Shown here piece after piece: positions 1 through 64,000 of a DNA stretch of 64,000 bases. The notes below the pieces were generated by a model that worked only from the letters and a program-made list of their open reading frames with translations, did not search any database and had not been told where the DNA came from. The position numbers and the translations under genes are program-made. The stretch is from NCBI RefSeq assembly GCF_009937995.1, contig NZ_AP021881.1, forward strand, positions 1,364,001 to 1,428,000. Direction: 5' to 3'. Within the stretch, counting starts at the first letter, position 1. Each line of letters starts with the position of its first letter. Source of the stretch: Sulfuriferula nivalis (lineage in GTDB: Bacteria > Pseudomonadota > Gammaproteobacteria > Burkholderiales > Sulfuriferulaceae).

Positions 1-731
1 GCGCTATCTGTATCGGGGGGTGGTACAGGAGAAAGACATCCTCTCCGACCGGCATGGTCAGGTCACCTTCCGTTACCGGAACAGCCAAACCAAACAAATG
101 GAAACCCGTACCTTGAGTGGTGTAGCCTTCCTGCGACTGATACTGCAACACATTCTGCCCAAAGGCTACCGCCGCGCCCGCAACTTTGGCTACCTGCATC
201 CCAATAGCAAACTACTCACCCAGCTACAGCTGACCCACCTATGGCGACGGAACAATCCGCCGCCAGCGCAACCCAGACCAGCGATACGTTGCCAATGTTG
301 CGGTGGGGTGATGAAGATAGTGCGCACACGTATCAAAGCGATACCGCTAGCCACATCAGCCCCATCTATAAAACGGGAACACAGAGCAGATGACACAGGG
401 TGGGAGACCATGCGCTAAACCAGCCCACACCGCCCACCTGCCAGACTAGGCAGGTATGGCCGTGCTCGCCCTGAAGAAGGCTGAAATTGGGTTAACATGC
501 CCGAAAAGCCGACTAAAAACGGTGAGTTGAATAGAATAAGTTGCTGCAATGGCAACGTGAAGGTCGTGAAATGGCGGGTGGGATGCGTAACGCGTCCAGT
601 TATGCCAGCATAGTCAAAAAGATATTTCCATAAGCGCTCAAGCAACACCCGCCCCAGCCATGCCGGGCTTGTCCAACAAACGGTTCAGATTGTGGCTCGC
701 TTCGCGATCACAATCTAACCTTATTCGTTAG
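1..731. repeat. 731-bp long direct repeat, copy A (end of IS91-like element plus attC)
   Basis: Line-by-line comparison shows this stretch equals 40771-41501 with no indels and one mismatch (G at 23, A at the matching position). It holds the 3' end of an IS91-type transposase gene, about 250 bp of non-coding tail and a complete attC site. Identity stops exactly after the GTTAG of the attC right-hand core, where different cassettes follow in the two copies. The left end of copy A lies outside the window. Confidence 0.97.
2..418 (+). CDS. IS91-family transposase, C-terminal part (cut by window edge)
   Basis: The frame is open from the first bases and encodes the last 138 residues of an IS91-type HUH transposase; it differs by one residue (Val for Ile) from the C-terminus of the full copy at 40073-41188. 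It begins inside the catalytic-tyrosine segment (RYLYRGV) and ends with a small zinc-ribbon-like CQCC motif. The ATG at 20 is internal and not the real start. Whether the copy is intact upstream cannot be judged from this window. Confidence 0.9.
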   Translation, partial: RYLYRGVVQEKDILSDRHGQVTFRYRNSQTKQMETRTLSGVAFLRLILQHILPKGYRRARNFGYLHPNSKLLTQLQLTHLWRRNNPPPAQPRPAIRCQCCGGVMKIVRTRIKAIPLATSAPSIKREHRADDTGWETMR

Positions 732-733
732 CC
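671..733 (+). other. integron attC recombination site, copy A
   Basis: The left core GTCCAAC (671-677) and right core GTTAGCC (727-733) flank an imperfect palindrome. The inner arms GGTTCAGATTGTG and CACAATCTAACC pair except for one extra C on the left arm, the extrahelical base typical of attC sites, and they surround a GCTCGCTTCGCGAT loop. This fixes the orientation: recombination would cut after G727. A cassette with a reverse-oriented gene follows directly. Confidence 0.85.
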
Positions 734-1192
734 ATTTGGTGACTCGAGCGCCGACTCGATGAACGCCGACCACACTTGGTCTGGTTCCCAGACTTCGCTC
801 AGCTGGGCGAATGCTACGTCTCGCTCCCACCGCTGCTCGATGATGCGGTAGAGGCCCAGAAAGACGGAGACCCGAATGTTTGCTGCACAGTGAACCCAGA
901 CCTCTTGACCTTCATGTGCCTTCATTGCGGCGAAGAACTCGGCAAGATCATTCTTCGTAGGCGCTGAGAATTGAACGGGAATGTGGACGTAGCCCATACC
1001 GAGTGATCTTACGGTTCCGGCTTCGTCTGGCAGGGAGTAACGCGGATCATCGTGCAGCGCAAGGTTGATGACGGCCTTGAAACCCGCCGCCGCGATCTCC
1101 TGCAGCTGGGCTACCGTTGGTTGCCCCGATGTGCACAGCGACTCGTCAATGGCGCGGATCTTGTAGATACCGGACAGAGCGGGATCGATCAT
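728..1192 (-). CDS. cassette-borne protein-tyrosine-phosphatase-like protein
   Basis: The product is a 154-residue soluble protein of the DSP/PTP-like group. The P-loop-like motif VHCAANIRVS (about residues 100-109) has a Cys-x4-Arg spacing instead of the usual Cys-x5-Arg, so catalytic activity is uncertain. The gene lies in an integron cassette but is antisense to the attC direction. Its stop codon (TAA, read as TTA at 728-730) is made by the cassette's own boundary sequence, and its start is next to the next core, GGCTAAC at 1202-1208. Such small phosphatase-like genes are common cassette cargo. Substrate unknown; expression would need a promoter within the cassette. Confidence 0.75.
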   Translation of the reverse strand: MIDPALSGIYKIRAIDESLCTSGQPTVAQLQEIAAAGFKAVINLALHDDPRYSLPDEAGTVRSLGMGYVHIPVQFSAPTKNDLAEFFAAMKAHEGQEVWVHCAANIRVSVFLGLYRIIEQRWERDVAFAQLSEVWEPDQVWSAFIESALESPNG

Positions 1193-1201
1193 GGCTGAAA
1201 T

Positions 1202-1208
1202 GGCTAAC
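1202..1208 (+). other. left core of the next attC (cassette end)
   Basis: GGCTAAC is the reverse complement of GTTAGCC at the cassette start (727-733). The match extends to 12 bases (CGTTAGCCATTT against AAATGGCTAACG), as expected for the two ends of one circularised cassette. The rest of a normal attC does not follow; a palindromic element begins at once. Confidence 0.65.
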
Positions 1209-1362
1209 GTCTAATAGGCACCGATTTCGGTGCCTATTTTATTTGATAAATCGGTGTATAACACTTCGTATCTCCTTAATTAATACTTCTAACTATAAGA
1301 TTATTATTAATAAATTTAAAAAAACGTAATTTATATACACCGATTTCCAAAATTTATTAGAC
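1209..1362. repeat. 154-bp palindromic MITE-like element, copy A
   Basis: It is bounded by GTCTAATA and TATTAGAC, with inner inverted parts (AATCGGTGTATA near 1250 against TATACACCGATTT near 1345). The left end contains a strong hairpin, AATAGGCACCGA / TCGGTGCCTATT, followed by T-rich sequence that could act as a terminator. A diverged copy lies at 41790-41942, also right after a cassette end. Similarity between the two regions continues to about 1397 and 41977. No coding capacity. The remaining bases to gltX (1363-1485) hold only a short GACACCT/AGGTGTC hairpin. Confidence 0.65.
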
Positions 1363-1485
1363 ACCTAATTTTGAGGTGTCAGGCGATTCAGTCTAACATC
1401 TGAATATTTCATAAACAATCGATCTGATCGAAACTCGCAACTATGCTCAGCATAGGTCAAAAATCAGTCCTAGACTATTCAACAA

Positions 1486-2880
1486 TCAAGCGCCCAACAT
1501 CCCCCGCAACCTCTCCAACACAGTCTCACGCCCAATCAACAACAAAGTTGCATCTATGCTAGGTGTTTGCGTCACACCGGCAACGATGATGCGTAGTGGC
1601 ATGGCAATTTTTGGCATTTTCAGTCCAGATGTTGTGACTGTGGCTTTGATGGCGTCGTGGATTGCTTCTTTGTTCCAGTCAATTTCGGCTAGCTGTTCAG
1701 TGAGTTGCTGCAATGCTGTTGTGGCTTCCGGGCTTAGATGCTGTGCAAGCAGTTCGGCATCGGGGGTAATGTATTTGTAGAATAAATGGGCAGCATCTGC
1801 GAGCTCGACTAGGGTGCTAACGCGATCTTTGAGTAGCGCCATGACATCAGCGAGGGCAGGAGTGGTGGCGAGTGGGCCGATTTGTTTTTCCATGAATGGA
1901 CGCACTAAATCAGCCAGTCTGTCATTGTCAGCTGCTTTGATGTATTGCTGATTCACCCAGTTTAATTTTTCTGGATTGAATTTTGCGGGTGAGCGGCTGA
2001 TGGATTCGAGATTGAACCACTCGGTAAATTGATCCATGTTGAAAATCTCTTCGTCACCGTGCGCCCAGCCCAGACGTGCCAGATAATTGAGCAGGGCTTC
2101 TGGGAGGTAGCCTTCGTCGAGGTATTGCATGACGCCGACTGCGCCGTGACGCTTGGACAGGCGTTCGCCGTCTGCACCCAGTATCATGGGGACGTGACCG
2201 TATTGTGGCAATGTTGCGCCCAGTGCCTTGAGGATGTTGATTTGGCGCGGGGTGTTGTTGACGTGATCATCACCACGGATTACGTGGGTGATGTTCATGT
2301 CCCAGTCATCAACAACGACGCAGAAATTATAGGTGGGCGTGCCATCTGGTCGTGCAATGATTAAGTCATCCAGCTCGGCATTGCCAATTTCTATCGTGCC
2401 TTTGACTACGTCATTCCAGACTACACTACCATCAATCGGATTTTTGAAGCGTACTACAGGCTGGATATCCGCTGGGACAGGTGGCAAAATTTTGCCTGGT
2501 TCTGGACGCCAACGACCATCGTAGCGAGGTTTCAAGCCTGCTTCGCGTTGCTGTTCACGCATGATTTCGACTTCTTCTTTGCTTGCGTAGCAGTAGTAAG
2601 CATGACCAGAGGCGATAAGTTGCGCCAGTACTTCCTTGTAGCGAGGCATGCGTTGCATTTGATAAAACGGACCTTCGTCGTAATCCAGATTCAGCCAGCT
2701 CATACCTTGCAGGATGGCATCGACAGAGGCGGGAGTGGAGCGTTCCAGATCGGTATCTTCGATACGCAGCACAAACGTGCCTTTATGGTGGCGGGCATAT
2801 GCCCAGGAAAACAGCGCTGTACGTGCGCCGCCTATGTGTAGATAACCTGTGGGGCTGGGAGCGAATCGAGTGCGTATCAT
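1486..2880 (-). CDS. gltX: glutamyl-tRNA synthetase
   Basis: This 464-residue class I aminoacyl-tRNA synthetase charges tRNA-Glu with glutamate in the cytoplasm. The HIGH-type signature appears as [10 protein letters not shown] at residues 14-23 and the KMSKS-type loop as RLSKRHG near residue 240. Length matches bacterial GluRS. The DDLII and [11 protein letters not shown] segments are typical of the GluRS catalytic core. It is transcribed away from tldD and faces the cassette junction, so the mobile DNA lies just past its 3' end and does not disrupt it. Confidence 0.97.
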
Positions 2881-2943
2881 AATCGTGTATAAATATCAGA
2901 GTGTGAAATGTTAAACGTGGTTAGTTATTAACCACGCTGTTTG

Positions 2944-4413
2944 CTAGCTGGTTCCGCCTACAGTGAGGCCATCTATGCGTAGTGTGGGTTGGCCGACGCC
3001 TACTGGGACGCTTTGGCCTTCTTTGCCGCAGGTGCCAACACCGGGGTCGAGTGACATGTCGTTACCTATCATGGAAACGCGAGTAAGTACATCTGGACCA
3101 TTGCCGATCAAGGTTGCACCTTTGACGGGGTAAGTGATTTTGCCATTTTCTATCATGTAGGCTTCGGCAGCGGAGAAGACGAATTTGCCACTGGTAATAT
3201 CGACCTGTCCACCGCCAAAGTTCGCAGCGTAAAGTCCATGCTTGACTGAAGCAATGATCTCTTTTGGATCCTTGTCACCGTTAAGCATGTATGTGTTGGT
3301 CATGCGTGGCATGGGAATATGGGCAAATGACTCACGGCGCGCATTGCCGGTGACTGGCACACCCATCAGACGTGCATTCAATGTGTCTTGCATATAGCCT
3401 TTGAGGATGCCGTTTTCAATGAGGGTGGTGCATTCAGTCGGATTGCCTTCGTCGTCGATATTGAGCGAGCCACGACGGTTGGCGATAGTGCCGTCATCAA
3501 CAACGGTCACGCCTGTTGCTGCAACGCGTTCACCAATACGCCCACTGAACGCAGAGCTGCCTTTACGATTAAAGTCGCCTTCCAGACCATGTCCTATCGC
3601 TTCGTGGAGCAATATGCCGGGCCAGCCTGAGCCGAGTACGACAGTCATAGTACCAGCGGGTGCGGGTTTTGCTGAGAGATTAGTCAGCGCCTGATGCACG
3701 GCCTGCTCAGCATAATGCTTGAGCATGGCATCGGTGAAGTATTCATAGCTAAAACGACCACCACCACCTGCTGAACCTTGTTCGCGTCGTCCATCCTGTT
3801 CGGTGATGACTTGTAACGATAAGCGTACCAGCGGGCGCACATCTGCAGCCTGGTGGCCGTCAGAGCGAGCTACGAATACAACATCATATTCAGCAGCAAG
3901 GCTGGCCATGACTTGAGTGACGCGGTTGTCAGCAGCACGCGCATAACGTTCAAGTTTTTCCAGTAGCGCAACTTTATCTGCATCTTTCAGGCTGGTAAGC
4001 GGGTCTAGTGGTTGATAAAGGGCGCGGTCATTTTTACGAGTGACAGCATGGTGTGTGTGGCTGGCACCACTCTTGGCGATTGCGCGCGTCGCATCGCTGG
4101 CAGCAATCAGTGCGGCATTGCTGATATCGTCAGAATAGGCAAATGCAGTTTTTTCCCCTGAAACCGCACGCACACCCACGCCTTGTTCAATATTGAAGCT
4201 GCCTGATTTAACTTGGCCTTCTTCCAGACTCCAGCCTTCTGAGCGGGTGTATTGGAAATACAGATCCGCATAATCAAGCTGGTGGCTCATTAATCGACCG
4301 AATATGCTGTCGAGTTTCCCCGGTTCCAGGTTGTTTGGCACGAATAAGGTCTCATGCGCAGTTTGTAACAGTGTATCGGCGTTGGGGATATAGATACCTG
4401 TTTGCGTGCTCAT
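2944..4413 (-). CDS. tldD: metalloprotease TldD
   Basis: This 489-residue protein of the TldD/PmbA family is the partner of TldE(PmbA) in a heterodimeric metalloprotease that degrades unfolded peptides, known for maturation of microcin B17. The zinc motif HEAIGH (around residue 275) sits in the expected GILLHEAIGHGLEGD context, and the C-terminal MIGNGPDVLTR region is typical. The start overlaps the stop of the upstream nitrilase-family gene by 4 bp, so the two are probably translationally coupled. The pmbA partner is not in this window. Confidence 0.95.
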   Translation of the reverse strand: MSTQTGIYIPNADTLLQTAHETLFVPNNLEPGKLDSIFGRLMSHQLDYADLYFQYTRSEGWSLEEGQVKSGSFNIEQGVGVRAVSGEKTAFAYSDDISNAALIAASDATRAIAKSGASHTHHAVTRKNDRALYQPLDPLTSLKDADKVALLEKLERYARAADNRVTQVMASLAAEYDVVFVARSDGHQAADVRPLVRLSLQVITEQDGRREQGSAGGGGRFSYEYFTDAMLKHYAEQAVHQALTNLSAKPAPAGTMTVVLGSGWPGILLHEAIGHGLEGDFNRKGSSAFSGRIGERVAATGVTVVDDGTIANRRGSLNIDDEGNPTECTTLIENGILKGYMQDTLNARLMGVPVTGNARRESFAHIPMPRMTNTYMLNGDKDPKEIIASVKHGLYAANFGGGQVDITSGKFVFSAAEAYMIENGKITYPVKGATLIGNGPDVLTRVSMIGNDMSLDPGVGTCGKEGQSVPVGVGQPTLRIDGLTVGGTS

Positions 4414-5318
4414 TTTTCTGCCTTAGGAGATAGGTTGATTTTCAAGCGTGAACAATCCAGTGTGCGGTGTTTGAGTGCTGGTAAGCTGGCACGCAGGCTG
4501 GCTTGATAATCGCGGTTAATACCTGCCATGACAACGCCTGAGCCACGTGGCAGACGGTCAAGTATGACACCCCAAGGGTCAACTACCATGGAGTCGCCGT
4601 GTGTTTCACGACCTGATAAGTGGTAACCGCCTTGTGCAGGGGCGATAACGTAAGCCAGGTTTTCAATTGCCCGAGCGCGTATGAGCGTCTCAAAGTGTGC
4701 TTTACCCGTGGTCGCAGTAAAAGCTGCAGGTACGACGATGATGTCGACATCTGGCATGGCGCGGAATAGCTCAGGGAAACGTAAGTCATAGCAGATAGAC
4801 AAGCCGACACGACCAAACGGCGTATCAACTACAACGATTTCATTGCCCGGTTCTATGGTGTTTTCTTCCTGATAATGTTCTGCACCTAAATCCAGACCAA
4901 ACAAATGGATTTTGTCATAACGGGCAACTTGTTTACCTTTGTCATCATAGACCAGGCAACTATTGCGGACTTTATCGACATTGTCACAGGCGAGAGGAAT
5001 AGAACCACCGATAAGCCAGATTTTGTGTTGTTTGGCTATGCGCGAGAGGAATGCCTGGATAGGGCCTTTGCCTTCGTTTTCTTTGGCAGATAACTTGTCA
5101 GTGTCTTTCAGACCCATGATGGCAAAGTATTCAGGCAGTGCGACTAATTTTGCACCTTGTTTGACAGCAGAAGCGATCAAACGCTCGGCTTCAGCCAGAT
5201 TGGCTGCAACATTCGGACCTGATGCCATCTGTATCGCGGCGACACGTATTACCCCACTAGGAACGATTTTTTTATTGGCTTTGGATTTTGCAAAGCTCGA
5301 AGTGCTGTTTTTAGTCAT
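4410..5318 (-). CDS. nitrilase-superfamily carbon-nitrogen hydrolase (Nit1-like amidase)
   Basis: The 302-residue protein has the Glu-Lys-Cys triad of the nitrilase superfamily: Glu in ALPEYFAIMG, Lys in RYDKIHLFGLDL and Cys in GLSICYDLRFPELFR. The sequence around the cysteine fits the Nit1 / deaminated-glutathione amidase branch, which repairs deaminated glutathione; the substrate is inferred from family resemblance only. About 25 N-terminal residues are rich in Lys and Ser and precede the domain, so the true start could be slightly downstream (VIRVAAIQM begins the domain). It sits between yhdP and tldD, a common betaproteobacterial order. Confidence 0.88.
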   Translation of the reverse strand: MTKNSTSSFAKSKANKKIVPSGVIRVAAIQMASGPNVAANLAEAERLIASAVKQGAKLVALPEYFAIMGLKDTDKLSAKENEGKGPIQAFLSRIAKQHKIWLIGGSIPLACDNVDKVRNSCLVYDDKGKQVARYDKIHLFGLDLGAEHYQEENTIEPGNEIVVVDTPFGRVGLSICYDLRFPELFRAMPDVDIIVVPAAFTATTGKAHFETLIRARAIENLAYVIAPAQGGYHLSGRETHGDSMVVDPWGVILDRLPRGSGVVMAGINRDYQASLRASLPALKHRTLDCSRLKINLSPKAEK

Positions 5319-5631
5319 GATAATTCTCCAGGCGGATAGAGTCAGTCGTGTTGGTCTTATTTAAGGTGATATTTGCTGCAGGTAAGCCTAATGCCAGTAA
5401 CCACTGGCGAAGTTCGTTCGCATGTATGCTGGCATCATCAGTATCAGCATAGATGATTTTCATTTTTTCACCAGTCAGCATGGCATTCATGCAAGGTGCA
5501 ATGTCAGTGTTGTCTCGAATAATGACACCAGTACGAGGTTGTAACCACAGGGCATCGTCTACGATGCAAGATTGCGCATGTGCAGCTAATGGGGCTAGCA
5601 GGGTGATGAATAGTAGTATCTTGTGTTTCAT
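5311..5631 (-). CDS. small secreted protein of unknown function
   Basis: The product is 106 residues with a clear Sec signal peptide (MKHKILLFITLLAPLAAHAQ, cleavage probably after AHA) and two cysteines in the mature part that could form a disulfide in the periplasm. The gene lies 1 bp from the end of yhdP and overlaps the next gene by 8 bp, so it belongs to the yhdP-nit-tldD transcription unit. I recognise no domain. Its position suggests an envelope role, but that is inference. Confidence 0.7.
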   Translation of the reverse strand: MKHKILLFITLLAPLAAHAQSCIVDDALWLQPRTGVIIRDNTDIAPCMNAMLTGEKMKIIYADTDDASIHANELRQWLLALGLPAANITLNKTNTTDSIRLENYHD

Positions 5632-5632
5632 A

Positions 5633-8600
5633 TTATTTGCTAATTTTAGTCACCGTTGGGTCGGTCCACGAACCCGTAATCATGTATTCAAATTTAACGG
5701 CTTGTCCAAATGGGTCTTTAAATAATTTCTGTGCAACATATACCCCCAAGCCTACCACGGGACCGCCGACTAATCCACTCGCCAGCGCAACGCTTTCGCT
5801 TAATTTTGGATTGATTTCTGCACGCAGTTGCTGAGTTTGCAGATTTAAATCTACAGAACCTGACATTTTGACTGCGGCAGCAGGACCTTGCATCTTAAAA
5901 TCAGTGCTGTAAATCACACCGTGATTCAAGTTCATGTTGGCAGAAATTTCATCAAACGCAAAGCCGCTGCTAAATACATCTCTAAAATCCAGCCCTATAT
6001 GTCGGGGTAGTGATTGTAAACTGAGCACACCCAGTAATTTGGCCGCGCCTGGATCGGCTTTGAGGAATTGGCCATTTTTCGCTAGCAGGTTAAAGTTACC
6101 CGCTAATGTTTTTATGGTCATATCTACAGGTGTTCCATCCCAGCTTGCTTGACCATCAATCACCGCTGTACCACGTTTAATGGTGTCGTTATGGTCAAAT
6201 CGACTGAGGAACTGCCCTACATCATTAACTTCGAAATGTATTTTTGCATTGGTTTCAGGTGATGTGTGAGGCCGCCAGATTGCAGACATCAATAATTTGC
6301 TGTCTTTGTGTGTAAGCGCAATACGTTCGAAGTTTAATCCGTCAGGGATGGGGGATGCGCTGACTTCGAGTTTGCCTAAATTGCGTTCGCCTAATTGTAA
6401 GTCATCTACATTGAGATTCAGTTTGGGCCAGTCCGAGTTGCTCTCACTGCCATTGGAATCGCTATTGCTATTCGGTGTGCTGGGCAGTTGCAAGTGTTTG
6501 AAACTGGCTTCCAGCATATTAAAACCTGTCGCGCTGGTTTTGGGTGTCCAGGTAAGGTCGCCCTGCATGGCAGTGCTGTTCACATTGGCATGCCAATTGT
6601 CGGGACTGGCTTTGGCGTGGATCGCGACGTTATTAAAACGGCGATTGAATATGTCGAATTGATCAATGATCACATCGATCCCGGTGATGGGTAGCGTTGC
6701 GGCACTCGTGCTGGTGCCAACGTTGGCTATCCAGCCATCAATATCTGATGCGGCAAGTTTGCCTGTTACCCAGATTCCTTTTTGTTCAGGCAAGACAGCG
6801 TCACCATTGAAACGTATTGCGCCACGCTCGATTTGACTGCCTTTGCCTGCGGGGACTTCTAGCAGCAGTGCGTGAGCGATTTTGCCATAGCGTGCGCTAA
6901 TGAGTGTGGTGTTAATTTTGTTGGGGTGGGTGCTAATGCTTAAAGCTTGGGGTTGACTGGCGATTTTTTGCAGTGGTGCCGGGAGTGTTGAAGCCATGCC
7001 GGTGAGATCGCTGGAAAACTCACTACTCAGTAATTTTCCATGATTTAAAACTATGCTGCCAGACCAGTTGCTGTTGCCGCTGATGTGTTTGAGTATATTG
7101 CTATTGAAATAAGGCTTTAGCCCTGTGGCATTCATCACGCCTGCCAGATTGATACGGGTCATGCCGCCATTTATCGTTTGTGCAGACAAGGTGGCTGGAC
7201 CATCAAGCAGGCGCAGTTTCAATGTGGGCGCGCTGATGCCTGACTGGGTGAAATTAAGTTTGCCAGTGACGGCTGCAAGCGGCGGGATAGGTGGTGCAGG
7301 CGTAATATTGTTGTTAGTAAAGCTCAAGACGCCGGCTACGGTGCTGTCTATGCTGTGACGCAACGGTATGTTGAGTGATAACTGTAATTGCGCATCACCC
7401 GTTGCTGTCGCACCAAGGGTGAGCTGGTCTAATGCGGCAGCAATTGGGCTGTTGTTGGTGAAGTTGATGAAGTCATTTAAACCACCATTGGCAGTTCCAG
7501 TTACGCTGAGAATTTCGTCCGGATCATATAAGTCAGGGAGCTCGGCAGTTACATGACTCAGTTTGGCACCATAGAGGTTACCTTGTTGCGCAGTAACTGT
7601 CATACGTGTGCCAGTAAAGTGAACATCAGCATTGATGTGATCTATGGCTGGATAGGTGGGAGCAGGGCGGAGTACGCCATTGGTGACTTTAATATTGATG
7701 TCAAGTAGACCGTTTTTGTCATTATGGAACGGGTAGCGAGATAAATCTCCTACGATACGAAATTTAACATCATTGGCTTGACCGTCAAGCAGATTGGTTC
7801 TGATCCAGTCGTAGGTATGTTGTTTCGCGGCCAGTGGTATATAGTGAGGAACGGCCTTGCCATTGCCTCGTGATAGTCCACCTGTGATGTCGATGACGCC
7901 ACGTTGCCCTGCTTGCCACTGATATTCACCAAAAGCCTTTCCTGCCAAGTCAGCATTGGCATAAGTAGCTTCACTAAGCTTAAAAGTATAACGACTTGCC
8001 TTTCGTTGCCATTTTAATTGTGCGGTGAGCGTGTCAAGATTAATGTTGGGTTCAAATAGTATCGATGGAAGGTTAAATTGCGCGCCAGGGCTGGCAATGG
8101 CTAGCGTGCCACTGTCCTGATCTACATCCAGTTGTCCGCTGAGACGGTTGAAGCTAGTGCCGTTGTCTGCCGTCACCATCCCCAATTGGTAAAATTTACC
8201 TTGTACGTGATATTTGTCGGGTGCCGTAATGACACCTTGCCAAGTTGCGCTAAATTGTTGTAGTCGACCTTGTGGTCGATGGAGTCCGAGTTTGGAACGT
8301 TGCAATGGTGTGAGTGGTACATAAGGAGCCATACGGGCGAAGGATTGCAGCCATAGATTATTAGCTGTGAGTTTTCCTGATGCAGGTGTTTTAGCCGTGG
8401 CAGGAGCGTAGCGTAAATAAAAATCGAATGGGGCAATGTAGGCTAGGTCGGTGGTGCGCAGACTGATGTGTTGTAAATCTAACGACTGCGCGCTCCCCAG
8501 TTGCTTCCATTTCATTAGGCCAGATAAACTGAGTAAATTAAGCCGAGGTAAGTTCGGTTTGGTTTGTAGTGAAAGCTGCTGCAAATTGGTGTTGGCGTTG

Positions 8601-9415
8601 ATGGCAATGATCTGTTTCTGGGCTATCTGGAGTTGTAGTGCTAAATTACCAAAGCCACGGTTTAGTCCGATAGGGAGTGTTACCCAAGGTTGCCACTGTG
8701 CCAGATTGACTTGTTTAAGATCCAGAGCTATCAGCCCTTGCCATGCGCTTAAGTCGGCTAAAGTTGTACCGCTGAACTGACCCGTGACAACCAGCGGTTG
8801 TGCAAGTGACTCAGGTGGCGTGGCAGTCAGACGAAATTGGTGATTGCGGCCTCGATTGTGTAAATCAAAATTGACTTCGCGTACCAGCAATAATGGTGCT
8901 GGGCGCATATCATCTTGCCAGGCCAGCGTGGCGTGGCTGACGATGATTTCGCGCTGCTTGAGCAGCCAGTCAGTAAATTGGCTGTTATTTGTTTTGCGGT
9001 TGAGATTGATGCCCGCTAAGTAGAGTGTGCCATCTTGTGTGCGGTGTATGTTTAAAGTTAAATCGTCAACTGCCAGTTTGGCCAAACGCAATTCGCCATG
9101 AAACAGTGAAGTCCACGATAACGTGGTTTCTATGTTCATGAGTTGTAATGCGGGGCGATTGTTTACATCGTAAACGCGTAATTGTTGGATACGTAAATGC
9201 GGATGCCAGCCTTGCCAATCGGCGGTGAGTTTTCCTAGCGTTATTTTCTGTTTTGCTGCAGTGCTGATGGATTGGGCGATATCATCGCGCCAGTCGTCGA
9301 GATGCGGCAATAGCCACAACCGCAAACTCGCTATCAATATGACAATAGCGAGTATGAGCGGTAATGCAATATAGCGGAGGCTAAAGCTGATCCAGCGACG
9401 GCTTGTAGCCAGCAT
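5633..9415 (-). CDS. yhdP: YhdP-family AsmA-like envelope lipid-transport protein
   Basis: The 1260-residue protein has one N-terminal membrane anchor (about residues 15-33) and a long beta-rich periplasmic part. This is the architecture of the AsmA-like/YhdP (DUF3971) bridge proteins that move phospholipid between inner and outer membranes. The ending, with VALASGLVGGPVVGLGVYVAQKL and a final MITGSWTDPTVTKI segment, is characteristic of YhdP C-termini. The length matches the family. The gene abuts acs by a single base and forms a cluster with the genes downstream. Confidence 0.92.
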   Translation of the reverse strand: MLATSRRWISFSLRYIALPLILAIVILIASLRLWLLPHLDDWRDDIAQSISTAAKQKITLGKLTADWQGWHPHLRIQQLRVYDVNNRPALQLMNIETTLSWTSLFHGELRLAKLAVDDLTLNIHRTQDGTLYLAGINLNRKTNNSQFTDWLLKQREIIVSHATLAWQDDMRPAPLLLVREVNFDLHNRGRNHQFRLTATPPESLAQPLVVTGQFSGTTLADLSAWQGLIALDLKQVNLAQWQPWVTLPIGLNRGFGNLALQLQIAQKQIIAINANTNLQQLSLQTKPNLPRLNLLSLSGLMKWKQLGSAQSLDLQHISLRTTDLAYIAPFDFYLRYAPATAKTPASGKLTANNLWLQSFARMAPYVPLTPLQRSKLGLHRPQGRLQQFSATWQGVITAPDKYHVQGKFYQLGMVTADNGTSFNRLSGQLDVDQDSGTLAIASPGAQFNLPSILFEPNINLDTLTAQLKWQRKASRYTFKLSEATYANADLAGKAFGEYQWQAGQRGVIDITGGLSRGNGKAVPHYIPLAAKQHTYDWIRTNLLDGQANDVKFRIVGDLSRYPFHNDKNGLLDINIKVTNGVLRPAPTYPAIDHINADVHFTGTRMTVTAQQGNLYGAKLSHVTAELPDLYDPDEILSVTGTANGGLNDFINFTNNSPIAAALDQLTLGATATGDAQLQLSLNIPLRHSIDSTVAGVLSFTNNNITPAPPIPPLAAVTGKLNFTQSGISAPTLKLRLLDGPATLSAQTINGGMTRINLAGVMNATGLKPYFNSNILKHISGNSNWSGSIVLNHGKLLSSEFSSDLTGMASTLPAPLQKIASQPQALSISTHPNKINTTLISARYGKIAHALLLEVPAGKGSQIERGAIRFNGDAVLPEQKGIWVTGKLAASDIDGWIANVGTSTSAATLPITGIDVIIDQFDIFNRRFNNVAIHAKASPDNWHANVNSTAMQGDLTWTPKTSATGFNMLEASFKHLQLPSTPNSNSDSNGSESNSDWPKLNLNVDDLQLGERNLGKLEVSASPIPDGLNFERIALTHKDSKLLMSAIWRPHTSPETNAKIHFEVNDVGQFLSRFDHNDTIKRGTAVIDGQASWDGTPVDMTIKTLAGNFNLLAKNGQFLKADPGAAKLLGVLSLQSLPRHIGLDFRDVFSSGFAFDEISANMNLNHGVIYSTDFKMQGPAAAVKMSGSVDLNLQTQQLRAEINPKLSESVALASGLVGGPVVGLGVYVAQKLFKDPFGQAVKFEYMITGSWTDPTVTKISK

Positions 9416-11374
9416 CTATTTGAGTTGATCCAAAATCGCAGGGTTTTCCAATGTTGATACGTCTTGGGTAATGGTTTCGCCTTTCGCCAGCGCACGCAAT
9501 AAACGACGCATGATTTTGCCTGAACGGGTTTTAGGTAAATTGTCACCAAAACGAATTTCATCAGGTTTAGCGATAGCACCAATTTCCTGACCTACCCAGT
9601 TGCGCAGGGTGTCAGAAATTTCTTTGGCAGCCGCACCCTGAGGACGTTCGCCTTTGAGTACGACAAAAGCTACGATGGCTTCACCTTTGATGTCGTGGGG
9701 TTTGCCTACAATAGCCGCTTCTGCAACCAGTGGGTGCGACACTAATGCCGATTCGATTTCCATCGTGCCCAAGCGGTGTCCTGAGACATTCAGCACATCG
9801 TCTATGCGTCCCATAATCCAGTAATAGCCATCGGTATCGCGTTGAGCCGAATCACCAGCAAGATAAACTTTGCCACCTAGCTCTTCGGGGAAGTAAGATT
9901 TTTTGTAACGCTCGGGATTATTCCACAGGGTACGTAACAATGATGGGAAAGGGCGCGTGATCACTAAATATCCGCCTTGACCAAAGGGCAGGGAAGCGCC
10001 ATGTTCATCAACCACATCTGCGATGATGCCAGGTATGGGCAGCGTGCACGAACCTGGTTTGGTGGCTACCGCGCCAGGTAAGGGGGCGATCATATTAGAG
10101 CCGGTTTCGGTCTGCCACCAGGTGTCGACTATAGGGCAGCGTGATTGTCCGACTTCCTGGTGGTACCACATCCATGCTTCAGGATTGATGGGCTCTCCCA
10201 CCGAACCTAATAAACGCAGGCTGGAAAGGTCATATTGACGTGGCAATTCACCACCCAATTTGATGAGTGAACGTATCGCGGTAGGTGCTGTATAGAATGT
10301 AGTTACACGGTGATCCTGTATCATTTTCCAGAATCGTCCTGCGTCAGGATACGTTGGTACGCCTTCAAATATGACTTGTGTCATGCCCATCGCTAATGGA
10401 CCGTAAGTCACATAAGTATGTCCTGTTATCCAGCCCACATCTGCGGTGCACCAAAATACATCGGTATCGGCTTTTGCATCAAAAACCATATTCATGGTCA
10501 CGATGGCGCCGAGTAAATAGCCTGCGCTGCTGTGCTGTACACCTTTTGGCGTTCCAGTGGAACCTGATGTGTAGAGGATGAATAATGGGTCTTCAGCATT
10601 CATACGCGCTGGTTCGCAGGTGTTGGGCATGTCTGCGACGCTATCATGCCACCATAAATCGCGTGATTCATGCCAGTTCACTTCTTGTCCTGTGCGCTGA
10701 TAAACGATGACACGGCTAATACATTCGGTTCCGCCTAAAGTCAGCGCTTCGTCTACTGCAGATTTTAAAGATGTCGCCCGACCACCGCGCATCCCGGCAT
10801 CTGCAGTAATCACTAATTTGGCCTGTGCATCAACGATGCGCTCATGTAATGATTTAGCGGAGAAACCACCAAATACCACTGAGTGTATCGCGCCTATACG
10901 TGCGCAGGCCTGCATGGCAATGACGGCCTCTGCGCTCATGGGCATGTAAATGACAACACGGTCACCTTTTGTCACGCCTTGTGCAATCAGGGCGTTGGCA
11001 AATGCGCATACCCTGTCGTGTAATTGCTGGTAACTTATACGAGTTACCAGACCATCATCAGCCTCAAAAATTAATGCGGTTTTGTCCGCTTTGGCAGGTA
11101 GATGGCGGTCTATACAGTTATATGAAACATTCAAATAACCATCATCGAACCAGCGATAGAATGGTGCATTGGTTTCATCGAGTATACGGGTAAATGGTGT
11201 TTCCCAAGATATGTGTTGGCGTGCTAAATCAGCCCAGTAGCCTTCATAGTCTGTCGCGGCTTTTGTGGTTAAAGCTTGATAGGCGGCAATTCCAGATACA
11301 TTTGCCTGGGCTGTAAATTCGCTGCTGGGAGGGAAAGAACGGTTTTCATGTAAAACAGATTCGATGTGTGACAT
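9416..11374 (-). CDS. acs: acetyl-CoA synthetase
   Basis: The 652-residue AMP-forming ligase converts acetate, ATP and CoA into acetyl-CoA. Visible landmarks are the ATP-binding loop [11 protein letters not shown] (about residue 265), the WWQTETG motif and the C-terminal [14 protein letters not shown] segment, whose lysine is the one controlled by acetylation in characterised enzymes. Length is normal. Its neighbour is an acetate-type symporter, which fits acetate uptake and activation, though a terminator separates them. Acetate could also come from acetamide hydrolysis by amiE elsewhere in this window. Confidence 0.97.
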
Positions 11375-11469
11375 GTAAGGCTCCGTACGGGCTAAATTAA
11401 GGTTTTAGTAATAGGGTATTTTAATCTAAATCGACACAGGTATCAGGATTAGATTGTCGTATAAATGCA

Positions 11470-11505
11470 AAAAATCCTTTGACTTTTAACGGTCAAAGGA
11501 TTTTT
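11470..11505. terminator. rho-independent terminator between acs and the symporter gene
   Basis: A perfect 14-bp stem (AAAAATCCTTTGAC / GTCAAAGGATTTTT) with an 8-base loop has an A-run on one side and a T-run on the other. It lies downstream of the symporter stop on the minus strand and could act in both directions. It separates the symporter from acs. Confidence 0.85.
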
Positions 11506-11526
11506 GATGGACTAAGTAATTAGCAT

Positions 11527-13554
11527 TTAGGCTGCGTGTATTCCAGTATTCTGACGTACATACAGTTCCTCCCACATATCTTCAGCGCGTTGATCACGGT
11601 AGAGTAACGAGCCCAGGATAACCATGAGGAAGCCTAGTGGTATAGAAATCAGACCAGGATTCTTGAGGAGGAAGAATGGTTTTTCTAACCCGACTATGCT
11701 CTTGGTTTGGCCAGCGTACTGTTTAACATCATCCTGCGCTTTTTTGATGTCCTTATTCAGTTTGCCTATTTCTTTTTTAGTTTTGGCAAGCTCTGCTGGA
11801 TCAGTCAATATTGCCAGTGTTGCATTAAGCGTTGCCAGCTTTTCAATAGCACTTGGCTGAGCTGATTTTGCAGGTGTTGCAGGTTTGGCGACTTCACTTT
11901 TAGCGCATACTGCAAACAGTTCGCAAATGAAGCCTTCGCCAGCCTTAGCTGCCACTGCGGGTTTGGCTTCTACAGCGGGTTCGCCTTGCAGCACTTTATT
12001 AGCCCCTTTTATAACTTCTGTCGGGTAGGTCATGTTAGGTGAAACCATGACGAGTGCAATTGCTGCTGTTGCACCTGTAATCATGCCTAATATGACGCCG
12101 CCAGTGTTACAACGTTTCCAGTATAAAGTCAGGAATACTGCAGGCAGATTGCTGGAAGCTGCTACGGCAAATGCCATACCGACAAGATGTGCAACGTTCT
12201 GACCTTTAGCCATAATGCCAATGAAAATAGCGACTATGCCAACGATAACCGAAGCAATTCTCGCTGCATTTACTTGCTCCTTAGGTGTTGCACGGTCACC
12301 ACGGATTACGCCGACATAAATATCATGAGCCATTGCTGAAGCTGATGCCAATACCAGTCCGGCAACGACAGCAACGATAGTTGCGAAAGCGACTGCAGAT
12401 ACGAAGGCAAGGAAAAAGTTACCCATAATGGAATCTGCACCACCACCCAGGTATTGAGCCAGGATAGGCGCGGCCATATTGCCGCCTTTATCTAGTCCGC
12501 TGATATTTGCTGCGCCTACGTGAGTCGCTGCACCCAAACCTAAAAATAACGTAATGACGTAAAAGCCGCCAATAATGGCCATCGCCCAGATTACTGATTT
12601 ACGTGCCTCTTTTGCGTTTGGAACAGTGAAGAATCTCATCAGTATGTGGGGGAGTCCGGCTGTACCTAGTACCAATGCCATACCTAATGATATTTGGTCT
12701 ATCGGGTTCTTGAGGAATAAACCAGGTTCCAGGAAGCGCTGCCCTAATTCTTCAGGAGTCATGCCAACGGCTGCATTGCCTAATAATTTGGCAACCTGTT
12801 TCTGTACACCTTCGTTATGTACTACGCTGTCCAGAAAGGCGGGCAGAGAGAAGCCATAAGGTACCCAGACCAGTACGACTAATACCAGAGATGCAATAAC
12901 CAGCAGAGCAGCTTTAACGATTTGTACCCAGGTCGTTGCTACCATGCCGCCGAATACGACATAGGCCAGCATCAGAATACCTACGCCAATTACTGAGATT
13001 TCGTAATCAATGCCGATCAGCGTTTTGATTAATACACCTCCACCGACCATTTGTGCGGTCAAGTAGAAAATGGATACCGTGATTGTGGAAATGGCTGCGA
13101 CAGTTTTGGTTTTTTTGGGATCGTTGCGGAAAGCCAGAATATCCCCCAGTGTGTACTTACCAATATTGCGGCAAGGTTCGGCGATCACGAGTAACACAGT
13201 AATGTAGGCTACGAGAAAACCTACTGAATACATGAAGCCATCGTAACCATAAAGAGAAATCAGACCAGCTATGCCGAGAAAAGAAGCGGCTGAAAGATAA
13301 TCACCTGCAATTGCCCAGCCATTTTGCATGCCGGAAATGCTGCGTCCTGCTGCATAAAACTCGGATGTCGTATGCGTTTTCTTTGCTGCCCAGTATGTAA
13401 TACCAACGGTTAGCGCAATAATTACACTAAATACGCCAAACGTCATGAATTTGTATTCGTCGGCTACAGCCCCTTCGCCCGCCCAGCTGGTCGAGCTCAA
13501 CGTTGCTAACGCAGCCATAGCGAGCCATGTTTTGAGATGGTTAGTCATGTGCAT
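11527..13554 (-). CDS. actP: sodium:solute symporter, acetate (ActP)-like, with extra hydrophilic insert
   Basis: This 675-residue SSS-family transporter has an N-terminal hydrophobic leader and about 13 membrane segments; the FYAAGRSISGMQNGWAIAGD region is typical of cation/acetate symporters. E. coli ActP is about 549 residues. The extra length is mainly a block of about 110-120 residues between late helices, rich in Ala, Lys and Pro, with a likely coiled-coil part (TKKEIGKLNKDIKKAQDD). It is co-transcribed with the small DUF485 gene 2 bp upstream, as ActP is with YjcH. Acetate as substrate follows from acs nearby and family membership. Confidence 0.85.
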   Translation of the reverse strand: MHMTNHLKTWLAMAALATLSSTSWAGEGAVADEYKFMTFGVFSVIIALTVGITYWAAKKTHTTSEFYAAGRSISGMQNGWAIAGDYLSAASFLGIAGLISLYGYDGFMYSVGFLVAYITVLLVIAEPCRNIGKYTLGDILAFRNDPKKTKTVAAISTITVSIFYLTAQMVGGGVLIKTLIGIDYEISVIGVGILMLAYVVFGGMVATTWVQIVKAALLVIASLVLVVLVWVPYGFSLPAFLDSVVHNEGVQKQVAKLLGNAAVGMTPEELGQRFLEPGLFLKNPIDQISLGMALVLGTAGLPHILMRFFTVPNAKEARKSVIWAMAIIGGFYVITLFLGLGAATHVGAANISGLDKGGNMAAPILAQYLGGGADSIMGNFFLAFVSAVAFATIVAVVAGLVLASASAMAHDIYVGVIRGDRATPKEQVNAARIASVIVGIVAIFIGIMAKGQNVAHLVGMAFAVAASSNLPAVFLTLYWKRCNTGGVILGMITGATAAIALVMVSPNMTYPTEVIKGANKVLQGEPAVEAKPAVAAKAGEGFICELFAVCAKSEVAKPATPAKSAQPSAIEKLATLNATLAILTDPAELAKTKKEIGKLNKDIKKAQDDVKQYAGQTKSIVGLEKPFFLLKNPGLISIPLGFLMVILGSLLYRDQRAEDMWEELYVRQNTGIHAA

Positions 13555-13556
13555 GA

Positions 13557-13877
13557 TCAGGATCCTATGTTATGTGCGTCATTAATGATTTCTTGAGCCA
13601 TGCTGTCGAATTCAGCATTTGCGCGGCGTGAATAAATCACAGCAATAAACCATGCGACCACAAATTCAGAGAGTGCGAAGAGTATGCCAATATTGACGGG
13701 ACCCCATACTTTAATTTTGAAAATATCAGTGAAATAAGCCGCACCGATGGGTAACAGGAAATAATAGATGATGGAAAAAACCATCAGTCCCCATAAGAAA
13801 AATGTTTTTTTGCGGTGCAGGGCTTGGAAACGCGGATCAGCATCAATTGCGCGCCAGTTCATAACAGGTGTAGTCAT
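13557..13877 (-). CDS. yjcH: DUF485 membrane protein, partner of the symporter
   Basis: The 106-residue protein has two strong transmembrane segments (about residues 26-50 and 60-85), each followed by charged residues, as in YjcH/DUF485 proteins that are co-encoded with ActP-type symporters. The GNINVGL-like motif appears here as GPVNIGILFALSEF. It is the first gene of the two-gene unit. Its exact role in transport is not established. Confidence 0.85.
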   Translation of the reverse strand: MTTPVMNWRAIDADPRFQALHRKKTFFLWGLMVFSIIYYFLLPIGAAYFTDIFKIKVWGPVNIGILFALSEFVVAWFIAVIYSRRANAEFDSMAQEIINDAHNIGS

Positions 13878-14016
13878 AGTGACTCCTTTAATAAGTATTA
13901 GTTACGTGCAATGAATGGTGATGCTATGTAATTGTTTTTGTGATTCTTATACGACACGTGCGCCCCAAATATTGGGTGCCGTGTCTTTTATGATGAGCAT
14001 TGTATAGTGGATTTTG

Positions 14017-14631
14017 TCATGACATGTTTTTTTTTGTGATACTGCGTTGCCACCAGATGTATACAGTCACAATAATGATGACGGCAACGACCAGACCAAT
14101 AATCAGTATGTGTAAGTATTCATTAATTAAACTGAGGTTGTTGCCGATGAAATAACCGATAAGGGTCAGGGTGCTTGCCCAAATACCTGCACCCAGTATG
14201 GTGTACATGGCAAATGCAGCAGGGTTCATGTGGGCAAGCCCTGCTGGCAGGGAAATCAGGTGGCGTATGCCGGGAATCAGGCGTCCTGTGAAAGTGGATA
14301 TCTTCCCATGGCGGGCAAAAAACTCATCGGTTTTATGAAGTAGTGGCTGACGTACGAAAAAATATTTCCCCCAGCGTTCTAAAAATGGACGGCCAACCCA
14401 TAGTGCAAATGCGTAGTTTATTGATGCGCCGACCAGGCTGCCAGTGGTGGCGGATAATATAACCAGCGCCAGGTTCATTTTGCCTTGGTATGCCAGGTAT
14501 CCTGCAGGAATAACAACCAGTTCTGAGGGGATGGGCAGTACCGTTGATTCTAGTGCCATGAGGATGAATATGCCCGCGTAGCCCCAGCTGTGTACGGTGG
14601 TAAGTAGCCAGTTAATAAATTCATGTAGCAT
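14017..14631 (-). CDS. DedA-family membrane protein
   Basis: The 204-residue polytopic inner-membrane protein belongs to the DedA/SNARE-associated (VTT) family. Typical segments are ALESTVLPIPSELVVIPAGYLA near the start and GRLIPGIRHLISLPAGLAHM in the middle; some relatives act as lipid flippases or support proton-motive force. I place the start at 14631 because AAGGA lies about 7 bases before this ATG; a start at 14664 would overlap mtaD by 25 bp. The gene follows mtaD with an 8-bp gap. Confidence 0.88.
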   Translation of the reverse strand: MLHEFINWLLTTVHSWGYAGIFILMALESTVLPIPSELVVIPAGYLAYQGKMNLALVILSATTGSLVGASINYAFALWVGRPFLERWGKYFFVRQPLLHKTDEFFARHGKISTFTGRLIPGIRHLISLPAGLAHMNPAAFAMYTILGAGIWASTLTLIGYFIGNNLSLINEYLHILIIGLVVAVIIIVTVYIWWQRSITKKNMS

Positions 14632-14639
14632 GCTATTCC

Positions 14640-15962
14640 TTAAGCAGTAATGCGGTTTTGCCATACTCTGGCGGTCATTTTGAGTGTGCGTTCATCAAGC
14701 TGAGTGTATTGATGATTATCAATTAACAGCTTGCCATTAATCCAGACATGGCTTACTTGATCTCGCCCTGCACTATAAACCAGCGCAGAGGCAGGGTCAA
14801 AAGTAGGCAGGGTATTGATTTGAGCTAAATCAACAGCAATGAGGTCGGCATATTTGCCTGGAATGAGTGAGCCGATTTTTTCATCAAGCGCTAATGCACG
14901 TGCGCCATTGATGGTTGCCATTTGCAATGCCTGGTGTGCAGGTATTGCTGAAGCGTCCTGTGCCACACCTTTAGCCAGTAACGCTGCCAGACGCATTTCG
15001 CTGAACATGTCGAGTTTGTTATTGCTGGCGGCGCCATCTGTGCCTATGCCAATATTCAAGCCATACTCAGCCATAGTTGCGACGGGAGTGAAACCACTGG
15101 CGAGTTTAAGGTTGGATGCCGGGCAGTGCGCAATATGGCAGCCATGTTGCGCGAGTAATGCGATTTCCTCTGTGTTCATGTGTACCGCATGCACTGCAAT
15201 CAGGCCAGGGCTGGTTAAACCTAGGTCATGTAAGCGGGCTAGGGGACGTTGTTTATATTGTGTCAGACTTTGAGTAATTTCATCTGTGGTTTCGTGCAAA
15301 TGGATATGTATAGGTAAATCAAGTTGGTTAGACAAGATGTTGATTTTGGCGAAGGTGTCGTCGCTGACGGTGTAGGGTGCGTGCGGGGCGAGGGTAAAGT
15401 TTAACAGTGGCTCGTGCTGCCAGCGATCGCGCATAGCGCAGCCCTTGGCTAGATAGTCATCTGGATCGGTGGCGTAGGCAGTTGGGAACTCTATAACCAC
15501 CATGCCCATGGCCGCGCGTATGCCTGTGTCGACTGCAGCTTCCGCAACCGCTTCAGGAAAGAAATACATGTCGTTAAAGCAGGTTGTTCCACCCTTGAGC
15601 ATCTCTGCACATGCCAGTCGTGCACCATCGCGTACAAATTCGGTAGAAACATGGCGTGCTTCGGCTGGCCAGATGTGTCCTTTTAGCCATTCCATTAACG
15701 GCAAATCATCTGCATAACCACGCAGTAAGGTCATCGCTGCATGTGTATGTAAATTGACCAGGCCAGGCATGAGTACGTGGTCAGTAAGTTGATGGTAATT
15801 ATCCGCAATAAAGTGTTGTCGGGCTTCGCTTGTTGGGAGGATGGCAACTATGCGTTCACCATCAATTGCAATGCTGTGGTCGTGTAAAACAGTGTTGACT
15901 GGTTCTATCGGGATAATCCAGCGTGCGGAGATTAATGTGTCAATGACGGTTGGGGTAGGCAT
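14640..15962 (-). CDS. mtaD: 5-methylthioadenosine/S-adenosylhomocysteine deaminase (TRZ/ATZ family)
   Basis: The 440-residue metal-dependent amidohydrolase carries the metal-binding motif NLHTHAAMTLLRG, the later HAPYTVSD and HLHET histidines, and the final aspartate in IGTDGAASNNKLD. The overall pattern matches TRZ/ATZ enzymes annotated as MTA/SAH deaminases, which act in nucleoside salvage. Many members have other amino-heterocycle substrates, so the exact reaction is less certain than the family. It is divergent from gyrA. Confidence 0.88.
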   Translation of the reverse strand: MPTPTVIDTLISARWIIPIEPVNTVLHDHSIAIDGERIVAILPTSEARQHFIADNYHQLTDHVLMPGLVNLHTHAAMTLLRGYADDLPLMEWLKGHIWPAEARHVSTEFVRDGARLACAEMLKGGTTCFNDMYFFPEAVAEAAVDTGIRAAMGMVVIEFPTAYATDPDDYLAKGCAMRDRWQHEPLLNFTLAPHAPYTVSDDTFAKINILSNQLDLPIHIHLHETTDEITQSLTQYKQRPLARLHDLGLTSPGLIAVHAVHMNTEEIALLAQHGCHIAHCPASNLKLASGFTPVATMAEYGLNIGIGTDGAASNNKLDMFSEMRLAALLAKGVAQDASAIPAHQALQMATINGARALALDEKIGSLIPGKYADLIAVDLAQINTLPTFDPASALVYSAGRDQVSHVWINGKLLIDNHQYTQLDERTLKMTARVWQNRITA

Positions 15963-16096
15963 AGTTCAGTGATATAGGTGAGATGACCCCACTATAATTG
16001 ACGTTAACACCAGCGACAAGTACTCAGATGTTTCAATGCCCCCCTTGGCCGTGCTAGAATCACAGGATTATTCGTTCCTATAAAAATCATTACGCA

Positions 16097-18688
16097 ATGG
16101 AATCATTCGCTAAAGAAACGCTACCCGTCAGTCTAGAAGATGAAATGCGCCGTTCCTACCTTGATTACGCGATGAGCGTGATTGTAGGACGTGCCTTACC
16201 TGATGTTCGTGATGGTTTGAAACCTGTGCATAGGCGTGTGTTATTCGCCATGCACGAGTTGTCTAACGATTGGAATAAAGCTTATAAAAAATCGGCGCGT
16301 ATCGTCGGTGACGTAATCGGTAAATATCACCCGCATGGTGATACGGCTGTGTATGACACCATCGTTCGTATGGCGCAGGATTTCTCTTTGCGTTATCCGT
16401 TGGTCGACGGTCAGGGTAACTTTGGTTCGGTGGACGGTGATAATGCGGCAGCGATGCGTTATACCGAAATCCGTATGTCCAAGATCGCGCATGAGTTGCT
16501 GGCGGATCTGGATAAAGAAACGGTAGATTTCGGCCCTAACTATGATGGTTCAGAACACGAACCGCTGATATTCCCTGCGAAAATTCCGAATCTGTTGATT
16601 AATGGTTCGTCAGGTATTGCTGTGGGTATGGCAACGAATATTCCGCCGCATAATTTAACTGATGTATGTGACGCATGTTTAACATTGCTGCATGAACCAG
16701 AAACAGACATTGAGGCTTTAATTGATATCGTTAAAGCGCCTGATTTCCCTACCGCAGGGATAATCTATGGTCTGACTGGCGTGCGTGATGGTTATCGTAC
16801 TGGTCGTGGCCGGGTGGTAATCCGCTCACGTACTCACTTTGAAGATATGGATAAGCAGGGTAATCGTCAGGCGATTATTGTTGATGAGCTGCCATACCAA
16901 GTTAATAAAGCTAATTTGCTGATTAAAATCGGTGAATTGGTGCGCGAGAAAAAAATCGAAGGTATTTCTGATCTGCGTGATGAGTCCGATAAATCGGGCA
17001 TGCGTATGGTCATCGAGCTTAAACGCGGTGAAGTTGCTGAGGTGGTGTTAAATAACCTCTACAAACAGACTCAGCTGCAAGACAGCTTTGGTATGAACAT
17101 GGTGGCCTTGGTAGATAACCAGCCACGTTTGCTCAACCTTAAACAAATGCTGTCTGCTTTCTTGCGTCATCGTCGTGAAGTGGTGACGCGCCGTACTGTA
17201 TTTGAGCTGAAGAAAGCCCGTGAACGTGGCCATATTTTAGAAGGTCTGGCGGTTGCATTATCTAACGTGGATGACATCATCGCGTTGATTAAAGCTGCAC
17301 CTACACCAGCAGTGGCGAAAGAAAGTCTGATGGGTCAGACTTGGCGTTCACAGTTGGTTGAGGAAATGTTATCACGTGCGGTAGCCGATGCCAATGCATT
17401 CCGTCCTGAAGGTTTGGCTGTAGAGTTTGGTTTCTCGGAATCTGGTTATCGTTTGTCCGATGCGCAAGCGCAAGCAATATTGGAACTGCGTCTGCAACGC
17501 TTGACTGGGCTGGAACAAGATAAAATCCTTAATGAATACAAGGAAGTGGTCGCCAAAATTGCTGATTTGCTGGATATTCTGGCACGTCCAGAGCGAGTGA
17601 CGGCGATTATCAACGACGAAATTAATTTGGTGAAACAGCAGTTTGGCGACAAGCGTCGTTCTGAAATCGTAGCATTCGCTCAAGATTTGAGCCGTGAAGA
17701 TTTGATCACACCACAGGACATGGTGGTGACTTTATCTCACGGTGGCTATATGAAGTCACAACCACTGGATGATTACCGTGCACAAAAACGCGGTGGTCGC
17801 GGCAAATCTGCAGCGCCGACTAAAGATGATGACTTTATTGAACGTCTGTTTATCGCAAATAGCCATGATTACATCTTGTGCTTCTCTAACTTTGGCCGTG
17901 TGTATTGGGTTAAAGTTTATGAAGTGCCACAAGGTAGCCGTATTTCACGTGGCAAGCCGATAGTGAACTTGCTGTCGATGTCAGAAGGTGAAAAGATTAA
18001 CGCTATCTTGCCAGTTAAAGCGTTCGTTGATAATCGTTACATCTTTATGGCGACGGCGCATGGTGTAGTGAAGAAAACAGCATTGTCCGAATTCGGTAAT
18101 CCACGTCGTGCTGGTATTATTGCTGTAGGTCTGGACGAAGGTGATTATCTGGTTGGTGTAGATATTACTGAGGGTGATCATGATGTGATGCTGTTCTCTG
18201 ATGGCGGTAAAGCGGTACGCTTTGATGAGAACGATGTGCGCGCTATGGGTCGTGGTGCTCGCGGTGTACGCGGTATGAAGCTGGCACCAGGACAAAAAGT
18301 CATTTCTCTGTTGGTTGCCGCGAATGAACAACAGTCTGTATTGACAGCTACTGAGAATGGTTATGGCAAGCGTACCAATATCGCCGAATACACGCGTCAT
18401 GGTCGAGGTACACAAGGGATGATTGCAATACAAACCACTAAGCGTAATGGCCGTGTGGTGGCTGCAACCCTGGTTGAACCAGATGATGAAATCATGCTGA
18501 TTACAGATGGTGGTGTGCTGATACGTACTCGTGTTAAAGAAATGCGTGAGATGGGTCGTGCAACTCAAGGCGTAACCTTGATTAACCTCGATGACGATCA
18601 GAAACTCATAGGCGTAGAGCGCGTAATGGAACGTGAAGATGATGATGCGTTACCAGAAGTTAGTCCTAATGGTCAGCTAGATTTGTAA
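16097..18688 (+). CDS. gyrA: DNA gyrase subunit A
   Basis: The 863-residue subunit of the type II topoisomerase cuts and rejoins DNA to introduce negative supercoils. The catalytic tyrosine is in [12 protein letters not shown] near residue 120. The quinolone-resistance region reads [17 protein letters not shown], so the position equivalent to E. coli Ser83 is Thr and Asp87 is retained; Thr here is natural in several bacteria. C-terminal beta-pinwheel repeats, including a GQRGRG-related box ([12 protein letters not shown]), follow. It starts the plus-strand gyrA-serC-pheA-hisC series. No strong Shine-Dalgarno sequence is visible. Confidence 0.98.
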
Positions 18689-18704
18689 TAGTCAGAGAGG
18701 CATG

Positions 18705-19787
18705 ATGAGCACGATTTATAATTTCAGCGCAGGTCCAGCCGTATTGCCAAAATCTGTGCTGGAACAGGCACGGGATGAAATGGTGGATTGGCATGGCACC
18801 GGCATGTCCATTATGGAGATGAGTCATCGTGGTAAAGACTTTACTGCGATAGCGCATCAAGCTGAAGCTGATTTGCGTGAGCTATTAGCGATACCTGAGA
18901 ATTATAAAGTGCTGTTTTTGCAAGGGGGAGCAACGGCGCAATTCGCCATGGTTCCCATGAATTTGTTGCGCGGCAAAGCTGGCGCAGATTATATCGACAC
19001 GGGCATATGGTCGGATAAAGCGATCAAGGAAGCGCGGCGTTATGCGCAGGTTAATGTAGCCGCGAGTAGTGCCGATCACGCTTATACCTATGCGCCTGGA
19101 CAAACTGCCTGGCAACTTGATAGCAATGCCGCGTATGTGCATTACACGCCGAATGAAACCATAGGTGGGGTGGAGTTTCACTGGACACCTGAAGTAGGTA
19201 ATGTGCCATTAGTTGCTGATATGTCGTCCAACGTTTTATCCAAGCCGATTGATGTTAGTCGTTTTGGAGTGATATATGCTGGTGCTCAAAAAAACATAGG
19301 CCCAGCAGGGCTGACAATTGCCATAGTACGTGAAGATTTGATGGGCGAGGCGATGCCACGTACACCGACTTTATATGATTATAAAGTGCAGGCTGATAAT
19401 GGCTCGATGTATAACACGCCACCTACATATGCAATTTACATAGCTGGTTTGGTGTTTCAGTTGTTGAAACGCGAGGGCGGTCTGGCGGCAATGGAACAAC
19501 GCAATATTGCTAAAGCCAAGTTGCTATATGATTATCTGGATGCCAGCGATTTTTATCATAATCCTGTTGCCCCTGAAAATCGTTCACGCATGAATGTGCC
19601 GTTTACCTTAAGTAATCCCGCATTGGATGCGGCTTTCCTGCAAGGTGCGCAACAGCAGGGTTTGTTGCAGTTGAAAGGACATGCGTTAGTGGGTGGAATG
19701 CGTGCGTCTATTTACAATGCAATGCCGTTGGAAGGTGTACAAGCATTAGTTAATTACATGCAAGACTTTGTGAAAAAGCAGGGCTGA
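18705..19787 (+). CDS. serC: phosphoserine aminotransferase
   Basis: The 360-residue class V PLP enzyme converts 3-phosphohydroxypyruvate to phosphoserine in serine synthesis and also serves pyridoxine synthesis. The PLP lysine is in YAGAQKNIGPAG, and the N-terminal NFSAGPAVLP is diagnostic. There are two adjacent ATGs (18702 and 18705); AGAGAGG at 18694-18700 favours the second. It follows gyrA by 16 bp and precedes pheA by 1 bp. Confidence 0.96.
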   Translation: MSTIYNFSAGPAVLPKSVLEQARDEMVDWHGTGMSIMEMSHRGKDFTAIAHQAEADLRELLAIPENYKVLFLQGGATAQFAMVPMNLLRGKAGADYIDTGIWSDKAIKEARRYAQVNVAASSADHAYTYAPGQTAWQLDSNAAYVHYTPNETIGGVEFHWTPEVGNVPLVADMSSNVLSKPIDVSRFGVIYAGAQKNIGPAGLTIAIVREDLMGEAMPRTPTLYDYKVQADNGSMYNTPPTYAIYIAGLVFQLLKREGGLAAMEQRNIAKAKLLYDYLDASDFYHNPVAPENRSRMNVPFTLSNPALDAAFLQGAQQQGLLQLKGHALVGGMRASIYNAMPLEGVQALVNYMQDFVKKQG

Positions 19788-19788
19788 G

Positions 19789-20853
19789 ATGGCAGAAGAT
19801 ATACAAGCTATACGCATGGAAATTGATGCGATTGATGAACAGGTGCTGGCGCTTATCAATCAGCGTGCTCAACATGCACAAACCATAGGCCGTCTGAAAA
19901 ACGGTACGGTATATCGCCCAGAGCGTGAAGCGCAGGTGTTGCGACGGATTAAGGAAATGAATACTGGTCCGCTGGCAGATGAAACTGCAGCGCGCTTATT
20001 CCGCGAAATCATGTCTGCATGCCTGGCATTAGAAAAGCCCTTGTCTGTGGCTTATTTAGGGCCACAAGGTACATTCAGCCAAGCTGCGGCAGTTAAACAA
20101 TTTGGTCACGCCGCGAACACAACCCCATGCGCATCGATAGATGAAGTATTCCGTGTGGTGAATGCAGGTGCTGTAGATTACGGCATAGTGCCGGTAGAAA
20201 ACTCTACTGAGGGTGCTGTGAATCGCACGCTGGACTTATTGCAAGACACGCCGCTTAAAATTTGTGGTGAAGTCGATCTGCGTATCCACCATTATTTGTT
20301 GCGTAAAGTTACAGGTTTGGACGATGTTAAAGTGGTTTATTCCCATGGACAGTCTTTAGCGCAATGTCATGAGTGGCTTAATCGTCATTTGCCCAGCGTA
20401 CCCCGTGTGCAGGTCTCCAGTAATGCCGAGGCTGCGCAAATGGCTGCTGCAGATGAGTCGGCATTAGCCATTGCTGGTGACCTGGCGGCTGAAATTTATG
20501 GTTTGCAATGTTTGTTTGAACACATTGAAGATGAGCCTGACAATACGACTCGTTTTTTAGTGCTGGGTTTGCATGATGCAGGTGCCTCTGGGCACGATAA
20601 AACCTCGCTGCTGATGTCTGCACGGAATTTACCAGGTGCTATTCTGGAACTTCTACAGCCATTTGCGCGTCATGGTGTTTCACTGACTAAGTTAGAATCG
20701 CGTCCAGCGCGCTCGGGTTTGTGGGAGTACGTATTTTTTGTAGATGTAGAAGGGCACAGAGATGACCCTGCTGTTGCTGCGGCTTTGGTTGAATTAAAAG
20801 ACAAAGCCGCTTTATTGAAATTATTGGGTTCTTACCCTATTGGTGTTTTGTAA
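19789..20853 (+). CDS. pheA: bifunctional chorismate mutase / prephenate dehydratase
   Basis: The 354-residue P-protein makes phenylpyruvate from chorismate for phenylalanine. Residues 1 to about 85 form an AroQ-type chorismate mutase, about 92-270 the prephenate dehydratase domain (YLGPQGTFSQAA, then NTTRF with the catalytic Thr), and the rest an ACT domain whose SLTKLESRP motif binds phenylalanine for feedback control. The stop overlaps the start of hisC by one base. Confidence 0.97.
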   Translation: MAEDIQAIRMEIDAIDEQVLALINQRAQHAQTIGRLKNGTVYRPEREAQVLRRIKEMNTGPLADETAARLFREIMSACLALEKPLSVAYLGPQGTFSQAAAVKQFGHAANTTPCASIDEVFRVVNAGAVDYGIVPVENSTEGAVNRTLDLLQDTPLKICGEVDLRIHHYLLRKVTGLDDVKVVYSHGQSLAQCHEWLNRHLPSVPRVQVSSNAEAAQMAAADESALAIAGDLAAEIYGLQCLFEHIEDEPDNTTRFLVLGLHDAGASGHDKTSLLMSARNLPGAILELLQPFARHGVSLTKLESRPARSGLWEYVFFVDVEGHRDDPAVAAALVELKDKAALLKLLGSYPIGVL

Positions 20854-21956
20854 TGACGAATGTGTGTGACTTGGCGCCTGATTACATCCGCGCCATTGCC
20901 CCTTATCAACCAGGTAAGCCAATAGACGAGTTGGCGCGAGAATTAGGCTTGGATGCGTCACGTATCGTGAAATTGGCGTCTAACGAAAATCCATTAGGTG
21001 CAAGTCCTAAAGCTTTGATTGCCATTGATGCTGCGATGGATACTATTGCACGTTATCCTGATGGCAGCGGCTTTGATTTGAAAGCAGCATTGGCTGACAA
21101 GTTTAATGTAGATGCAGCGCAAGTTGTATTAGGTAATGGTTCTAATGATGTGCTGGAAATGGCCGCACGGGCTTTTTTGTCGTCGGCAACATCAGCAGTA
21201 TTTTCAGAGCACGCATTTGCAGTTTATCCGTTGGCGACTTTGGCAGTGGGGGCAACCGGTATTACAGCGCCAGCAAAAGATTACGGTCATGATTTGGCTG
21301 CGATGTTAGCGGCAATTCGTGCTGATACTCGTATGGTGTTCATTGCTAATCCGAACAATCCTACGGGTACATTGTTAAGCAATGCGGATATGTTGGCGTT
21401 TTTAGAACAAGTGCCTAGTCAGGTAATTGTGGTGCTGGATGAGGCTTACGGTGAATATTTGCCTCAAGAGCTGCAATCCGATGCGCTGATATGGTTAGCT
21501 CGCTTCCCCAATTTAATCGTAACCCGTACTTTTTCCAAGGCTTATGGTCTGGCAGGATTGCGTGTAGGTTATGCTTTAGCAAGTGCAGCGGTAGCGGATA
21601 TGCTGAATCGTGTGCGTCAGCCGTTTAACGTTAACAGCCTGGCGCTAGTGGCAGCAACTGCAGCATTGAATGATGATGAGTTTATCGCACGCAGCTATGC
21701 GCTGAATCAATTGGGTATGCGTCAATTGACACAAGGCCTGCATTTGTTGAATATAGACTATATTCCGTCGTATGCTAATTTCCTGGCGATTCGTATCGGC
21801 AATGCTACCGCGATGTACCGACGCTTACTTGAACACGGCGTTATCGTAAGACCCATAGGTAACTATGGCATGCCAGAATATTTGCGCGTCAGCATAGGGC
21901 TGGCAGCAGAAAACAATCAATTTTTACAAGCGTTAGAAGACGCAATTAAGGACTAA
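20853..21956 (+). CDS. hisC: histidinol-phosphate / aromatic aminotransferase
   Basis: The 367-residue class I/II PLP aminotransferase is of the HisC type. The PLP lysine lies in TRTFSKAYGLAGLRVGY and the substrate-binding ANPNNPTG motif is present. Because it lies between pheA and DAHP synthase, it probably transaminates phenylpyruvate or hydroxyphenylpyruvate in aromatic amino-acid synthesis, perhaps as well as histidinol phosphate; this is inferred from context. Confidence 0.93.
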   Translation: MTNVCDLAPDYIRAIAPYQPGKPIDELARELGLDASRIVKLASNENPLGASPKALIAIDAAMDTIARYPDGSGFDLKAALADKFNVDAAQVVLGNGSNDVLEMAARAFLSSATSAVFSEHAFAVYPLATLAVGATGITAPAKDYGHDLAAMLAAIRADTRMVFIANPNNPTGTLLSNADMLAFLEQVPSQVIVVLDEAYGEYLPQELQSDALIWLARFPNLIVTRTFSKAYGLAGLRVGYALASAAVADMLNRVRQPFNVNSLALVAATAALNDDEFIARSYALNQLGMRQLTQGLHLLNIDYIPSYANFLAIRIGNATAMYRRLLEHGVIVRPIGNYGMPEYLRVSIGLAAENNQFLQALEDAIKD

Positions 21957-21958
21957 AT

Positions 21959-22975
21959 ATGATAATCGTAATGAGCCCAGGTGCAACTGAACAACACATA
22001 GATGGCGTTGTGAAAAAAATCAAGGAATATGGCTGCGAAGCGAATATTTCACGTGGTGTAGAGCGTACCATAATTGGTGCAATTGGCGACGAGCGTGCAA
22101 TAGACCAAGAACTTATTGATGCATTGCCAGGTGTGGAACAATCCATGCATGTGGTTAAACCATACAAAATTGTCGCGCGTGAATGGCACAAGGAAAATAC
22201 CATTGTCGATATTAAAGGTGTGCCATTAGGTGGTAATACCGTGCAGGTTATTGCAGGACCTTGTTCTGTTGAAACCCAGCAGCAAATGGACGATTCTGCA
22301 AAATACGTTAAGGAAGCGGGCTGCCGTTTAATGCGTGGTGGTGCATTCAAGCCTCGCACCAGTCCTTATTCCTTCCAGGGTAAGGGCGTGGAAGGTCTGG
22401 AAATGTTCCGTAAAGCGGCAGATGCTAAAGGTTTGCCTATCGTTACCGAATTGATGGATGTGCGTATGCTGGATACATTCATGGAATGGGACGTGGATGT
22501 TATTCAAATCGGTACGCGTAACATGCAAAACTTTGATTTGTTGAAAGAAGTAGGGCGTGTTAAAAAGCCAGTTATTCTCAAACGTGGTATGTCAGCAACT
22601 ATTTCAGAATGGTTGATGGCTGCTGAATACATTGCTGCAGCGGGTAACCACAACATTATTTTCTGTGAACGTGGTATTCGTACTTTTGAAACTTACTACC
22701 GTAATGTGTTGGATGTGACTGCAATTCCAGTGCTGAAAAAAGAAACTCATTTACCTGTTATTGTTGACCCATCTCATGCAGGTGGTAAGGCATGGATGGT
22801 GCCAGCATTATCACGTGCCGCAGTAGCTGCAGGTGCTGATGGTCTGTTGATAGAAATGCATCCAACGCCTTGTGAAGCATGGTGTGATGCAGATCAGGCA
22901 TTAACACCAGGTGAACTGAAAACGCTGATGGCAGAGTTAGGTGGTATTGCGAAGATATTAGGTCGCGATATTTAA
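21959..22975 (+). CDS. aroF: 3-deoxy-7-phosphoheptulonate synthase (type I beta, with N-terminal ferredoxin-like domain)
   Basis: The 338-residue enzyme condenses phosphoenolpyruvate and erythrose 4-phosphate in the first step of the shikimate pathway. About 90 N-terminal residues form the ferredoxin-like regulatory domain seen in Thermotoga and related enzymes; the barrel then carries GPCSVE, FKPRTSPYSFQG and the metal/substrate motif DPSHAGGK. Feedback control through the N-terminal domain is known for this class. The symbol follows common usage; the gene could equally be named aroG. A terminator follows at 23006. Confidence 0.95.
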   Translation: MIIVMSPGATEQHIDGVVKKIKEYGCEANISRGVERTIIGAIGDERAIDQELIDALPGVEQSMHVVKPYKIVAREWHKENTIVDIKGVPLGGNTVQVIAGPCSVETQQQMDDSAKYVKEAGCRLMRGGAFKPRTSPYSFQGKGVEGLEMFRKAADAKGLPIVTELMDVRMLDTFMEWDVDVIQIGTRNMQNFDLLKEVGRVKKPVILKRGMSATISEWLMAAEYIAAAGNHNIIFCERGIRTFETYYRNVLDVTAIPVLKKETHLPVIVDPSHAGGKAWMVPALSRAAVAAGADGLLIEMHPTPCEAWCDADQALTPGELKTLMAELGGIAKILGRDI

Positions 22976-23005
22976 GCACTTGCTTGCAGTTGTTGAATTG
23001 ATACT

Positions 23006-23037
23006 AAACGGGCTGCTATTTGGCAGCCCGTTTCTTT
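23006..23037 (+). terminator. rho-independent terminator after DAHP synthase
   Basis: The stem AAACGGGCTGC / GCAGCCCGTTT has a 6-base loop and is followed by CTTT. It separates the DAHP synthase gene from tyrA, so tyrA may be read by its own promoter or by read-through. Confidence 0.85.
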
Positions 23038-23048
23038 GGTGAGGCCTC

Positions 23049-23927
23049 ATGACACAAATTCTATGTAACAAACTGGCTGTATTTGGCGTCGGACTGATCG
23101 GTGGTTCATTTGCACTCGCGCTTAAGCAGGCTGGGGCAGTCGGTGAAGTCGTGGGAGTGGGGCGTAGTCACGCTAATCTCGAACAGGCGTTGGGGTTGGG
23201 TATTATTGATCGCATAGCTATAGATGCCGTGGACGCTGTGCAGGGTGCCGATATTGTTGTGCTAGCCGTACCTGTAGGGCAGATGGCGGCGATTATGCAG
23301 TCGATTGCGCCGCACTTGTCCAGCAATACTGTTGTTACCGATGCAGGTAGTACCAAGCAGGATGTTGTTGCGTTGATGCGGCAGTATTTACCTGCTCAAT
23401 TAGAGCTATGCGTACCTGCACACCCTATTGCTGGTGCGGAATTAAGTGGTGCTACAGCTGCACGGGTTAATTTATATCAGGATAAGAATCTCATACTGAC
23501 AGCGCTGCCAGAGACTACGATGGAATCGGTACAGCGTGTGCGCCAACTGTGGCAGCTTTGTGGAGCCAAAGTCAGTGCTATGCAGGCTGCCGAACATGAT
23601 GCGATTTTTGCCACGGTGAGTCATCTGCCGCATTTGTTGGCATATGCGTTGGTGGACATGATAGTTCAGAGAGAAAATGCAGATGTTTTGTTTAACTTTG
23701 CTGCCAGTGGTTTTCGAGATTTCACACGTATTGCCGCCAGCAGTCCTGAAATGTGGCGAGATATTGCCTTGGCGAATCAAGTTGCATTGCTGGCTGAACT
23801 GGATGCATATCAGGCAAAGCTAAATCAGTTGCGTGATGCCTTAGCGACTAATAATGGTGATGCGTTAGCTGATATTTTCAGTCGTGCACAGGCTGCACGG
23901 CAGGCGTGGCAGGCAAGGTTGGTATAA
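23049..23927 (+). CDS. tyrA: prephenate / arogenate dehydrogenase
   Basis: The 292-residue NAD(P)-dependent enzyme makes hydroxyphenylpyruvate (or tyrosine from arogenate). The N-terminal Rossmann motif FGVGLIGGSFALALK and the VTDAGSTKQDV and HPIAGAELSGA segments are characteristic, as is the helical dimer domain with the FAASGFRDFTRIAAS motif. In related genomes aroA, cmk and rpsA usually follow; here the coding strand stops and a nitrogen-regulated promoter region begins. Confidence 0.95.
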   Translation: MTQILCNKLAVFGVGLIGGSFALALKQAGAVGEVVGVGRSHANLEQALGLGIIDRIAIDAVDAVQGADIVVLAVPVGQMAAIMQSIAPHLSSNTVVTDAGSTKQDVVALMRQYLPAQLELCVPAHPIAGAELSGATAARVNLYQDKNLILTALPETTMESVQRVRQLWQLCGAKVSAMQAAEHDAIFATVSHLPHLLAYALVDMIVQRENADVLFNFAASGFRDFTRIAASSPEMWRDIALANQVALLAELDAYQAKLNQLRDALATNNGDALADIFSRAQAARQAWQARLV

Positions 23928-23958
23928 GGTGCTCAGTTAATTTAGCGATTATTCCATT

Positions 23959-23997
23959 TTGGTGCATTTTTTTATATACGCACTGTTTTGGTGTGCG
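23959..23997. promoter_or_regulatory. NtrC-like enhancer sites upstream of the first guanidine operon
   Basis: There is a TTGGTGCA half-site at 23959-23966 and a fuller site CGCACTGTTTTGGTGTGCG at 23979-23997 that resembles the GCAC...GGTGC dyad bound by NtrC. They lie 60-100 bp upstream of a sigma-54 promoter, the usual enhancer distance. A near-identical core (CTGTTTTGGTG) recurs upstream of the second guanidine operon at 52179-52195. Confidence 0.55.
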
Positions 23998-24057
23998 TGA
24001 GTATGGCGTGATTGTGTCTCTATTTCGATAATTCTTTGATAATAATACATTAATTTA

Positions 24058-24074
24058 TTGGCACGTAATTTGCT
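24058..24074 (+). promoter_or_regulatory. sigma-54 promoter of the first guanidine operon
   Basis: TTGGCACGTAATTTGCT matches the -24/-12 consensus TGGCACG-N4-TTGCW fully, with GG at 60-61 and GC at 72-73 separated by exactly 10 bases. Transcription would begin near 24085, about 40 bp before the riboswitch aptamer. This implies control by nitrogen limitation (RpoN/NtrC) in addition to guanidine. Confidence 0.85.
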
Positions 24075-24122
24075 GATTAGTTCTACAGAGAGGTGCGGTT
24101 GTTACTGTAGCCTTTATATCAG

Positions 24123-24226
24123 GGCATCTAGGGTTCCGATTCCAGCAATGGAGTGTCTGGACCGAGAGTTGTCCGGTCTCAGTTAGCTGAGATTCCACGG
24201 AGGGATAAAAGCCCGGGAGGTTGCGA
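24123..24226 (+). ncRNA. guanidine-I (ykkC) riboswitch controlling the first guanidine operon
   Basis: The diagnostic conserved blocks of the ykkC class are present in order: CTAGGGTTCCG, the GTCTGGACCGAGAG stretch with its hairpin, and CACGGAGGGATAAAAGCCCGGGAGG. Guanidine-I riboswitches turn genes on when guanidinium binds. Downstream, GGGAGG-TTGCGA (24215-24226) can pair with TCGCTTCAGCCTCTC (24234-24248), followed by a weak T-rich stretch, a likely but imperfect terminator-type expression platform. The genes downstream are the expected guanidine-assimilation set. Confidence 0.95.
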
Positions 24227-24276
24227 TCATTTGTCGCTTCAGCCTCTCGCTATTTTACTTTCAAGGAGTCACAGTT

Positions 24277-24342
24277 ATGTCATTACAACATTGGTTCAGT
24301 CACATGCTGATCGTATTTCTCCTGCCGTTAATTAAACGCTAG
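24277..24342 (+). CDS. 21-residue hydrophobic small ORF between riboswitch and permease
   Basis: ATG at 24277 is preceded by a perfect AAGGAG 8 bases upstream and opens a 21-codon frame ending at TAG 24340-24342, 8 bp before the permease start. The peptide MSLQHWFSHMLIVFLLPLIKR is hydrophobic with a basic end, like a single-span micropeptide. It occupies the place where related operons carry the substrate-binding protein gene, so it could be a new small membrane protein, a coupling ORF or a remnant. No family is recognised. Confidence 0.45.
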   Translation: MSLQHWFSHMLIVFLLPLIKR

Positions 24343-24350
24343 GGGTCGAT

Positions 24351-25181
24351 ATGTCAGCGACTAAACAAACTCCTTCATTAACATCAGTACGCAAGCGCAA
24401 GTTGTGGACCATTCGAGGTCATTTGAACCACAAAGAATTCCTGTTCTTTGCTGCTGTCGGCATGCTTGTTCCATTCATTGGTTGGTGGTTGATGGCCAAT
24501 AGTGGCATGATGGATAAGGTCTTCCTGCCCAGCCCTATGGACGTACTAACACGAGTTTATCATTGGTATGAAGATGATGATCTGATCGGGGATGCCTGGA
24601 TCAGTATTTATCGTGTAACGATTGGTTTCTTGTTATCCGCTATTCTTGCTGTGCCTCTGGGGGTAATGATAGGTACCTATCGCCCAATGCAAGCCTTGTT
24701 TGAGCCATTGACGGACTTTATTCGTTATATGCCTGCGGTTGCATTCATTCCTCTGGTTATGTTGTGGGTGGGGATAGATGAGGGTTCGAAAATCGCCATT
24801 ATCTGGATAGGTACATTTTTCCAGATGGTGTTGATGGTGGCCGAGGATATACGCCGTGTGCCCATGGCACAAATAGAAGCAGCTCAGACTATGGGCGCGG
24901 GCAGTGAAGAGATAGTTTCCATGGTGATTTTGCAGTCGGCCAAGCCGGCGTTGCTCGATACTATGCGCGTTACCATGGGCTGGGCCTGGACTTATCTGGT
25001 GGTGGCGGAAATGGTAGCGGCGAACTCGGGCTTAGGCTACGCCATTCTTAAAGCACAACGTTTCTTGCAAACAGACAAAATTTTCGCGGGCATTATTTTG
25101 ATTGGACTGATAGGTTTGATCATGGATCAATTGTTCCGCTTTGCGCATCGCAAGAGTTTCCCCTGGTTGTATAACAAATAG
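24351..25181 (+). CDS. ABC transporter permease (SsuC/TauC type), probable guanidine uptake
   Basis: The 276-residue inner-membrane permease has about six membrane segments and the BPD-type EAA loop near residues 175-195 (EAAQTMGAGSEEIVSMV). It resembles permeases for taurine, aliphatic sulfonates and nitrate. With the next gene it forms the membrane part of an importer. Its place under a guanidine-I riboswitch with carboxylase genes points to guanidine or a guanidino compound as substrate (inference). No binding-protein gene is adjacent; the best candidate is at 50796-51803. Confidence 0.88.
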   Translation: MSATKQTPSLTSVRKRKLWTIRGHLNHKEFLFFAAVGMLVPFIGWWLMANSGMMDKVFLPSPMDVLTRVYHWYEDDDLIGDAWISIYRVTIGFLLSAILAVPLGVMIGTYRPMQALFEPLTDFIRYMPAVAFIPLVMLWVGIDEGSKIAIIWIGTFFQMVLMVAEDIRRVPMAQIEAAQTMGAGSEEIVSMVILQSAKPALLDTMRVTMGWAWTYLVVAEMVAANSGLGYAILKAQRFLQTDKIFAGIILIGLIGLIMDQLFRFAHRKSFPWLYNK

Positions 25182-25190
25182 GTGTATCTC

Positions 25191-26039
25191 ATGGATAACA
25201 AAATACAAATTAATTCAGCAGGTAAGATTTTTACCACTGACAAGCAGGATGTTGTAGCGTTGCAGGACGTTAACTTATCCGTTGGTGCTAATGAGTTTAT
25301 TACCTTTGTCGGCGCATCTGGCTGTGGTAAATCGACCTTGTTGCGCTGTATCGGTGGCCTGGAAACACTTAGCTCCGGCGAAATCACCGTGAATGGTCGC
25401 GCAGTACAGGGTCCTGGTGTAGACAGAGCGATGGTGTTCCAGAATTACAGTCTGTATCCATGGCTATCAGTAGTCGATAACATCAAATTCAGCCGCCGTT
25501 TGAAAGTAAACCGCGAAGGTGCGACTTCTGCTGAAGTTGAAGTAGCCTCGGGGCGTGCGGATGCGCTGCTATCGCTGATGGGGTTGGCACATGCTGCCAA
25601 GGCGTATCCTAACCAGCTTTCTGGCGGTATGCAGCAGCGCGTGGCGATTGCACGTGCTTTATTGCCTAAGCCGGAAATACTGCTGATGGATGAGCCGTTT
25701 GGTGCGCTGGATGCGCAGACCCGAGAAGTCATGCACGATCTGATTCTGCACCTGTTCAATCTGGAGAAAACCACCATCGTGTTTGTGACCCACGATGTGG
25801 AAGAAGCTATCTATCTTGGTCAGCGTATCGTGCTGATGGCACCGCGCCCGGGGCGTATCGACACGATTTATGAGGTGCCGTTGCCGGATAAGCGTAATCA
25901 GGAAATGAAACTGTCACCTGAGTTTATAGCGTTAAAGAAGGAAATTCTGACCCGCATTCGGGAAACGTCTGGTATGCATACAGATACGGATTTGCTGGAG
26001 CAAATGACTCGGCAAGCCGAAGGTAGCGAAGCAGTTTAG
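25191..26039 (+). CDS. ABC transporter ATP-binding protein (SsuB/TauB type)
   Basis: The 282-residue ATPase has Walker A GASGCGKST (about residue 42), signature LSGGMQQRVAIARAL and Walker B ILLMDEPFGALDAQTR. It energises the permease encoded just upstream. I choose the ATG at 25191 over a GTG at 25182, since the GTG touches the permease stop and AGGTG lies before the ATG. Family and context point to import of guanidine-type substrates. Confidence 0.88.
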   Translation: MDNKIQINSAGKIFTTDKQDVVALQDVNLSVGANEFITFVGASGCGKSTLLRCIGGLETLSSGEITVNGRAVQGPGVDRAMVFQNYSLYPWLSVVDNIKFSRRLKVNREGATSAEVEVASGRADALLSLMGLAHAAKAYPNQLSGGMQQRVAIARALLPKPEILLMDEPFGALDAQTREVMHDLILHLFNLEKTTIVFVTHDVEEAIYLGQRIVLMAPRPGRIDTIYEVPLPDKRNQEMKLSPEFIALKKEILTRIRETSGMHTDTDLLEQMTRQAEGSEAV

Positions 26040-26073
26040 TGGTAAGTATTAATCAGCATAAGAGGATAGCAAT

Positions 26074-26811
26074 ATGAAATCAGAAAATACAACATACAGC
26101 CCGGATAGTGTGATGTGGGAAGAAGTTATTCCCGGTGGCGCGCATTGGTCATTTAATGTGAAACGTGGCACCACGTTGCGCGTTACTGATATCGGAGGCG
26201 GTGCCAACCTGTCGGTGCTGTTTTACAGCCAGGATGAAAAACTGGAGCGTTACAACATGGCCGATACGCTCAAGGCACAGCATACCGCACACCTGACCAA
26301 GGGCTTTGTGTGTTATTCAGACATGGGACGCGTGCTGTGTTCCATTACCGAAGATAGTTGCGGCTGGCATGACACCGTGTGCGGGATGACTGATGCTGCG
26401 CAGATGCTGGCTAAATACGGTGAAGCGCGTTACCAGACTCACCTTAATGCCATGTACCGTAACGGACGTGACAGCTTTTTGATTGAGCTTGGTAAATGGG
26501 GCCTGGGTAAGCGCGACATCGTGGCAAATATTAATTTGTTCAGTAAAGTCAGCGCTGACGAAGACGGCAACTTGATGTTCCAACCAGATAACTCAGTAGC
26601 AGGTGATTACATTGATCTGCGCTTTGAAATGGATACGCTGGTTGTGCTTGCCGCTACTCAGCATCCACTCGATCCGAATCCGCAATATCAGCCTAAACCA
26701 GTAAAACTCACCGCATGGCATTCCGAACTGCCAGGAGCTGACGATTATTGCCGCAATTTCCGTCCGGAAAACCAGCGCGGCTTCTATAACACTGAATTGT
26801 TGTACCGTTGA
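26074..26811 (+). CDS. carboxyguanidine deiminase subunit (urea carboxylase-associated protein 2, DUF1989)
   Basis: This 245-residue DUF1989 protein is annotated in older genomes as urea carboxylase-associated protein 2. Published biochemistry (Schneider et al. 2020) showed that the two DUF1989 proteins of such clusters form a carboxyguanidine deiminase (CgdAB) that removes ammonia from carboxyguanidine to give allophanate. A shared motif [12 protein letters not shown] (about residues 90-101) holds Cys and His residues likely to bind metal. The second subunit follows 13 bp downstream. I do not assign A or B, because the sequence alone does not settle the naming. Confidence 0.87.
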
Positions 26812-26824
26812 GAGGGGCTCTAAA

Positions 26825-27463
26825 ATGGCTATCGTAGAAAGTAAATTTGATCCTAAAGACGCGGTGTACGACGAAATCGTACCAGCGGGCGAACCCTGGC
26901 TGCATGAGGTCAAAAAGGGGCAAACATTCCGCATTCTGGATCTGGAAGGTAATCAGGCAGTTGATACATTGTTCTATAACGCACATGAGTCCACTGACCG
27001 TTACAGCGCGGTTGATACCATACGCGCGCAGGGCAATCTCTATCTGACCGCTGGCTCCAAGCTATTGTCCAGTGAGGGTAACGTGCTGGTAACTATTACT
27101 GCGGATACCTGTGGTCGCCACGATACGCTGGGTGGCGCTTGCGCTGCGGAAAGTAACAGCGTGCGTTATGAAACTGGCAAGAAATTCATGCACAGCTGTC
27201 GTGATAGTTTTTTGCATGCGCTGGGTCACTGTGATTGTCATATGGACAAGCGTGATCTGACCAGCAATGTCAATTTTTTTATGAACGTGCCAGTGACCCC
27301 AGAAGGCAAACTGACGTTTGAAGACGGCATTTCCGCTCCGGGTAAATACGTGGAAATGCAAGCCGAGATGGATGTGATGGTGCTGATTTCTAACTGCCCG
27401 CAGTTAAATAACCCATGTAATGGCTATAACCCGACACCCGTTCAGTTATTGATCTGGAATTAA
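26825..27463 (+). CDS. carboxyguanidine deiminase subunit (urea carboxylase-associated protein 1, DUF1989)
   Basis: The 212-residue DUF1989 protein is a paralogue of the preceding gene product: both start with a [14 protein letters not shown]-like or [12 protein letters not shown]-like segment and share the [13 protein letters not shown]-type motif. Together they should act between guanidine carboxylase and allophanate hydrolase. The gap to the carboxylase gene (27464-27551) contains two short inverted repeats, TGCAGG/CCTGCA and GATGGGACGCCCCGTCAT, which may affect mRNA processing or relative expression. Confidence 0.87.
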
Positions 27464-27551
27464 CGAGCTGATATTAATTAAGGTGCTGCAGGACGACCTG
27501 CAATAACAAAAATAATGATGGGACGCCCCGTCATGGAATGGGAAAAAGATC

Positions 27552-30500
27552 ATGTTTGATAAAGTACTGATAGCCAATCGTGGTGCCATTGCGTGCCGCA
27601 TTATCCGCACACTGAAAAAGCTGGGGATACGCTCGGTCGCCGTATATTCGGAAGCCGATGCACACTCGCTGCATGTGGCACAAGCTGATGAAGCCGTGTG
27701 CATAGGACCCGCACCTGCTGCAGAAAGCTATCTGCGAGCAGAAAAAATACTGGAAGTCGCCAAACAGACGGGTGCACAAGCCATCCATCCTGGTTACGGC
27801 TTTCTGTCCGAAAATGCCGCATTTGCCGAATCCTGTGCCGAGTCCGGTATTGTATTCATGGGCCCGACACCAGATCAGATGCGTCGTTTCGGCCTCAAGC
27901 ATACTGCTCGTGAAATCGCCGAGCAGAATCAGGTGCCTTTGTTGCCAGGTAGCGGACTGCTGGCTGACGCTGGACATGCTCAGGCTGAAGCCGCACGCAT
28001 CGGTTATCCGGTGATGCTCAAAAGCACAGCAGGTGGCGGCGGCATCGGTATGCGCCTGATCTGGAGTGCGGATGAGCTGGTTGAGGCATTTCAATCGGTA
28101 GCACGTCTCGCCAGTGCCAACTTTAAGGATGCCGGTATTTATCTGGAAAAATATGTCGAGCAGGCGCGTCACATTGAAGTACAGATTTTTGGCGATGGTA
28201 AGGGTAATGTGGTCGCACTCGGCGAGCGTGATTGTTCAGTGCAGCGCCGTAACCAGAAGGTGATAGAAGAAACTCCTGCGCCAGGTTTAACCGACGTCCA
28301 GCGTGCGCGTTTGCTGGCGACAGCAGTGCAATTGGGCAAGGCAGTGAATTATCAGTCGGCCGGTACCGTCGAGTTTGTCTACGATGCGCAGAATGGCGAG
28401 TTTTACTTCCTCGAAGTGAATACACGTCTGCAGGTAGAGCATGGTGTTACCGAACAGGTAACGGGTATAGATCTGGTGGAATGGATGGTACGTCAGGCTG
28501 CGGATGATCTGCCAGCGCTGGGCAGTATGACCATTAATCCGCAAGGCGCGTCTATCCAGGTGCGCCTGTATGCTGAAGATCCGGGCAAGAATTTTCAGCC
28601 TTCCAGCGGCGTGCTGACGGAAGCGGTTTTCCCAGACAGCGCCCGTGTTGACACCTGGGTAGAGCGGGGCAGCACGATACCACCGTACTATGACCCTATG
28701 GTGGCAAAAATCATCGTCACTGCTGATGACCGGGAACAGGCGATAGCCAAGATGCAAGACGCGCTGGACGCGACCCATATAGCTGGTATCGAATGCAATC
28801 TGGATTACCTGCGTCAGATCATCCGAGATCATGTGTTTGTTGAAGGTAAACAGACCACGCGCTACCTGAATGCCTTACATTATCTGGCAGCGACTATCGA
28901 CGTGCTGGAGCCCGGCGTGCAGAGCAGCATCCAGGATTATCCTGGGCGCCAGGGTTACTGGGATGTGGGTGTGCCGCCTTCAGGGCCTATGGATGCACTG
29001 GCATTTCAATTGGGCAACCGTTTGTTAGGTAATGATGATAATGCCGCTGGCTTGGAATTGACTGTGGCGGGTCCTACATTGCGCTTTAACCGCGACAGCG
29101 TGATAGCGCTGACGGGTGCAGCTATGACTGCGGAACTGGATGGCGAGTCGCTGACATTCTGGCGTGCGTTACCAGTCAAGGCTGGTAGCGTATTGCGTCT
29201 GGGCAGCATACAGGGCGACGGCTGCCGCAGCTATCTGACGGTGGCGGGTGGTTTCGACGTGCCGGATTATCTGGGCAGTAAATCGACATTTACTCTGGGG
29301 CAGTTCGGTGGCCATGCTGGCCGTACATTAAGGGTAGGCGATGTGTTGCATCTGGGTTCAGCACCAGCCGCTGCGCAAGCGGAGGTCGTACTGGATACCG
29401 CATTGGTGCCTGAGTATCACAGCCACTGGGAAATCGGTGTGTTATATGGCCCGCATGGTGCACCGGATTTCTTTACCGATGCTGATATCGATATGTTTTT
29501 TTCTACCGACTGGGAAGTGCATTACAACTCCAGTCGTACCGGCGTGCGCCTGATCGGACCCAAGCCACAATGGGCACGGACCGATGGCGGCGAAGCGGGC
29601 TTGCATCCTTCCAATATTCACGACAATGCCTATGCAATTGGCGCGGTCGACTTTACTGGCGATATGCCGGTCATACTGGGGCCGGATGGTCCTAGTCTGG
29701 GTGGTTTCGTTTGCCCTGCAACCATAGTGCAAGCTGAATTGTGGAAAATGGGACAATTGCGTCCAGGCAATACTGTGCGCTTCAAGCGTATCGGGCTTGC
29801 TGAGGCTATGCAGCGTGAGCTGGCTCAGGACTCAGCTATCAAGACTTTGGCAGTGACAGTAACAGCTGATGTCACCGACTTGGCAACATCTACCCCAGTA
29901 TTACATCGTGTTGAAGAACAGGACGGCCAGGTTGCTGTGACCTATCGTCCTGCTGGCGACAAATACCTGCTGGTGGAATACGGCCCGCTGGTGCTGGATA
30001 TTAACCTGCGCTTCCGCGTGCATGCGCTAATGACCTGGCTGCAACAGAAGAATGTGCCAGGCATCATTGATCTGACCCCAGGTATTCGTTCGCTGCAGGT
30101 GCATTACAACAATCAGCTACTGCCGCTGCCACAGCTGATGGCGGCACTGTCCGAAGCAGAATCGGCTCTCGCCAACATCGAAGATCTGGTAGTGCCAGCC
30201 CGTATCGTGCATCTGCCATTGTCTTGGGATGACCCGTCCACTCGTTTGGCCATTGAAAAGTACATGCAATCGGTGCGTAAAGATGCGCCATGGTGCCCAA
30301 GCAATATCGAGTTCATTCAGCGTATGAACGGGCTGGACAGCATCGAACAGGTGAAAGAAATCGTATTCAACGCCAGCTATCTGGTAATGGGGCTGGGCGA
30401 CGTCTACCTCGGCGCGCCAGTAGCAACACCGCTGGATCCGCGGCATAGACTGGTAACGACCAAGTACAACCCAGCGCGTACATGGACGCCGGAAAACGCA

Positions 30501-31154
30501 GTGGGTATCGGTGGCGCCTACATGTGTGTGTATGGCATGGAAGGTCCTGGCGGCTACCAGTTTGTCGGCCGCACCATCCAGATGTGGAATCGTTACAAGC
30601 AGACTGCCGATTTCATTGACGGCAAGCCATGGCTGCTGCGCTTCTTTGACCAGATTCGTTTTTATCCTGTGTCGGAAGATGAACTGCTGAAACTGCGCGA
30701 AGACTTTGTCGCGGGTACGTTCAAGCTCAAGGTGGAAGAAACCACATTCAGCCTGCGTGAATACAACACATTCTTGCAGGATAACGATGCCGATATTGCA
30801 GCGTTTCGGGAGAAGCAGCAGATCGCTTTCAACGCCGAGCGTGAGCGCTGGAAGGCAAATGGACAGGCTGATTATGCCTCTGATGCCACTGTGGCCGAAG
30901 CGTCAACCGATAGCGAACTGGATTTGCCGCCTAACAGCCGTGCAGTGGCAGGTCATGTGGCCGGAAATATCTGGAAGATAGAAGTAGCCGAGGGCGATAT
31001 GGTTGAGGCGGGCGACACTTTGCTGATTATTGAATCTATGAAAATGGAAATCAACGTGGTCGCACCATCTGCTGGCAAAGTAATACGCCTGTACTGTCGT
31101 GAAGGTAGTCAGATATCGGCAGGTCAAGACTTACTGGTGATACAGGGGGAATAA
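27552..31154 (+). CDS. biotin-dependent guanidine (urea) carboxylase
   Basis: This 1200-residue single-chain enzyme has an N-terminal biotin carboxylase part (residues 1 to about 450, ATP-grasp [13 protein letters not shown]), a central carboxyltransferase part with KipA/KipI-like (AHS1/AHS2) modules, and a C-terminal biotinyl domain with the acceptor Lys1164 in [10 protein letters not shown]. It carboxylates its substrate with bicarbonate and ATP. Old annotation is urea carboxylase; enzymes in guanidine-I riboswitch operons with CgdAB have been shown to prefer guanidine. Here the riboswitch and both deiminase subunits support guanidine as substrate. Activity on urea as well is possible, as no urease is present in the window. 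Confidence 0.92.
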
Positions 31155-31155
31155 T

Positions 31156-32961
31156 ATGGAAAATTTGAGTCTGGATATTGCCAATTTACGAGCGCTGTAC
31201 AACAGCGGCGCGTTGACACCGCGTGGTCTGATCGACGTGGTGCTGGCACGTACTGCCGGGAATAATGAAGACCATGCCTGGATCTATCAATTATCCGCTG
31301 AGCAACTCTATGCGTATGCGGATGCGCTGGCAGACAAGGATCCAACACAGTTGCCGCTATATGGTATTCCGTTTGCGATTAAGGACAATATTGATCTGGC
31401 TGGCGTGCCGACAACGGCAGCGTGCCCGGAATTTGCCTATACGCCTGAGCAAAGTGCTGCAGTCGTAAAACGACTGATCGATGCAGGCGCCATTCCTATA
31501 GGCAAGACCAATCTTGACCAGTTTGCAACTGGACTCAATGGCACACGTTCACCTTATGGTGCTTGTCGCAATTCTTTTAATCCGGAATATATCTCTGGTG
31601 GTTCCAGTGCTGGTTCAGCAGTATCCGTCGCCAAAGGCTGGGTCAGTTTCAGTCTGGGCACAGATACCGCCGGCTCAGGACGAGTGCCTGCAGCATTTAA
31701 TAATCTGGTCGGGCATAAACCTACCTGTGGCTGGCTATCGACGACTGGGATGTTGCCAGCTTGCCGTTCACTGGATGTGGTATCGGTATTCGCGCTGACT
31801 GCAGAAGATGCGGAAAGAGTAGTAGCGGCTGCAGCCAGTGCCGATGAAACCGATATTTATTCACGTAAAGTTGAAGCGCATGGATTCGATTTTGGTAGAG
31901 CAGCAGTATTCAATTTCGGCGTGCCGCGGGCAGATCAGTTAAAGTTTTTTGGCAACGTTGAAGCTGAGCGACTGTTTGGTGAAGCGGTAGTACGGTTACA
32001 GTCGCTGGGTGGACAGGTGGTAGAGATTGATTTGGACCCTTTTCTGGAAGCGGCACGATTGCTATACGATGGCCCATGGGTAGCAGAGCGCTATGTAGCA
32101 CTCAAGGATTTCTTTGATGCACATGCCGATAAAGTGTTTCCACCAGTGCGGGAAATCATCGGCGGCGCCGCACGCTATTCCGCAGCGGATGCTTTTGCCG
32201 GCCAATACCGTTTGCGTGAACTGAAGCAGCAGGCTAATAAGGTCTGGGATGTAGTGGACTGTCTGATAACACCGACGGCAGGGACAATATATACCATAGC
32301 CGAGATGCAGGCCGACCCGATCAAGTTAAACTCAAATCTTGGTTATTACACTAACTTCATGAATCTGTTTGATTATGCGGCGGTGTCAGTGCCTGCTGGA
32401 TTCCAGCAGGATGGGCTGCCATTTGGTGTAACGCTGGTCGCGCCCGCACATCAGGATGCGCCATTGCTGCATCTGGCAGCGCGTTGCCAGCAGGCAGTAG
32501 CAACGCCGTTAGGGGCGACTGGCATCGCTCAGCCAGTACCTGCAGAATTACCAGCGTTATTGCCATCGGGACAGATACGCGTTGCCGTATGTGGTGCACA
32601 TTTATCCGGCTTACCGTTGAATTGGCAGCTCACTCAGCGTGGCGCACGATTGGTGCAGACTACGACCAGTTCACCAGACTACAAATTCTATGCGCTACCT
32701 GGCGGACCTCCATATCGTCCTGGCATGGTACGCGTCAAACCGGGCGAGCAGGGTGGTGCAATTGTAGTTGAGGTGTGGGAAATGCCGGCGCGCGAATTCG
32801 GTTCATTTGTCGCTGGGATACCTGCGCCATTAGGCATAGGTACGATTACACTGGCGAGTGGCGAGTCAGTATTAAGCTTTATCTGCGAAAGTTATGCGGT
32901 AGTGGATGCGGTGGATATTACCCACCTAGGCAGCTGGCGTGAGTATCTGAATACAAAATAA
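31156..32961 (+). CDS. atzF: allophanate hydrolase
   Basis: The 601-residue amidase-signature enzyme hydrolyses allophanate to ammonia and CO2. The Ser-cisSer-Lys triad is visible: Lys in FAIKDNIDLAG, Ser in SGGSSAGSAVSV and the nucleophile region DTAGSGRVPA. The C-terminal domain (about 470-601) matches the AtzF extension that removes the carboxyl group. The gene starts 1 bp after the carboxylase stop. It completes the path guanidine - carboxyguanidine - allophanate - ammonia. Confidence 0.94.
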   Translation: MENLSLDIANLRALYNSGALTPRGLIDVVLARTAGNNEDHAWIYQLSAEQLYAYADALADKDPTQLPLYGIPFAIKDNIDLAGVPTTAACPEFAYTPEQSAAVVKRLIDAGAIPIGKTNLDQFATGLNGTRSPYGACRNSFNPEYISGGSSAGSAVSVAKGWVSFSLGTDTAGSGRVPAAFNNLVGHKPTCGWLSTTGMLPACRSLDVVSVFALTAEDAERVVAAAASADETDIYSRKVEAHGFDFGRAAVFNFGVPRADQLKFFGNVEAERLFGEAVVRLQSLGGQVVEIDLDPFLEAARLLYDGPWVAERYVALKDFFDAHADKVFPPVREIIGGAARYSAADAFAGQYRLRELKQQANKVWDVVDCLITPTAGTIYTIAEMQADPIKLNSNLGYYTNFMNLFDYAAVSVPAGFQQDGLPFGVTLVAPAHQDAPLLHLAARCQQAVATPLGATGIAQPVPAELPALLPSGQIRVAVCGAHLSGLPLNWQLTQRGARLVQTTTSSPDYKFYALPGGPPYRPGMVRVKPGEQGGAIVVEVWEMPAREFGSFVAGIPAPLGIGTITLASGESVLSFICESYAVVDAVDITHLGSWREYLNTK

Positions 32962-33017
32962 ATGTTGCCGTGCTGCATATGCGGTTCTTACTTTAAGTTG
33001 TGAAAGGGAGCGAAATA

Positions 33018-34382
33018 ATGACTGTACTTACTCAGCCGGCAAATATTGGCTATGACGTAGAAGCATTGGCCGCTGCTGGTGTGGAATTCATGCTGGCTAG
33101 CTATGTGGATATCCATGGTGTATCCAAATCTAAAATGGTACCGATCGCGCATTACAAGCGCATGATGTCCGGTTCTGAGTTATGCACGGGTGCAGCGCTG
33201 GAAGGTGTGCCGCAGGATGTCAGTGATGAGGAAGTTGCCTCACATCCAGATCCTGCTTCGTGCAAAATTCTGCCGTGGGATAAGGATATTGCCTGGTTTG
33301 CCAGTGACTTATGGACGAAAGGTAAACCTTTCTCAGCGTGTAGCCGCACCATATTGAAGAATGTAGTGGCTAAGGCTGATGCCATGGGCTATCGCATGAA
33401 TCTGGGTATGGAAGCTGAATTCTTTGTGCTGAAAGACGACGCTGATGGTGGCTACTCGCCATTGTCGACACGCAACCATCTGGAAAAACCAGCCTACGAT
33501 GTTTCGCGCTTGCTGGATAACATGGACTGGATGCGCGAACTGGTTAAATCCATGAACCAGTTCGGCTGGGACGTGTATTCGCTGGACCATGAAGATGGTA
33601 TTGGTCAATTTGAAATTGATTTCAAATATTTCGATGCACTAACCATGGCGGATAATTTTGTGTTCTTCCGCCTGATGGCGAATGAAATTGCGCGCCGTCA
33701 CGGTGGTTTCGCCAGTTTCATGCCCAAGCCTTATGGCGACCGAGCTGGCAGTGGTGCACATTTCAATATGTCGCTTGCGGATAAAGTAACTGGCAAGAAT
33801 CTGTTTGAAGCTGAAGACGATCCACGTGGCTGCAATTTATCCAAACTGGGTTATCAGTTTATGGCGGGTGTGCTGAAGCATTTGCCGGCAATATGCGCAG
33901 TGGTTGCGCCGACGGTGAATAGCTACAAACGTCTGGTGTTGCGCGGCAGCATGTCTGGATTTACCTGGGCGCCGGTGTTTGCCTGCTATGGTGATAACAA
34001 CCGTACCAACACACTGCGCATCCCCAAAGGCGGTGGCCGTATCGAACTGCGCGCGGCAGACAGTGCCTGCAATCCATATCTGGGTGCAGCCATGGTGCTG
34101 GCGGCTGGGCTGGAAGGTATAGAGCAGCAGCTGGATCCGGGTGAACCGCATACCGAAAACATGTATCTGAAAACCCCGCAAGAACTGGATGCTATGGGCG
34201 TGAAGATGTTGCCGCAGTCGTTGAAAGAGGCGATAGACATGTTCCAGCAGGACGAACTGTCCAAAGCGGTATTCGGGGAAAGCATGTTTACTACCTGGAT
34301 AGATTACAAGAGCGAAGAATGGATACGCTATAACAACCACGTCAGTGATTGGGAAAAAGCGCGTTATTTGAAACTGTTCTGA
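33018..34382 (+). CDS. glnT: glutamine synthetase, type III (GlnT family)
   Basis: This 454-residue glutamine synthetase-like enzyme carries the catalytic-domain motifs NLGMEAEFFVLKDD, the GSGAHFNMS loop and the NRTNTLRIPKGGGRIELR segment. GlnT-type enzymes occur in urea/guanidine gene clusters and presumably capture released ammonia; some relatives instead ligate amines to glutamate, which cannot be excluded. Start chosen at ATG 33018, which has GGGAGCG about 7 bases upstream, over the GTG at 33000. The gene is 56 bp after atzF, within the operon. Confidence 0.88.
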   Translation: MTVLTQPANIGYDVEALAAAGVEFMLASYVDIHGVSKSKMVPIAHYKRMMSGSELCTGAALEGVPQDVSDEEVASHPDPASCKILPWDKDIAWFASDLWTKGKPFSACSRTILKNVVAKADAMGYRMNLGMEAEFFVLKDDADGGYSPLSTRNHLEKPAYDVSRLLDNMDWMRELVKSMNQFGWDVYSLDHEDGIGQFEIDFKYFDALTMADNFVFFRLMANEIARRHGGFASFMPKPYGDRAGSGAHFNMSLADKVTGKNLFEAEDDPRGCNLSKLGYQFMAGVLKHLPAICAVVAPTVNSYKRLVLRGSMSGFTWAPVFACYGDNNRTNTLRIPKGGGRIELRAADSACNPYLGAAMVLAAGLEGIEQQLDPGEPHTENMYLKTPQELDAMGVKMLPQSLKEAIDMFQQDELSKAVFGESMFTTWIDYKSEEWIRYNNHVSDWEKARYLKLF

Positions 34383-34384
34383 TT

Positions 34385-35389
34385 ATGGACGTCCAGCAAT
34401 TCCATATTGGCGATGTCGTCCTGCAAAGTGGCGAGACCCTGCATGACGCCTGGCTCAGCTACGCCACTTGGGGCAAGTTGAATGAGCAGGGTGATAATTG
34501 CATCCTGTTCCCCACCTATTACACCGGGACGCATCTATCCAATGCTCGCATCATCGGCGAACAGCGTGCGCTGGATCCGGAAAAATGGTTTATCGTCGTG
34601 CCTAATCTTATAGGTAACGGTTTGTCCATTTCCCCCAGCAACACGCTGGAACGTTATCAGGGTGGTGGGTTTCCCAAGGTGACGGTTTACGATAACGTGG
34701 CCTGTCAGAAACTGTTGCTGGACAAGCTCGGGGTCAGCACGCTGAAGCTGGTGCTAGGTTGGTCTATGGGTGCGGTGCAAGCCTGGCATTGGGCGGTGTT
34801 GTACCCGCACATGGTGCAGAATCTGTTGCCAGTCTGCGGTGCCACCCGGTGCTGGCCATACAATCAGCTGTTTCTGAAAGGGGTGAGGGCTGCACTGGAA
34901 ATGGATCCCACCTTTGCCGGTGGTTATTATGTAGAACCGCCAGCCAAAGGTCTCAGGGCGTTTGGTCGGGTGTATATGCCTTGGGCCTACTCCGCCGAGT
35001 TCTTTCGCGAGCAGCGCTACAAGGAGATCGGTTTTGCAACACAAGATGACCTGCTGGAAGACTGGGAGCTGGATCACCTGAGCTGGGATGCCAATAATCT
35101 GCTAGCCAAGCTGTGGGCTTGGGAGCATGCAGATGTCAGCGCACATGAGAAATTTGGCGGTGATCTGGCGTTGGCATTGTCGCAAGTAACAGCGAAGACC
35201 ATCGTCATGCCATGTGACCACGATCAATATTTCACCCTGGCAGAAAACACTATCGAGGCCGGATTTACCCGCGATGCGGAGCTGCGTCCGATTTATTCTT
35301 CCGCCGGTCATTGTGCTGGCTCGCCTGGCCGGTTTGTTGAAGAAAGTGCCTATATTGAAGCTGCGATCAAGGAGTTGTTGAGTCGGTAG
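34385..35389 (+). CDS. alpha/beta-hydrolase of the MetX (homoserine acetyltransferase-like) family
   Basis: The 334-residue protein has the nucleophile elbow GWSMGAVQAWHW, an acid region MPCDHDQYF and the catalytic-His region SSAGHCAGSPG, all in the order used by MetX-like acyltransferases and hydrolases. It starts 2 bp after glnT, so it is in the guanidine operon. Its role there is unknown: it could hydrolyse an acylated guanidino compound, or be an acyltransferase. Methionine synthesis is unlikely from context. A 16-codon relic of a homologous C-terminus lies at 42076-42123. Confidence 0.75.
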   Translation: MDVQQFHIGDVVLQSGETLHDAWLSYATWGKLNEQGDNCILFPTYYTGTHLSNARIIGEQRALDPEKWFIVVPNLIGNGLSISPSNTLERYQGGGFPKVTVYDNVACQKLLLDKLGVSTLKLVLGWSMGAVQAWHWAVLYPHMVQNLLPVCGATRCWPYNQLFLKGVRAALEMDPTFAGGYYVEPPAKGLRAFGRVYMPWAYSAEFFREQRYKEIGFATQDDLLEDWELDHLSWDANNLLAKLWAWEHADVSAHEKFGGDLALALSQVTAKTIVMPCDHDQYFTLAENTIEAGFTRDAELRPIYSSAGHCAGSPGRFVEESAYIEAAIKELLSR

Positions 35390-35499
35390 TAACTGCATGA
35401 ATTATGTGAGAGTTTTGCACGATTTAGCGTGTGATGGGAATCAGCGAAAAAGCGCAGTAATCGTGCAAAATTCTCTAAGGGATTTGGAGACAGAGGCAT

Positions 35500-35630
35500 C
35501 AGCAATGCTACAAAGCTAGACCTGCCACCGTTTTTGCAGGTGGCTAGGCTAAAAAGCTAGACCTGTACCCGTGGTTTTACAGGGGCGCGCCGCCGATAGG
35601 CGGAGCGTCCCTTGCAACGCCGGGTTAGGT
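35500..35630 (+). repeat. REP-like sequence followed by a truncated attC right half
   Basis: AAAGCTAGACCTG occurs twice (near 35510 and 35552) around a GCCACC/GGTGGC hairpin. A related copy, AATGCTACAAAGCCAGACC, lies at 42042-42060. The stretch ends with a GC-rich hairpin and the right core GTTAGGT at 35624-35630, which matches ACCTAAC at 38816-38822 across the next cassette. The left arm of this attC is not recognisable. The remainder of 35390-35624 shows nothing else. Confidence 0.5.
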
Positions 35631-36097
35631 CTGCGATGTCCACGGACGACGTGCTTCCTCAACTTTTTCCTCGACGCACTTAAAGATGTATTCGAAGTCA
35701 TCGTGCCCAATCACTTTAGTTGAGTAGACGGACGCTGCGAACATATAGCTATATCGATTCACAATGGTTTTCGCCCGCTCAAGTAATGTACGTATATCAT
35801 CGAAAGTCAGCCCATATCTTTCGCCGATGTCGCCTGGGGAAAGAAGTGCTTTGGCATTCCGGTGAGCAATCCGACTGCTGCGGTAGACCGTCAACTTCTT
35901 AACAATCTGATCAGTACTCGAACATGCTGCGATATCATCTGCCAGCGTCGCAGTATCTGGTTTTTGTGAGTCTTGCGCTAGGCTTGCGACGTATGGGTTT
36001 CCCTTTAGTCGTTCGCGAAACGACTCATCATCGAACAAATACAGATTCTCTTGAATCGTCGTTAGCCAACTGCGCAAGTGCAAAGCCCTTGTGTCTT

Positions 36098-36105
36098 GGT
36101 CGTAC
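36098..36105. repeat. 8-bp target-site duplication, left copy (GGTCGTAC)
   Basis: GGTCGTAC at 36098-36105 is repeated at 38594-38601, directly flanking the inverted ends GTAAGCGTCCAGCC... and ...GGCTGGACGCTTAC. Eight bases is the duplication length of IS66-family elements. Confidence 0.95.
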
Positions 36106-36184
36106 GTAAGCGTCCAGCCCATCCACCTGTCATTGCCCGCCAAACTCATGCAATCTAGCTGCTTTTTTATGAAAGGCACGCTAG

Positions 36185-36490
36185 ATGGCTACTCGACACA
36201 CGCCTGATTTTTGGCAAACGCACCTTACCGCTTGGCAACAAACCAAACTGACCGTCACAGCTTATTGCACCCAGCACGGCTTATGTGCCAAGACCTTTTA
36301 TCGCTGGCGCAGCCAGCTGACAACAGCGCCCAATCTCACGCGCCAGCCACCGCTAACCCTCATCCCCGTCAGTGTTCAACCTGCGCCTGTCACGGGCACG
36401 CTCCAGCTCCACAGCCCCACTGGCTGGCGGGTAGAGCTTCCCATTGCTAGCACGCCCTGGCTAATTGACTTGTTGCGGCAACTGCCATGA
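36185..36490 (+). CDS. tnpA: IS66 accessory protein TnpA
   Basis: The 101-residue protein has an N-terminal helix-turn-helix region (WQQTKLTVTAYCTQHGLCAKTFYRWR) typical of the IS66 first ORF, a small DNA-binding accessory protein needed for transposition. It overlaps tnpB by 4 bp. Confidence 0.88.
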   Translation: MATRHTPDFWQTHLTAWQQTKLTVTAYCTQHGLCAKTFYRWRSQLTTAPNLTRQPPLTLIPVSVQPAPVTGTLQLHSPTGWRVELPIASTPWLIDLLRQLP

Positions 36491-36846
36491 TATCTGCCCA
36501 TCCCATCAGCCCCATCGCCACCCAGGTCTGGCTAGTCATCGAACCCGTGGACATGCGCATCGGCATAGATGGCCTTTCCCAGCGCATCCAGCACCGCCTG
36601 GGTCGCAGTCCCTGCGACGGCGCCGCCTACGCCTTCCGTAATCGTCGCCAAACGCGGGTCAAGCTCCTGGTCTGGGATGGCACAGGGGTCTGGTTGTGCC
36701 AACGCCGACTGCATCGTGGTCACTTCACCTGGCCAGACATCGCTGCCATCACCCATCCTTTAACCCCCACACAGTGGGACTGGCTGATCACAGGTATCGA
36801 CTGGCAAAGACTCAGTGCCCCAGCCCCTGCCCACTGGCAGGTGTAG
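36487..36846 (+). CDS. tnpB: IS66 accessory protein TnpB
   Basis: The 119-residue protein carries the IS66 Orf2 signature: VWLVIEPVDMRIGIDGLS near the start and KLLVWDGTGVWLCQRRLHRG in the middle. It has an accessory function in IS66 transposition and is coupled to tnpA by a 4-bp overlap. Confidence 0.92.
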   Translation: MISAHPISPIATQVWLVIEPVDMRIGIDGLSQRIQHRLGRSPCDGAAYAFRNRRQTRVKLLVWDGTGVWLCQRRLHRGHFTWPDIAAITHPLTPTQWDWLITGIDWQRLSAPAPAHWQV

Positions 36847-36926
36847 CCACTCATGATTCAGTAAAAACATGCCTGAAACCCGCATTATTGCTGGTTTCAG
36901 GCGGGGTGAAATGGTATAATTCAAGC

Positions 36927-38555
36927 ATGGATTCAGCCCAACAACTTGCCCAATTTATCCCCGATCCCGCCTTGGCGGCGTATGTGGATAAGCTGTTGGC
37001 GCAGGTTAAACAGGATGCTGAACTCATTCAACAAAACACAGTATTACTCCAGCAAAACACCGCACAAATCCTCACGCTGACTAAGCAAATCCAGCACGCC
37101 GAACTCAAGAACCAGGCTTTGGTACTGGAACTTGCCTATTACCGCCGCATCCGCTTCGCCAACAAGAGCGAGCAGCTCTCGCCTGAGCAGCGTGCGTTGT
37201 TTGATGAGTGCTGGGCAGCCGACATCACGGCCATTGAAGCCCAAATCGGGCAGCCAGATACACCTAATACCGAAGATGCGACAACCGCTATCCCCAAGCC
37301 TGCGCGTCCACGCGCAGGTCGTCAGCCACTGCCTGACCATCTGCCCCGCATCATTCATCGCCATGAGCCTGCATCTTGCCAGTGCGGTGCGTGTGGTGGT
37401 GCGTTAATCAAAATCGGTGAAGACATCAGCGAACAACTGGATGTCGAACCTGCCCAGTTCACCGTGCATCAACACATCCGTCCACAGTATGCTTGTCGCC
37501 ACTGCGAAACCGTTGCTGCCGCCCCCATTCCAGCTGCCGTCATCGACGGCGGCGTGGCGACATCAGGTTTGCTGGCGTGGGTGATGATCAGTAAATTCGT
37601 TGATCATTTACCGCTCTACCGTATAGAACACATTGCCCAGCGCAGCCAGGTGACCCTGGCGCGTTCCACCTTGGCGGAGTGGGTCGGACGTGTGGGGGTA
37701 GCGTTGCAACCGTTGGTCGACAGGCTCACTGAATTACTGCTGGCACGCAGTGTATTGCATGCGGATGAAACGCCAGTGCCACAATTAGACCCCGGGGCGG
37801 GCAAAACCAAGAAAGCTTATCTGTGGGCTTACCGCACGGGTGATTTGGCATCCCCTTCATCCGCACCGCCTATCGTGGTGTTTGACTATCAGCCAGGGCG
37901 ACAGGGATTGCATGCGCGGCACTTTCTGGCAGGTTGGCAAGGACACTTGATGGTTGACGATTACGCTGGTTATAAAGCGTTATTTACCCAAGGCATCACT
38001 GAGCTGGCATGCTTCGCACATGCACGTCGGAAGTTCTTTGATTTGCATGCGGCCAACCAAAGTCCAATTGCAGCGGCTGCGCTGCAGCGTATCGCGGCAC
38101 TCTATGCCATTGAGCAGGCTGCGGACAAGCTGGATGCGGCAGGTCGTTTGCAGTTGCGCCAGACTCAGGCAAAACCGTTATTGGGCGAACTGCATGACTG
38201 GTTAATCCAGACTCGCGTCAAAGTGGCCGATGGCAGCGGCACAGCCCGCGCGTTGGATTACAGCATCAAGCGTTGGCCAGCACTGATACGCTATGCGGAC
38301 AGCGGCATCTTGCCTATTGATAACAACCCAGTCGAAAATGCGATACGACCCATTGCCATCGGCAAAAAGAATTGGCTGTTCGCAGGCTCAGAACGTGCAG
38401 GCAAACGCGCTGCAGCGATTCAGAGTTTGTTGGCTACCGCCAAGCTCAATGGCTTGGAACCCTATGCATGGCTCAAAGATACGTTGGAAAAATTACCGGT
38501 CTGGCCTAATAGCCAGATTGATGAATTGCTGCCGTTTAAAAATGAACTACCATAA
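36927..38555 (+). CDS. tnpC: IS66 transposase TnpC
   Basis: The 542-residue DDE transposase starts with a Gln-rich coiled-coil region (residues about 25-70), then a zinc-ribbon-like CQCGACGG and CRHC segment, then the catalytic core: Asp in LHADETPVPQ, Asp in VDDYAGYKALF and Glu in DNNPVENAIRP, with the usual IS66 C-terminal helix. I place the start at ATG 36927, not further upstream, since this gives the family N-terminus. Confidence 0.94.
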   Translation: MDSAQQLAQFIPDPALAAYVDKLLAQVKQDAELIQQNTVLLQQNTAQILTLTKQIQHAELKNQALVLELAYYRRIRFANKSEQLSPEQRALFDECWAADITAIEAQIGQPDTPNTEDATTAIPKPARPRAGRQPLPDHLPRIIHRHEPASCQCGACGGALIKIGEDISEQLDVEPAQFTVHQHIRPQYACRHCETVAAAPIPAAVIDGGVATSGLLAWVMISKFVDHLPLYRIEHIAQRSQVTLARSTLAEWVGRVGVALQPLVDRLTELLLARSVLHADETPVPQLDPGAGKTKKAYLWAYRTGDLASPSSAPPIVVFDYQPGRQGLHARHFLAGWQGHLMVDDYAGYKALFTQGITELACFAHARRKFFDLHAANQSPIAAAALQRIAALYAIEQAADKLDAAGRLQLRQTQAKPLLGELHDWLIQTRVKVADGSGTARALDYSIKRWPALIRYADSGILPIDNNPVENAIRPIAIGKKNWLFAGSERAGKRAAAIQSLLATAKLNGLEPYAWLKDTLEKLPVWPNSQIDELLPFKNELP

Positions 38556-38815
38556 GTAGTGAAGGGATTGGAGTGGCTGGGCTGGACGCTTACGGTCGTA
38601 CGCTCGAAACAACGCATACACAGAGGAATTCAAATGGGCTTGGAGCGTAAATGTCCAGAACGTGTTCGATTGGTGGACAACTAGAGGATGCTTGACGATG
38701 GCCTCAATAAGATCCTCGTACATTTGAAAGTGAATATACGCATCGACTACGTCGTCAGACAGCGCCTTCAGCAACTGTTTGAATTCCTCGGCATCCTTGA
38801 TGTTGATCATCGAAG

Positions 38816-38822
38816 ACCTAAC
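38816..38822 (+). other. left attC core closing the AbiU2 cassette (ACCTAAC)
   Basis: ACCTAAC is the exact reverse complement of GTTAGGT at 35624-35630 and fits RYYYAAC. It lies 6 bases upstream of the AbiU2-like start codon, so the gene is antisense to the cassette direction. The rest of this attC is displaced by the MITE-like element that begins at 38823. Confidence 0.65.
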
Positions 38823-38980
38823 GAGGCTGTTGAAAAACTAATTGTATGGTCGTGCGTATCTTATTTTGAGGGTCTTCAAACCCTTCCAGACTAGACGGTT
38901 GTCGAATACAGGGCATTTTGAAAGGTCGAATTTTGCTCATAATTATTCCAGTTTCTAAAAAGTAGTTTTTCTACAGCCTC
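38823..38980. mobile_element. 158-bp MITE-like element with 18-bp inverted ends
   Basis: The left end GAGGCTGTTGAAAAACTA and the complement of the right end (GAGGCTGTAGAAAAACTA) match at 17 of 18 positions. The 158-bp interior is too short to code. A possible 3-bp AAC duplication flanks it. It sits exactly on the attC left core. The parent insertion sequence is not identified. From 38981 to 39162 I see only an imperfect GC-rich hairpin (near 39000-39035) and the leader of the next gene. Confidence 0.75.
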
Positions 38981-39162
38981 AACGTCGAAGGTAACGGGCG
39001 GCAAAATAGGCGGCGAAGCCGGCTGTTTTGGCGTCCCTGTTGACCGAAGTGTTGAACGAAGCCGCTATCGCGGAGAAATATTCCCGAACCATCAAATTAC
39101 GCAGCATAATTTCGTCTCCCCCAGCAATGGAATTTTGATTACTGTACCACGAGGAGACGACA

Positions 39163-40076
39163 TTGACAGCCCCCACACCCATCCCCGCGCACTTCGAGCA
39201 CAATCACCAGCGACTGCTGAATTGCCTCAAGCTCAGAGGCATGCAGCCTAAAACCATCGCCTTGTATTCACACGGCGTACGGCGCGCAGCGGTGTATTTT
39301 AATGACCAGATAGACGCGCTCACCAAGCCACAATTAACCGACTATTTTGTTCGCATCCTGGATACCCATTCATGGAGTACGCTCAAACATGATCTGTATG
39401 GACTGAAGTTCTATTATGCCCATGTACTCAGCCAACCCTGGCCAGGTGCGGATCTGGTTAAACCACCCAAGTCATATAGCCTGCCCGACATCATTACCGT
39501 CGCCCAGGCACAACAAATCTTCATGGCCACCCGCGTATTGAGCTACCGCGTATTCTTCTTCACCCTCTACAGCCTGGGCTTACGATTAGGCGAAGGCTTA
39601 CGCTTGCAGGTAGGGGATATCGATGCGGATCGGATGCGGGTGCAAGTACGCAACGCCAAAGGCAACCGTGATCGATTGGTGCCGTTATCAGAGAACACCT
39701 TGCAGGTATTGCGCCGTTTCTGGCTCACCCATCGCAACCCAAGCTTGCTCTTTCCTAATCGACACGGCGGTCTTGCCAAATCGCACTTGGCACGCACCCC
39801 GCTGGATCGTGGTGGTATCCAGACCACCTTGGGTCAAGTGACCCGTGACTGTGGCTTAAAAAAAGAATTACACCACACAGCCTGCGCCACAGCTATGCCA
39901 CCCACCTGATAGAAGCTGGCATCGATTTACTCGAAATTCAGCAGATACTCGGACACCAGTCCATCCTCACCACCATCCGCTACACCCACCTCACCGAACA
40001 ACGCCATCAGAGCGCACACACTCGCCTTAATCAATTAATGGAGAAATTCCACATTCATTGGGGCAAAGTCAAATGA
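39163..40076 (+). pseudogene. tyrosine recombinase of the IS91-like element, -1 frameshift at an A7 run
   Basis: TTG start at 39163 with GAGGAG 7 bases upstream. Frame 0 gives an N-terminal SAM-like domain and the first catalytic Arg region (LGLRLGEGLRLQVGD), then runs off in the wrong frame after GGC TTA AAA AAA GAA near 39854-39868, stopping at 39909. In the -1 frame the sequence continues [17 protein letters not shown], then [21 protein letters not shown] with the His, Arg and Tyr residues of the family, to TGA at 40074-40076, overlapping the transposase ATG. The slip point is A-AAA-AAA, so mutation, a sequencing indel or programmed frameshifting are all possible. Confidence 0.82.
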
Positions 40077-41188
40077 TCAGACTGGCGCACATCGTAGCAA
40101 CCTACGCAGCTAAACTGCTTGCACAACACGGTCATCACCTATTGCCCAGCCAGCAAGCTGCCTTAACCGCCTTTCAAACCTGCCGTAGCCAGATGAGCCC
40201 GAGGATGCAACTTGCCTGTGATGATTGTCAAACACCCAGCTACCTGCCACATTCCTGCGGTCATCGGCATTGCCCGCATTGCCAGGCGCACGAATCACAG
40301 CGCTGGATAGACCAGCAATTACACAAATCCATCCCCGCCAACTACTTCATGCTCACCTTCACCGTGCCCGCCCAGTTGCGCACACTGGCCTGGCAACATC
40401 AGCGCGTCATGTATGACTTGATCACACGCTGCGCGTGGGAAACAGTCAACACCTTCAGCCAAAACGACAACAAGCTGCGCGGCAGCGCAGGGGCGGTGAC
40501 TGTACTGCATACCCATAACCGCCGACTGGACTATCACCCCCATGTGCATCTCGTCATGCCCGCTGTCGCCTTTAACCCCAAACAGCGACGCATGCGTCAT
40601 AAACACGGCAACTACCTGTTTAACCACAAAGCCCTGGCCAAAGTATTTCGTGCCAAATTACTGGCAGGCATCAGACAAGCAGGACTCACCCTGCCAAACG
40701 ATTACCCGACCGATTGGGTGGTGGATTGCAAAGCCGTCGGCACTGGACAGCACGCTCTGATCTACCTTGGGCGCTATCTGTATCGGGGGGTGATACAGGA
40801 GAAAGACATCCTCTCCGACCGGCATGGTCAGGTCACCTTCCGTTACCGGAACAGCCAAACCAAACAAATGGAAACCCGTACCTTGAGTGGTGTAGCCTTC
40901 CTGCGACTGATACTGCAACACATTCTGCCCAAAGGCTACCGCCGCGCCCGCAACTTTGGCTACCTGCATCCCAATAGCAAACTACTCACCCAGCTACAGC
41001 TGACCCACCTATGGCGACGGAACAATCCGCCGCCAGCGCAACCCAGACCAGCGATACGTTGCCAATGTTGCGGTGGGGTGATGAAGATAGTGCGCACACG
41101 TATCAAAGCGATACCGCTAGCCACATCAGCCCCATCTATAAAACGGGAACACAGAGCAGATGACACAGGGTGGGAGACCATGCGCTAA
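40073..41188 (+). CDS. IS91-family HUH transposase
   Basis: The 371-residue rolling-circle transposase has an N-terminal zinc-binding part (CDDC...[10 protein letters not shown]), the HUH motif in [11 protein letters not shown] (about residue 155), the tyrosine motif [11 protein letters not shown] near 230 and a C-terminal CQCC zinc-ribbon-like segment. The ATG at 40073 overlaps the recombinase stop as ATGA. An in-frame TTG at 40058 is less likely. The last 138 codons recur at 2-418. Confidence 0.92.
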
Positions 41189-41501
41189 ACCAGCCCACAC
41201 CGCCCACCTGCCAGACTAGGCAGGTATGGCCGTGCTCGCCCTGAAGAAGGCTGAAATTGGGTTAACATGCCCGAAAAGCCGACTAAAAACGGTGAGTTGA
41301 ATAGAATAAGTTGCTGCAATGGCAACGTGAAGGTCGTGAAATGGCGGGTGGGATGCGTAACGCGTCCAGTTATGCCAGCATAGTCAAAAAGATATTTCCA
41401 TAAGCGCTCAAGCAACACCCGCCCCAGCCATGCCGGGCTTGTCCAACAAACGGTTCAGATTGTGGCTCGCTTCGCGATCACAATCTAACCTTATTCGTTA
41501 G
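40771..41501. repeat. 731-bp long direct repeat, copy B
   Basis: This is the second copy of the sequence at 1-731 (one mismatch). It covers the transposase C-terminus, the element tail and the attC up to GTTAG. Both copies face the same way, so homologous recombination would join them and remove the 40.8 kb between, which includes gltX and gyrA. Confidence 0.97.
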
Positions 41502-41503
41502 AT
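41441..41503 (+). other. integron attC recombination site, copy B
   Basis: Left core GTCCAAC (41441-41447), right core GTTAGAT (41497-41503, fully matching GTTRRRY), and inner arms with the single extra C on the left arm. The following cassette begins TTAGATGTGA and ends with ATCTAAC at 41783-41789. Confidence 0.88.
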
Positions 41504-41519
41504 GTGAACAGCGCTTCTG

Positions 41520-41774
41520 CTACGGCATAAGCCATAAAATGCCCCCAGCACACGAATACACCACCACGCACAACAATGCTTGTTTTCTTAAATGATCATG
41601 CTCTGGTGGTAGTAAGTTGTTATTAAACAGCCACCCTGGGGATAGGATGGCGTACTGCTTTGACCATTTCTCGATGCCAACCACGTGCTGGTATGCGATT
41701 GCCCAAATGATCAAATAAACGCCAACTGCCATTATGGCGATTATAAGGAGAGAAACTTTTGCTATTATCTCCAT
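41520..41774 (-). CDS. cassette-borne small membrane protein, unknown function
   Basis: The 84-residue protein has two likely transmembrane helices, near residues 8-28 and 66-83, with a polar stretch between. It lies in an integron cassette bounded by GTTAGAT (41497) and ATCTAAC (41783), reverse to the attC direction. No family recognised. It occupies the same position relative to the attC and the palindromic element as the phosphatase-like gene at 728-1192. Confidence 0.55.
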   Translation of the reverse strand: MEIIAKVSLLIIAIMAVGVYLIIWAIAYQHVVGIEKWSKQYAILSPGWLFNNNLLPPEHDHLRKQALLCVVVYSCAGGILWLMP

Positions 41775-41782
41775 AAAGCGTC

Positions 41783-41789
41783 ATCTAAC
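41783..41789 (+). other. left attC core ending the membrane-protein cassette (ATCTAAC)
   Basis: ATCTAAC fits RYYYAAC and is the complement of GTTAGAT at the start of the same cassette, which supports the cassette boundaries. No normal attC right half follows; the palindromic element starts immediately. Confidence 0.65.
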
Positions 41790-41942
41790 GTCTAATAGGC
41801 ACCGTAATCGGTGCCTATTTTATTTGGTAAAACGGTGTATAACACTTTTCATCTCTTTGGATAATGAGTCTAACTATAAGATTATTATTAATAAGTCAAA
41901 ACAATCTAATTTATATACACCGATTTCCACAATTTATTAGAC
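41790..41942. repeat. 153-bp palindromic MITE-like element, copy B
   Basis: It is bounded by GTCTAATA and TATTAGAC like the copy at 1209-1362, with the inner AATAGGCACCG..CGGTGCCTATT hairpin and the CGGTGTATA / TATACACCG arms. The copies have diverged by substitutions, mainly in the middle, while the arms are kept. Both directly follow a cassette end. Confidence 0.65.
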
Positions 41943-42075
41943 ACCTGATTCTAGTGTGCGATTTGATTCAGTCTAACACTAGATTTTTGCTTTAACAATT
42001 ACGCAGATCGGAAATTATGAGGTCTATAAAAGATGCATCAAAATGCTACAAAGCCAGACCCGGCAGCGAGCTCTC

Positions 42076-42123
42076 GAAAGCACTTATATTGAAACGGTCA
42101 TTAAGGAATTACTGAGTCTGTAG
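42076..42123 (+). pseudogene. 16-codon relic of a MetX-like hydrolase C-terminus
   Basis: The frame reads ESTYIETVIKELLSL and a stop, against ESAYIEAAIKELLSR and a stop at the end of the gene at 34385-35389. Upstream, AATGCTACAAAGCCAGACC (42042-42060) parallels the REP-like sequence at 35504. The rest of the gene is missing. It suggests that a second, diverged copy once lay here or that the flank was duplicated before the mobile DNA entered. Confidence 0.6.
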
Positions 42124-42135
42124 TGTTAGTATGGA

Positions 42136-42921
42136 TTAAGTAATAAACCAGTGGCGACTGATTATGCCATTTACTGTCTGTACATCCTGAATATATTCGG
42201 CCTTAGTCTGTGAAATTTCAGCCCAGTCAGATGTGGTGAATAACGGTGTGCCTTCACGAAATGGCAAAGTTGAGAGTTGAATTTCCCATGGCAGGCTGCC
42301 TTGTGTCAGACGTCCGAATGAGATTTCGAAATCCAGCATGGCAATAAGTTGTGGGTGAGTGTAACTCGTATCGTCCAACAGGGCGGTTAGTGAGGTTGCA
42401 TGTGGTAAGGGGTGACTGCGGTCGCGTACGAAAATGAAATAGTCACCACTGACTACCAAGATTCCCGCTTGTGACTGTTCGGGGCTGCGTGTTGTATTTT
42501 TCTCCGTAAAGCGTAGGGCAAAGGTAGCACCTTGGCTGTCGGGTAATTTTTCCCAGATTTCAGTGTAATCACGCGCTATGCCTGATTCTATTAAGTGATT
42601 ATCATTGAATTGCATGCGGCCGATATCCAGATCAGTTCTGGCTGGCTGATAATCGAGTTGGCGTATCCATTGGCATGTATCATCAACGACACGGGTTACT
42701 CCTGCAAATCCTAGCTGGCGCGCTAATTGTTTTAATTCGGTTAATGAAAAATCCTGTAGTGATGCCTTCCCGCTAAAATCTGGGCGATCTGCTGGGATAC
42801 GTATATCTGCGTGTAATGATGGTGTTTGCAGCCAGTACACCTGAGTTGTGTTGTCTATACCTGCAGGGCTTTCAAGCTGCTTGCGTTGCCATACCCCCAG
42901 ATATTGTTCGGGGACTGTCAT
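42136..42921 (-). CDS. HRI1-domain-like protein, last gene of the second guanidine operon
   Basis: The 261-residue soluble protein begins [17 protein letters not shown] and contains [16 protein letters not shown]. This pattern recalls the Protein HRI1 family (fungal HRI1 and bacterial relatives), predicted to be two lipocalin-like barrels; function unknown. The start overlaps the upstream GGDEF-EAL stop by 4 bp (ATGA), so it is translationally coupled. A longer upstream frame exists but would overlap more. In bacteria such proteins may bind a small ligand, which would fit a catabolic operon; that is inference. Confidence 0.6.
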
Positions 42922-45065
42922 GTGATATTCAATCCGTTGCGCAGTAGCGATTCCATTTCTGGCGCAGGAACTGGGCGGCTGAAGTAATAACCTTGGATTT
43001 CGTCGCAATGGTGCTGTTTTAAAAATTCATAATTGGCCTGAGTCTCTACGCCTTCAGCAACTACTTTTAGCCCTAGTTCATGCCCCAGTGTGATGATGGC
43101 GCGGACGATGGCTTCATCGTCGGAGTTGGTATCTATTTCCTGCACAAAACTTTTATCTATTTTCAGATGGTTAACCGGGAAGCGCTTGAGATAACTCAGG
43201 CTGGAATAGCCAGTACCAAAATCATCTATAGCCAGTGCGACACCAAGCTTTTTCAGGCTCGTGATCGCTACGTTAATGCGTTCCGCATCCTGCATGAAAA
43301 ATGATTCTGTCAGCTCCAGTTCGAGGTATTGCGCATCCAGACCTGATTGCAAGAGGGTATTGGTAACCAAGTCAATCAGCGTAGGCTGGCGGAACTGGAT
43401 AGGTGACAGGTTTACCGAAATGCTAATCGGTGTCAGTCCTGCATCTTGCCAGCTGCGGTTCTGGCGACAGGCCTCTTCCAGTACCCATTGTCCGATAGGA
43501 ATAATCAGACCTGTTTCTTCGGCAATAGGTATGAATTTATCGGGTGGAATCAGTCCTTTTTCCGGATGTAGCCACCGTACCAGTGCTTCTGCACCTATGA
43601 TGTTGCCATTGGCGGCATCGATACGGGGTTGATAGTAGACGCGGAACTCGAAATTTTCTATTGCGTGGCGTAATTCGTTAATGAGCTCCAGTCGGCCTGT
43701 CGCTGCCACACTGAGTTCAGGTTGATACAGATGGAAGGTGTTTCTGCCTGCGTCTTTTGCCTTATACATAGCGGCATCTGCACACTGCAAGAGTGCCTCG
43801 GCAGTGTCGCCATCCTTGGGAAAGCAGCTGATGCCTACACTACAGCTGAGTGTATATTCATGCTGGTCATTAATCCAGGGTTGAGATATAGATTCGAGTA
43901 AGCGCTGGATGATATTGCCGACATGGTGTTCATCAATCTGCTCGGTCAGCACTAGTATGAATTCGTCACCACCAAGCCGGGCAACGGTGTCTTGACTGCG
44001 AATACAGTTACTGAGGCGGGACGAAACTTCGAGCAGCAGGCGGTCACCGACATGGTGGCCGAGACTGTCGTTAATCAGTTTAAAGTGATCCAGATCAACA
44101 AAGACAATGGCGACTTTTTCATGTTCATATTTGGCTCTGCTGATGGCACGTTCTATTCTGTCCATCAGCAATATGCGATTGGGCAGGTTGGTTAGTGTGT
44201 CATGGCTAGCCTGATGCTGTAAGGCTTCTTCATGATTTTTACGTTCGGTGATATCCACCACCGTACCTTCGTAGAATTCGACTTCGCCGTTTTCATTAGT
44301 GACTGCGCGGGCATTCTCGGATATCCAGATGATACTGCCGTCTTGTCGATAGACTTGAGACTCAAAATTGCGTACATAGCCAGACATCGACATGATGCGT
44401 ACGAAATCATCTCGGCGTGATGGGTCGACATAGAGCTGATGCTGGATGTCCTGCAATGCAGCGATCATACTTTCGGGAGAGGGGTAACGATAGATCCGAG
44501 CCAGTGCTGGATTAGCGTCAATGTAGCAACCATCGGGTGCGGTTTGAAAGATTCCTTCAGTAGCGTGTTCAAAAATACTGCGGTAGCGCCTGAGTACTTC
44601 GTGCAGGGCTTTGTGGGTGGAGACGCGATCGGTAATGTCCTGAATAAATCCTTCTACAGCTACTGCTTTGCCATGTTTATCGACTATACCCAGTCCACGT
44701 TCAGATACCCAGCGTATGGCACCATCGCGGCGGATAATGCGGTATTCGATGTTGTAACTGGTGTTGGCAATCAGTGCATTTTGTATTGTTATATAGACCA
44801 GATGCAGGTCGTCAGGATGGGTGATTTTCTCATATGAGATGACATCGTCCCGTATCAGGTCGTTGGGTTGGTAGCCAGTGAGTTCCACACAGCCCGCGCT
44901 GACAAACTCCATCGTGCCGAAAGCCTTGGCTTTACAGCGGAATAGCATCCCGACCAGATTTTTGGTGATAGCATTAATCAATCCGGCTGAATCAAGTTCA
45001 CTCGACGATTCTGGCGTGAATTGACAGAATTTGGCTTTAATTATGCTGGTTGCGGGCAGTTTCAT
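42918..45065 (-). CDS. PAS-PAS-GGDEF-EAL cyclic-di-GMP signalling protein
   Basis: The 715-residue protein has two PAS/PAC sensor domains (about residues 25-150 and 155-280), a GGDEF domain with an intact RLGGDEF motif near 365 and an EAL domain with GAEALVRW near 475. There is no clear transmembrane segment, so it probably senses a cytosolic signal. Both output motifs are intact, so it could make or degrade c-di-GMP. It lies 7 bp after the lactonase-like gene and overlaps the HRI1-like gene, inside the riboswitch-controlled operon. Confidence 0.93.
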
Positions 45066-45072
45066 AAGTATC

Positions 45073-45852
45073 CTATTCGTGGAATTCGGGGAACTGCCGC
45101 AGCGTTCTCCAGAAACTGATATCGTGATTAGGCCAGAGTATTGCTTTTTCTTCTGCCGCCAGTGTTTTAAGTTTACGTATGCTGGCGATAGCCTGATCCT
45201 CCTGATCTTGCCAGCATAGCCCAGGTGGGACTTCGTCCATAATGTTCTCAGTCAGATCGGCCGCATCACCACATAAAATCACGGGTGCGCCCTTGGGTAA
45301 TTCTATCCACAGCGACATGTGTCCAGCAGTATGGCCAGGCGTGGATATGGCGCGTACACCTGGTGCTACATCATATTCACCCTCCATTACTTTCCAAGGG
45401 TAATCACCAGAAAAGTCATCAGGGAAATAGCCTATGTCCTGACCTGTTTGTGCTGCTTCCATTTCAGCCTTTTGTACATGTACTTCTGTGCCACACACAT
45501 CACATAATCCTCCTGCGTGGTCAAAATGCAAATGGCCTATAAATACTACGTCCACATCGGCAGGAGTCAGTCCCATGCGTGCCAGATGGGCAGGCAGTCG
45601 CTGACTCTCATCCATTTCGGGTGCACCGAACGGAAATATTTCAGGGTCATAGTAATGTTGACGCTGAGTTGAATCGGCTATCTTGTTATAGTCGCAACCA
45701 ACGTCATAGAGTATACGTCCGTTTGCTGTTTCAATCAGATAGGCGAGGATAGGGGCCTCGATGATTTGTCCTTGCCCGCGGTGTCGCGTGGAGAGGGACT
45801 TGTCATAGTGATGGGTTGCCGTCAGTAATGGCCAGAGTTTTTTAACTTGCAT
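45073..45852 (-). CDS. metallo-beta-lactamase-fold hydrolase, lactonase-like
   Basis: The 259-residue protein has the zinc motif HLHFDHAGG (about residues 107-115), the later His in [11 protein letters not shown], Asp in CGDAADL and a final WPNHD. The general pattern is that of N-acyl-homoserine-lactone lactonases (AHL lactonase group), which open lactone rings. In this operon it more likely opens a cyclic or ester-like intermediate, but signal quenching cannot be excluded. It overlaps the isochorismatase-family gene by 11 bp. Confidence 0.8.
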
Positions 45853-46519
45853 GACTGGTCTGATCCTCTGTAGTTGTGTCTGCTATCAGTTGTAACATTG
45901 CATCGGTATTGAGTACTTTGCCAAATATGCCACCTTCAACCTCTATCATGGACAGGCTGGCTTGATGTAATTCCGGATATGCTGAGCCACAGGCATCGCT
46001 GATGGTGATGCAATCCCATCCATTTTCTACAGCTGCTCTCAGCGTAGATTGCACACAAATCTCAGTCGTTACACCAGTGATAATGAGCTGGGTTATCTGC
46101 TGGCTGCGCAGGATAATTTCGAGATCGGTTTGATGAAATGCGCTATAGCCGGGTTTGTCGATAATGACTTCACCTGCAATCGGCGTCAGCTCATCTATGA
46201 AATCATGGCCATATTCACCACGTATAAGCAGTTTACCCATAGGTCCATCAGAACCTATGGCTGCTGCGGCACGAGCGCTACGTGCCTTTTTACTTGGCAT
46301 ACAATCCAGCATGTCACTGTGATGACCTTCGCGTGTGTGGATGACCAGCATGCCTAGTGCACGTGCAGTATTGAGCAGTTGTTGAATCTGCGGGATAGGC
46401 TTGCGCAGATTAGATATGTCGAGGCCTGCCATCTCTGCGTAACCGCCAGCTGCACAAAAATCGCGCTGCATATCAATAATAATCAGGGCTGTACGGTTTA
46501 ATGGATATGGCAAATTCAT
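45842..46519 (-). CDS. isochorismatase-family (cysteine) amidohydrolase
   Basis: The 225-residue protein has the triad of the isochorismatase-like hydrolase family: Asp in LIIDMQRDFC, Lys in IIDKPGYSAFHQTDL and Cys in GVTTEICVQSTLRAA. Relatives include N-carbamoylsarcosine amidase, biuret hydrolase and a guanylurea hydrolase found in metformin degradation, all acting on urea- or guanidine-like amides. That makes an amide or guanylurea-type substrate plausible here. It lies 2 bp downstream of the creatininase-family gene. Confidence 0.87.
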   Translation of the reverse strand: MNLPYPLNRTALIIIDMQRDFCAAGGYAEMAGLDISNLRKPIPQIQQLLNTARALGMLVIHTREGHHSDMLDCMPSKKARSARAAAAIGSDGPMGKLLIRGEYGHDFIDELTPIAGEVIIDKPGYSAFHQTDLEIILRSQQITQLIITGVTTEICVQSTLRAAVENGWDCITISDACGSAYPELHQASLSMIEVEGGIFGKVLNTDAMLQLIADTTTEDQTSHAS

Positions 46520-46521
46520 GG

Positions 46522-47292
46522 TTAAGTCTGATTAAATTCTGCGACTACGGCTTGCGCAATACGAGCGGCTAGCTCTTTCGCCATGATTTCACCTTTTTCC
46601 GCATCGGCACCTAGCGCAGAAGAAAGTACGCCTGATGGAGGAACCCAGTCAGGGTTGGCGGGATAAATGTCGTAGGGTGGAAAATCAGCGGGACCATCGT
46701 CAGGGATTAAATCAAGCCGTACCAAATCAGGATGGTAATGCAGCATCAGTGAGGTTTCGATTATGGCTGCATGTTCCAGTGCATAGCCTGGGAAACCATT
46801 TGGGAATACGCTATGTAATGTGGTTTCAGTCAGGAAATCCCAGTATTCCAGGCGCATCACGCGCAACTTGGCACCTGGCTGGATATCACGCATGGCCAGA
46901 TCGATGCCTTCGGTGATAAACCACTGATTTTCAAAATGACCATTGACGATCACCAGTTTTTCTACTCCATGACGTGCAAATTCACGTACCGTGTCGCGAA
47001 CCAGGCCAATCAGTGTTTGTGCATCAACTGAAGTAGTGCCGCAGAAATGTTGCCCGCCGCCGCATTTTGGTTGAGATTTGTAACCATATGACAGTGCTGG
47101 TGCAACGATGCCGTTGATTAATTCTGCTGTGCTGGCTGCTACAGCAGCAGACAATAGGGCATCCGTTCCCAATGGCAGGTGCGGACCATGTTGTTCGAGC
47201 GCCCCAACGGGTAAGAACACGGGTGGGTTGGTGGTTTTGATCTGGGCACAATAAGCAACCCAACTCATTTTGTTCATGTTGACGGTATTCAT
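46522..47292 (-). CDS. creatininase-family amidohydrolase
   Basis: The 256-residue enzyme has the family metal-binding motifs: PVGALEQHGPHLPLGTD (Glu, His, Asp) near residues 26-42, NGHFENQ near 118 and a Glu in AAIIETSLML near 175. Creatininase itself opens creatinine, a cyclic guanidine, to creatine; other members cleave formamides or peptide ends. Under a guanidine riboswitch, a cyclic guanidino or ureido substrate is attractive, but the sequence does not decide between these. Confidence 0.87.
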   Translation of the reverse strand: MNTVNMNKMSWVAYCAQIKTTNPPVFLPVGALEQHGPHLPLGTDALLSAAVAASTAELINGIVAPALSYGYKSQPKCGGGQHFCGTTSVDAQTLIGLVRDTVREFARHGVEKLVIVNGHFENQWFITEGIDLAMRDIQPGAKLRVMRLEYWDFLTETTLHSVFPNGFPGYALEHAAIIETSLMLHYHPDLVRLDLIPDDGPADFPPYDIYPANPDWVPPSGVLSSALGADAEKGEIMAKELAARIAQAVVAEFNQT

Positions 47293-47300
47293 AATTTTTC

Positions 47301-48191
47301 CTATTGTGATTCAGCAGAAGTATCTGTTGCCTCAATGACAGCAGCGCAAGCAATAAGTATGCCGCCTATCATTTCGCGGGGCATAATTTTTTCACCGCCG
47401 ATGACCATAGCTGAAATAACAGCGGCTAGTAATTCAACGATGAGGATAATGCCGGCGCGTCCCGTTTCAATATGGGTTACGCCGTATTGAGTGGTGAAAG
47501 TCGCCAGTGCCAGCCAGCCAAAGCCAAAAGCGAGTAGTGCAATGATTAGATTGGGTGACCAGTCTGGCTGGATCGCATGTTGCTGTAACACCAGTAACCC
47601 GGAAACTATGCCACATCCAACGAATACGGCTATGGTTTTTGATACCATGGGGATGGTATGCGCAGCACGGGTCACCAGATTGTTTGAAGCGAATGCCAGA
47701 CCAGCGGATAATGCCAGCACATCGGCAACCGATAATGGCGTAGCAAACGCCGCCGTGCCACCGATTACTAAAAATGCTCCCAGAACGGATATAAATACCG
47801 CTAACATGCGACGTCTGGTAACGGTTTCATGCAGAAACACGCGCCCGCCGATGACTGACCAAACTGGTGCCAGATAAAACAGCAGCATGACGCGTACTAC
47901 GTCACCTGTGAGTAACGCCTGGACGATGGATGCATTAGCCCAGCCGCCAAACAATCCAAGCAGCAACAATAATCTGGTTTGCCCTTGCCAGATACGGCGT
48001 TCACGCAACAGAAAAGGCAAGCCTACCAAGCCGACCAGACCGTAACTGACAAATGAAATTAACGGACCTGATAATCCAGCTGCACCAAACTGTTTAAGTG
48101 GCCACCAGATGATGCCCCACATGCCAGCTGAAAGTGTCAGGACAGTGAGTGGCAACCATGCTTGTGGAGAAGTGCGTGTCAGGTTGCTCAT
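47301..48191 (-). CDS. EamA/DMT-family membrane transporter
   Basis: The 296-residue protein has about ten membrane helices in two EamA repeats (first half ending near residue 140). The family moves small metabolites, often outward. Guanidine riboswitches also control exporters, usually of the SMR type; this larger relative may export or import a pathway compound. The start at 48191 overlaps the SDR stop as ATGA; an upstream extension is rejected. Confidence 0.85.
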   Translation of the reverse strand: MSNLTRTSPQAWLPLTVLTLSAGMWGIIWWPLKQFGAAGLSGPLISFVSYGLVGLVGLPFLLRERRIWQGQTRLLLLLGLFGGWANASIVQALLTGDVVRVMLLFYLAPVWSVIGGRVFLHETVTRRRMLAVFISVLGAFLVIGGTAAFATPLSVADVLALSAGLAFASNNLVTRAAHTIPMVSKTIAVFVGCGIVSGLLVLQQHAIQPDWSPNLIIALLAFGFGWLALATFTTQYGVTHIETGRAGIILIVELLAAVISAMVIGGEKIMPREMIGGILIACAAVIEATDTSAESQ

Positions 48192-48940
48192 GGCATGACG
48201 GACCCGCCATTGGGACCCAGTACCTGGCCACAATAGAACCGGGCGTAATCAGACACGAGAAATAGCACTGTGGTAGCAATTTCATCAGGTTCTGCAAAGC
48301 GTTGATAGGGGATGTCCTTTTCTTTCTCTATACACTCTTCAGACATGTATTCTGTTGTCATCATGGCCGTGTTGACTGGGCCAGGCGCAACGGCATTGAT
48401 GCGGATATGGGGTGCAAACTCTCGTGCCAGAGAGCGGGTCAGGCCGATTACACCTGCTTTTGCTGCACAATAAGATGAATAATCTTCACGTCCAAGATAA
48501 GCCAGATCGGAACTGATATTGACGATAATGCCGTTGTCCCGTTTCGCCATCTCGCTGAGAACAGCCTGGCTGCATAGAAATACTGATTTAAGGTCGCTGT
48601 TTATGACGTGATCCCAATCTGCTTCGGTAATCTCCAGAAATGGTTTTTCTGCAATGACGCCAGCATTATTTACCAGTATGTCTATTTGACCGCAGCTTGC
48701 TACCATTTGCCGTACCTGGTGAGCGTTGGTGACATCGGCCTCAACTGCATGGGCATGACCACCTTTGGATGTGATGATTTGTACTACTTGTTCAGCCTCA
48801 CGGGCACGATTAAGGTGATTTACGATAACCGTTGCACCTGCATCGGCAAGCATGATGGCGATAGCACGACCTATCCCGGTGGCAGCGCCAGTAACAATTG
48901 CTGTTTTATTGTGTAATGTTATATTCATGATGGTCATCAA
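48188..48940 (-). CDS. short-chain dehydrogenase/reductase (second of two)
   Basis: The 250-residue classical SDR has the cofactor motif TGAATGIGRAIA, NNAGVIAE, Ser in VNISSDLA and the YCAAK catalytic Tyr-x3-Lys. It is probably an NAD(P)-dependent alcohol or carbonyl oxidoreductase. The start region (MMTIMN) overlaps the stop of the other SDR by 4 bp, and the stop overlaps the EamA start. Substrate unknown; it likely works on an intermediate made by the desaturase-like enzyme. Confidence 0.88.
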   Translation of the reverse strand: MMTIMNITLHNKTAIVTGAATGIGRAIAIMLADAGATVIVNHLNRAREAEQVVQIITSKGGHAHAVEADVTNAHQVRQMVASCGQIDILVNNAGVIAEKPFLEITEADWDHVINSDLKSVFLCSQAVLSEMAKRDNGIIVNISSDLAYLGREDYSSYCAAKAGVIGLTRSLAREFAPHIRINAVAPGPVNTAMMTTEYMSEECIEKEKDIPYQRFAEPDEIATTVLFLVSDYARFYCGQVLGPNGGSVMP

Positions 48941-49722
48941 TGCATGACCTCACCATTACTTACGACGATAGCTTGACCAGTAATCGCGCGCGCATAAGGT
49001 GAGGCGAGGAAAAGGAAAGTGCCAGCAATATCTGCTGGCATGAGTAACTCGGGTATAGCTTGCTGCGCCAGAATTTCAGCTATCATTTCTGATTCGGATT
49101 TATCTGCTGTTTCTGCCATTGCACGCATGGAACGCATTGCTGCCTCAGTCGCAACCCAGCCTGGACAAACTGCATTGACACGAATTTTTAGTTTGCCTAA
49201 TTCCCATGCCAGCGAACGCGTCAGACCAATAACCGCATGCTTGCTGGTGACATAGGCGGAAAAGTCAGCCACAGCACTCATACCCCAGATAGAAGACTGA
49301 TTGATGACGCAGCCTGAAGAAGATATGAAAGGCAATAGTGCACGTGTCAGCAGATACATACTGCTGACGTTGTTGTGCAACAGGCTTTGCCAGCGCTGCT
49401 CGGCATCGGTTGCTGCATCGTTCAATGGCGTCGGGTATTCCATGCCTGCATTGTTGATCAGTGCGTGGATGGTGATCTGCCGTTGTTTGAAGTTGTCAGC
49501 TAAAGCATGGATCTGTTCTGCATTGGTTAAATCCAGCGCATGTGTCGTAACTTTTGCATGTTTAGCCAGTCGTTGTGCAGCAGCTTCCAGCGCATCTGGA
49601 TTGCGGTCTATCAGTTCTAGGTTTGCCCCGTGCTCGGCAAATGCCTCTGCAATAGCCAGCCCGATGCCGCTGGCGGCCCCCGTAATGACTATCGTATGAT
49701 CAGTAAAGTCGAGATTTGCCAT
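48937..49722 (-). CDS. short-chain dehydrogenase/reductase (first of two)
   Basis: The 261-residue classical SDR has TGAASGIGLAIAEAF, NNAGMEYP, the serine in NQSSIWGM and the catalytic YVTSK. It is distinct from its neighbour in sequence, so the two probably act on different steps or cofactors. It begins 1 bp after the desaturase stop, within the operon. Confidence 0.88.
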   Translation of the reverse strand: MANLDFTDHTIVITGAASGIGLAIAEAFAEHGANLELIDRNPDALEAAAQRLAKHAKVTTHALDLTNAEQIHALADNFKQRQITIHALINNAGMEYPTPLNDAATDAEQRWQSLLHNNVSSMYLLTRALLPFISSSGCVINQSSIWGMSAVADFSAYVTSKHAVIGLTRSLAWELGKLKIRVNAVCPGWVATEAAMRSMRAMAETADKSESEMIAEILAQQAIPELLMPADIAGTFLFLASPYARAITGQAIVVSNGEVMH

Positions 49723-49723
49723 A

Positions 49724-50743
49724 TCAAACTGCCGTCAGAAATGACACGCCTACAGCGCCATAGAATGCAGAAGGATCCAGATGTCCAGGTGATGTTTCCG
49801 GCACGTCACCATAATCATCCGACAGTATGCGCTTCACCCGATAGCGGTGATGGGCAGCCAGTAACGTGCTCATAGGTAATACTTGCTGATACTCCGCTGC
49901 AAATAATTTGGCATGTAATGCTGGCAAACGATACCAGGGTTCGATAGGGCGCTCATGATGGGCGTTGTGATAGGAAAAATTCAACAGCATCAAGTTTAAT
50001 AGTGGATGTGCAACTGAAACCAGATTGGAGTAGGTGTTGCGTTGTTCGTAAGTGCGGTCACGTATTTTGTCATTGGGAACCTCACCACCTTGCAGGATGG
50101 CAAAAGCATCATAGGTGTGCTGGTAGGCATCGGCAAAACGCAGCACGTGCAGCATGATTAAATATGCGATGGCGTAACCCAGTAAACCCGCGGGTGAGAA
50201 CCAGCCTAGCGCAGCAAATGCGATAGCGCGTACAACAAGTATGGTCAGTACGCGAGCGCGGTTCTGTTTTTTCTCGGCAGCCACAAACGGCAAGACCATG
50301 ACATAGCCGTGCATGATTAACTCTACTGCTGGTATGTATGCCCACTCCAGCATCAGTACCAGACGACGTACCCAGGCTGGTGATTTGAGCAGAAAAGCCT
50401 TGAAATCGAAGGTGATGACGTCGGCACGGTCAACATGGTGACGTACATGCTTGCGTCTAAGATCATTAAATGTGGCATAGCAAGAGCCGTTAATCCAGGT
50501 CATTAACGTGCCCCAGCGAGCATTATCCTCAGCCGTTTTGAATATAGAGTTGTGTGCAAATTCGTGGAAAAAATATCCGGATAAAATCAGTGCGTGGGCA
50601 ACCAGCAAGGTGCCGATAATCTGTCCCCAGATGGGTGCCAATATAAGTAACAGCAGGCCGCCAACATAGGCACCTAATGTATAGGATAAGGCAAGCACAT
50701 TCGGCACAACGCCGTCGGCATAGCGAAATTTTTGATTCAACAT
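49724..50743 (-). CDS. membrane diiron fatty-acid-desaturase-family enzyme (hydroxylase/desaturase)
   Basis: The 339-residue integral membrane enzyme has the three histidine boxes of the desaturase/hydroxylase superfamily: HEFAHN (about residue 60), RRKHVRHH (about 97-104) and YHNAHHE (about 255-261). It has several hydrophobic helices between them. These boxes bind two iron atoms and activate O2. The family includes fatty acid desaturases, alkane hydroxylase-like and other small-molecule hydroxylases. Within a guanidine-riboswitch operon a lipid role is less likely than hydroxylation of an alkyl-guanidine. Start at 50743 has GAGGAG 7 bases upstream. Confidence 0.87.
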   Translation of the reverse strand: MLNQKFRYADGVVPNVLALSYTLGAYVGGLLLLILAPIWGQIIGTLLVAHALILSGYFFHEFAHNSIFKTAEDNARWGTLMTWINGSCYATFNDLRRKHVRHHVDRADVITFDFKAFLLKSPAWVRRLVLMLEWAYIPAVELIMHGYVMVLPFVAAEKKQNRARVLTILVVRAIAFAALGWFSPAGLLGYAIAYLIMLHVLRFADAYQHTYDAFAILQGGEVPNDKIRDRTYEQRNTYSNLVSVAHPLLNLMLLNFSYHNAHHERPIEPWYRLPALHAKLFAAEYQQVLPMSTLLAAHHRYRVKRILSDDYGDVPETSPGHLDPSAFYGAVGVSFLTAV

Positions 50744-50795
50744 GAATAACTCCTCAAGCAAGGTCACGCCTGTATTCAGGCGCGACCTGCCTTAC

Positions 50796-51803
50796 TTACT
50801 TAACTAAGGATTTGACGAACTGACTGTCAATAGTGGTTTCAGTAGCAGGGATGGTCGTAATTTGACCTTTACTTTTCAGAATGTTGCCGATGACTTCGCC
50901 ACTTGCGAAGTAGGAAGTGGTTTCTGCGGATTTGATGAACGCTTTAGGCATTTCAGCAAGTGGTATGTTGTAAACACCTGACATCTGATCCATGGCTTCT
51001 TTTCCGCTTACACCCATAGCTTTACCGATAATTTTGGCTGATTCGTCAGGGTGGGCTTTCATGTAGTTCAAACCATCTACGTAGGCTGCGATCAGACCAG
51101 TGATTTCTTTTGGATGTGCCTGGATATATTTCTGATCAAATACTAAAACGTCAGCAATCAGACCAGGCGCATTTTTGGAGGAAAACACTACATGGAATTT
51201 TTTGCCATTACCCTGACTCAGGATTTGGGACAGGCTAGGCTCATAGGTAACGCCGACAGGAATGCTATTGGACGCCATGGCAGCGGGTACAGCTTCAGGC
51301 GACATAGGTACGGCTTCAAAGTCTTTTTCGGACAAGCCATTCTTTTTCAGTGCGTAAGAGAGCAGGAAGTCAGAAGGTGATAATGGGTTGAAACCAATTT
51401 TCTTACCTTTGAAGTCAGCCACTTTAGTAATGGCTGTGCTGGCAACAATTGCATCACCACCATTGGAATAGTCGATAGGCATAACAACTTTTTGTGACAG
51501 ACCTTTAGCATCAGATCCGATTACCTGGTCATAAGTCAACATGCCGCCGTCAACAGAGTGGCTGGCTATTGCAGTTGGAATGAGTGCAGGGTCAGTGAAC
51601 ATTTGCAACGTGACTTTGAGGTCATGTTTCTTGTAGAAATCTTTGGCATCAGCAACGAAAAAAGGACCGTAGCCTACCCATACCACGGTACCAATTTTCA
51701 TGCTGGTAGTGGCGTGCGCAGCTATAGGGCTCATGCTGGCTGTCGCGAGCATCACTGAGGCAAGACAAACTTTTTTAAGCGATTTGGAATGTAATATTGA
51801 CAT
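50796..51803 (-). CDS. ABC transporter substrate-binding protein (NMT1/SsuA-like), guanidine-riboswitch controlled
   Basis: The 335-residue periplasmic protein has a Sec signal peptide (first about 31 residues, ending in AAHA). Its two-lobed binding-protein fold is of the NMT1/THI5/SsuA group (TSMKIGTVVWVGYGPFFVAD near the mature start; NPLSPSDFLLSYALKK). It is the first gene after the second riboswitch. Permease and ATPase partners are missing here but present without a binding protein at 24351-26039, so the two loci together make one importer (inference). TAGGAG precedes the start. Confidence 0.87.
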   Translation of the reverse strand: MSILHSKSLKKVCLASVMLATASMSPIAAHATTSMKIGTVVWVGYGPFFVADAKDFYKKHDLKVTLQMFTDPALIPTAIASHSVDGGMLTYDQVIGSDAKGLSQKVVMPIDYSNGGDAIVASTAITKVADFKGKKIGFNPLSPSDFLLSYALKKNGLSEKDFEAVPMSPEAVPAAMASNSIPVGVTYEPSLSQILSQGNGKKFHVVFSSKNAPGLIADVLVFDQKYIQAHPKEITGLIAAYVDGLNYMKAHPDESAKIIGKAMGVSGKEAMDQMSGVYNIPLAEMPKAFIKSAETTSYFASGEVIGNILKSKGQITTIPATETTIDSQFVKSLVK

Positions 51804-51834
51804 GACTAGCTCCTAAGAAGGTTAAAAATAAAAC

Positions 51835-51858
51835 GGGAAAGCAACTGTGCTCTCTCCC
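51835..51858 (-). terminator. riboswitch-2 terminator hairpin with T-tract
   Basis: On the minus strand GGGAGAGAGCA pairs imperfectly with TGCTTTCCC and is followed by GTTTTATTTTT (51824-51834). The GGGA arm overlaps the conserved 3' end of the aptamer (CCCGGGAG), so guanidine binding would prevent terminator formation. This is a transcriptional on-switch. Confidence 0.75.
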
Positions 51859-51950
51859 GGGCTTTTATCCCTCCGTGGAACCTCTAGCGAGGCCGGACTG
51901 CTCTCGGACCAGACATCCCATTGCTGGAACCGGAACCCTAGCTATCCTAA
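51851..51950 (-). ncRNA. guanidine-I (ykkC) riboswitch controlling the second operon
   Basis: Read on the minus strand, the conserved ykkC blocks occur in order: GCTAGGGTTCCGG, GTCTGGTCCGAGAG, and CCACGGAGGGATAAAAGCCCGGGAG. It is clearly related to the riboswitch at 24123-24226 but has different variable loops. It lies 50 bp upstream of the binding-protein gene. This is strong evidence that the ten genes downstream respond to guanidine. Confidence 0.95.
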
Positions 51951-52011
51951 TACAGACATGAGTGTGAAAGGGCTGTGTAGAGCAGCCACTTTCCCGTCTT
52001 GCACTTAGTTA

Positions 52012-52028
52012 TGCAAAGCCCGTGCCAA
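52012..52028 (-). promoter_or_regulatory. sigma-54 promoter of the second guanidine operon
   Basis: Minus-strand TTGGCACGGGCTTTGCA matches TGGCACG-N4-TTGCW fully, with the GG (52026-52025) and GC (52014-52013) 10 bases apart. Transcription would start near 52001, about 50 bp before the riboswitch. Confidence 0.85.
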
Positions 52029-52178
52029 TTAGAAATATTTAATAACAATTAAAAATAAATATATAAATTTCAATAAGTTAGTCGTTATATTTGTGTTGTT
52101 TGGTAGTGATGGTTGAGCTAAGTAAACCGTGTTGTTGATGTCAGGCGAGGGCGATATGAGTGCAATACGATAGTGAGC

Positions 52179-52195
52179 CGCTCTGTTTTGGTGCG
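52179..52195. promoter_or_regulatory. NtrC-like site upstream of the second guanidine operon
   Basis: CGCTCTGTTTTGGTGCG shares the core CTGTTTTGGTG with the site at 23979-23997 and fits the NtrC dyad pattern. It lies about 150 bp upstream of the sigma-54 promoter. The rest of the AT-rich 51951-52317 stretch shows no further element that I can support. Confidence 0.5.
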
Positions 52196-52317
52196 TCTTA
52201 TTAATTGCATGCGTATCATCGTTTTGGTAGCCTGATGAGTTAATTTGCATTCGCTTATGTACATGACTTAGACTGAAAAAAGGTCTCACAATTTTAGTTG
52301 CTCAGGTGATTTAAGAA

Positions 52318-54417
52318 ATGCTTATGTATCAAACTAGCTGCACGCACAAACGGTCAATGGGGGCTTGCCTGAATAAATGGTACAGCGCCACATTATTGCT
52401 GGCAGTATTAGTCAGCTTGAGTGGATCATCTCTGGCTGGCGGTATTCAGACTTTGGATACAGTTGATGTCGTAGGTGTAACAGATGATTTAGTCGGCGTG
52501 GCTGATTCTGCTTCGCAAGGTACTGTAGTTGCAGATCAGATTGATGGACGGCCTTTGTTGCGGCCAGGCGAGCTGCTGGAAACCATCCCCGGTTTAATAG
52601 TTACGCAGCATTCTGGTTCGGGTAAGGCTAATCAGTATTTTTTGCGTGGTTTTAATCTTGATCATGGCACTGATTTTTCTGTTTTCGTGGATGATATGCC
52701 GGTCAATTTCCCGACGCACGCGCATGGACAGGGTTATGCCGATGCCAATTTTTTGATTCCTGAGCTGGTTGATAGTATTCAATATCGCAAGGGGCCATAT
52801 TCGGTAGAAGATGGCGATTTTTCTGCTGCGGGTAGTGCACGAGTGAAGCTGCGCGATACGCTGAGTTCCTCATTTGTGGACATGGGGGTGGGTGGAAATG
52901 GTTATCGCCGTATGCTGACAGCAGGTTCACCGACGCTAGCCAGTGGGCATTTGCTTTATGCGTTGGAGGTGTCGCAATACGATGGCCCCTGGGATGTGCC
53001 GGAGAATGGCAAAAAATATAATGGCCTGCTGCGCTATACCCAGGGAACGGATAATGATGGTTGGAGTTTGACGGGGATGGCGTATAGCAATGACTTTACC
53101 GCTACCGATCAGGTCGCACAGCGTGCTATAGATAGCGGTTTGATTGACCGTTATGGCAGTCTTAACCCTAGTGATGGTGGGCATACGCATCGATACAGTC
53201 TGTCTGGACGATGGGCGAATACGGGGGCAGGCAGTAATACCCACGCCAATTTTTATGTGATTGATTACCGGCTCGATTTGTTTTCTGATTTTACCTACTA
53301 TATGAATGATCCCGTACATGGCGATCAGTTTGAACAGCTGGATGACAGAACTGTTATCGGCGGGGCGACCAGCCATAGCTGGCTGTCCAGATTTGCCGGT
53401 TATGATGTGGAGCACACGATAGGCAGCGGGCTGCGTTTTGATGATATCCGTGCACTGGGCTTGTTCAATACCGAGCAGCGCCAGCGTTTGTCTACGGTGT
53501 CGCTGGATAGTGTGCAGCAAGCCAGTGTTAATTTGTATTATCAGGAAGCAGTGCAATGGAATTCATGGCTGCGGAGTATCGCAGGTGTGCGTGCCGATCA
53601 GTATAGCTTTGATGTTGCCAGTGATACAGCAGTCAATTCTGGGCGTGCCAGTGCGGGGATATTGTCGCCCAAGCTGTCACTCGTATTCGGGCCGTGGGAT
53701 AACACTGAGTATTATCTGAACATAGGTCGAGGATTTCATTCCAACGATGGGCGTGGTGCTACGTTAACTGTTGATCCATCTACCGGACTACCTGCACAGA
53801 AGGTGAACCCGCTGGTACCTGCCATGGGATATGAAGTAGGGGTGCGTAGTGTGCCTATGCGTGGATTACAAACGAGTCTGGCTTTGTTTGTACTGGATAT
53901 TGATTCCGAACTGGTTTTTGCTGGTGATGCGGGAAGTACCGAACCTAGCCGGCCGAGTCGACGTATAGGGTTGGAATGGGCAAATTTTTATAAACCCAAT
54001 GATCAGCTGACGCTGGATGCAGATGTGAGTTTATCGCACTCACGTTTTCGTGTGAGTGACCCTGTTGGCGACTATATCCCCGGCTCAATAGAGCAGGCTG
54101 CTTCAATAGGGGCAAAACTGGAACAGGGACGCTGGTTTGGTAGTTTGCGACTGCGTTATTTTGGACCGCGTCCATTAATAGAAGATAACTCTGTACGCTC
54201 CAGCGCTTCAACTATTGTTAATCTGGCAAGTGGGGTCAAACTGGATAAACATATGCAAGTCAATTTTGAGGTGCTGAATTTGTTTAATGCTCAAGTTTCG
54301 GATATTAATTATTACTATGCTTCTCAGCTGGCGGGCGAGGCGGCGCCAGTAAACGATATTCATACTCACCCAGCTGAGCCGCTTACAGTCAGGGTGGGTT
54401 TGCGAGTGAAATTTTAG
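52318..54417 (+). CDS. TonB-dependent outer-membrane receptor
   Basis: The 699-residue protein has a signal peptide (cleavage near SSLAGG), a TonB-box-like QTLDTVDVVGV, a plug domain (RPGELLETIPGLIV, then FLRGFNLDHGTDFSVFVDDMP) and a 22-strand-type barrel ending in the aromatic VGLRVKF. It imports a bulky or scarce ligand across the outer membrane with TonB energy. It is divergent from the guanidine operon and precedes the amide genes. Ligand unknown; a metal chelate needed by the metalloenzymes here is possible but unproven. Confidence 0.92.
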   Translation: MLMYQTSCTHKRSMGACLNKWYSATLLLAVLVSLSGSSLAGGIQTLDTVDVVGVTDDLVGVADSASQGTVVADQIDGRPLLRPGELLETIPGLIVTQHSGSGKANQYFLRGFNLDHGTDFSVFVDDMPVNFPTHAHGQGYADANFLIPELVDSIQYRKGPYSVEDGDFSAAGSARVKLRDTLSSSFVDMGVGGNGYRRMLTAGSPTLASGHLLYALEVSQYDGPWDVPENGKKYNGLLRYTQGTDNDGWSLTGMAYSNDFTATDQVAQRAIDSGLIDRYGSLNPSDGGHTHRYSLSGRWANTGAGSNTHANFYVIDYRLDLFSDFTYYMNDPVHGDQFEQLDDRTVIGGATSHSWLSRFAGYDVEHTIGSGLRFDDIRALGLFNTEQRQRLSTVSLDSVQQASVNLYYQEAVQWNSWLRSIAGVRADQYSFDVASDTAVNSGRASAGILSPKLSLVFGPWDNTEYYLNIGRGFHSNDGRGATLTVDPSTGLPAQKVNPLVPAMGYEVGVRSVPMRGLQTSLALFVLDIDSELVFAGDAGSTEPSRPSRRIGLEWANFYKPNDQLTLDADVSLSHSRFRVSDPVGDYIPGSIEQAASIGAKLEQGRWFGSLRLRYFGPRPLIEDNSVRSSASTIVNLASGVKLDKHMQVNFEVLNLFNAQVSDINYYYASQLAGEAAPVNDIHTHPAEPLTVRVGLRVKF

Positions 54418-54424
54418 CGCGAAT

Positions 54425-55090
54425 ATGCGGCTTATTTATAGTGCATTAGCGTTATCTATCGTTGCGCATGCCGTAGTGGCCACCTGGGTGTCTACGGTGC
54501 CTGGGACACAGCAAGAGTTGGCTGTGCCTGTGCTGCAAGTTCAACTATCCCAAAAGACAGAAGAGATATCAGGGCTAGTGAATCATCCGGCAATACCCCT
54601 GTCATCTGATATCAAAGTATCTCACCAGATCACTCATATTCAGACTAGGAGAACGCCGGTGATACGTTCTGAACCTGAGGCTGCAATGCGCGCACCCTCA
54701 GTTGAACAAGCTGGATTGCCTGCTGTAGCCCCTGTTTTGGCAGTAAGTAATGCTTCAACAGCAATTCCGCTGCCCGTGCCCGTGCAACCTCAAGCTGTAT
54801 CAATTTACCATGCACCCGAATATGCAGTTGCGTATCTGCAAAACCCTGCACCAGTCTATCCGCCATTAGCACGTCGTATGAAATTGACGGGTACGGTTTT
54901 ACTGCGTGTCAAAGTCGATGAAAATGGTTATCCGTTAGATATTGCGATACAGCAAACTTGTGGCAGCGACATGCTTGATCAAGCCGCACTTGATGCCGTA
55001 CATCACTGGAAGTTTGTACCTGCGCGTCAAGGCAATACTGCTGTTAGTGCATGGGTAGATGTGCCTGTACGCTTTCGTATGGATATGTGA
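54425..55090 (+). CDS. TonB-family energy-transducer protein
   Basis: The 221-residue protein has an N-terminal membrane anchor (about residues 4-22), a Pro/Val-rich linker and a C-terminal TonB domain (NPAPVYPPLARRMKLTG, then LDAVHHWKFVPA). It lies 7 bp after the receptor gene and is probably dedicated to it. ExbB/ExbD genes are not in the window. Confidence 0.9.
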   Translation: MRLIYSALALSIVAHAVVATWVSTVPGTQQELAVPVLQVQLSQKTEEISGLVNHPAIPLSSDIKVSHQITHIQTRRTPVIRSEPEAAMRAPSVEQAGLPAVAPVLAVSNASTAIPLPVPVQPQAVSIYHAPEYAVAYLQNPAPVYPPLARRMKLTGTVLLRVKVDENGYPLDIAIQQTCGSDMLDQAALDAVHHWKFVPARQGNTAVSAWVDVPVRFRMDM

Positions 55091-55113
55091 ATTAGGGCTG
55101 TCAGTGCTGGGAA

Positions 55114-55200
55114 TGCACTTCGATGCACTTCTCTGTGGCTATTTGGTGAAAATGCGTGATAAGCGTGCATGACTAAGTCGTTCTGCTTGGTTCTGGTGCA
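55114..55200. promoter_or_regulatory. TGCAC-type half-sites upstream of fmdA
   Basis: TGCACTT occurs at 55114-55120 and 55124-55130 as a 10-bp-period direct repeat, and TGGTGCA at 55194-55200. These resemble NtrC half-sites and lie 100-190 bp before the sigma-54-like promoter of fmdA. Confidence 0.4.
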
Positions 55201-55298
55201 TGCAGGTCTGTCAGGTTTATTGAAATGGTTTTTTCATGACCGCCATATAACCATATGAAACTTAATTAATAGGTAGTAAATTTCCTTGGTCTTAAAAA

Positions 55299-55315
55299 TT
55301 GGCATATTAAATGCT
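55299..55315 (+). promoter_or_regulatory. sigma-54-like promoter of fmdA
   Basis: TTGGCATATTAAATGCT has GG (55301-55302) and GC (55313-55314) exactly 10 bases apart and TGGCAY on the -24 side. The -12 side is ATGCT instead of TTGCT, so the match is weaker than in the other nitrogen operons of the window. Confidence 0.6.
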
Positions 55316-55401
55316 AAGTAAATATCAACCAGGCAGCCTTTGACTGTTCGGTTAGTACTTGTATGCATTTATTTTGACTATATGACTGTTAGGAGATTGC
55401 T

Positions 55402-56628
55402 GTGCCAAAAACCTTGATTAAAGTGGATATTAATAAGTCACCTGAAGAACAATCTGACGTGTTGCATAATCGTTGGCACCCGGATATTCCTATGGTAGCG
55501 ATGGTTAAGCCTGGTGATGAGTTCCGTGTAGAGTGTATAGACTGGACGGGCGGACAGATTGGCAACAACGATAGCGCGAATGATATACGCGATGTCGATT
55601 TGACCAAGGTTCACTATTTGAGCGGTCCTATTGGTGTTGAAGGTGCTGAGCCTGGTGATTTGCTGGTGGTCGATATTCTGGATGTTGGTGCATTTCAAGA
55701 ATCTGAATGGGGCTTCACCGGGCTGTTTGATAAAGCCAATGGTGGTGGCTTTCTGACCGATCATTATCCTGATGCGCGTAAAGCTTGCTGGGATTTCCAT
55801 GGTATCTACACCACTTCAAGACATATTCCTAATGTCAGATTCGCTGGCATTATGCATCCTGGCTTGATCGGATGCCTGCCTTCACGTGAACTGTTGAATG
55901 AATGGAATAAGCGCGAAGCTGCGCTGGTGAGCACCGACCCAGATCGCGTGCCGCCATTGGCTGCACTGCCTTATGCAGAAACTGCATTGATGGGGCGCAT
56001 GACCGGCGAGGCTGCTAAAGAAGCTGCTAAAGAAGGTGCACGTACTGTTCCTCCACGTGAGCACGGCGGTAACTGTGATATTAAAAACCTTTCCAAAGGC
56101 TCACGTGTCTTTTTCCCTGTCTATGTAAAGAACGCAGGTCTATCCATGGGCGATTTGCATTTCTCCCAGGGTGACGGTGAAATCACATTTTGCGGCGCGA
56201 TCGAAATGGCTGGTTACCTGGATATCCATGTTTCAGTTATTAAAGGCGGTATGGAAAAGTATGGTGTCAAAAACCCTATATTCCAGCCTAGCCCTATGGA
56301 ACCTAGATACAACGACTATCTGATTTTTGAAGGTATCTCAGTTGATGAACAAGGTAAGCAATATTACCTCGATGCGCATGTTGCTTATCGTCAAGCATGT
56401 CTGAACGCAATTGAATATCTGAAGAAATTTGGTTACAGCGGTGAGCAGGCTTATGCAATTCTGGGTACGGCACCAGTTGAAGGTCATATCAGCGGTATTG
56501 TTGATATTCCGAATGCTTGCGCTACATTGTGGCTACCGACTGAAATCTTTGATTTCAATTTGAAGCCAGATGCGGAAGGACCGAAAATCATGGTGACCAG
56601 TAAGGTTGACCTAGCTTCGACTTCTTAA
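55402..56628 (+). CDS. fmdA: formamidase / acetamidase FmdA
   Basis: The 408-residue protein of the FmdA/AmdA family matches the Methylophilus methylotrophus formamidase type over its length: starting PKTLIKVDINKSPEEQ, with RWHPDIPMV, the GGNCDIKNLSKGS motif and SMGDLHFSQGDGEI. It hydrolyses formamide to formate and ammonia in the cytoplasm. A GTG start at 55402 with AGGAGA upstream is used. It is followed by a terminator and by fmdB, as in known fmd clusters. Confidence 0.95.
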   Translation: MPKTLIKVDINKSPEEQSDVLHNRWHPDIPMVAMVKPGDEFRVECIDWTGGQIGNNDSANDIRDVDLTKVHYLSGPIGVEGAEPGDLLVVDILDVGAFQESEWGFTGLFDKANGGGFLTDHYPDARKACWDFHGIYTTSRHIPNVRFAGIMHPGLIGCLPSRELLNEWNKREAALVSTDPDRVPPLAALPYAETALMGRMTGEAAKEAAKEGARTVPPREHGGNCDIKNLSKGSRVFFPVYVKNAGLSMGDLHFSQGDGEITFCGAIEMAGYLDIHVSVIKGGMEKYGVKNPIFQPSPMEPRYNDYLIFEGISVDEQGKQYYLDAHVAYRQACLNAIEYLKKFGYSGEQAYAILGTAPVEGHISGIVDIPNACATLWLPTEIFDFNLKPDAEGPKIMVTSKVDLASTS

Positions 56629-56638
56629 TGTGTGTTGA

Positions 56639-56673
56639 TGCTCGCCTCTGGTTATTCAGAGGTGAGCATTTTT
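56639..56673 (+). terminator. rho-independent terminator between fmdA and fmdB
   Basis: TGCTCGCCTCTG pairs with CAGAGGTGAGCA around a short loop, followed by TTTTTG. It probably lowers read-through into fmdB rather than fully separating the genes. Confidence 0.8.
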
Positions 56674-56688
56674 GAGTGAGGAATTGAA

Positions 56689-57042
56689 ATGCCTTTATAT
56701 GATTATCACTGTGAAGAATGTGGCTCATTTACTGAAATACGAAAAATGAGTGAATCGGATCTTAATATGGAATGCCCGAGTTGTGGTGCTTCCAGTGAAC
56801 GCGTAATAACTGCACCTCAGTTAGCTATACTGGGTAAAGCGCAACGCAGTGCATACGAACGTAATGAGAAATCAGCGCATGAGCCAAAAATGGCACGGCG
56901 TAGTAGTTGTGGCTGCAATGGTACCCACACTTGTTCGACATCGGGTAAGTCATCCAAGTCGAAGGAAAAAACGGCAGCTAAAACAAATGGTTTTGAAATG
57001 CAGACTAAAAAAACTGCCAGACCCTGGATGTTGGGTCATTAA
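56689..57042 (+). CDS. fmdB: FmdB-type zinc-ribbon protein
   Basis: The 117-residue protein begins MPLYDYHCEECGSFTEIRKMSES and has a CxxC...CxxC zinc ribbon (Cys in HCEEC and ECPSCG), the CxxC_CXXC_SSSS domain. The C-terminal half is Lys/Ser-rich and disordered. FmdB was proposed to regulate formamidase expression in Methylophilus; a direct role is not proven. Confidence 0.9.
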   Translation: MPLYDYHCEECGSFTEIRKMSESDLNMECPSCGASSERVITAPQLAILGKAQRSAYERNEKSAHEPKMARRSSCGCNGTHTCSTSGKSSKSKEKTAAKTNGFEMQTKKTARPWMLGH

Positions 57043-57259
57043 ACTGTAATTTCGGCGAATCTATGTATTAGCATGGGTTCGCCGCATCACTTCTGCATTA
57101 ACAACTCTCGTATTATTCATTGTAATAGTTCCCTGAACATCCTGATCTTGTTTGAAAAAATGTCAATAGATTTTATTTATAATCATATTGATGTTTCTAT
57201 TAGTTAATCTAATTTCTTTATTTAATGATAGTCAAATATTTCACTTTGTATACAGGTTA

Positions 57260-57276
57260 TGCACTCAAATGGAGCA
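57260..57276. promoter_or_regulatory. NtrC-like site upstream of urtA
   Basis: TGCACTCAAATGGAGCA matches TGCACC-N4-TGGTGCA with two differences; a TGCACC half-site follows at 57291. Both are about 170-200 bp before the sigma-54 promoter. The rest of the 558-bp gap 57043-57600 is AT-rich and shows a CGGCGAA/TTCGCCG hairpin near 57055-57082. Confidence 0.5.
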
Positions 57277-57456
57277 TGTATACAACAATGTGCACCCATT
57301 TCTAGAGATTCAACTATCGTCTGCCTTTTTTCAAAAAAATCTGTGTTAATCAAGAAATGCGGCCAAGTGAAAAAATAAATTTATCTGCCACTAACAATAT
57401 GAAAAATTGGACAAAAAAATTTGTTTATTAATCGTTCAACTTGACCATGCCTGTTG

Positions 57457-57472
57457 TGGCACATGAATTGCT
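57457..57472 (+). promoter_or_regulatory. sigma-54 promoter of the urt operon
   Basis: TGGCACATGAATTGCT (57457-57472) fits TGGCAC-N5-TTGCW with GG (57458-57459) and GC (57470-57471) 10 bases apart. It lies 129 bp before urtA. Confidence 0.8.
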
Positions 57473-57600
57473 AGTAGTTGAACACCGATCTAAAAATGTG
57501 CATGTACAGAAACCTGATGGTATGTGTTGCGGAGTGGACGGTTAGCTCTTCTGCAGGGAGGAGTGTTAATTGCATGCAATCTTAATTTAAGGAGCAACAG

Positions 57601-58851
57601 ATGAGTAAATATGATAGACGTCAATTTATGAAGACCGCCGGTGCGGTAGTTGGTGCTTCACTGGCCTTGGGTATGACCGCTAGTGCAAGTAATGTATTCG
57701 CAGCTGATTTTCCAACTGCAAAAGTGAATACAACTGGTCTGGCCGTTACTGATAAGACCGTAAAGGTAGGTATCTTGCATTCGTCTACAGGTACCATGGC
57801 GATCAGCGAAACTGGCTCGATTCAAGCTGAAAAGCTGGCGATTGCCCAGATTAATGCTGCGGGTGGTGTTTTAGGCCGCAAGATCGAAATTATTCAGGAA
57901 GATGGTGCCAGTGACTGGCCTACGTTTGCTGAAAAATCTAAGAAGCTGCTAGAAAATGACCACACTGCTGCAGTGTTCGGTTGCTGGACTTCAGCTTCAC
58001 GTAAAGCTGCTCTGCCAGTGTTTGAAAAAGACAATGGTCTGTTGTTCTACCCAACTTTCTATGAAGGTCTTGAGCAATCCAAGAACGTGTTCTACACAGG
58101 TCAGGAAGCAACACAACAAATTCTGGCTGGCCTGGATTGGGTAGCTAAAGAGAAAAAAGCCAAAACATACTATTTGATTGGTTCTGATTACATCTGGCCA
58201 CGTACTGCAATGAAGATTGCACGTAAACAAATCGAGCAGCACTTAGGTGGTAAGGTCGTAGGTGAAGAATATGTTGCATTGGGCGATACACAATTTGGTT
58301 CTGTGATTAACAAAATCAAACTGAAAAAACCTGACGTGATTTATGCGGCTGTGGTGGGTGGTAGTAACGTTGCATGGTTCAAGCAATTGAATGCAGCAGG
58401 TATTAACGCTAAGAAACAGACTTTGTTGACTATCTCTGTGACTGAAGATGAAGTTCTGGGTATTGGCGGTGAAAACTTGCAAGGTTTCTACTCTGCAATG
58501 AAGTATTTCCAAAGCCTTAAGAATCCTAACAACGAAAAATTCGTTGCTGAATTCAAAAAAATGTGGGGTCCTAAATCAGTTATTGGTGACGTGACTCAGG
58601 CTGCATATGAAGGTCCATGGTTATGGAAAGCAGGCGTTGAACGTGCAGGTAGTTTCGACGTAGATAAAGTGGTTGCTGCTTTACCTGGCTATGAATTGAA
58701 AACCGCACCTGAAGGTTATGTCAAGGTCGATCCTAACCATCACTTGTGGAGCAAACTGCGCGTAGGTGAATGGCGTGCAGATGGTCAGGCAGATGTGGTT
58801 TATGAGTCTCCTCTGATCAAACCAGATCCATTCCCTAAAGGTTATCAATAA
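57601..58851 (+). CDS. urtA: urea/short-chain-amide ABC transporter substrate-binding protein
   Basis: The 416-residue periplasmic protein has a twin-arginine signal (DRRQFMKTAGA, cleaved near VFAAD) and the UrtA/FmdD fold (KVGILHSSTGTMAISE; FGCWTSASRKAALPVFE). UrtA proteins bind urea; the Methylophilus homologue FmdD serves amides and urea. With amidase genes on both sides, either or both ligands are possible. RBS AAGGAGC precedes the start. Confidence 0.92.
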   Translation: MSKYDRRQFMKTAGAVVGASLALGMTASASNVFAADFPTAKVNTTGLAVTDKTVKVGILHSSTGTMAISETGSIQAEKLAIAQINAAGGVLGRKIEIIQEDGASDWPTFAEKSKKLLENDHTAAVFGCWTSASRKAALPVFEKDNGLLFYPTFYEGLEQSKNVFYTGQEATQQILAGLDWVAKEKKAKTYYLIGSDYIWPRTAMKIARKQIEQHLGGKVVGEEYVALGDTQFGSVINKIKLKKPDVIYAAVVGGSNVAWFKQLNAAGINAKKQTLLTISVTEDEVLGIGGENLQGFYSAMKYFQSLKNPNNEKFVAEFKKMWGPKSVIGDVTQAAYEGPWLWKAGVERAGSFDVDKVVAALPGYELKTAPEGYVKVDPNHHLWSKLRVGEWRADGQADVVYESPLIKPDPFPKGYQ

Positions 58852-58863
58852 GCGTTTGACTTA

Positions 58864-58896
58864 CTCGCAGCACCATCCGGTGCTGCGAGTATTTTA
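58864..58896 (+). terminator. attenuator-like terminator between urtA and urtB
   Basis: CTCGCAGCACC pairs with GGTGCTGCGAG around a 4-base loop and is followed by TATTTT. Placed between binding protein and permease, it would give higher expression of urtA than of the rest, a common pattern. Confidence 0.8.
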
Positions 58897-58946
58897 GTAA
58901 GCAATTTTGTGCGTTATAACCCGTTAGTATAAGTGGAGTGTTAATC

Positions 58947-59864
58947 ATGTTTGGATATTCGATGGCGGATATAGGTAACATCTTGGTAATGCAGGGCTTT
59001 TCAGGCTTGAGCCTGTTTAGCGTGTTACTTTTGATGGCACTGGGTTTAGCAATTATTTTCGGTCAAATGGGCGTGATTAATATGGCTCATGGTGAATTTA
59101 TGACCATCGGGGCTTATACAACAGTATTTTTATCAAAACTGGCAGTGAAATACGACATTGTGAATTACTACTTTGTGTTCGCAATTGTTGCTGCATTTAT
59201 TATCGCATTTGCCATAGGCTATCTTGTTGAATTTGTACTGATAAGGCATTTATATAAGCGGCCGCTGGATACGCTGTTAGCGACCTGGGGCTTGAGCTTA
59301 GTGATGCAACAGATTTTCAGGTCAACTTTCGGCGCTAAAGAAGTGAGCGCGGAGTTACCGCAATGGTTGTTAGGCGCGTTCCAGCCTACGCCAGACATAG
59401 AAATCCCTATCAATGGTGTGTTTGTGATGGGGTTAGCAGCAGTCGTGACATTCGGTGTGTTCCTGTTCATGTTCCGCTCACGCTGGGGTTTGAATGTCAG
59501 AGCTACGGTACAAAACCGGGTGATGGCAGGTGCAGTGGGTATTAATACTAAAAAGGTAGACCGAGTCACATTTGCACTGGGTTGTGGTATCGCGGGTGTG
59601 GCAGGGGCTGCGTTTACAACGATCGCTTCTACCGGACCGACAACGGGCTCGCTATACATCGTTGACAGCTTCATGGTGGTGGTATTTGGAGGTGCAGCGA
59701 GTTTGATGGGAACGATAGCTTCTGCGTTCGGTATTGCTCAGGCACAGTCCATCCTTCAGTTCTTCATGACCAGCTCGATGGGTAAGGTGTCAACCTTGTT
59801 AGTCATCGTGATTATCTTGATGATGAAGCCAGAAGGTTTGTTCGCAGCCAAAGTCCGTAAGTAA
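58947..59864 (+). CDS. urtB: urea/amide ABC transporter permease UrtB
   Basis: The 305-residue branched-chain-type permease has about eight membrane helices and the LivH/UrtB hallmark INMAHGEFMTIGAY near residue 45. ATG at 58947 follows GGAGTG; an upstream GTG is part of that RBS. It forms the importer with urtC, urtD and urtE. Confidence 0.93.
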   Translation: MFGYSMADIGNILVMQGFSGLSLFSVLLLMALGLAIIFGQMGVINMAHGEFMTIGAYTTVFLSKLAVKYDIVNYYFVFAIVAAFIIAFAIGYLVEFVLIRHLYKRPLDTLLATWGLSLVMQQIFRSTFGAKEVSAELPQWLLGAFQPTPDIEIPINGVFVMGLAAVVTFGVFLFMFRSRWGLNVRATVQNRVMAGAVGINTKKVDRVTFALGCGIAGVAGAAFTTIASTGPTTGSLYIVDSFMVVVFGGAASLMGTIASAFGIAQAQSILQFFMTSSMGKVSTLLVIVIILMMKPEGLFAAKVRK

Positions 59865-59877
59865 TCAGGAGATATAC

Positions 59878-61065
59878 ATGAATACATTTACTAACAAGCT
59901 ATTGGGTGGGAAGCAGGGGGCAATCGGGCTGGCTGTTCTGGCCGCGATTATCCTGGTTGTCCTGCCGTTGGGACTGGATCCGTTTCGTATCGGTATGGTA
60001 GGCAAATATCTGACGTATGCCTTTGTGGCGGTCAGTCTGGTGATGCTGTGGGGTTATGGCGGTATTCTGAGTCTGGGTCAGGGGATATTCTTCGGTCTGG
60101 GGGGCTATTGCATGGCCATGTTCCTCAAACTGGAAGCGTCTGATCCCATCAGTACCAAGATACAGACAACGCCAGGCATACCGGACTTTATGGACTGGAA
60201 CCAGATTACGGCTTTACCCATGATGTGGCAGCCATTTCATAGCTTTACTTTGACATTGCTGGCAGTCGTTCTGGTGCCGACATTGTTTGCTTACATTATC
60301 GGTTTTGCGATGTTCAAGCGTCGTGTGGGGGGGGTGTATTTCGCCATTATTACTCAGGCAATTGCGCTGATATTGAGTATCCTGATAGTCGGACAGCAAG
60401 GCTATACGGGTGGTGTGAATGGTATTACCGACTTGAGAACCCTTCTGGGCTGGGATATTCGTACCGATCATGCCAAGTACATACTTTATTACATCAATGC
60501 GTTCTTGCTAATCGCAGTAATTCTGGTGTCTCGTTACATCCTGTCCAGTAAATTCGGTATGTTGTTGCTGGCGATGCGTGATAAGGAAGAGCGGGTGCGT
60601 TTCTCTGGTTACGACGTGTCCAACTTCAAGATATTCATCTTCTGTTTTGCCGCGCTTATATCTGCACTGGGCGGCGCAATGTTTACGCTACAGGTGGGTT
60701 TCATGTCGCCAAGCTTCATCGGTATCGTGCCTTCCATAGAAATGGTGATTTTCGCAGCCGTAGGTGGACGCATGTCACTGATAGGTGCGGTGTATGGCGC
60801 GTTGCTGGTGAACTATGGCAAGAGCGTATTCTCGGAAACCTATCCGGAGCTGTGGTTATACCTGATGGGCGGTCTGTTTATTGCTGTGGTGATGTTCTTC
60901 CCGAATGGATTAGCAGGTATTTACACTGATCTGATGAAGAAGTTTCAATCACGTAAAGCTAAGCCTTTACCAGCTAAAGTCGAGGTTGAGGCAGTAGCTG
61001 TCGTAGTGGAAAAAACCGAATCTGAGCCAATTATCACTAGCGAACCAGCAGGAGCAAAAGCATGA
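59878..61065 (+). CDS. urtC: urea/amide ABC transporter permease UrtC
   Basis: The 395-residue LivM/UrtC-type permease has the LSLGQGIFFGLGGYCMAMFLK motif and multiple membrane segments to about residue 350, then a charged, Val/Glu-rich cytoplasmic tail. Length exceeds LivM, as usual for UrtC. The stop overlaps the urtD start by 4 bp. Confidence 0.93.
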   Translation: MNTFTNKLLGGKQGAIGLAVLAAIILVVLPLGLDPFRIGMVGKYLTYAFVAVSLVMLWGYGGILSLGQGIFFGLGGYCMAMFLKLEASDPISTKIQTTPGIPDFMDWNQITALPMMWQPFHSFTLTLLAVVLVPTLFAYIIGFAMFKRRVGGVYFAIITQAIALILSILIVGQQGYTGGVNGITDLRTLLGWDIRTDHAKYILYYINAFLLIAVILVSRYILSSKFGMLLLAMRDKEERVRFSGYDVSNFKIFIFCFAALISALGGAMFTLQVGFMSPSFIGIVPSIEMVIFAAVGGRMSLIGAVYGALLVNYGKSVFSETYPELWLYLMGGLFIAVVMFFPNGLAGIYTDLMKKFQSRKAKPLPAKVEVEAVAVVVEKTESEPIITSEPAGAKA

Positions 61066-61805
61066 GTAATACTGACTTTGTACTTGCCATAGAGGATTTG
61101 ACAGTGTCTTTCGATGGCTTCAAGGCTGTTGATGCATTGACCTTGTATGTAGACAAAAATGAGTTGCGCGTTGTTATTGGGCCGAATGGTGCGGGTAAAA
61201 CGACTGTGCTGGATCTGATCTGCGGTAAAACCAAATCGACTTCAGGTTCAATTAAATTCAAGAACAAGGAGCTGACCAAGCTGTCAGAACACGAGATAGT
61301 GCGGACAGGGGTAGGGCGCAAGTTTCAGACGCCATCGATTTATGAAAACCTGTCTGTCTACCAGAATCTGGAAGTGTCTTATCCCAAAGGCAGGAATGTG
61401 TGGGGTAGCCTGACTTTTAAACGTACCGATGCAGTGCTGGAGCAGGTACACAAGATTGCCAAGGACATTATGCTTGAAGACCACCTCGAGATGGAGGCGG
61501 CTTTATTGAGCCATGGTCAGAAACAGTGGCTGGAGATCGGTATGTTGTTGATGCAGGAGCCAGAGTTATTGATGCTGGATGAGCCAGTGGCAGGAATGAG
61601 TGCCAAGGAACGCGACCAGACCGCTGATCTGCTGAATCGTATTTGTGAGAATCGTTCGGTTCTGGTGATAGAACATGACATGGAATTCGTCAAAAAAATT
61701 GCCCATAAGGTCACCGTGTTGCATCAGGGCAAGATATTGGCTGAGGGCACGATGGAACAAGTGCAGGCCGACGAACGCGTTATCGAAGTTTATCTAGGTC
61801 ACTAA
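61062..61805 (+). CDS. urtD: urea/amide ABC transporter ATPase UrtD
   Basis: The 247-residue LivG-type ATPase has Walker A GPNGAGKTT (about residue 37), a signature region reading LLSHGQKQWLEIGMLL, as in UrtD proteins, and Walker B LLMLDEPVAGM. Energises urea or amide import together with UrtE. Confidence 0.94.
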   Translation: MSNTDFVLAIEDLTVSFDGFKAVDALTLYVDKNELRVVIGPNGAGKTTVLDLICGKTKSTSGSIKFKNKELTKLSEHEIVRTGVGRKFQTPSIYENLSVYQNLEVSYPKGRNVWGSLTFKRTDAVLEQVHKIAKDIMLEDHLEMEAALLSHGQKQWLEIGMLLMQEPELLMLDEPVAGMSAKERDQTADLLNRICENRSVLVIEHDMEFVKKIAHKVTVLHQGKILAEGTMEQVQADERVIEVYLGH

Positions 61806-61824
61806 CAGGTTAAGGGGAAATAGC

Positions 61825-62514
61825 ATGTTCGAAATAGCAGACTTGCAGGTGAGCTACGGGCAAAGCCAGGTTATTCATGGCTTAAGCTTTAAAGCAGAAA
61901 AAAATGAAACCGTGGCCATTATGGGGCGTAATGGTATGGGTAAAACCACATTGTTCAAATCCCTGATGGGCATATTGCCGAGTAAATGCGCAAAAGCGAC
62001 TGTTGATGGCGAAGATTTGAGCGGCAATGAAAGTTATCAGCGTGTTGCTAAGGGACTGGCTTATGTGCCTCAGGGTCGTATGATATTTTCTAATATGACG
62101 GTTCAGGAAAATATTGAAACGGGCTTGGGAAAATCGAAGTCCAGACATATTCCTGAAGATATATTTGCGCTGTTTCCAGTTTTATACGACATGCGTCATC
62201 GTAAAGGCGGTAATCTGTCCGGTGGTCAACAACAGCAACTGGCGATTGCCCGTGCGCTAGTGACCAATCCTAAAGTGCTACTGCTGGATGAGCCTACCGA
62301 AGGTATACAGCCATCCATCATTAAGGATATCGCAAAAGTACTGAATGAAATCAGGAAGATGCGTGAGATTACTATTATCGTTTCTGAGCAGGTTTTGAGT
62401 TTTACCATGGAAATTGCTGATCGTATCATTGTGATTGATAAGGGTAAGTTCATCCACGAAGATAAACGTGGGGATGTGGATGCAGCCAAGATCAAGGGTT
62501 ATTTGTCAGTCTGA
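61825..62514 (+). CDS. urtE: urea/amide ABC transporter ATPase UrtE
   Basis: The 229-residue LivF-type ATPase has Walker A GRNGMGKTT, signature LSGGQQQQLAIARAL and Walker B VLLLDEPTEGIQPSI, the last diagnostic for UrtE. It follows urtD by 19 bp and precedes amiE by 26 bp, so amidase and importer are co-transcribed. Confidence 0.94.
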   Translation: MFEIADLQVSYGQSQVIHGLSFKAEKNETVAIMGRNGMGKTTLFKSLMGILPSKCAKATVDGEDLSGNESYQRVAKGLAYVPQGRMIFSNMTVQENIETGLGKSKSRHIPEDIFALFPVLYDMRHRKGGNLSGGQQQQLAIARALVTNPKVLLLDEPTEGIQPSIIKDIAKVLNEIRKMREITIIVSEQVLSFTMEIADRIIVIDKGKFIHEDKRGDVDAAKIKGYLSV

Positions 62515-62540
62515 GCAATGTATATAGAAACGGGTGAATT

Positions 62541-63581
62541 ATGAGACATGGTGATATTTCCAGTAGTAATGATTGTGTAGGTGTAGCAGTAGTCAACTAC
62601 AAGATGCCACGTTTACATACCAAGGCTGAGGTGCTGGATAACGCGCGCAAGATAGGTGAAATGCTGGTAGGCATGAAGCTTGGGTTGCCTGGTATGGATC
62701 TGGTTGTTTTCCCTGAATACAGCACGCATGGCATCATGTATGACAGTCAGGAGATGTATGACACTGCTGCAAGCATACCTGGTGAAGAAACCGAGATATT
62801 CGCTGAAGCTTGCCGCAAAGCCAACGTATGGGGCGTGTTTTCACTCACGGGTGAGCGTCATGAAGAGCATCCAAATAAGGCGCCGTACAATACCCTGATT
62901 TTGATGAACAACAAGGGCGAAATCGTACAGAAATATCGCAAAATCATGCCGTGGTGTCCGATAGAAGGCTGGTATCCGGGTGATCGCACCTATATGTCTG
63001 AAGGTCCTAAGGGCATGAAGATTAGTCTGATCATTTGCGATGATGGCAACTACCCGGAAATCTGGCGTGACTGCGCAATGAAAGGGGCTGAGCTGATAGT
63101 GCGTTGCCAAGGTTATATGTACCCAGCTAAAGATCAGCAAGTACTGGTTGCCAAGGCTATGGCATTCATGAATAACGTTTATGTTGCAGTTGCTAATGCA
63201 TCAGGCTTTGACGGTGTGTATTCGTATTTTGGTCATTCCGCCATTGTTGGTTTTGATGGTCGTACTTTGGGCGAATGTGGTGAAGAGGATTACGGTATTC
63301 AGTATGCCGAGCTGTCAACCTCACAGATCCGCGATGCGCGCAAGAATGGTCAATCTCAGAACCATCTGTTCAAGCTGTTGCACCGTGGTTATACCGGGAA
63401 AATCAACTCGGGTGAAGGCGATAAGGGCGTGGCGGAAATTCCTTACGAGTTCTACAAGAAATGGGTCATGGATCCTGAATCTGCTCGTGAGCAGGTCGAG
63501 TCGTTCACTCGTACTACGGTAGGTACAGCGGAATGTCCGATTCCTGGCATTCCAAATGAAAGTGATACTCCGCATAAATAA
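62541..63581 (+). CDS. amiE: aliphatic amidase
   Basis: The 346-residue nitrilase-superfamily enzyme closely follows the known AmiE sequence from the first residues ([11 protein letters not shown]). The triad is Glu in VFPEYSTHG, Lys in QKYRKIMPW and Cys in [15 protein letters not shown]. It hydrolyses acetamide, propionamide and similar amides to the acid and ammonia. Co-location with a urea/amide importer suggests uptake and hydrolysis of short amides. A formamidase (AmiF) activity is less likely from the start and length. Confidence 0.95.
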
Positions 63582-63586
63582 TCTGT

Positions 63587-64000
63587 ATGGCGAATATCGG
63601 GCTAGTGACAGGCGCTAGCCCGAATCGCTTAATTGAACCAGTGAACCAGTATGAATCTGCGGTGCATGGTGAGCTCACGCATGCAGGACTGAGTAAGACA
63701 TCACTGGGTTTGTTCAGAGATGCTGAGCCTGATCTGATTAGTTTGCTCGGACAGCAATCGGTCGTTTATCTGACCGCGACTATCATTAATATTTATCCCA
63801 AGACGAGTGCTTCAGTCGTCGATCTGATCATAACCTCCAGTCTTCAGGCTGCTCGTACACTCGGCAACCCTCACGCATACAAGTCTTATCTATCGTTGCT
63901 GGAAGAATTGGTGATGCTGGCGCCACGCGGACTACGTCCTATGCTGGCTAAGCAGGACGTTTTGTTGGAACGGATGACTATTGCAGGCCTGCAGCGTTGG
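63587..64000 (+). CDS. start of an unidentified protein, possibly NorD/VWA-like (cut by window edge)
   Basis: An open frame of 138 codons runs from ATG 63587 to the window end without a stop, 5 bp after amiE. It contains LLEELVMLAPRGLRPML and ERMTIAGLQRW, mostly helical, which faintly recalls the N-terminal helical region of NorD-like von Willebrand A proteins; that is a weak resemblance. No clear Shine-Dalgarno sequence precedes it, and a CGGGCTAG/CTAGCCCG hairpin lies over codons 5-12, which may limit its translation. Confidence 0.5.
   Translation, partial: MANIGLVTGASPNRLIEPVNQYESAVHGELTHAGLSKTSLGLFRDAEPDLISLLGQQSVVYLTATIINIYPKTSASVVDLIITSSLQAARTLGNPHAYKSYLSLLEELVMLAPRGLRPMLAKQDVLLERMTIAGLQRW

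Follow-up and report, generated by a model that had tools for sequence, protein, structure and literature searches.

The window, a stretch of 64,000 nucleotides of the Sulfuriferula nivalis genome (contig NZ_AP021881.1, positions 1,364,001 to 1,428,000), contains two Guanidine-I riboswitches, and an Rfam scan over its whole length found nothing else. One of them leads an operon of ten genes on the minus strand, in which adjacent genes overlap or stand a few bases apart; the second gene, which we call DES, is the focus of this analysis. The operon is listed below in gene order.

51852..51952, minus strand: Guanidine-I riboswitch (RF00442), operon leader (82.1 bits; Rfam gathering threshold 63)
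50796..51803, minus strand: ABC transporter substrate-binding protein (SBP) of the NMT1/SsuA type (PF09084, E 8.1e-27)
49724..50743, minus strand: DES, membrane diiron protein of the PF00487 superfamily, proposed alkylguanidine hydroxylase (profile, fold, tree)
48937..49722, minus strand: SDR1, short-chain dehydrogenase (PF13561, E 2.3e-53)
48188..48928, minus strand: SDR2, short-chain dehydrogenase (PF13561, E 3.8e-59)
47301..48194, minus strand: EamA-type transporter (PF00892, E 4.9e-21)
46522..47292, minus strand: creatininase-family amidohydrolase, CRN (TIGR04448, 359.9 bits; cut-off 235)
45842..46519, minus strand: isochorismatase-like hydrolase, IHL, nearest to biuret hydrolase (PF00857; PDB 6azo, 6xjm)
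45073..45852, minus strand: metallo-beta-lactamase-fold hydrolase, MBL, AiiA/4-pyridoxolactonase-like (PF00753; PDB 2a7m)
42918..45065, minus strand: ORF of 715 aa with GGDEF and EAL motifs, large two-component-style signalling protein (motifs read from the sequence)
42136..42921, minus strand: putative MgdL-family lyase, proposed N-(hydroxyalkyl)guanidine lyase, 261 aa, last operon gene (homology, catalytic residues)

The SBP is similar to the substrate-binding proteins of "putative urea ABC" systems (TIGR03427), with a score below the cut-off, and the start of the lyase gene overlaps the preceding stop (ATGA). A first-pass annotation of this DNA, which had put DES forward as a guanidine-releasing hydroxylase, left out both the Guanidine-I riboswitch and the last operon gene, which is MgdL-like. 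A related GGDEF/EAL ORF occupies the equivalent place in another Sulfuriferula locus (L023) and in a Thiobacillus locus (L072); its recurrence inside the operon suggests a c-di-GMP link of the guanidine operon. The region 52318-63581 is densely packed with genes for nitrogen scavenging: a TonB-dependent receptor and TonB-like genes, divergent from the riboswitch, and then the formamidase FmdA and an ABC transporter set of the branched-chain/urea type.

The other Guanidine-I riboswitch leads a guanidine carboxylase operon on the plus strand.

24117..24221, plus strand: second Guanidine-I riboswitch, leader of the guanidine carboxylase operon (85.2 bits)
24351..26039, plus strand: ABC permease and ATPase (orthologs lie within the DES operon in many other species)
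26074..32961, plus strand: cgdA-like, cgdB-like, carboxylase and allophanate hydrolase genes (homology to the gene set of related loci)

The DUF1989/UAAP assignments in the carboxylase set were made on the homologs at locus L021. The carboxylase operon has no SBP gene, the DES operon has neither permease nor ATPase, and 25 kb lie between them. Because the SBP sits in one operon and the permease and ATPase in the other, the two may share one importer. Many DES operons in other genomes are adjoined by guanidine carboxylase genes.

Conservation of the DES operon

A genome scan supplied the 80 closest DES relatives, from Beta- and Gammaproteobacteria; the locus counts that follow are not independent, since all of these proteins are near to DES and one genus contributed several of them. 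Using a covariance model built from six Guanidine-I matches, we located a riboswitch directly upstream of the operon in 75 of the 78 loci with enough DNA, 1063-1291 bases 5′ of DES; an Rfam scan of the remaining three likewise returned none. Gene order is highly conserved across the loci. The 54 loci with at least 7.5 kb of downstream DNA (long loci) all carry the SBP gene (54/54), and the most frequent partner after it is the MgdL homolog (51/54), followed by CRN (50/54), SDR2 and IHL (48/54 each), SDR1 (46/54), EamA (44/54), and MBL (43/54). The operons of Acidithiobacillus and Thiobacillus have no SDR and no CRN gene and retain DES, MBL, and the lyase. In two other lineages (loci L017 and L021), a Guanidine-II riboswitch stands directly before DES. 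We saw no gene for a dedicated ferredoxin or reductase with the DES operon.

DES is a membrane diiron protein of a separate clade

Translated from the ATG at 50743, the DES ORF gives 339 aa; a GTG farther upstream would lengthen the protein to 347 aa. The three His boxes reported for it at first pass, HEFAHN, RRKHVRHH, and YHNAHHE, are all present in the translation, and their His residues are invariant in an alignment of 36 DES homologs. In profile searches, DES matched PF00487 (FA_desaturase) at 113.8 bits (cut-off 29.7, E 1.5e-32), no NCBIfam desaturase model, and, in PHROGs, at most a weak match; PDB sequence searches with DES alone and with the DES alignment gave no match. The AlphaFold model (pLDDT 88.5) was compared with experimental structures of AlkB and SCD1 (PDB 8f6t, 8sbb, 4ymk), giving a Z score of 11.1 and an rmsd of 4.9 over 250 residues for AlkB and a Z score of 6.0 for SCD1. 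As modelled, DES thus has the four-helix membrane diiron fold of the AlkB/SCD1 type, with the same core and His-box pattern; it differs from both enzymes in its sequence clade and its gene neighborhood.

In a tree of 55 rows, the 36 DES-type proteins form a single clade (support 100/100, branch length 1.91) apart from SCD-like, DesA/DesB-like, AlkB, CrtW, CrtR-like, and GntB-like references, which were labelled by profile similarity, stand in many cases on long branches, and have unresolved relations among their groups. XylM (pWW0) was not among these references, and as no DesA or CrtW homolog above the curated cut-off was found in the sampled genomes, the best homologs below it were used instead. 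The phylogeny called for at first pass therefore does not place DES deep within the acyl-lipid desaturases. Within the clade, the second DES copies of four two-DES operons cluster (95/97) with a paralog from the window's own genome (L013), which lies in a DES-SDR-CRN cluster without a riboswitch. This grouping of sequences suggests that two DES types exist. A DES relative of 36% identity on a Gloeothece plasmid (L112, NC_014533) adjoins genes annotated as ectoine synthase, GNAT acetyltransferase, tryptophan 7-halogenase, and HpaB.

A putative MgdL-family lyase ends the operon

MgdL, an N-(hydroxymethyl)guanidine lyase described in 2025, is a beta-barrel enzyme with catalytic Asp49 and Arg51; together with MgdH it constitutes the methylguanidine demethylase of Vreelandella boliviensis, where both genes follow gca in a guanidine-riboswitch operon (PMC12508155). 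The protein encoded at 42136-42921 has no Pfam or NCBIfam match, and a PDB search with its alignment gave nothing meaningful. We relied on homology and searched its alignment against 369 genomes of the class; the published MgdL sequence itself was not in the comparison. Two matches, in genomes G171 and G365, lie in cgdA-cgdB-gca-dioxygenase-lyase operons in which a Guanidine-II riboswitch separates cgdB from gca; this is the published mgdH-mgdL layout. The window lyase is 36% and 31% identical to these two lyases (E 3e-36 and 8e-27). Its Asp39 and Arg41 stand opposite an Asp and an Arg of the G365 lyase that, in that protein's own numbering, are residues 49 and 51, as in the published catalytic pair. 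The pair is invariant in the alignment, and so are Trp and Glu columns of the guanidine-binding type. The structure model is mostly beta (pLDDT 91) and has partial structure matches of the lipocalin-like kind. Based on the operon layout in G171 and G365, the Asp/Arg pair, the homology, and the beta model, we assign the predicted protein to the MgdL family. It probably acts on the same compound as MgdL; with 31-36% identity to the lyases of the MgdH operons, the hemiaminal that it prefers may therefore differ.

Two further homologs were seen in other settings. On a Novosphingobium plasmid (L111, NZ_CP140001), a gene for a 2OG-Fe(II) oxygenase is immediately followed by a distant MgdL homolog, and carboxylase genes are not nearby. 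In genome G084 (L113), an MgdL homolog stands beside EamA and a guanidine carboxylase gene set.

DES as a candidate replacement for MgdH

In the lyase-bearing genomes, either a dioxygenase or DES adjoins the lyase, with G084 as the exception. A search for DES in three genomes that carry the lyase (G084, G171, and G365) found none. The MgdH ortholog is absent from the window genome and from four other DES genomes (G107, G241, G213, and G369), and the same search finds MgdH in G365 and G171. Because DES and the dioxygenase alternate beside the lyase, MgdH is absent from the five DES genomes searched, and a Guanidine-II riboswitch precedes DES in two lineages, this gene context is best explained if DES produces the substrate of the lyase. 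In G084, the lyase is present and neither DES nor MgdH was detected, and a third hydroxylase may exist there.

We consider it probable that the operon serves to take up and break down an N-alkylguanidine, with methylguanidine as the likeliest one, DES as the hydroxylase, and the MgdL homolog as the enzyme that releases guanidine. DES would hydroxylate the carbon bound to the guanidino nitrogen to give a hemiaminal such as N-(hydroxymethyl)guanidine, which the MgdL-like beta-barrel lyase would split into free guanidine and an aldehyde (formaldehyde in the case of methylguanidine). The freed guanidine would bind both Guanidine-I riboswitches and be degraded to ammonia by the products of the carboxylase operon at 24-33 kb, and its nitrogen would be used. 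DES would thereby do the job of MgdH from an unrelated enzyme superfamily. In V. boliviensis, the Guanidine-II riboswitch binds methylguanidine as well as guanidine and the Guanidine-I riboswitch does not bind methylguanidine (PMC12508155); induction of the DES operon would therefore be by the product. Gene order, riboswitches, conservation, the homology of the lyase with its catalytic residues, and the fold and clade of DES are what the analysis shows; which reaction DES carries out, on what substrate, and with which electron donor, we infer.

The core idea of the first-pass annotation, a desaturase-family protein acting as a guanidine-releasing hydroxylase, thus gains support from the context: the riboswitch in 75 of 78 loci, the lyase with its putative catalytic Asp/Arg pair, the Guanidine-II riboswitch before DES in two lineages, and the search of the window genome that found no MgdH ortholog. 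Other parts of it needed revision. Two SDR genes do directly follow DES, as it had pointed out, but their role as necessary handlers of the aldehyde does not hold, as several DES operons have no SDR1, no SDR2, or neither, and we dropped SDR1 and SDR2 as essential aldehyde handlers. Among the substrates it named, nothing in the operon points to arginine, agmatine, or galegine; methylguanidine fits better.

Some DES loci are arranged differently. At four of them (L014, L017, L019, and L021), a TIM-barrel gene (PF01261) accompanies DES and no MgdL homolog is present at the locus; at L016, there is neither. Because an MgdL homolog is absent from the entire genomes of the three outside loci (L017, L019, and L021), the TIM-barrel protein may replace the lyase. 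The fourth, L014, belongs to the window's own genome (G000:C1, ~1.10 Mb); at 7841-12415 of that locus, a Guanidine-I riboswitch is followed by the TIM-barrel gene and a DES paralog. An inserted element interrupts this paralog, and both ORFs of the element begin in the same way as those at 39163-41188 of the window.

Accessory hydrolases

CRN is 48% identical to Pseudomonas putida creatininase and keeps the equivalents of its metal ligands (E34, H36, D45, H120, and E122) as well as Trp154. Position 174, a Trp in the P. putida enzyme (1j2t), is Tyr in the window CRN; among the operon CRN homologs, it is Phe in 55 and Tyr in 8, together 63 of 65, and never Trp. IHL scored 249.1 bits against the biuret hydrolase model NF050097, below the cut-off of 370, and MBL likewise scores below the curated cut-offs. 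With these three enzymes, the pathway may take in further substrates or handle N-formyl or acyl intermediates.

Comparison with known systems

The DES operon shares with the MgdH/MgdL system a guanidine riboswitch, ABC importer genes, carboxylase genes, and a predicted MgdL-family lyase with the Asp/Arg pair. It differs in its hydroxylase, as MgdH is a soluble 2-oxoglutarate/Fe(II) dioxygenase and DES a membrane diiron protein of another Pfam family and fold, and it carries SDR, creatininase-like, biuret-hydrolase-like, and MBL genes, which the MgdH/MgdL system does not. Ethylene-forming enzyme and the plant homoarginine-6-hydroxylases (PMC11018352) also free guanidine by hydroxylation beside the guanidino nitrogen; unlike the proposed DES pathway, they are 2-oxoglutarate dioxygenases acting on arginine or homoarginine and use no lyase.

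The closest precedent within the desaturase superfamily is GntB, the transmembrane L-arginine gamma-hydroxylase of guanitoxin biosynthesis (PMC10367076), which lies in the membrane, is related to PF00487 proteins, and acts as a hydroxylase on a guanidino compound. The GntB model NF041365 (cut-off 380) picks up several PF00487 proteins and, at E 0.001, not DES. GntB acts on a carbon away from the guanidino nitrogen, the guanidine is kept, and the reaction is biosynthetic. The earlier statement that such a role would be new for the desaturase family has to be narrowed, as GntB already hydroxylates arginine, at a position not beside the guanidino nitrogen. Our literature search found no earlier guanidine link for this desaturase; the riboswitch gene-context surveys of Nelson 2017 and Sinn 2021 lay outside its scope.

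Alternative explanations

SDR1, SDR2, CRN, IHL, and MBL are common in the operon although simple demethylation does not need them, and this speaks against the methylguanidine route. The DES loci that lack an MgdL homolog, the 31-36% identity of the lyase, induction by the product, and the absence of a ferredoxin or reductase gene weigh on the same side. It is conceivable, though we think it unlikely, that the substrate is larger or cyclic. With creatinine, for example, DES would form creatol, an SDR would convert it to creatone, and CRN and IHL would cleave the acylguanidine to free methylguanidine or guanidine, so that MgdL would serve a second step. SDR2, CRN, and IHL are each present in 48-50 of the 54 long loci, the metal ligands of creatininase and Trp154 are intact in CRN, and the grouping of second DES copies with the DES-SDR-CRN cluster L013 suggests a DES type tied to an SDR and an amidohydrolase; a chemical conversion of creatinine to creatol and methylguanidine is moreover known (PMC3775425). 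Against these points, the lack of Trp at position 174 in the operon CRNs means that creatinine itself may not fit, the Acidithiobacillus and Thiobacillus operons do without SDR and CRN while keeping DES, MBL, and the lyase, and we infer the order of the creatol and creatone steps ourselves.

Still less probable is a route on which DES oxidises methylguanidine, an SDR takes the hydroxymethyl product to N-formylguanidine, and CRN, IHL, or MBL cleaves this to formate and guanidine without formaldehyde, the lyase being a side route. The co-location of the SDRs with three hydrolases would suit it, and creatininase-fold enzymes do include formamidases (an NCBIfam ArfB match; PMC9478397). DES operons without SDRs exist, however, the lyase is conserved more than SDR1 or SDR2, and no such pathway was found in the literature searched. 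That DES is an ordinary lipid desaturase or hydroxylase adapting membranes to guanidine, a chaotrope, strikes us as very improbable: its PF00487 membership and membrane location would agree with this, but its clade is separate from the acyl desaturase references, it matches no NCBIfam desaturase model, and its constant partners are the SBP of a guanidine importer and a lyase of the MgdL type rather than guanidine exporters.

Hydroxylation by DES followed by guanidine release through the MgdL homolog is accordingly the reading we prefer for this operon. The broader proposition, that membrane diiron N-dealkylation of guanidino compounds coupled to a dedicated hemiaminal lyase evolved independently of MgdH and is the widespread form in Beta- and Gammaproteobacteria, with the PF01261 TIM barrel as lyase where MgdL is absent, we regard as evenly balanced between right and wrong.

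Significance

The guanidine riboswitches raise the question of where free guanidine comes from in nature. To our knowledge, few guanidine-releasing enzymes have been described, and the hydroxylases among them are all 2-oxoglutarate dioxygenases. If the proposal for DES is correct, a family whose members are labelled throughout as fatty acid desaturases would gain guanidine release as a new activity, and the annotation would have to be corrected in many genomes of Stutzerimonas, Pseudomonas, Hydrogenophaga, Rhodoferax, Acidithiobacillus, and Sulfuriferula. As nitrogen sources, alkylguanidines would then be common enough to account for the independent rise of two solutions with one lyase in common.
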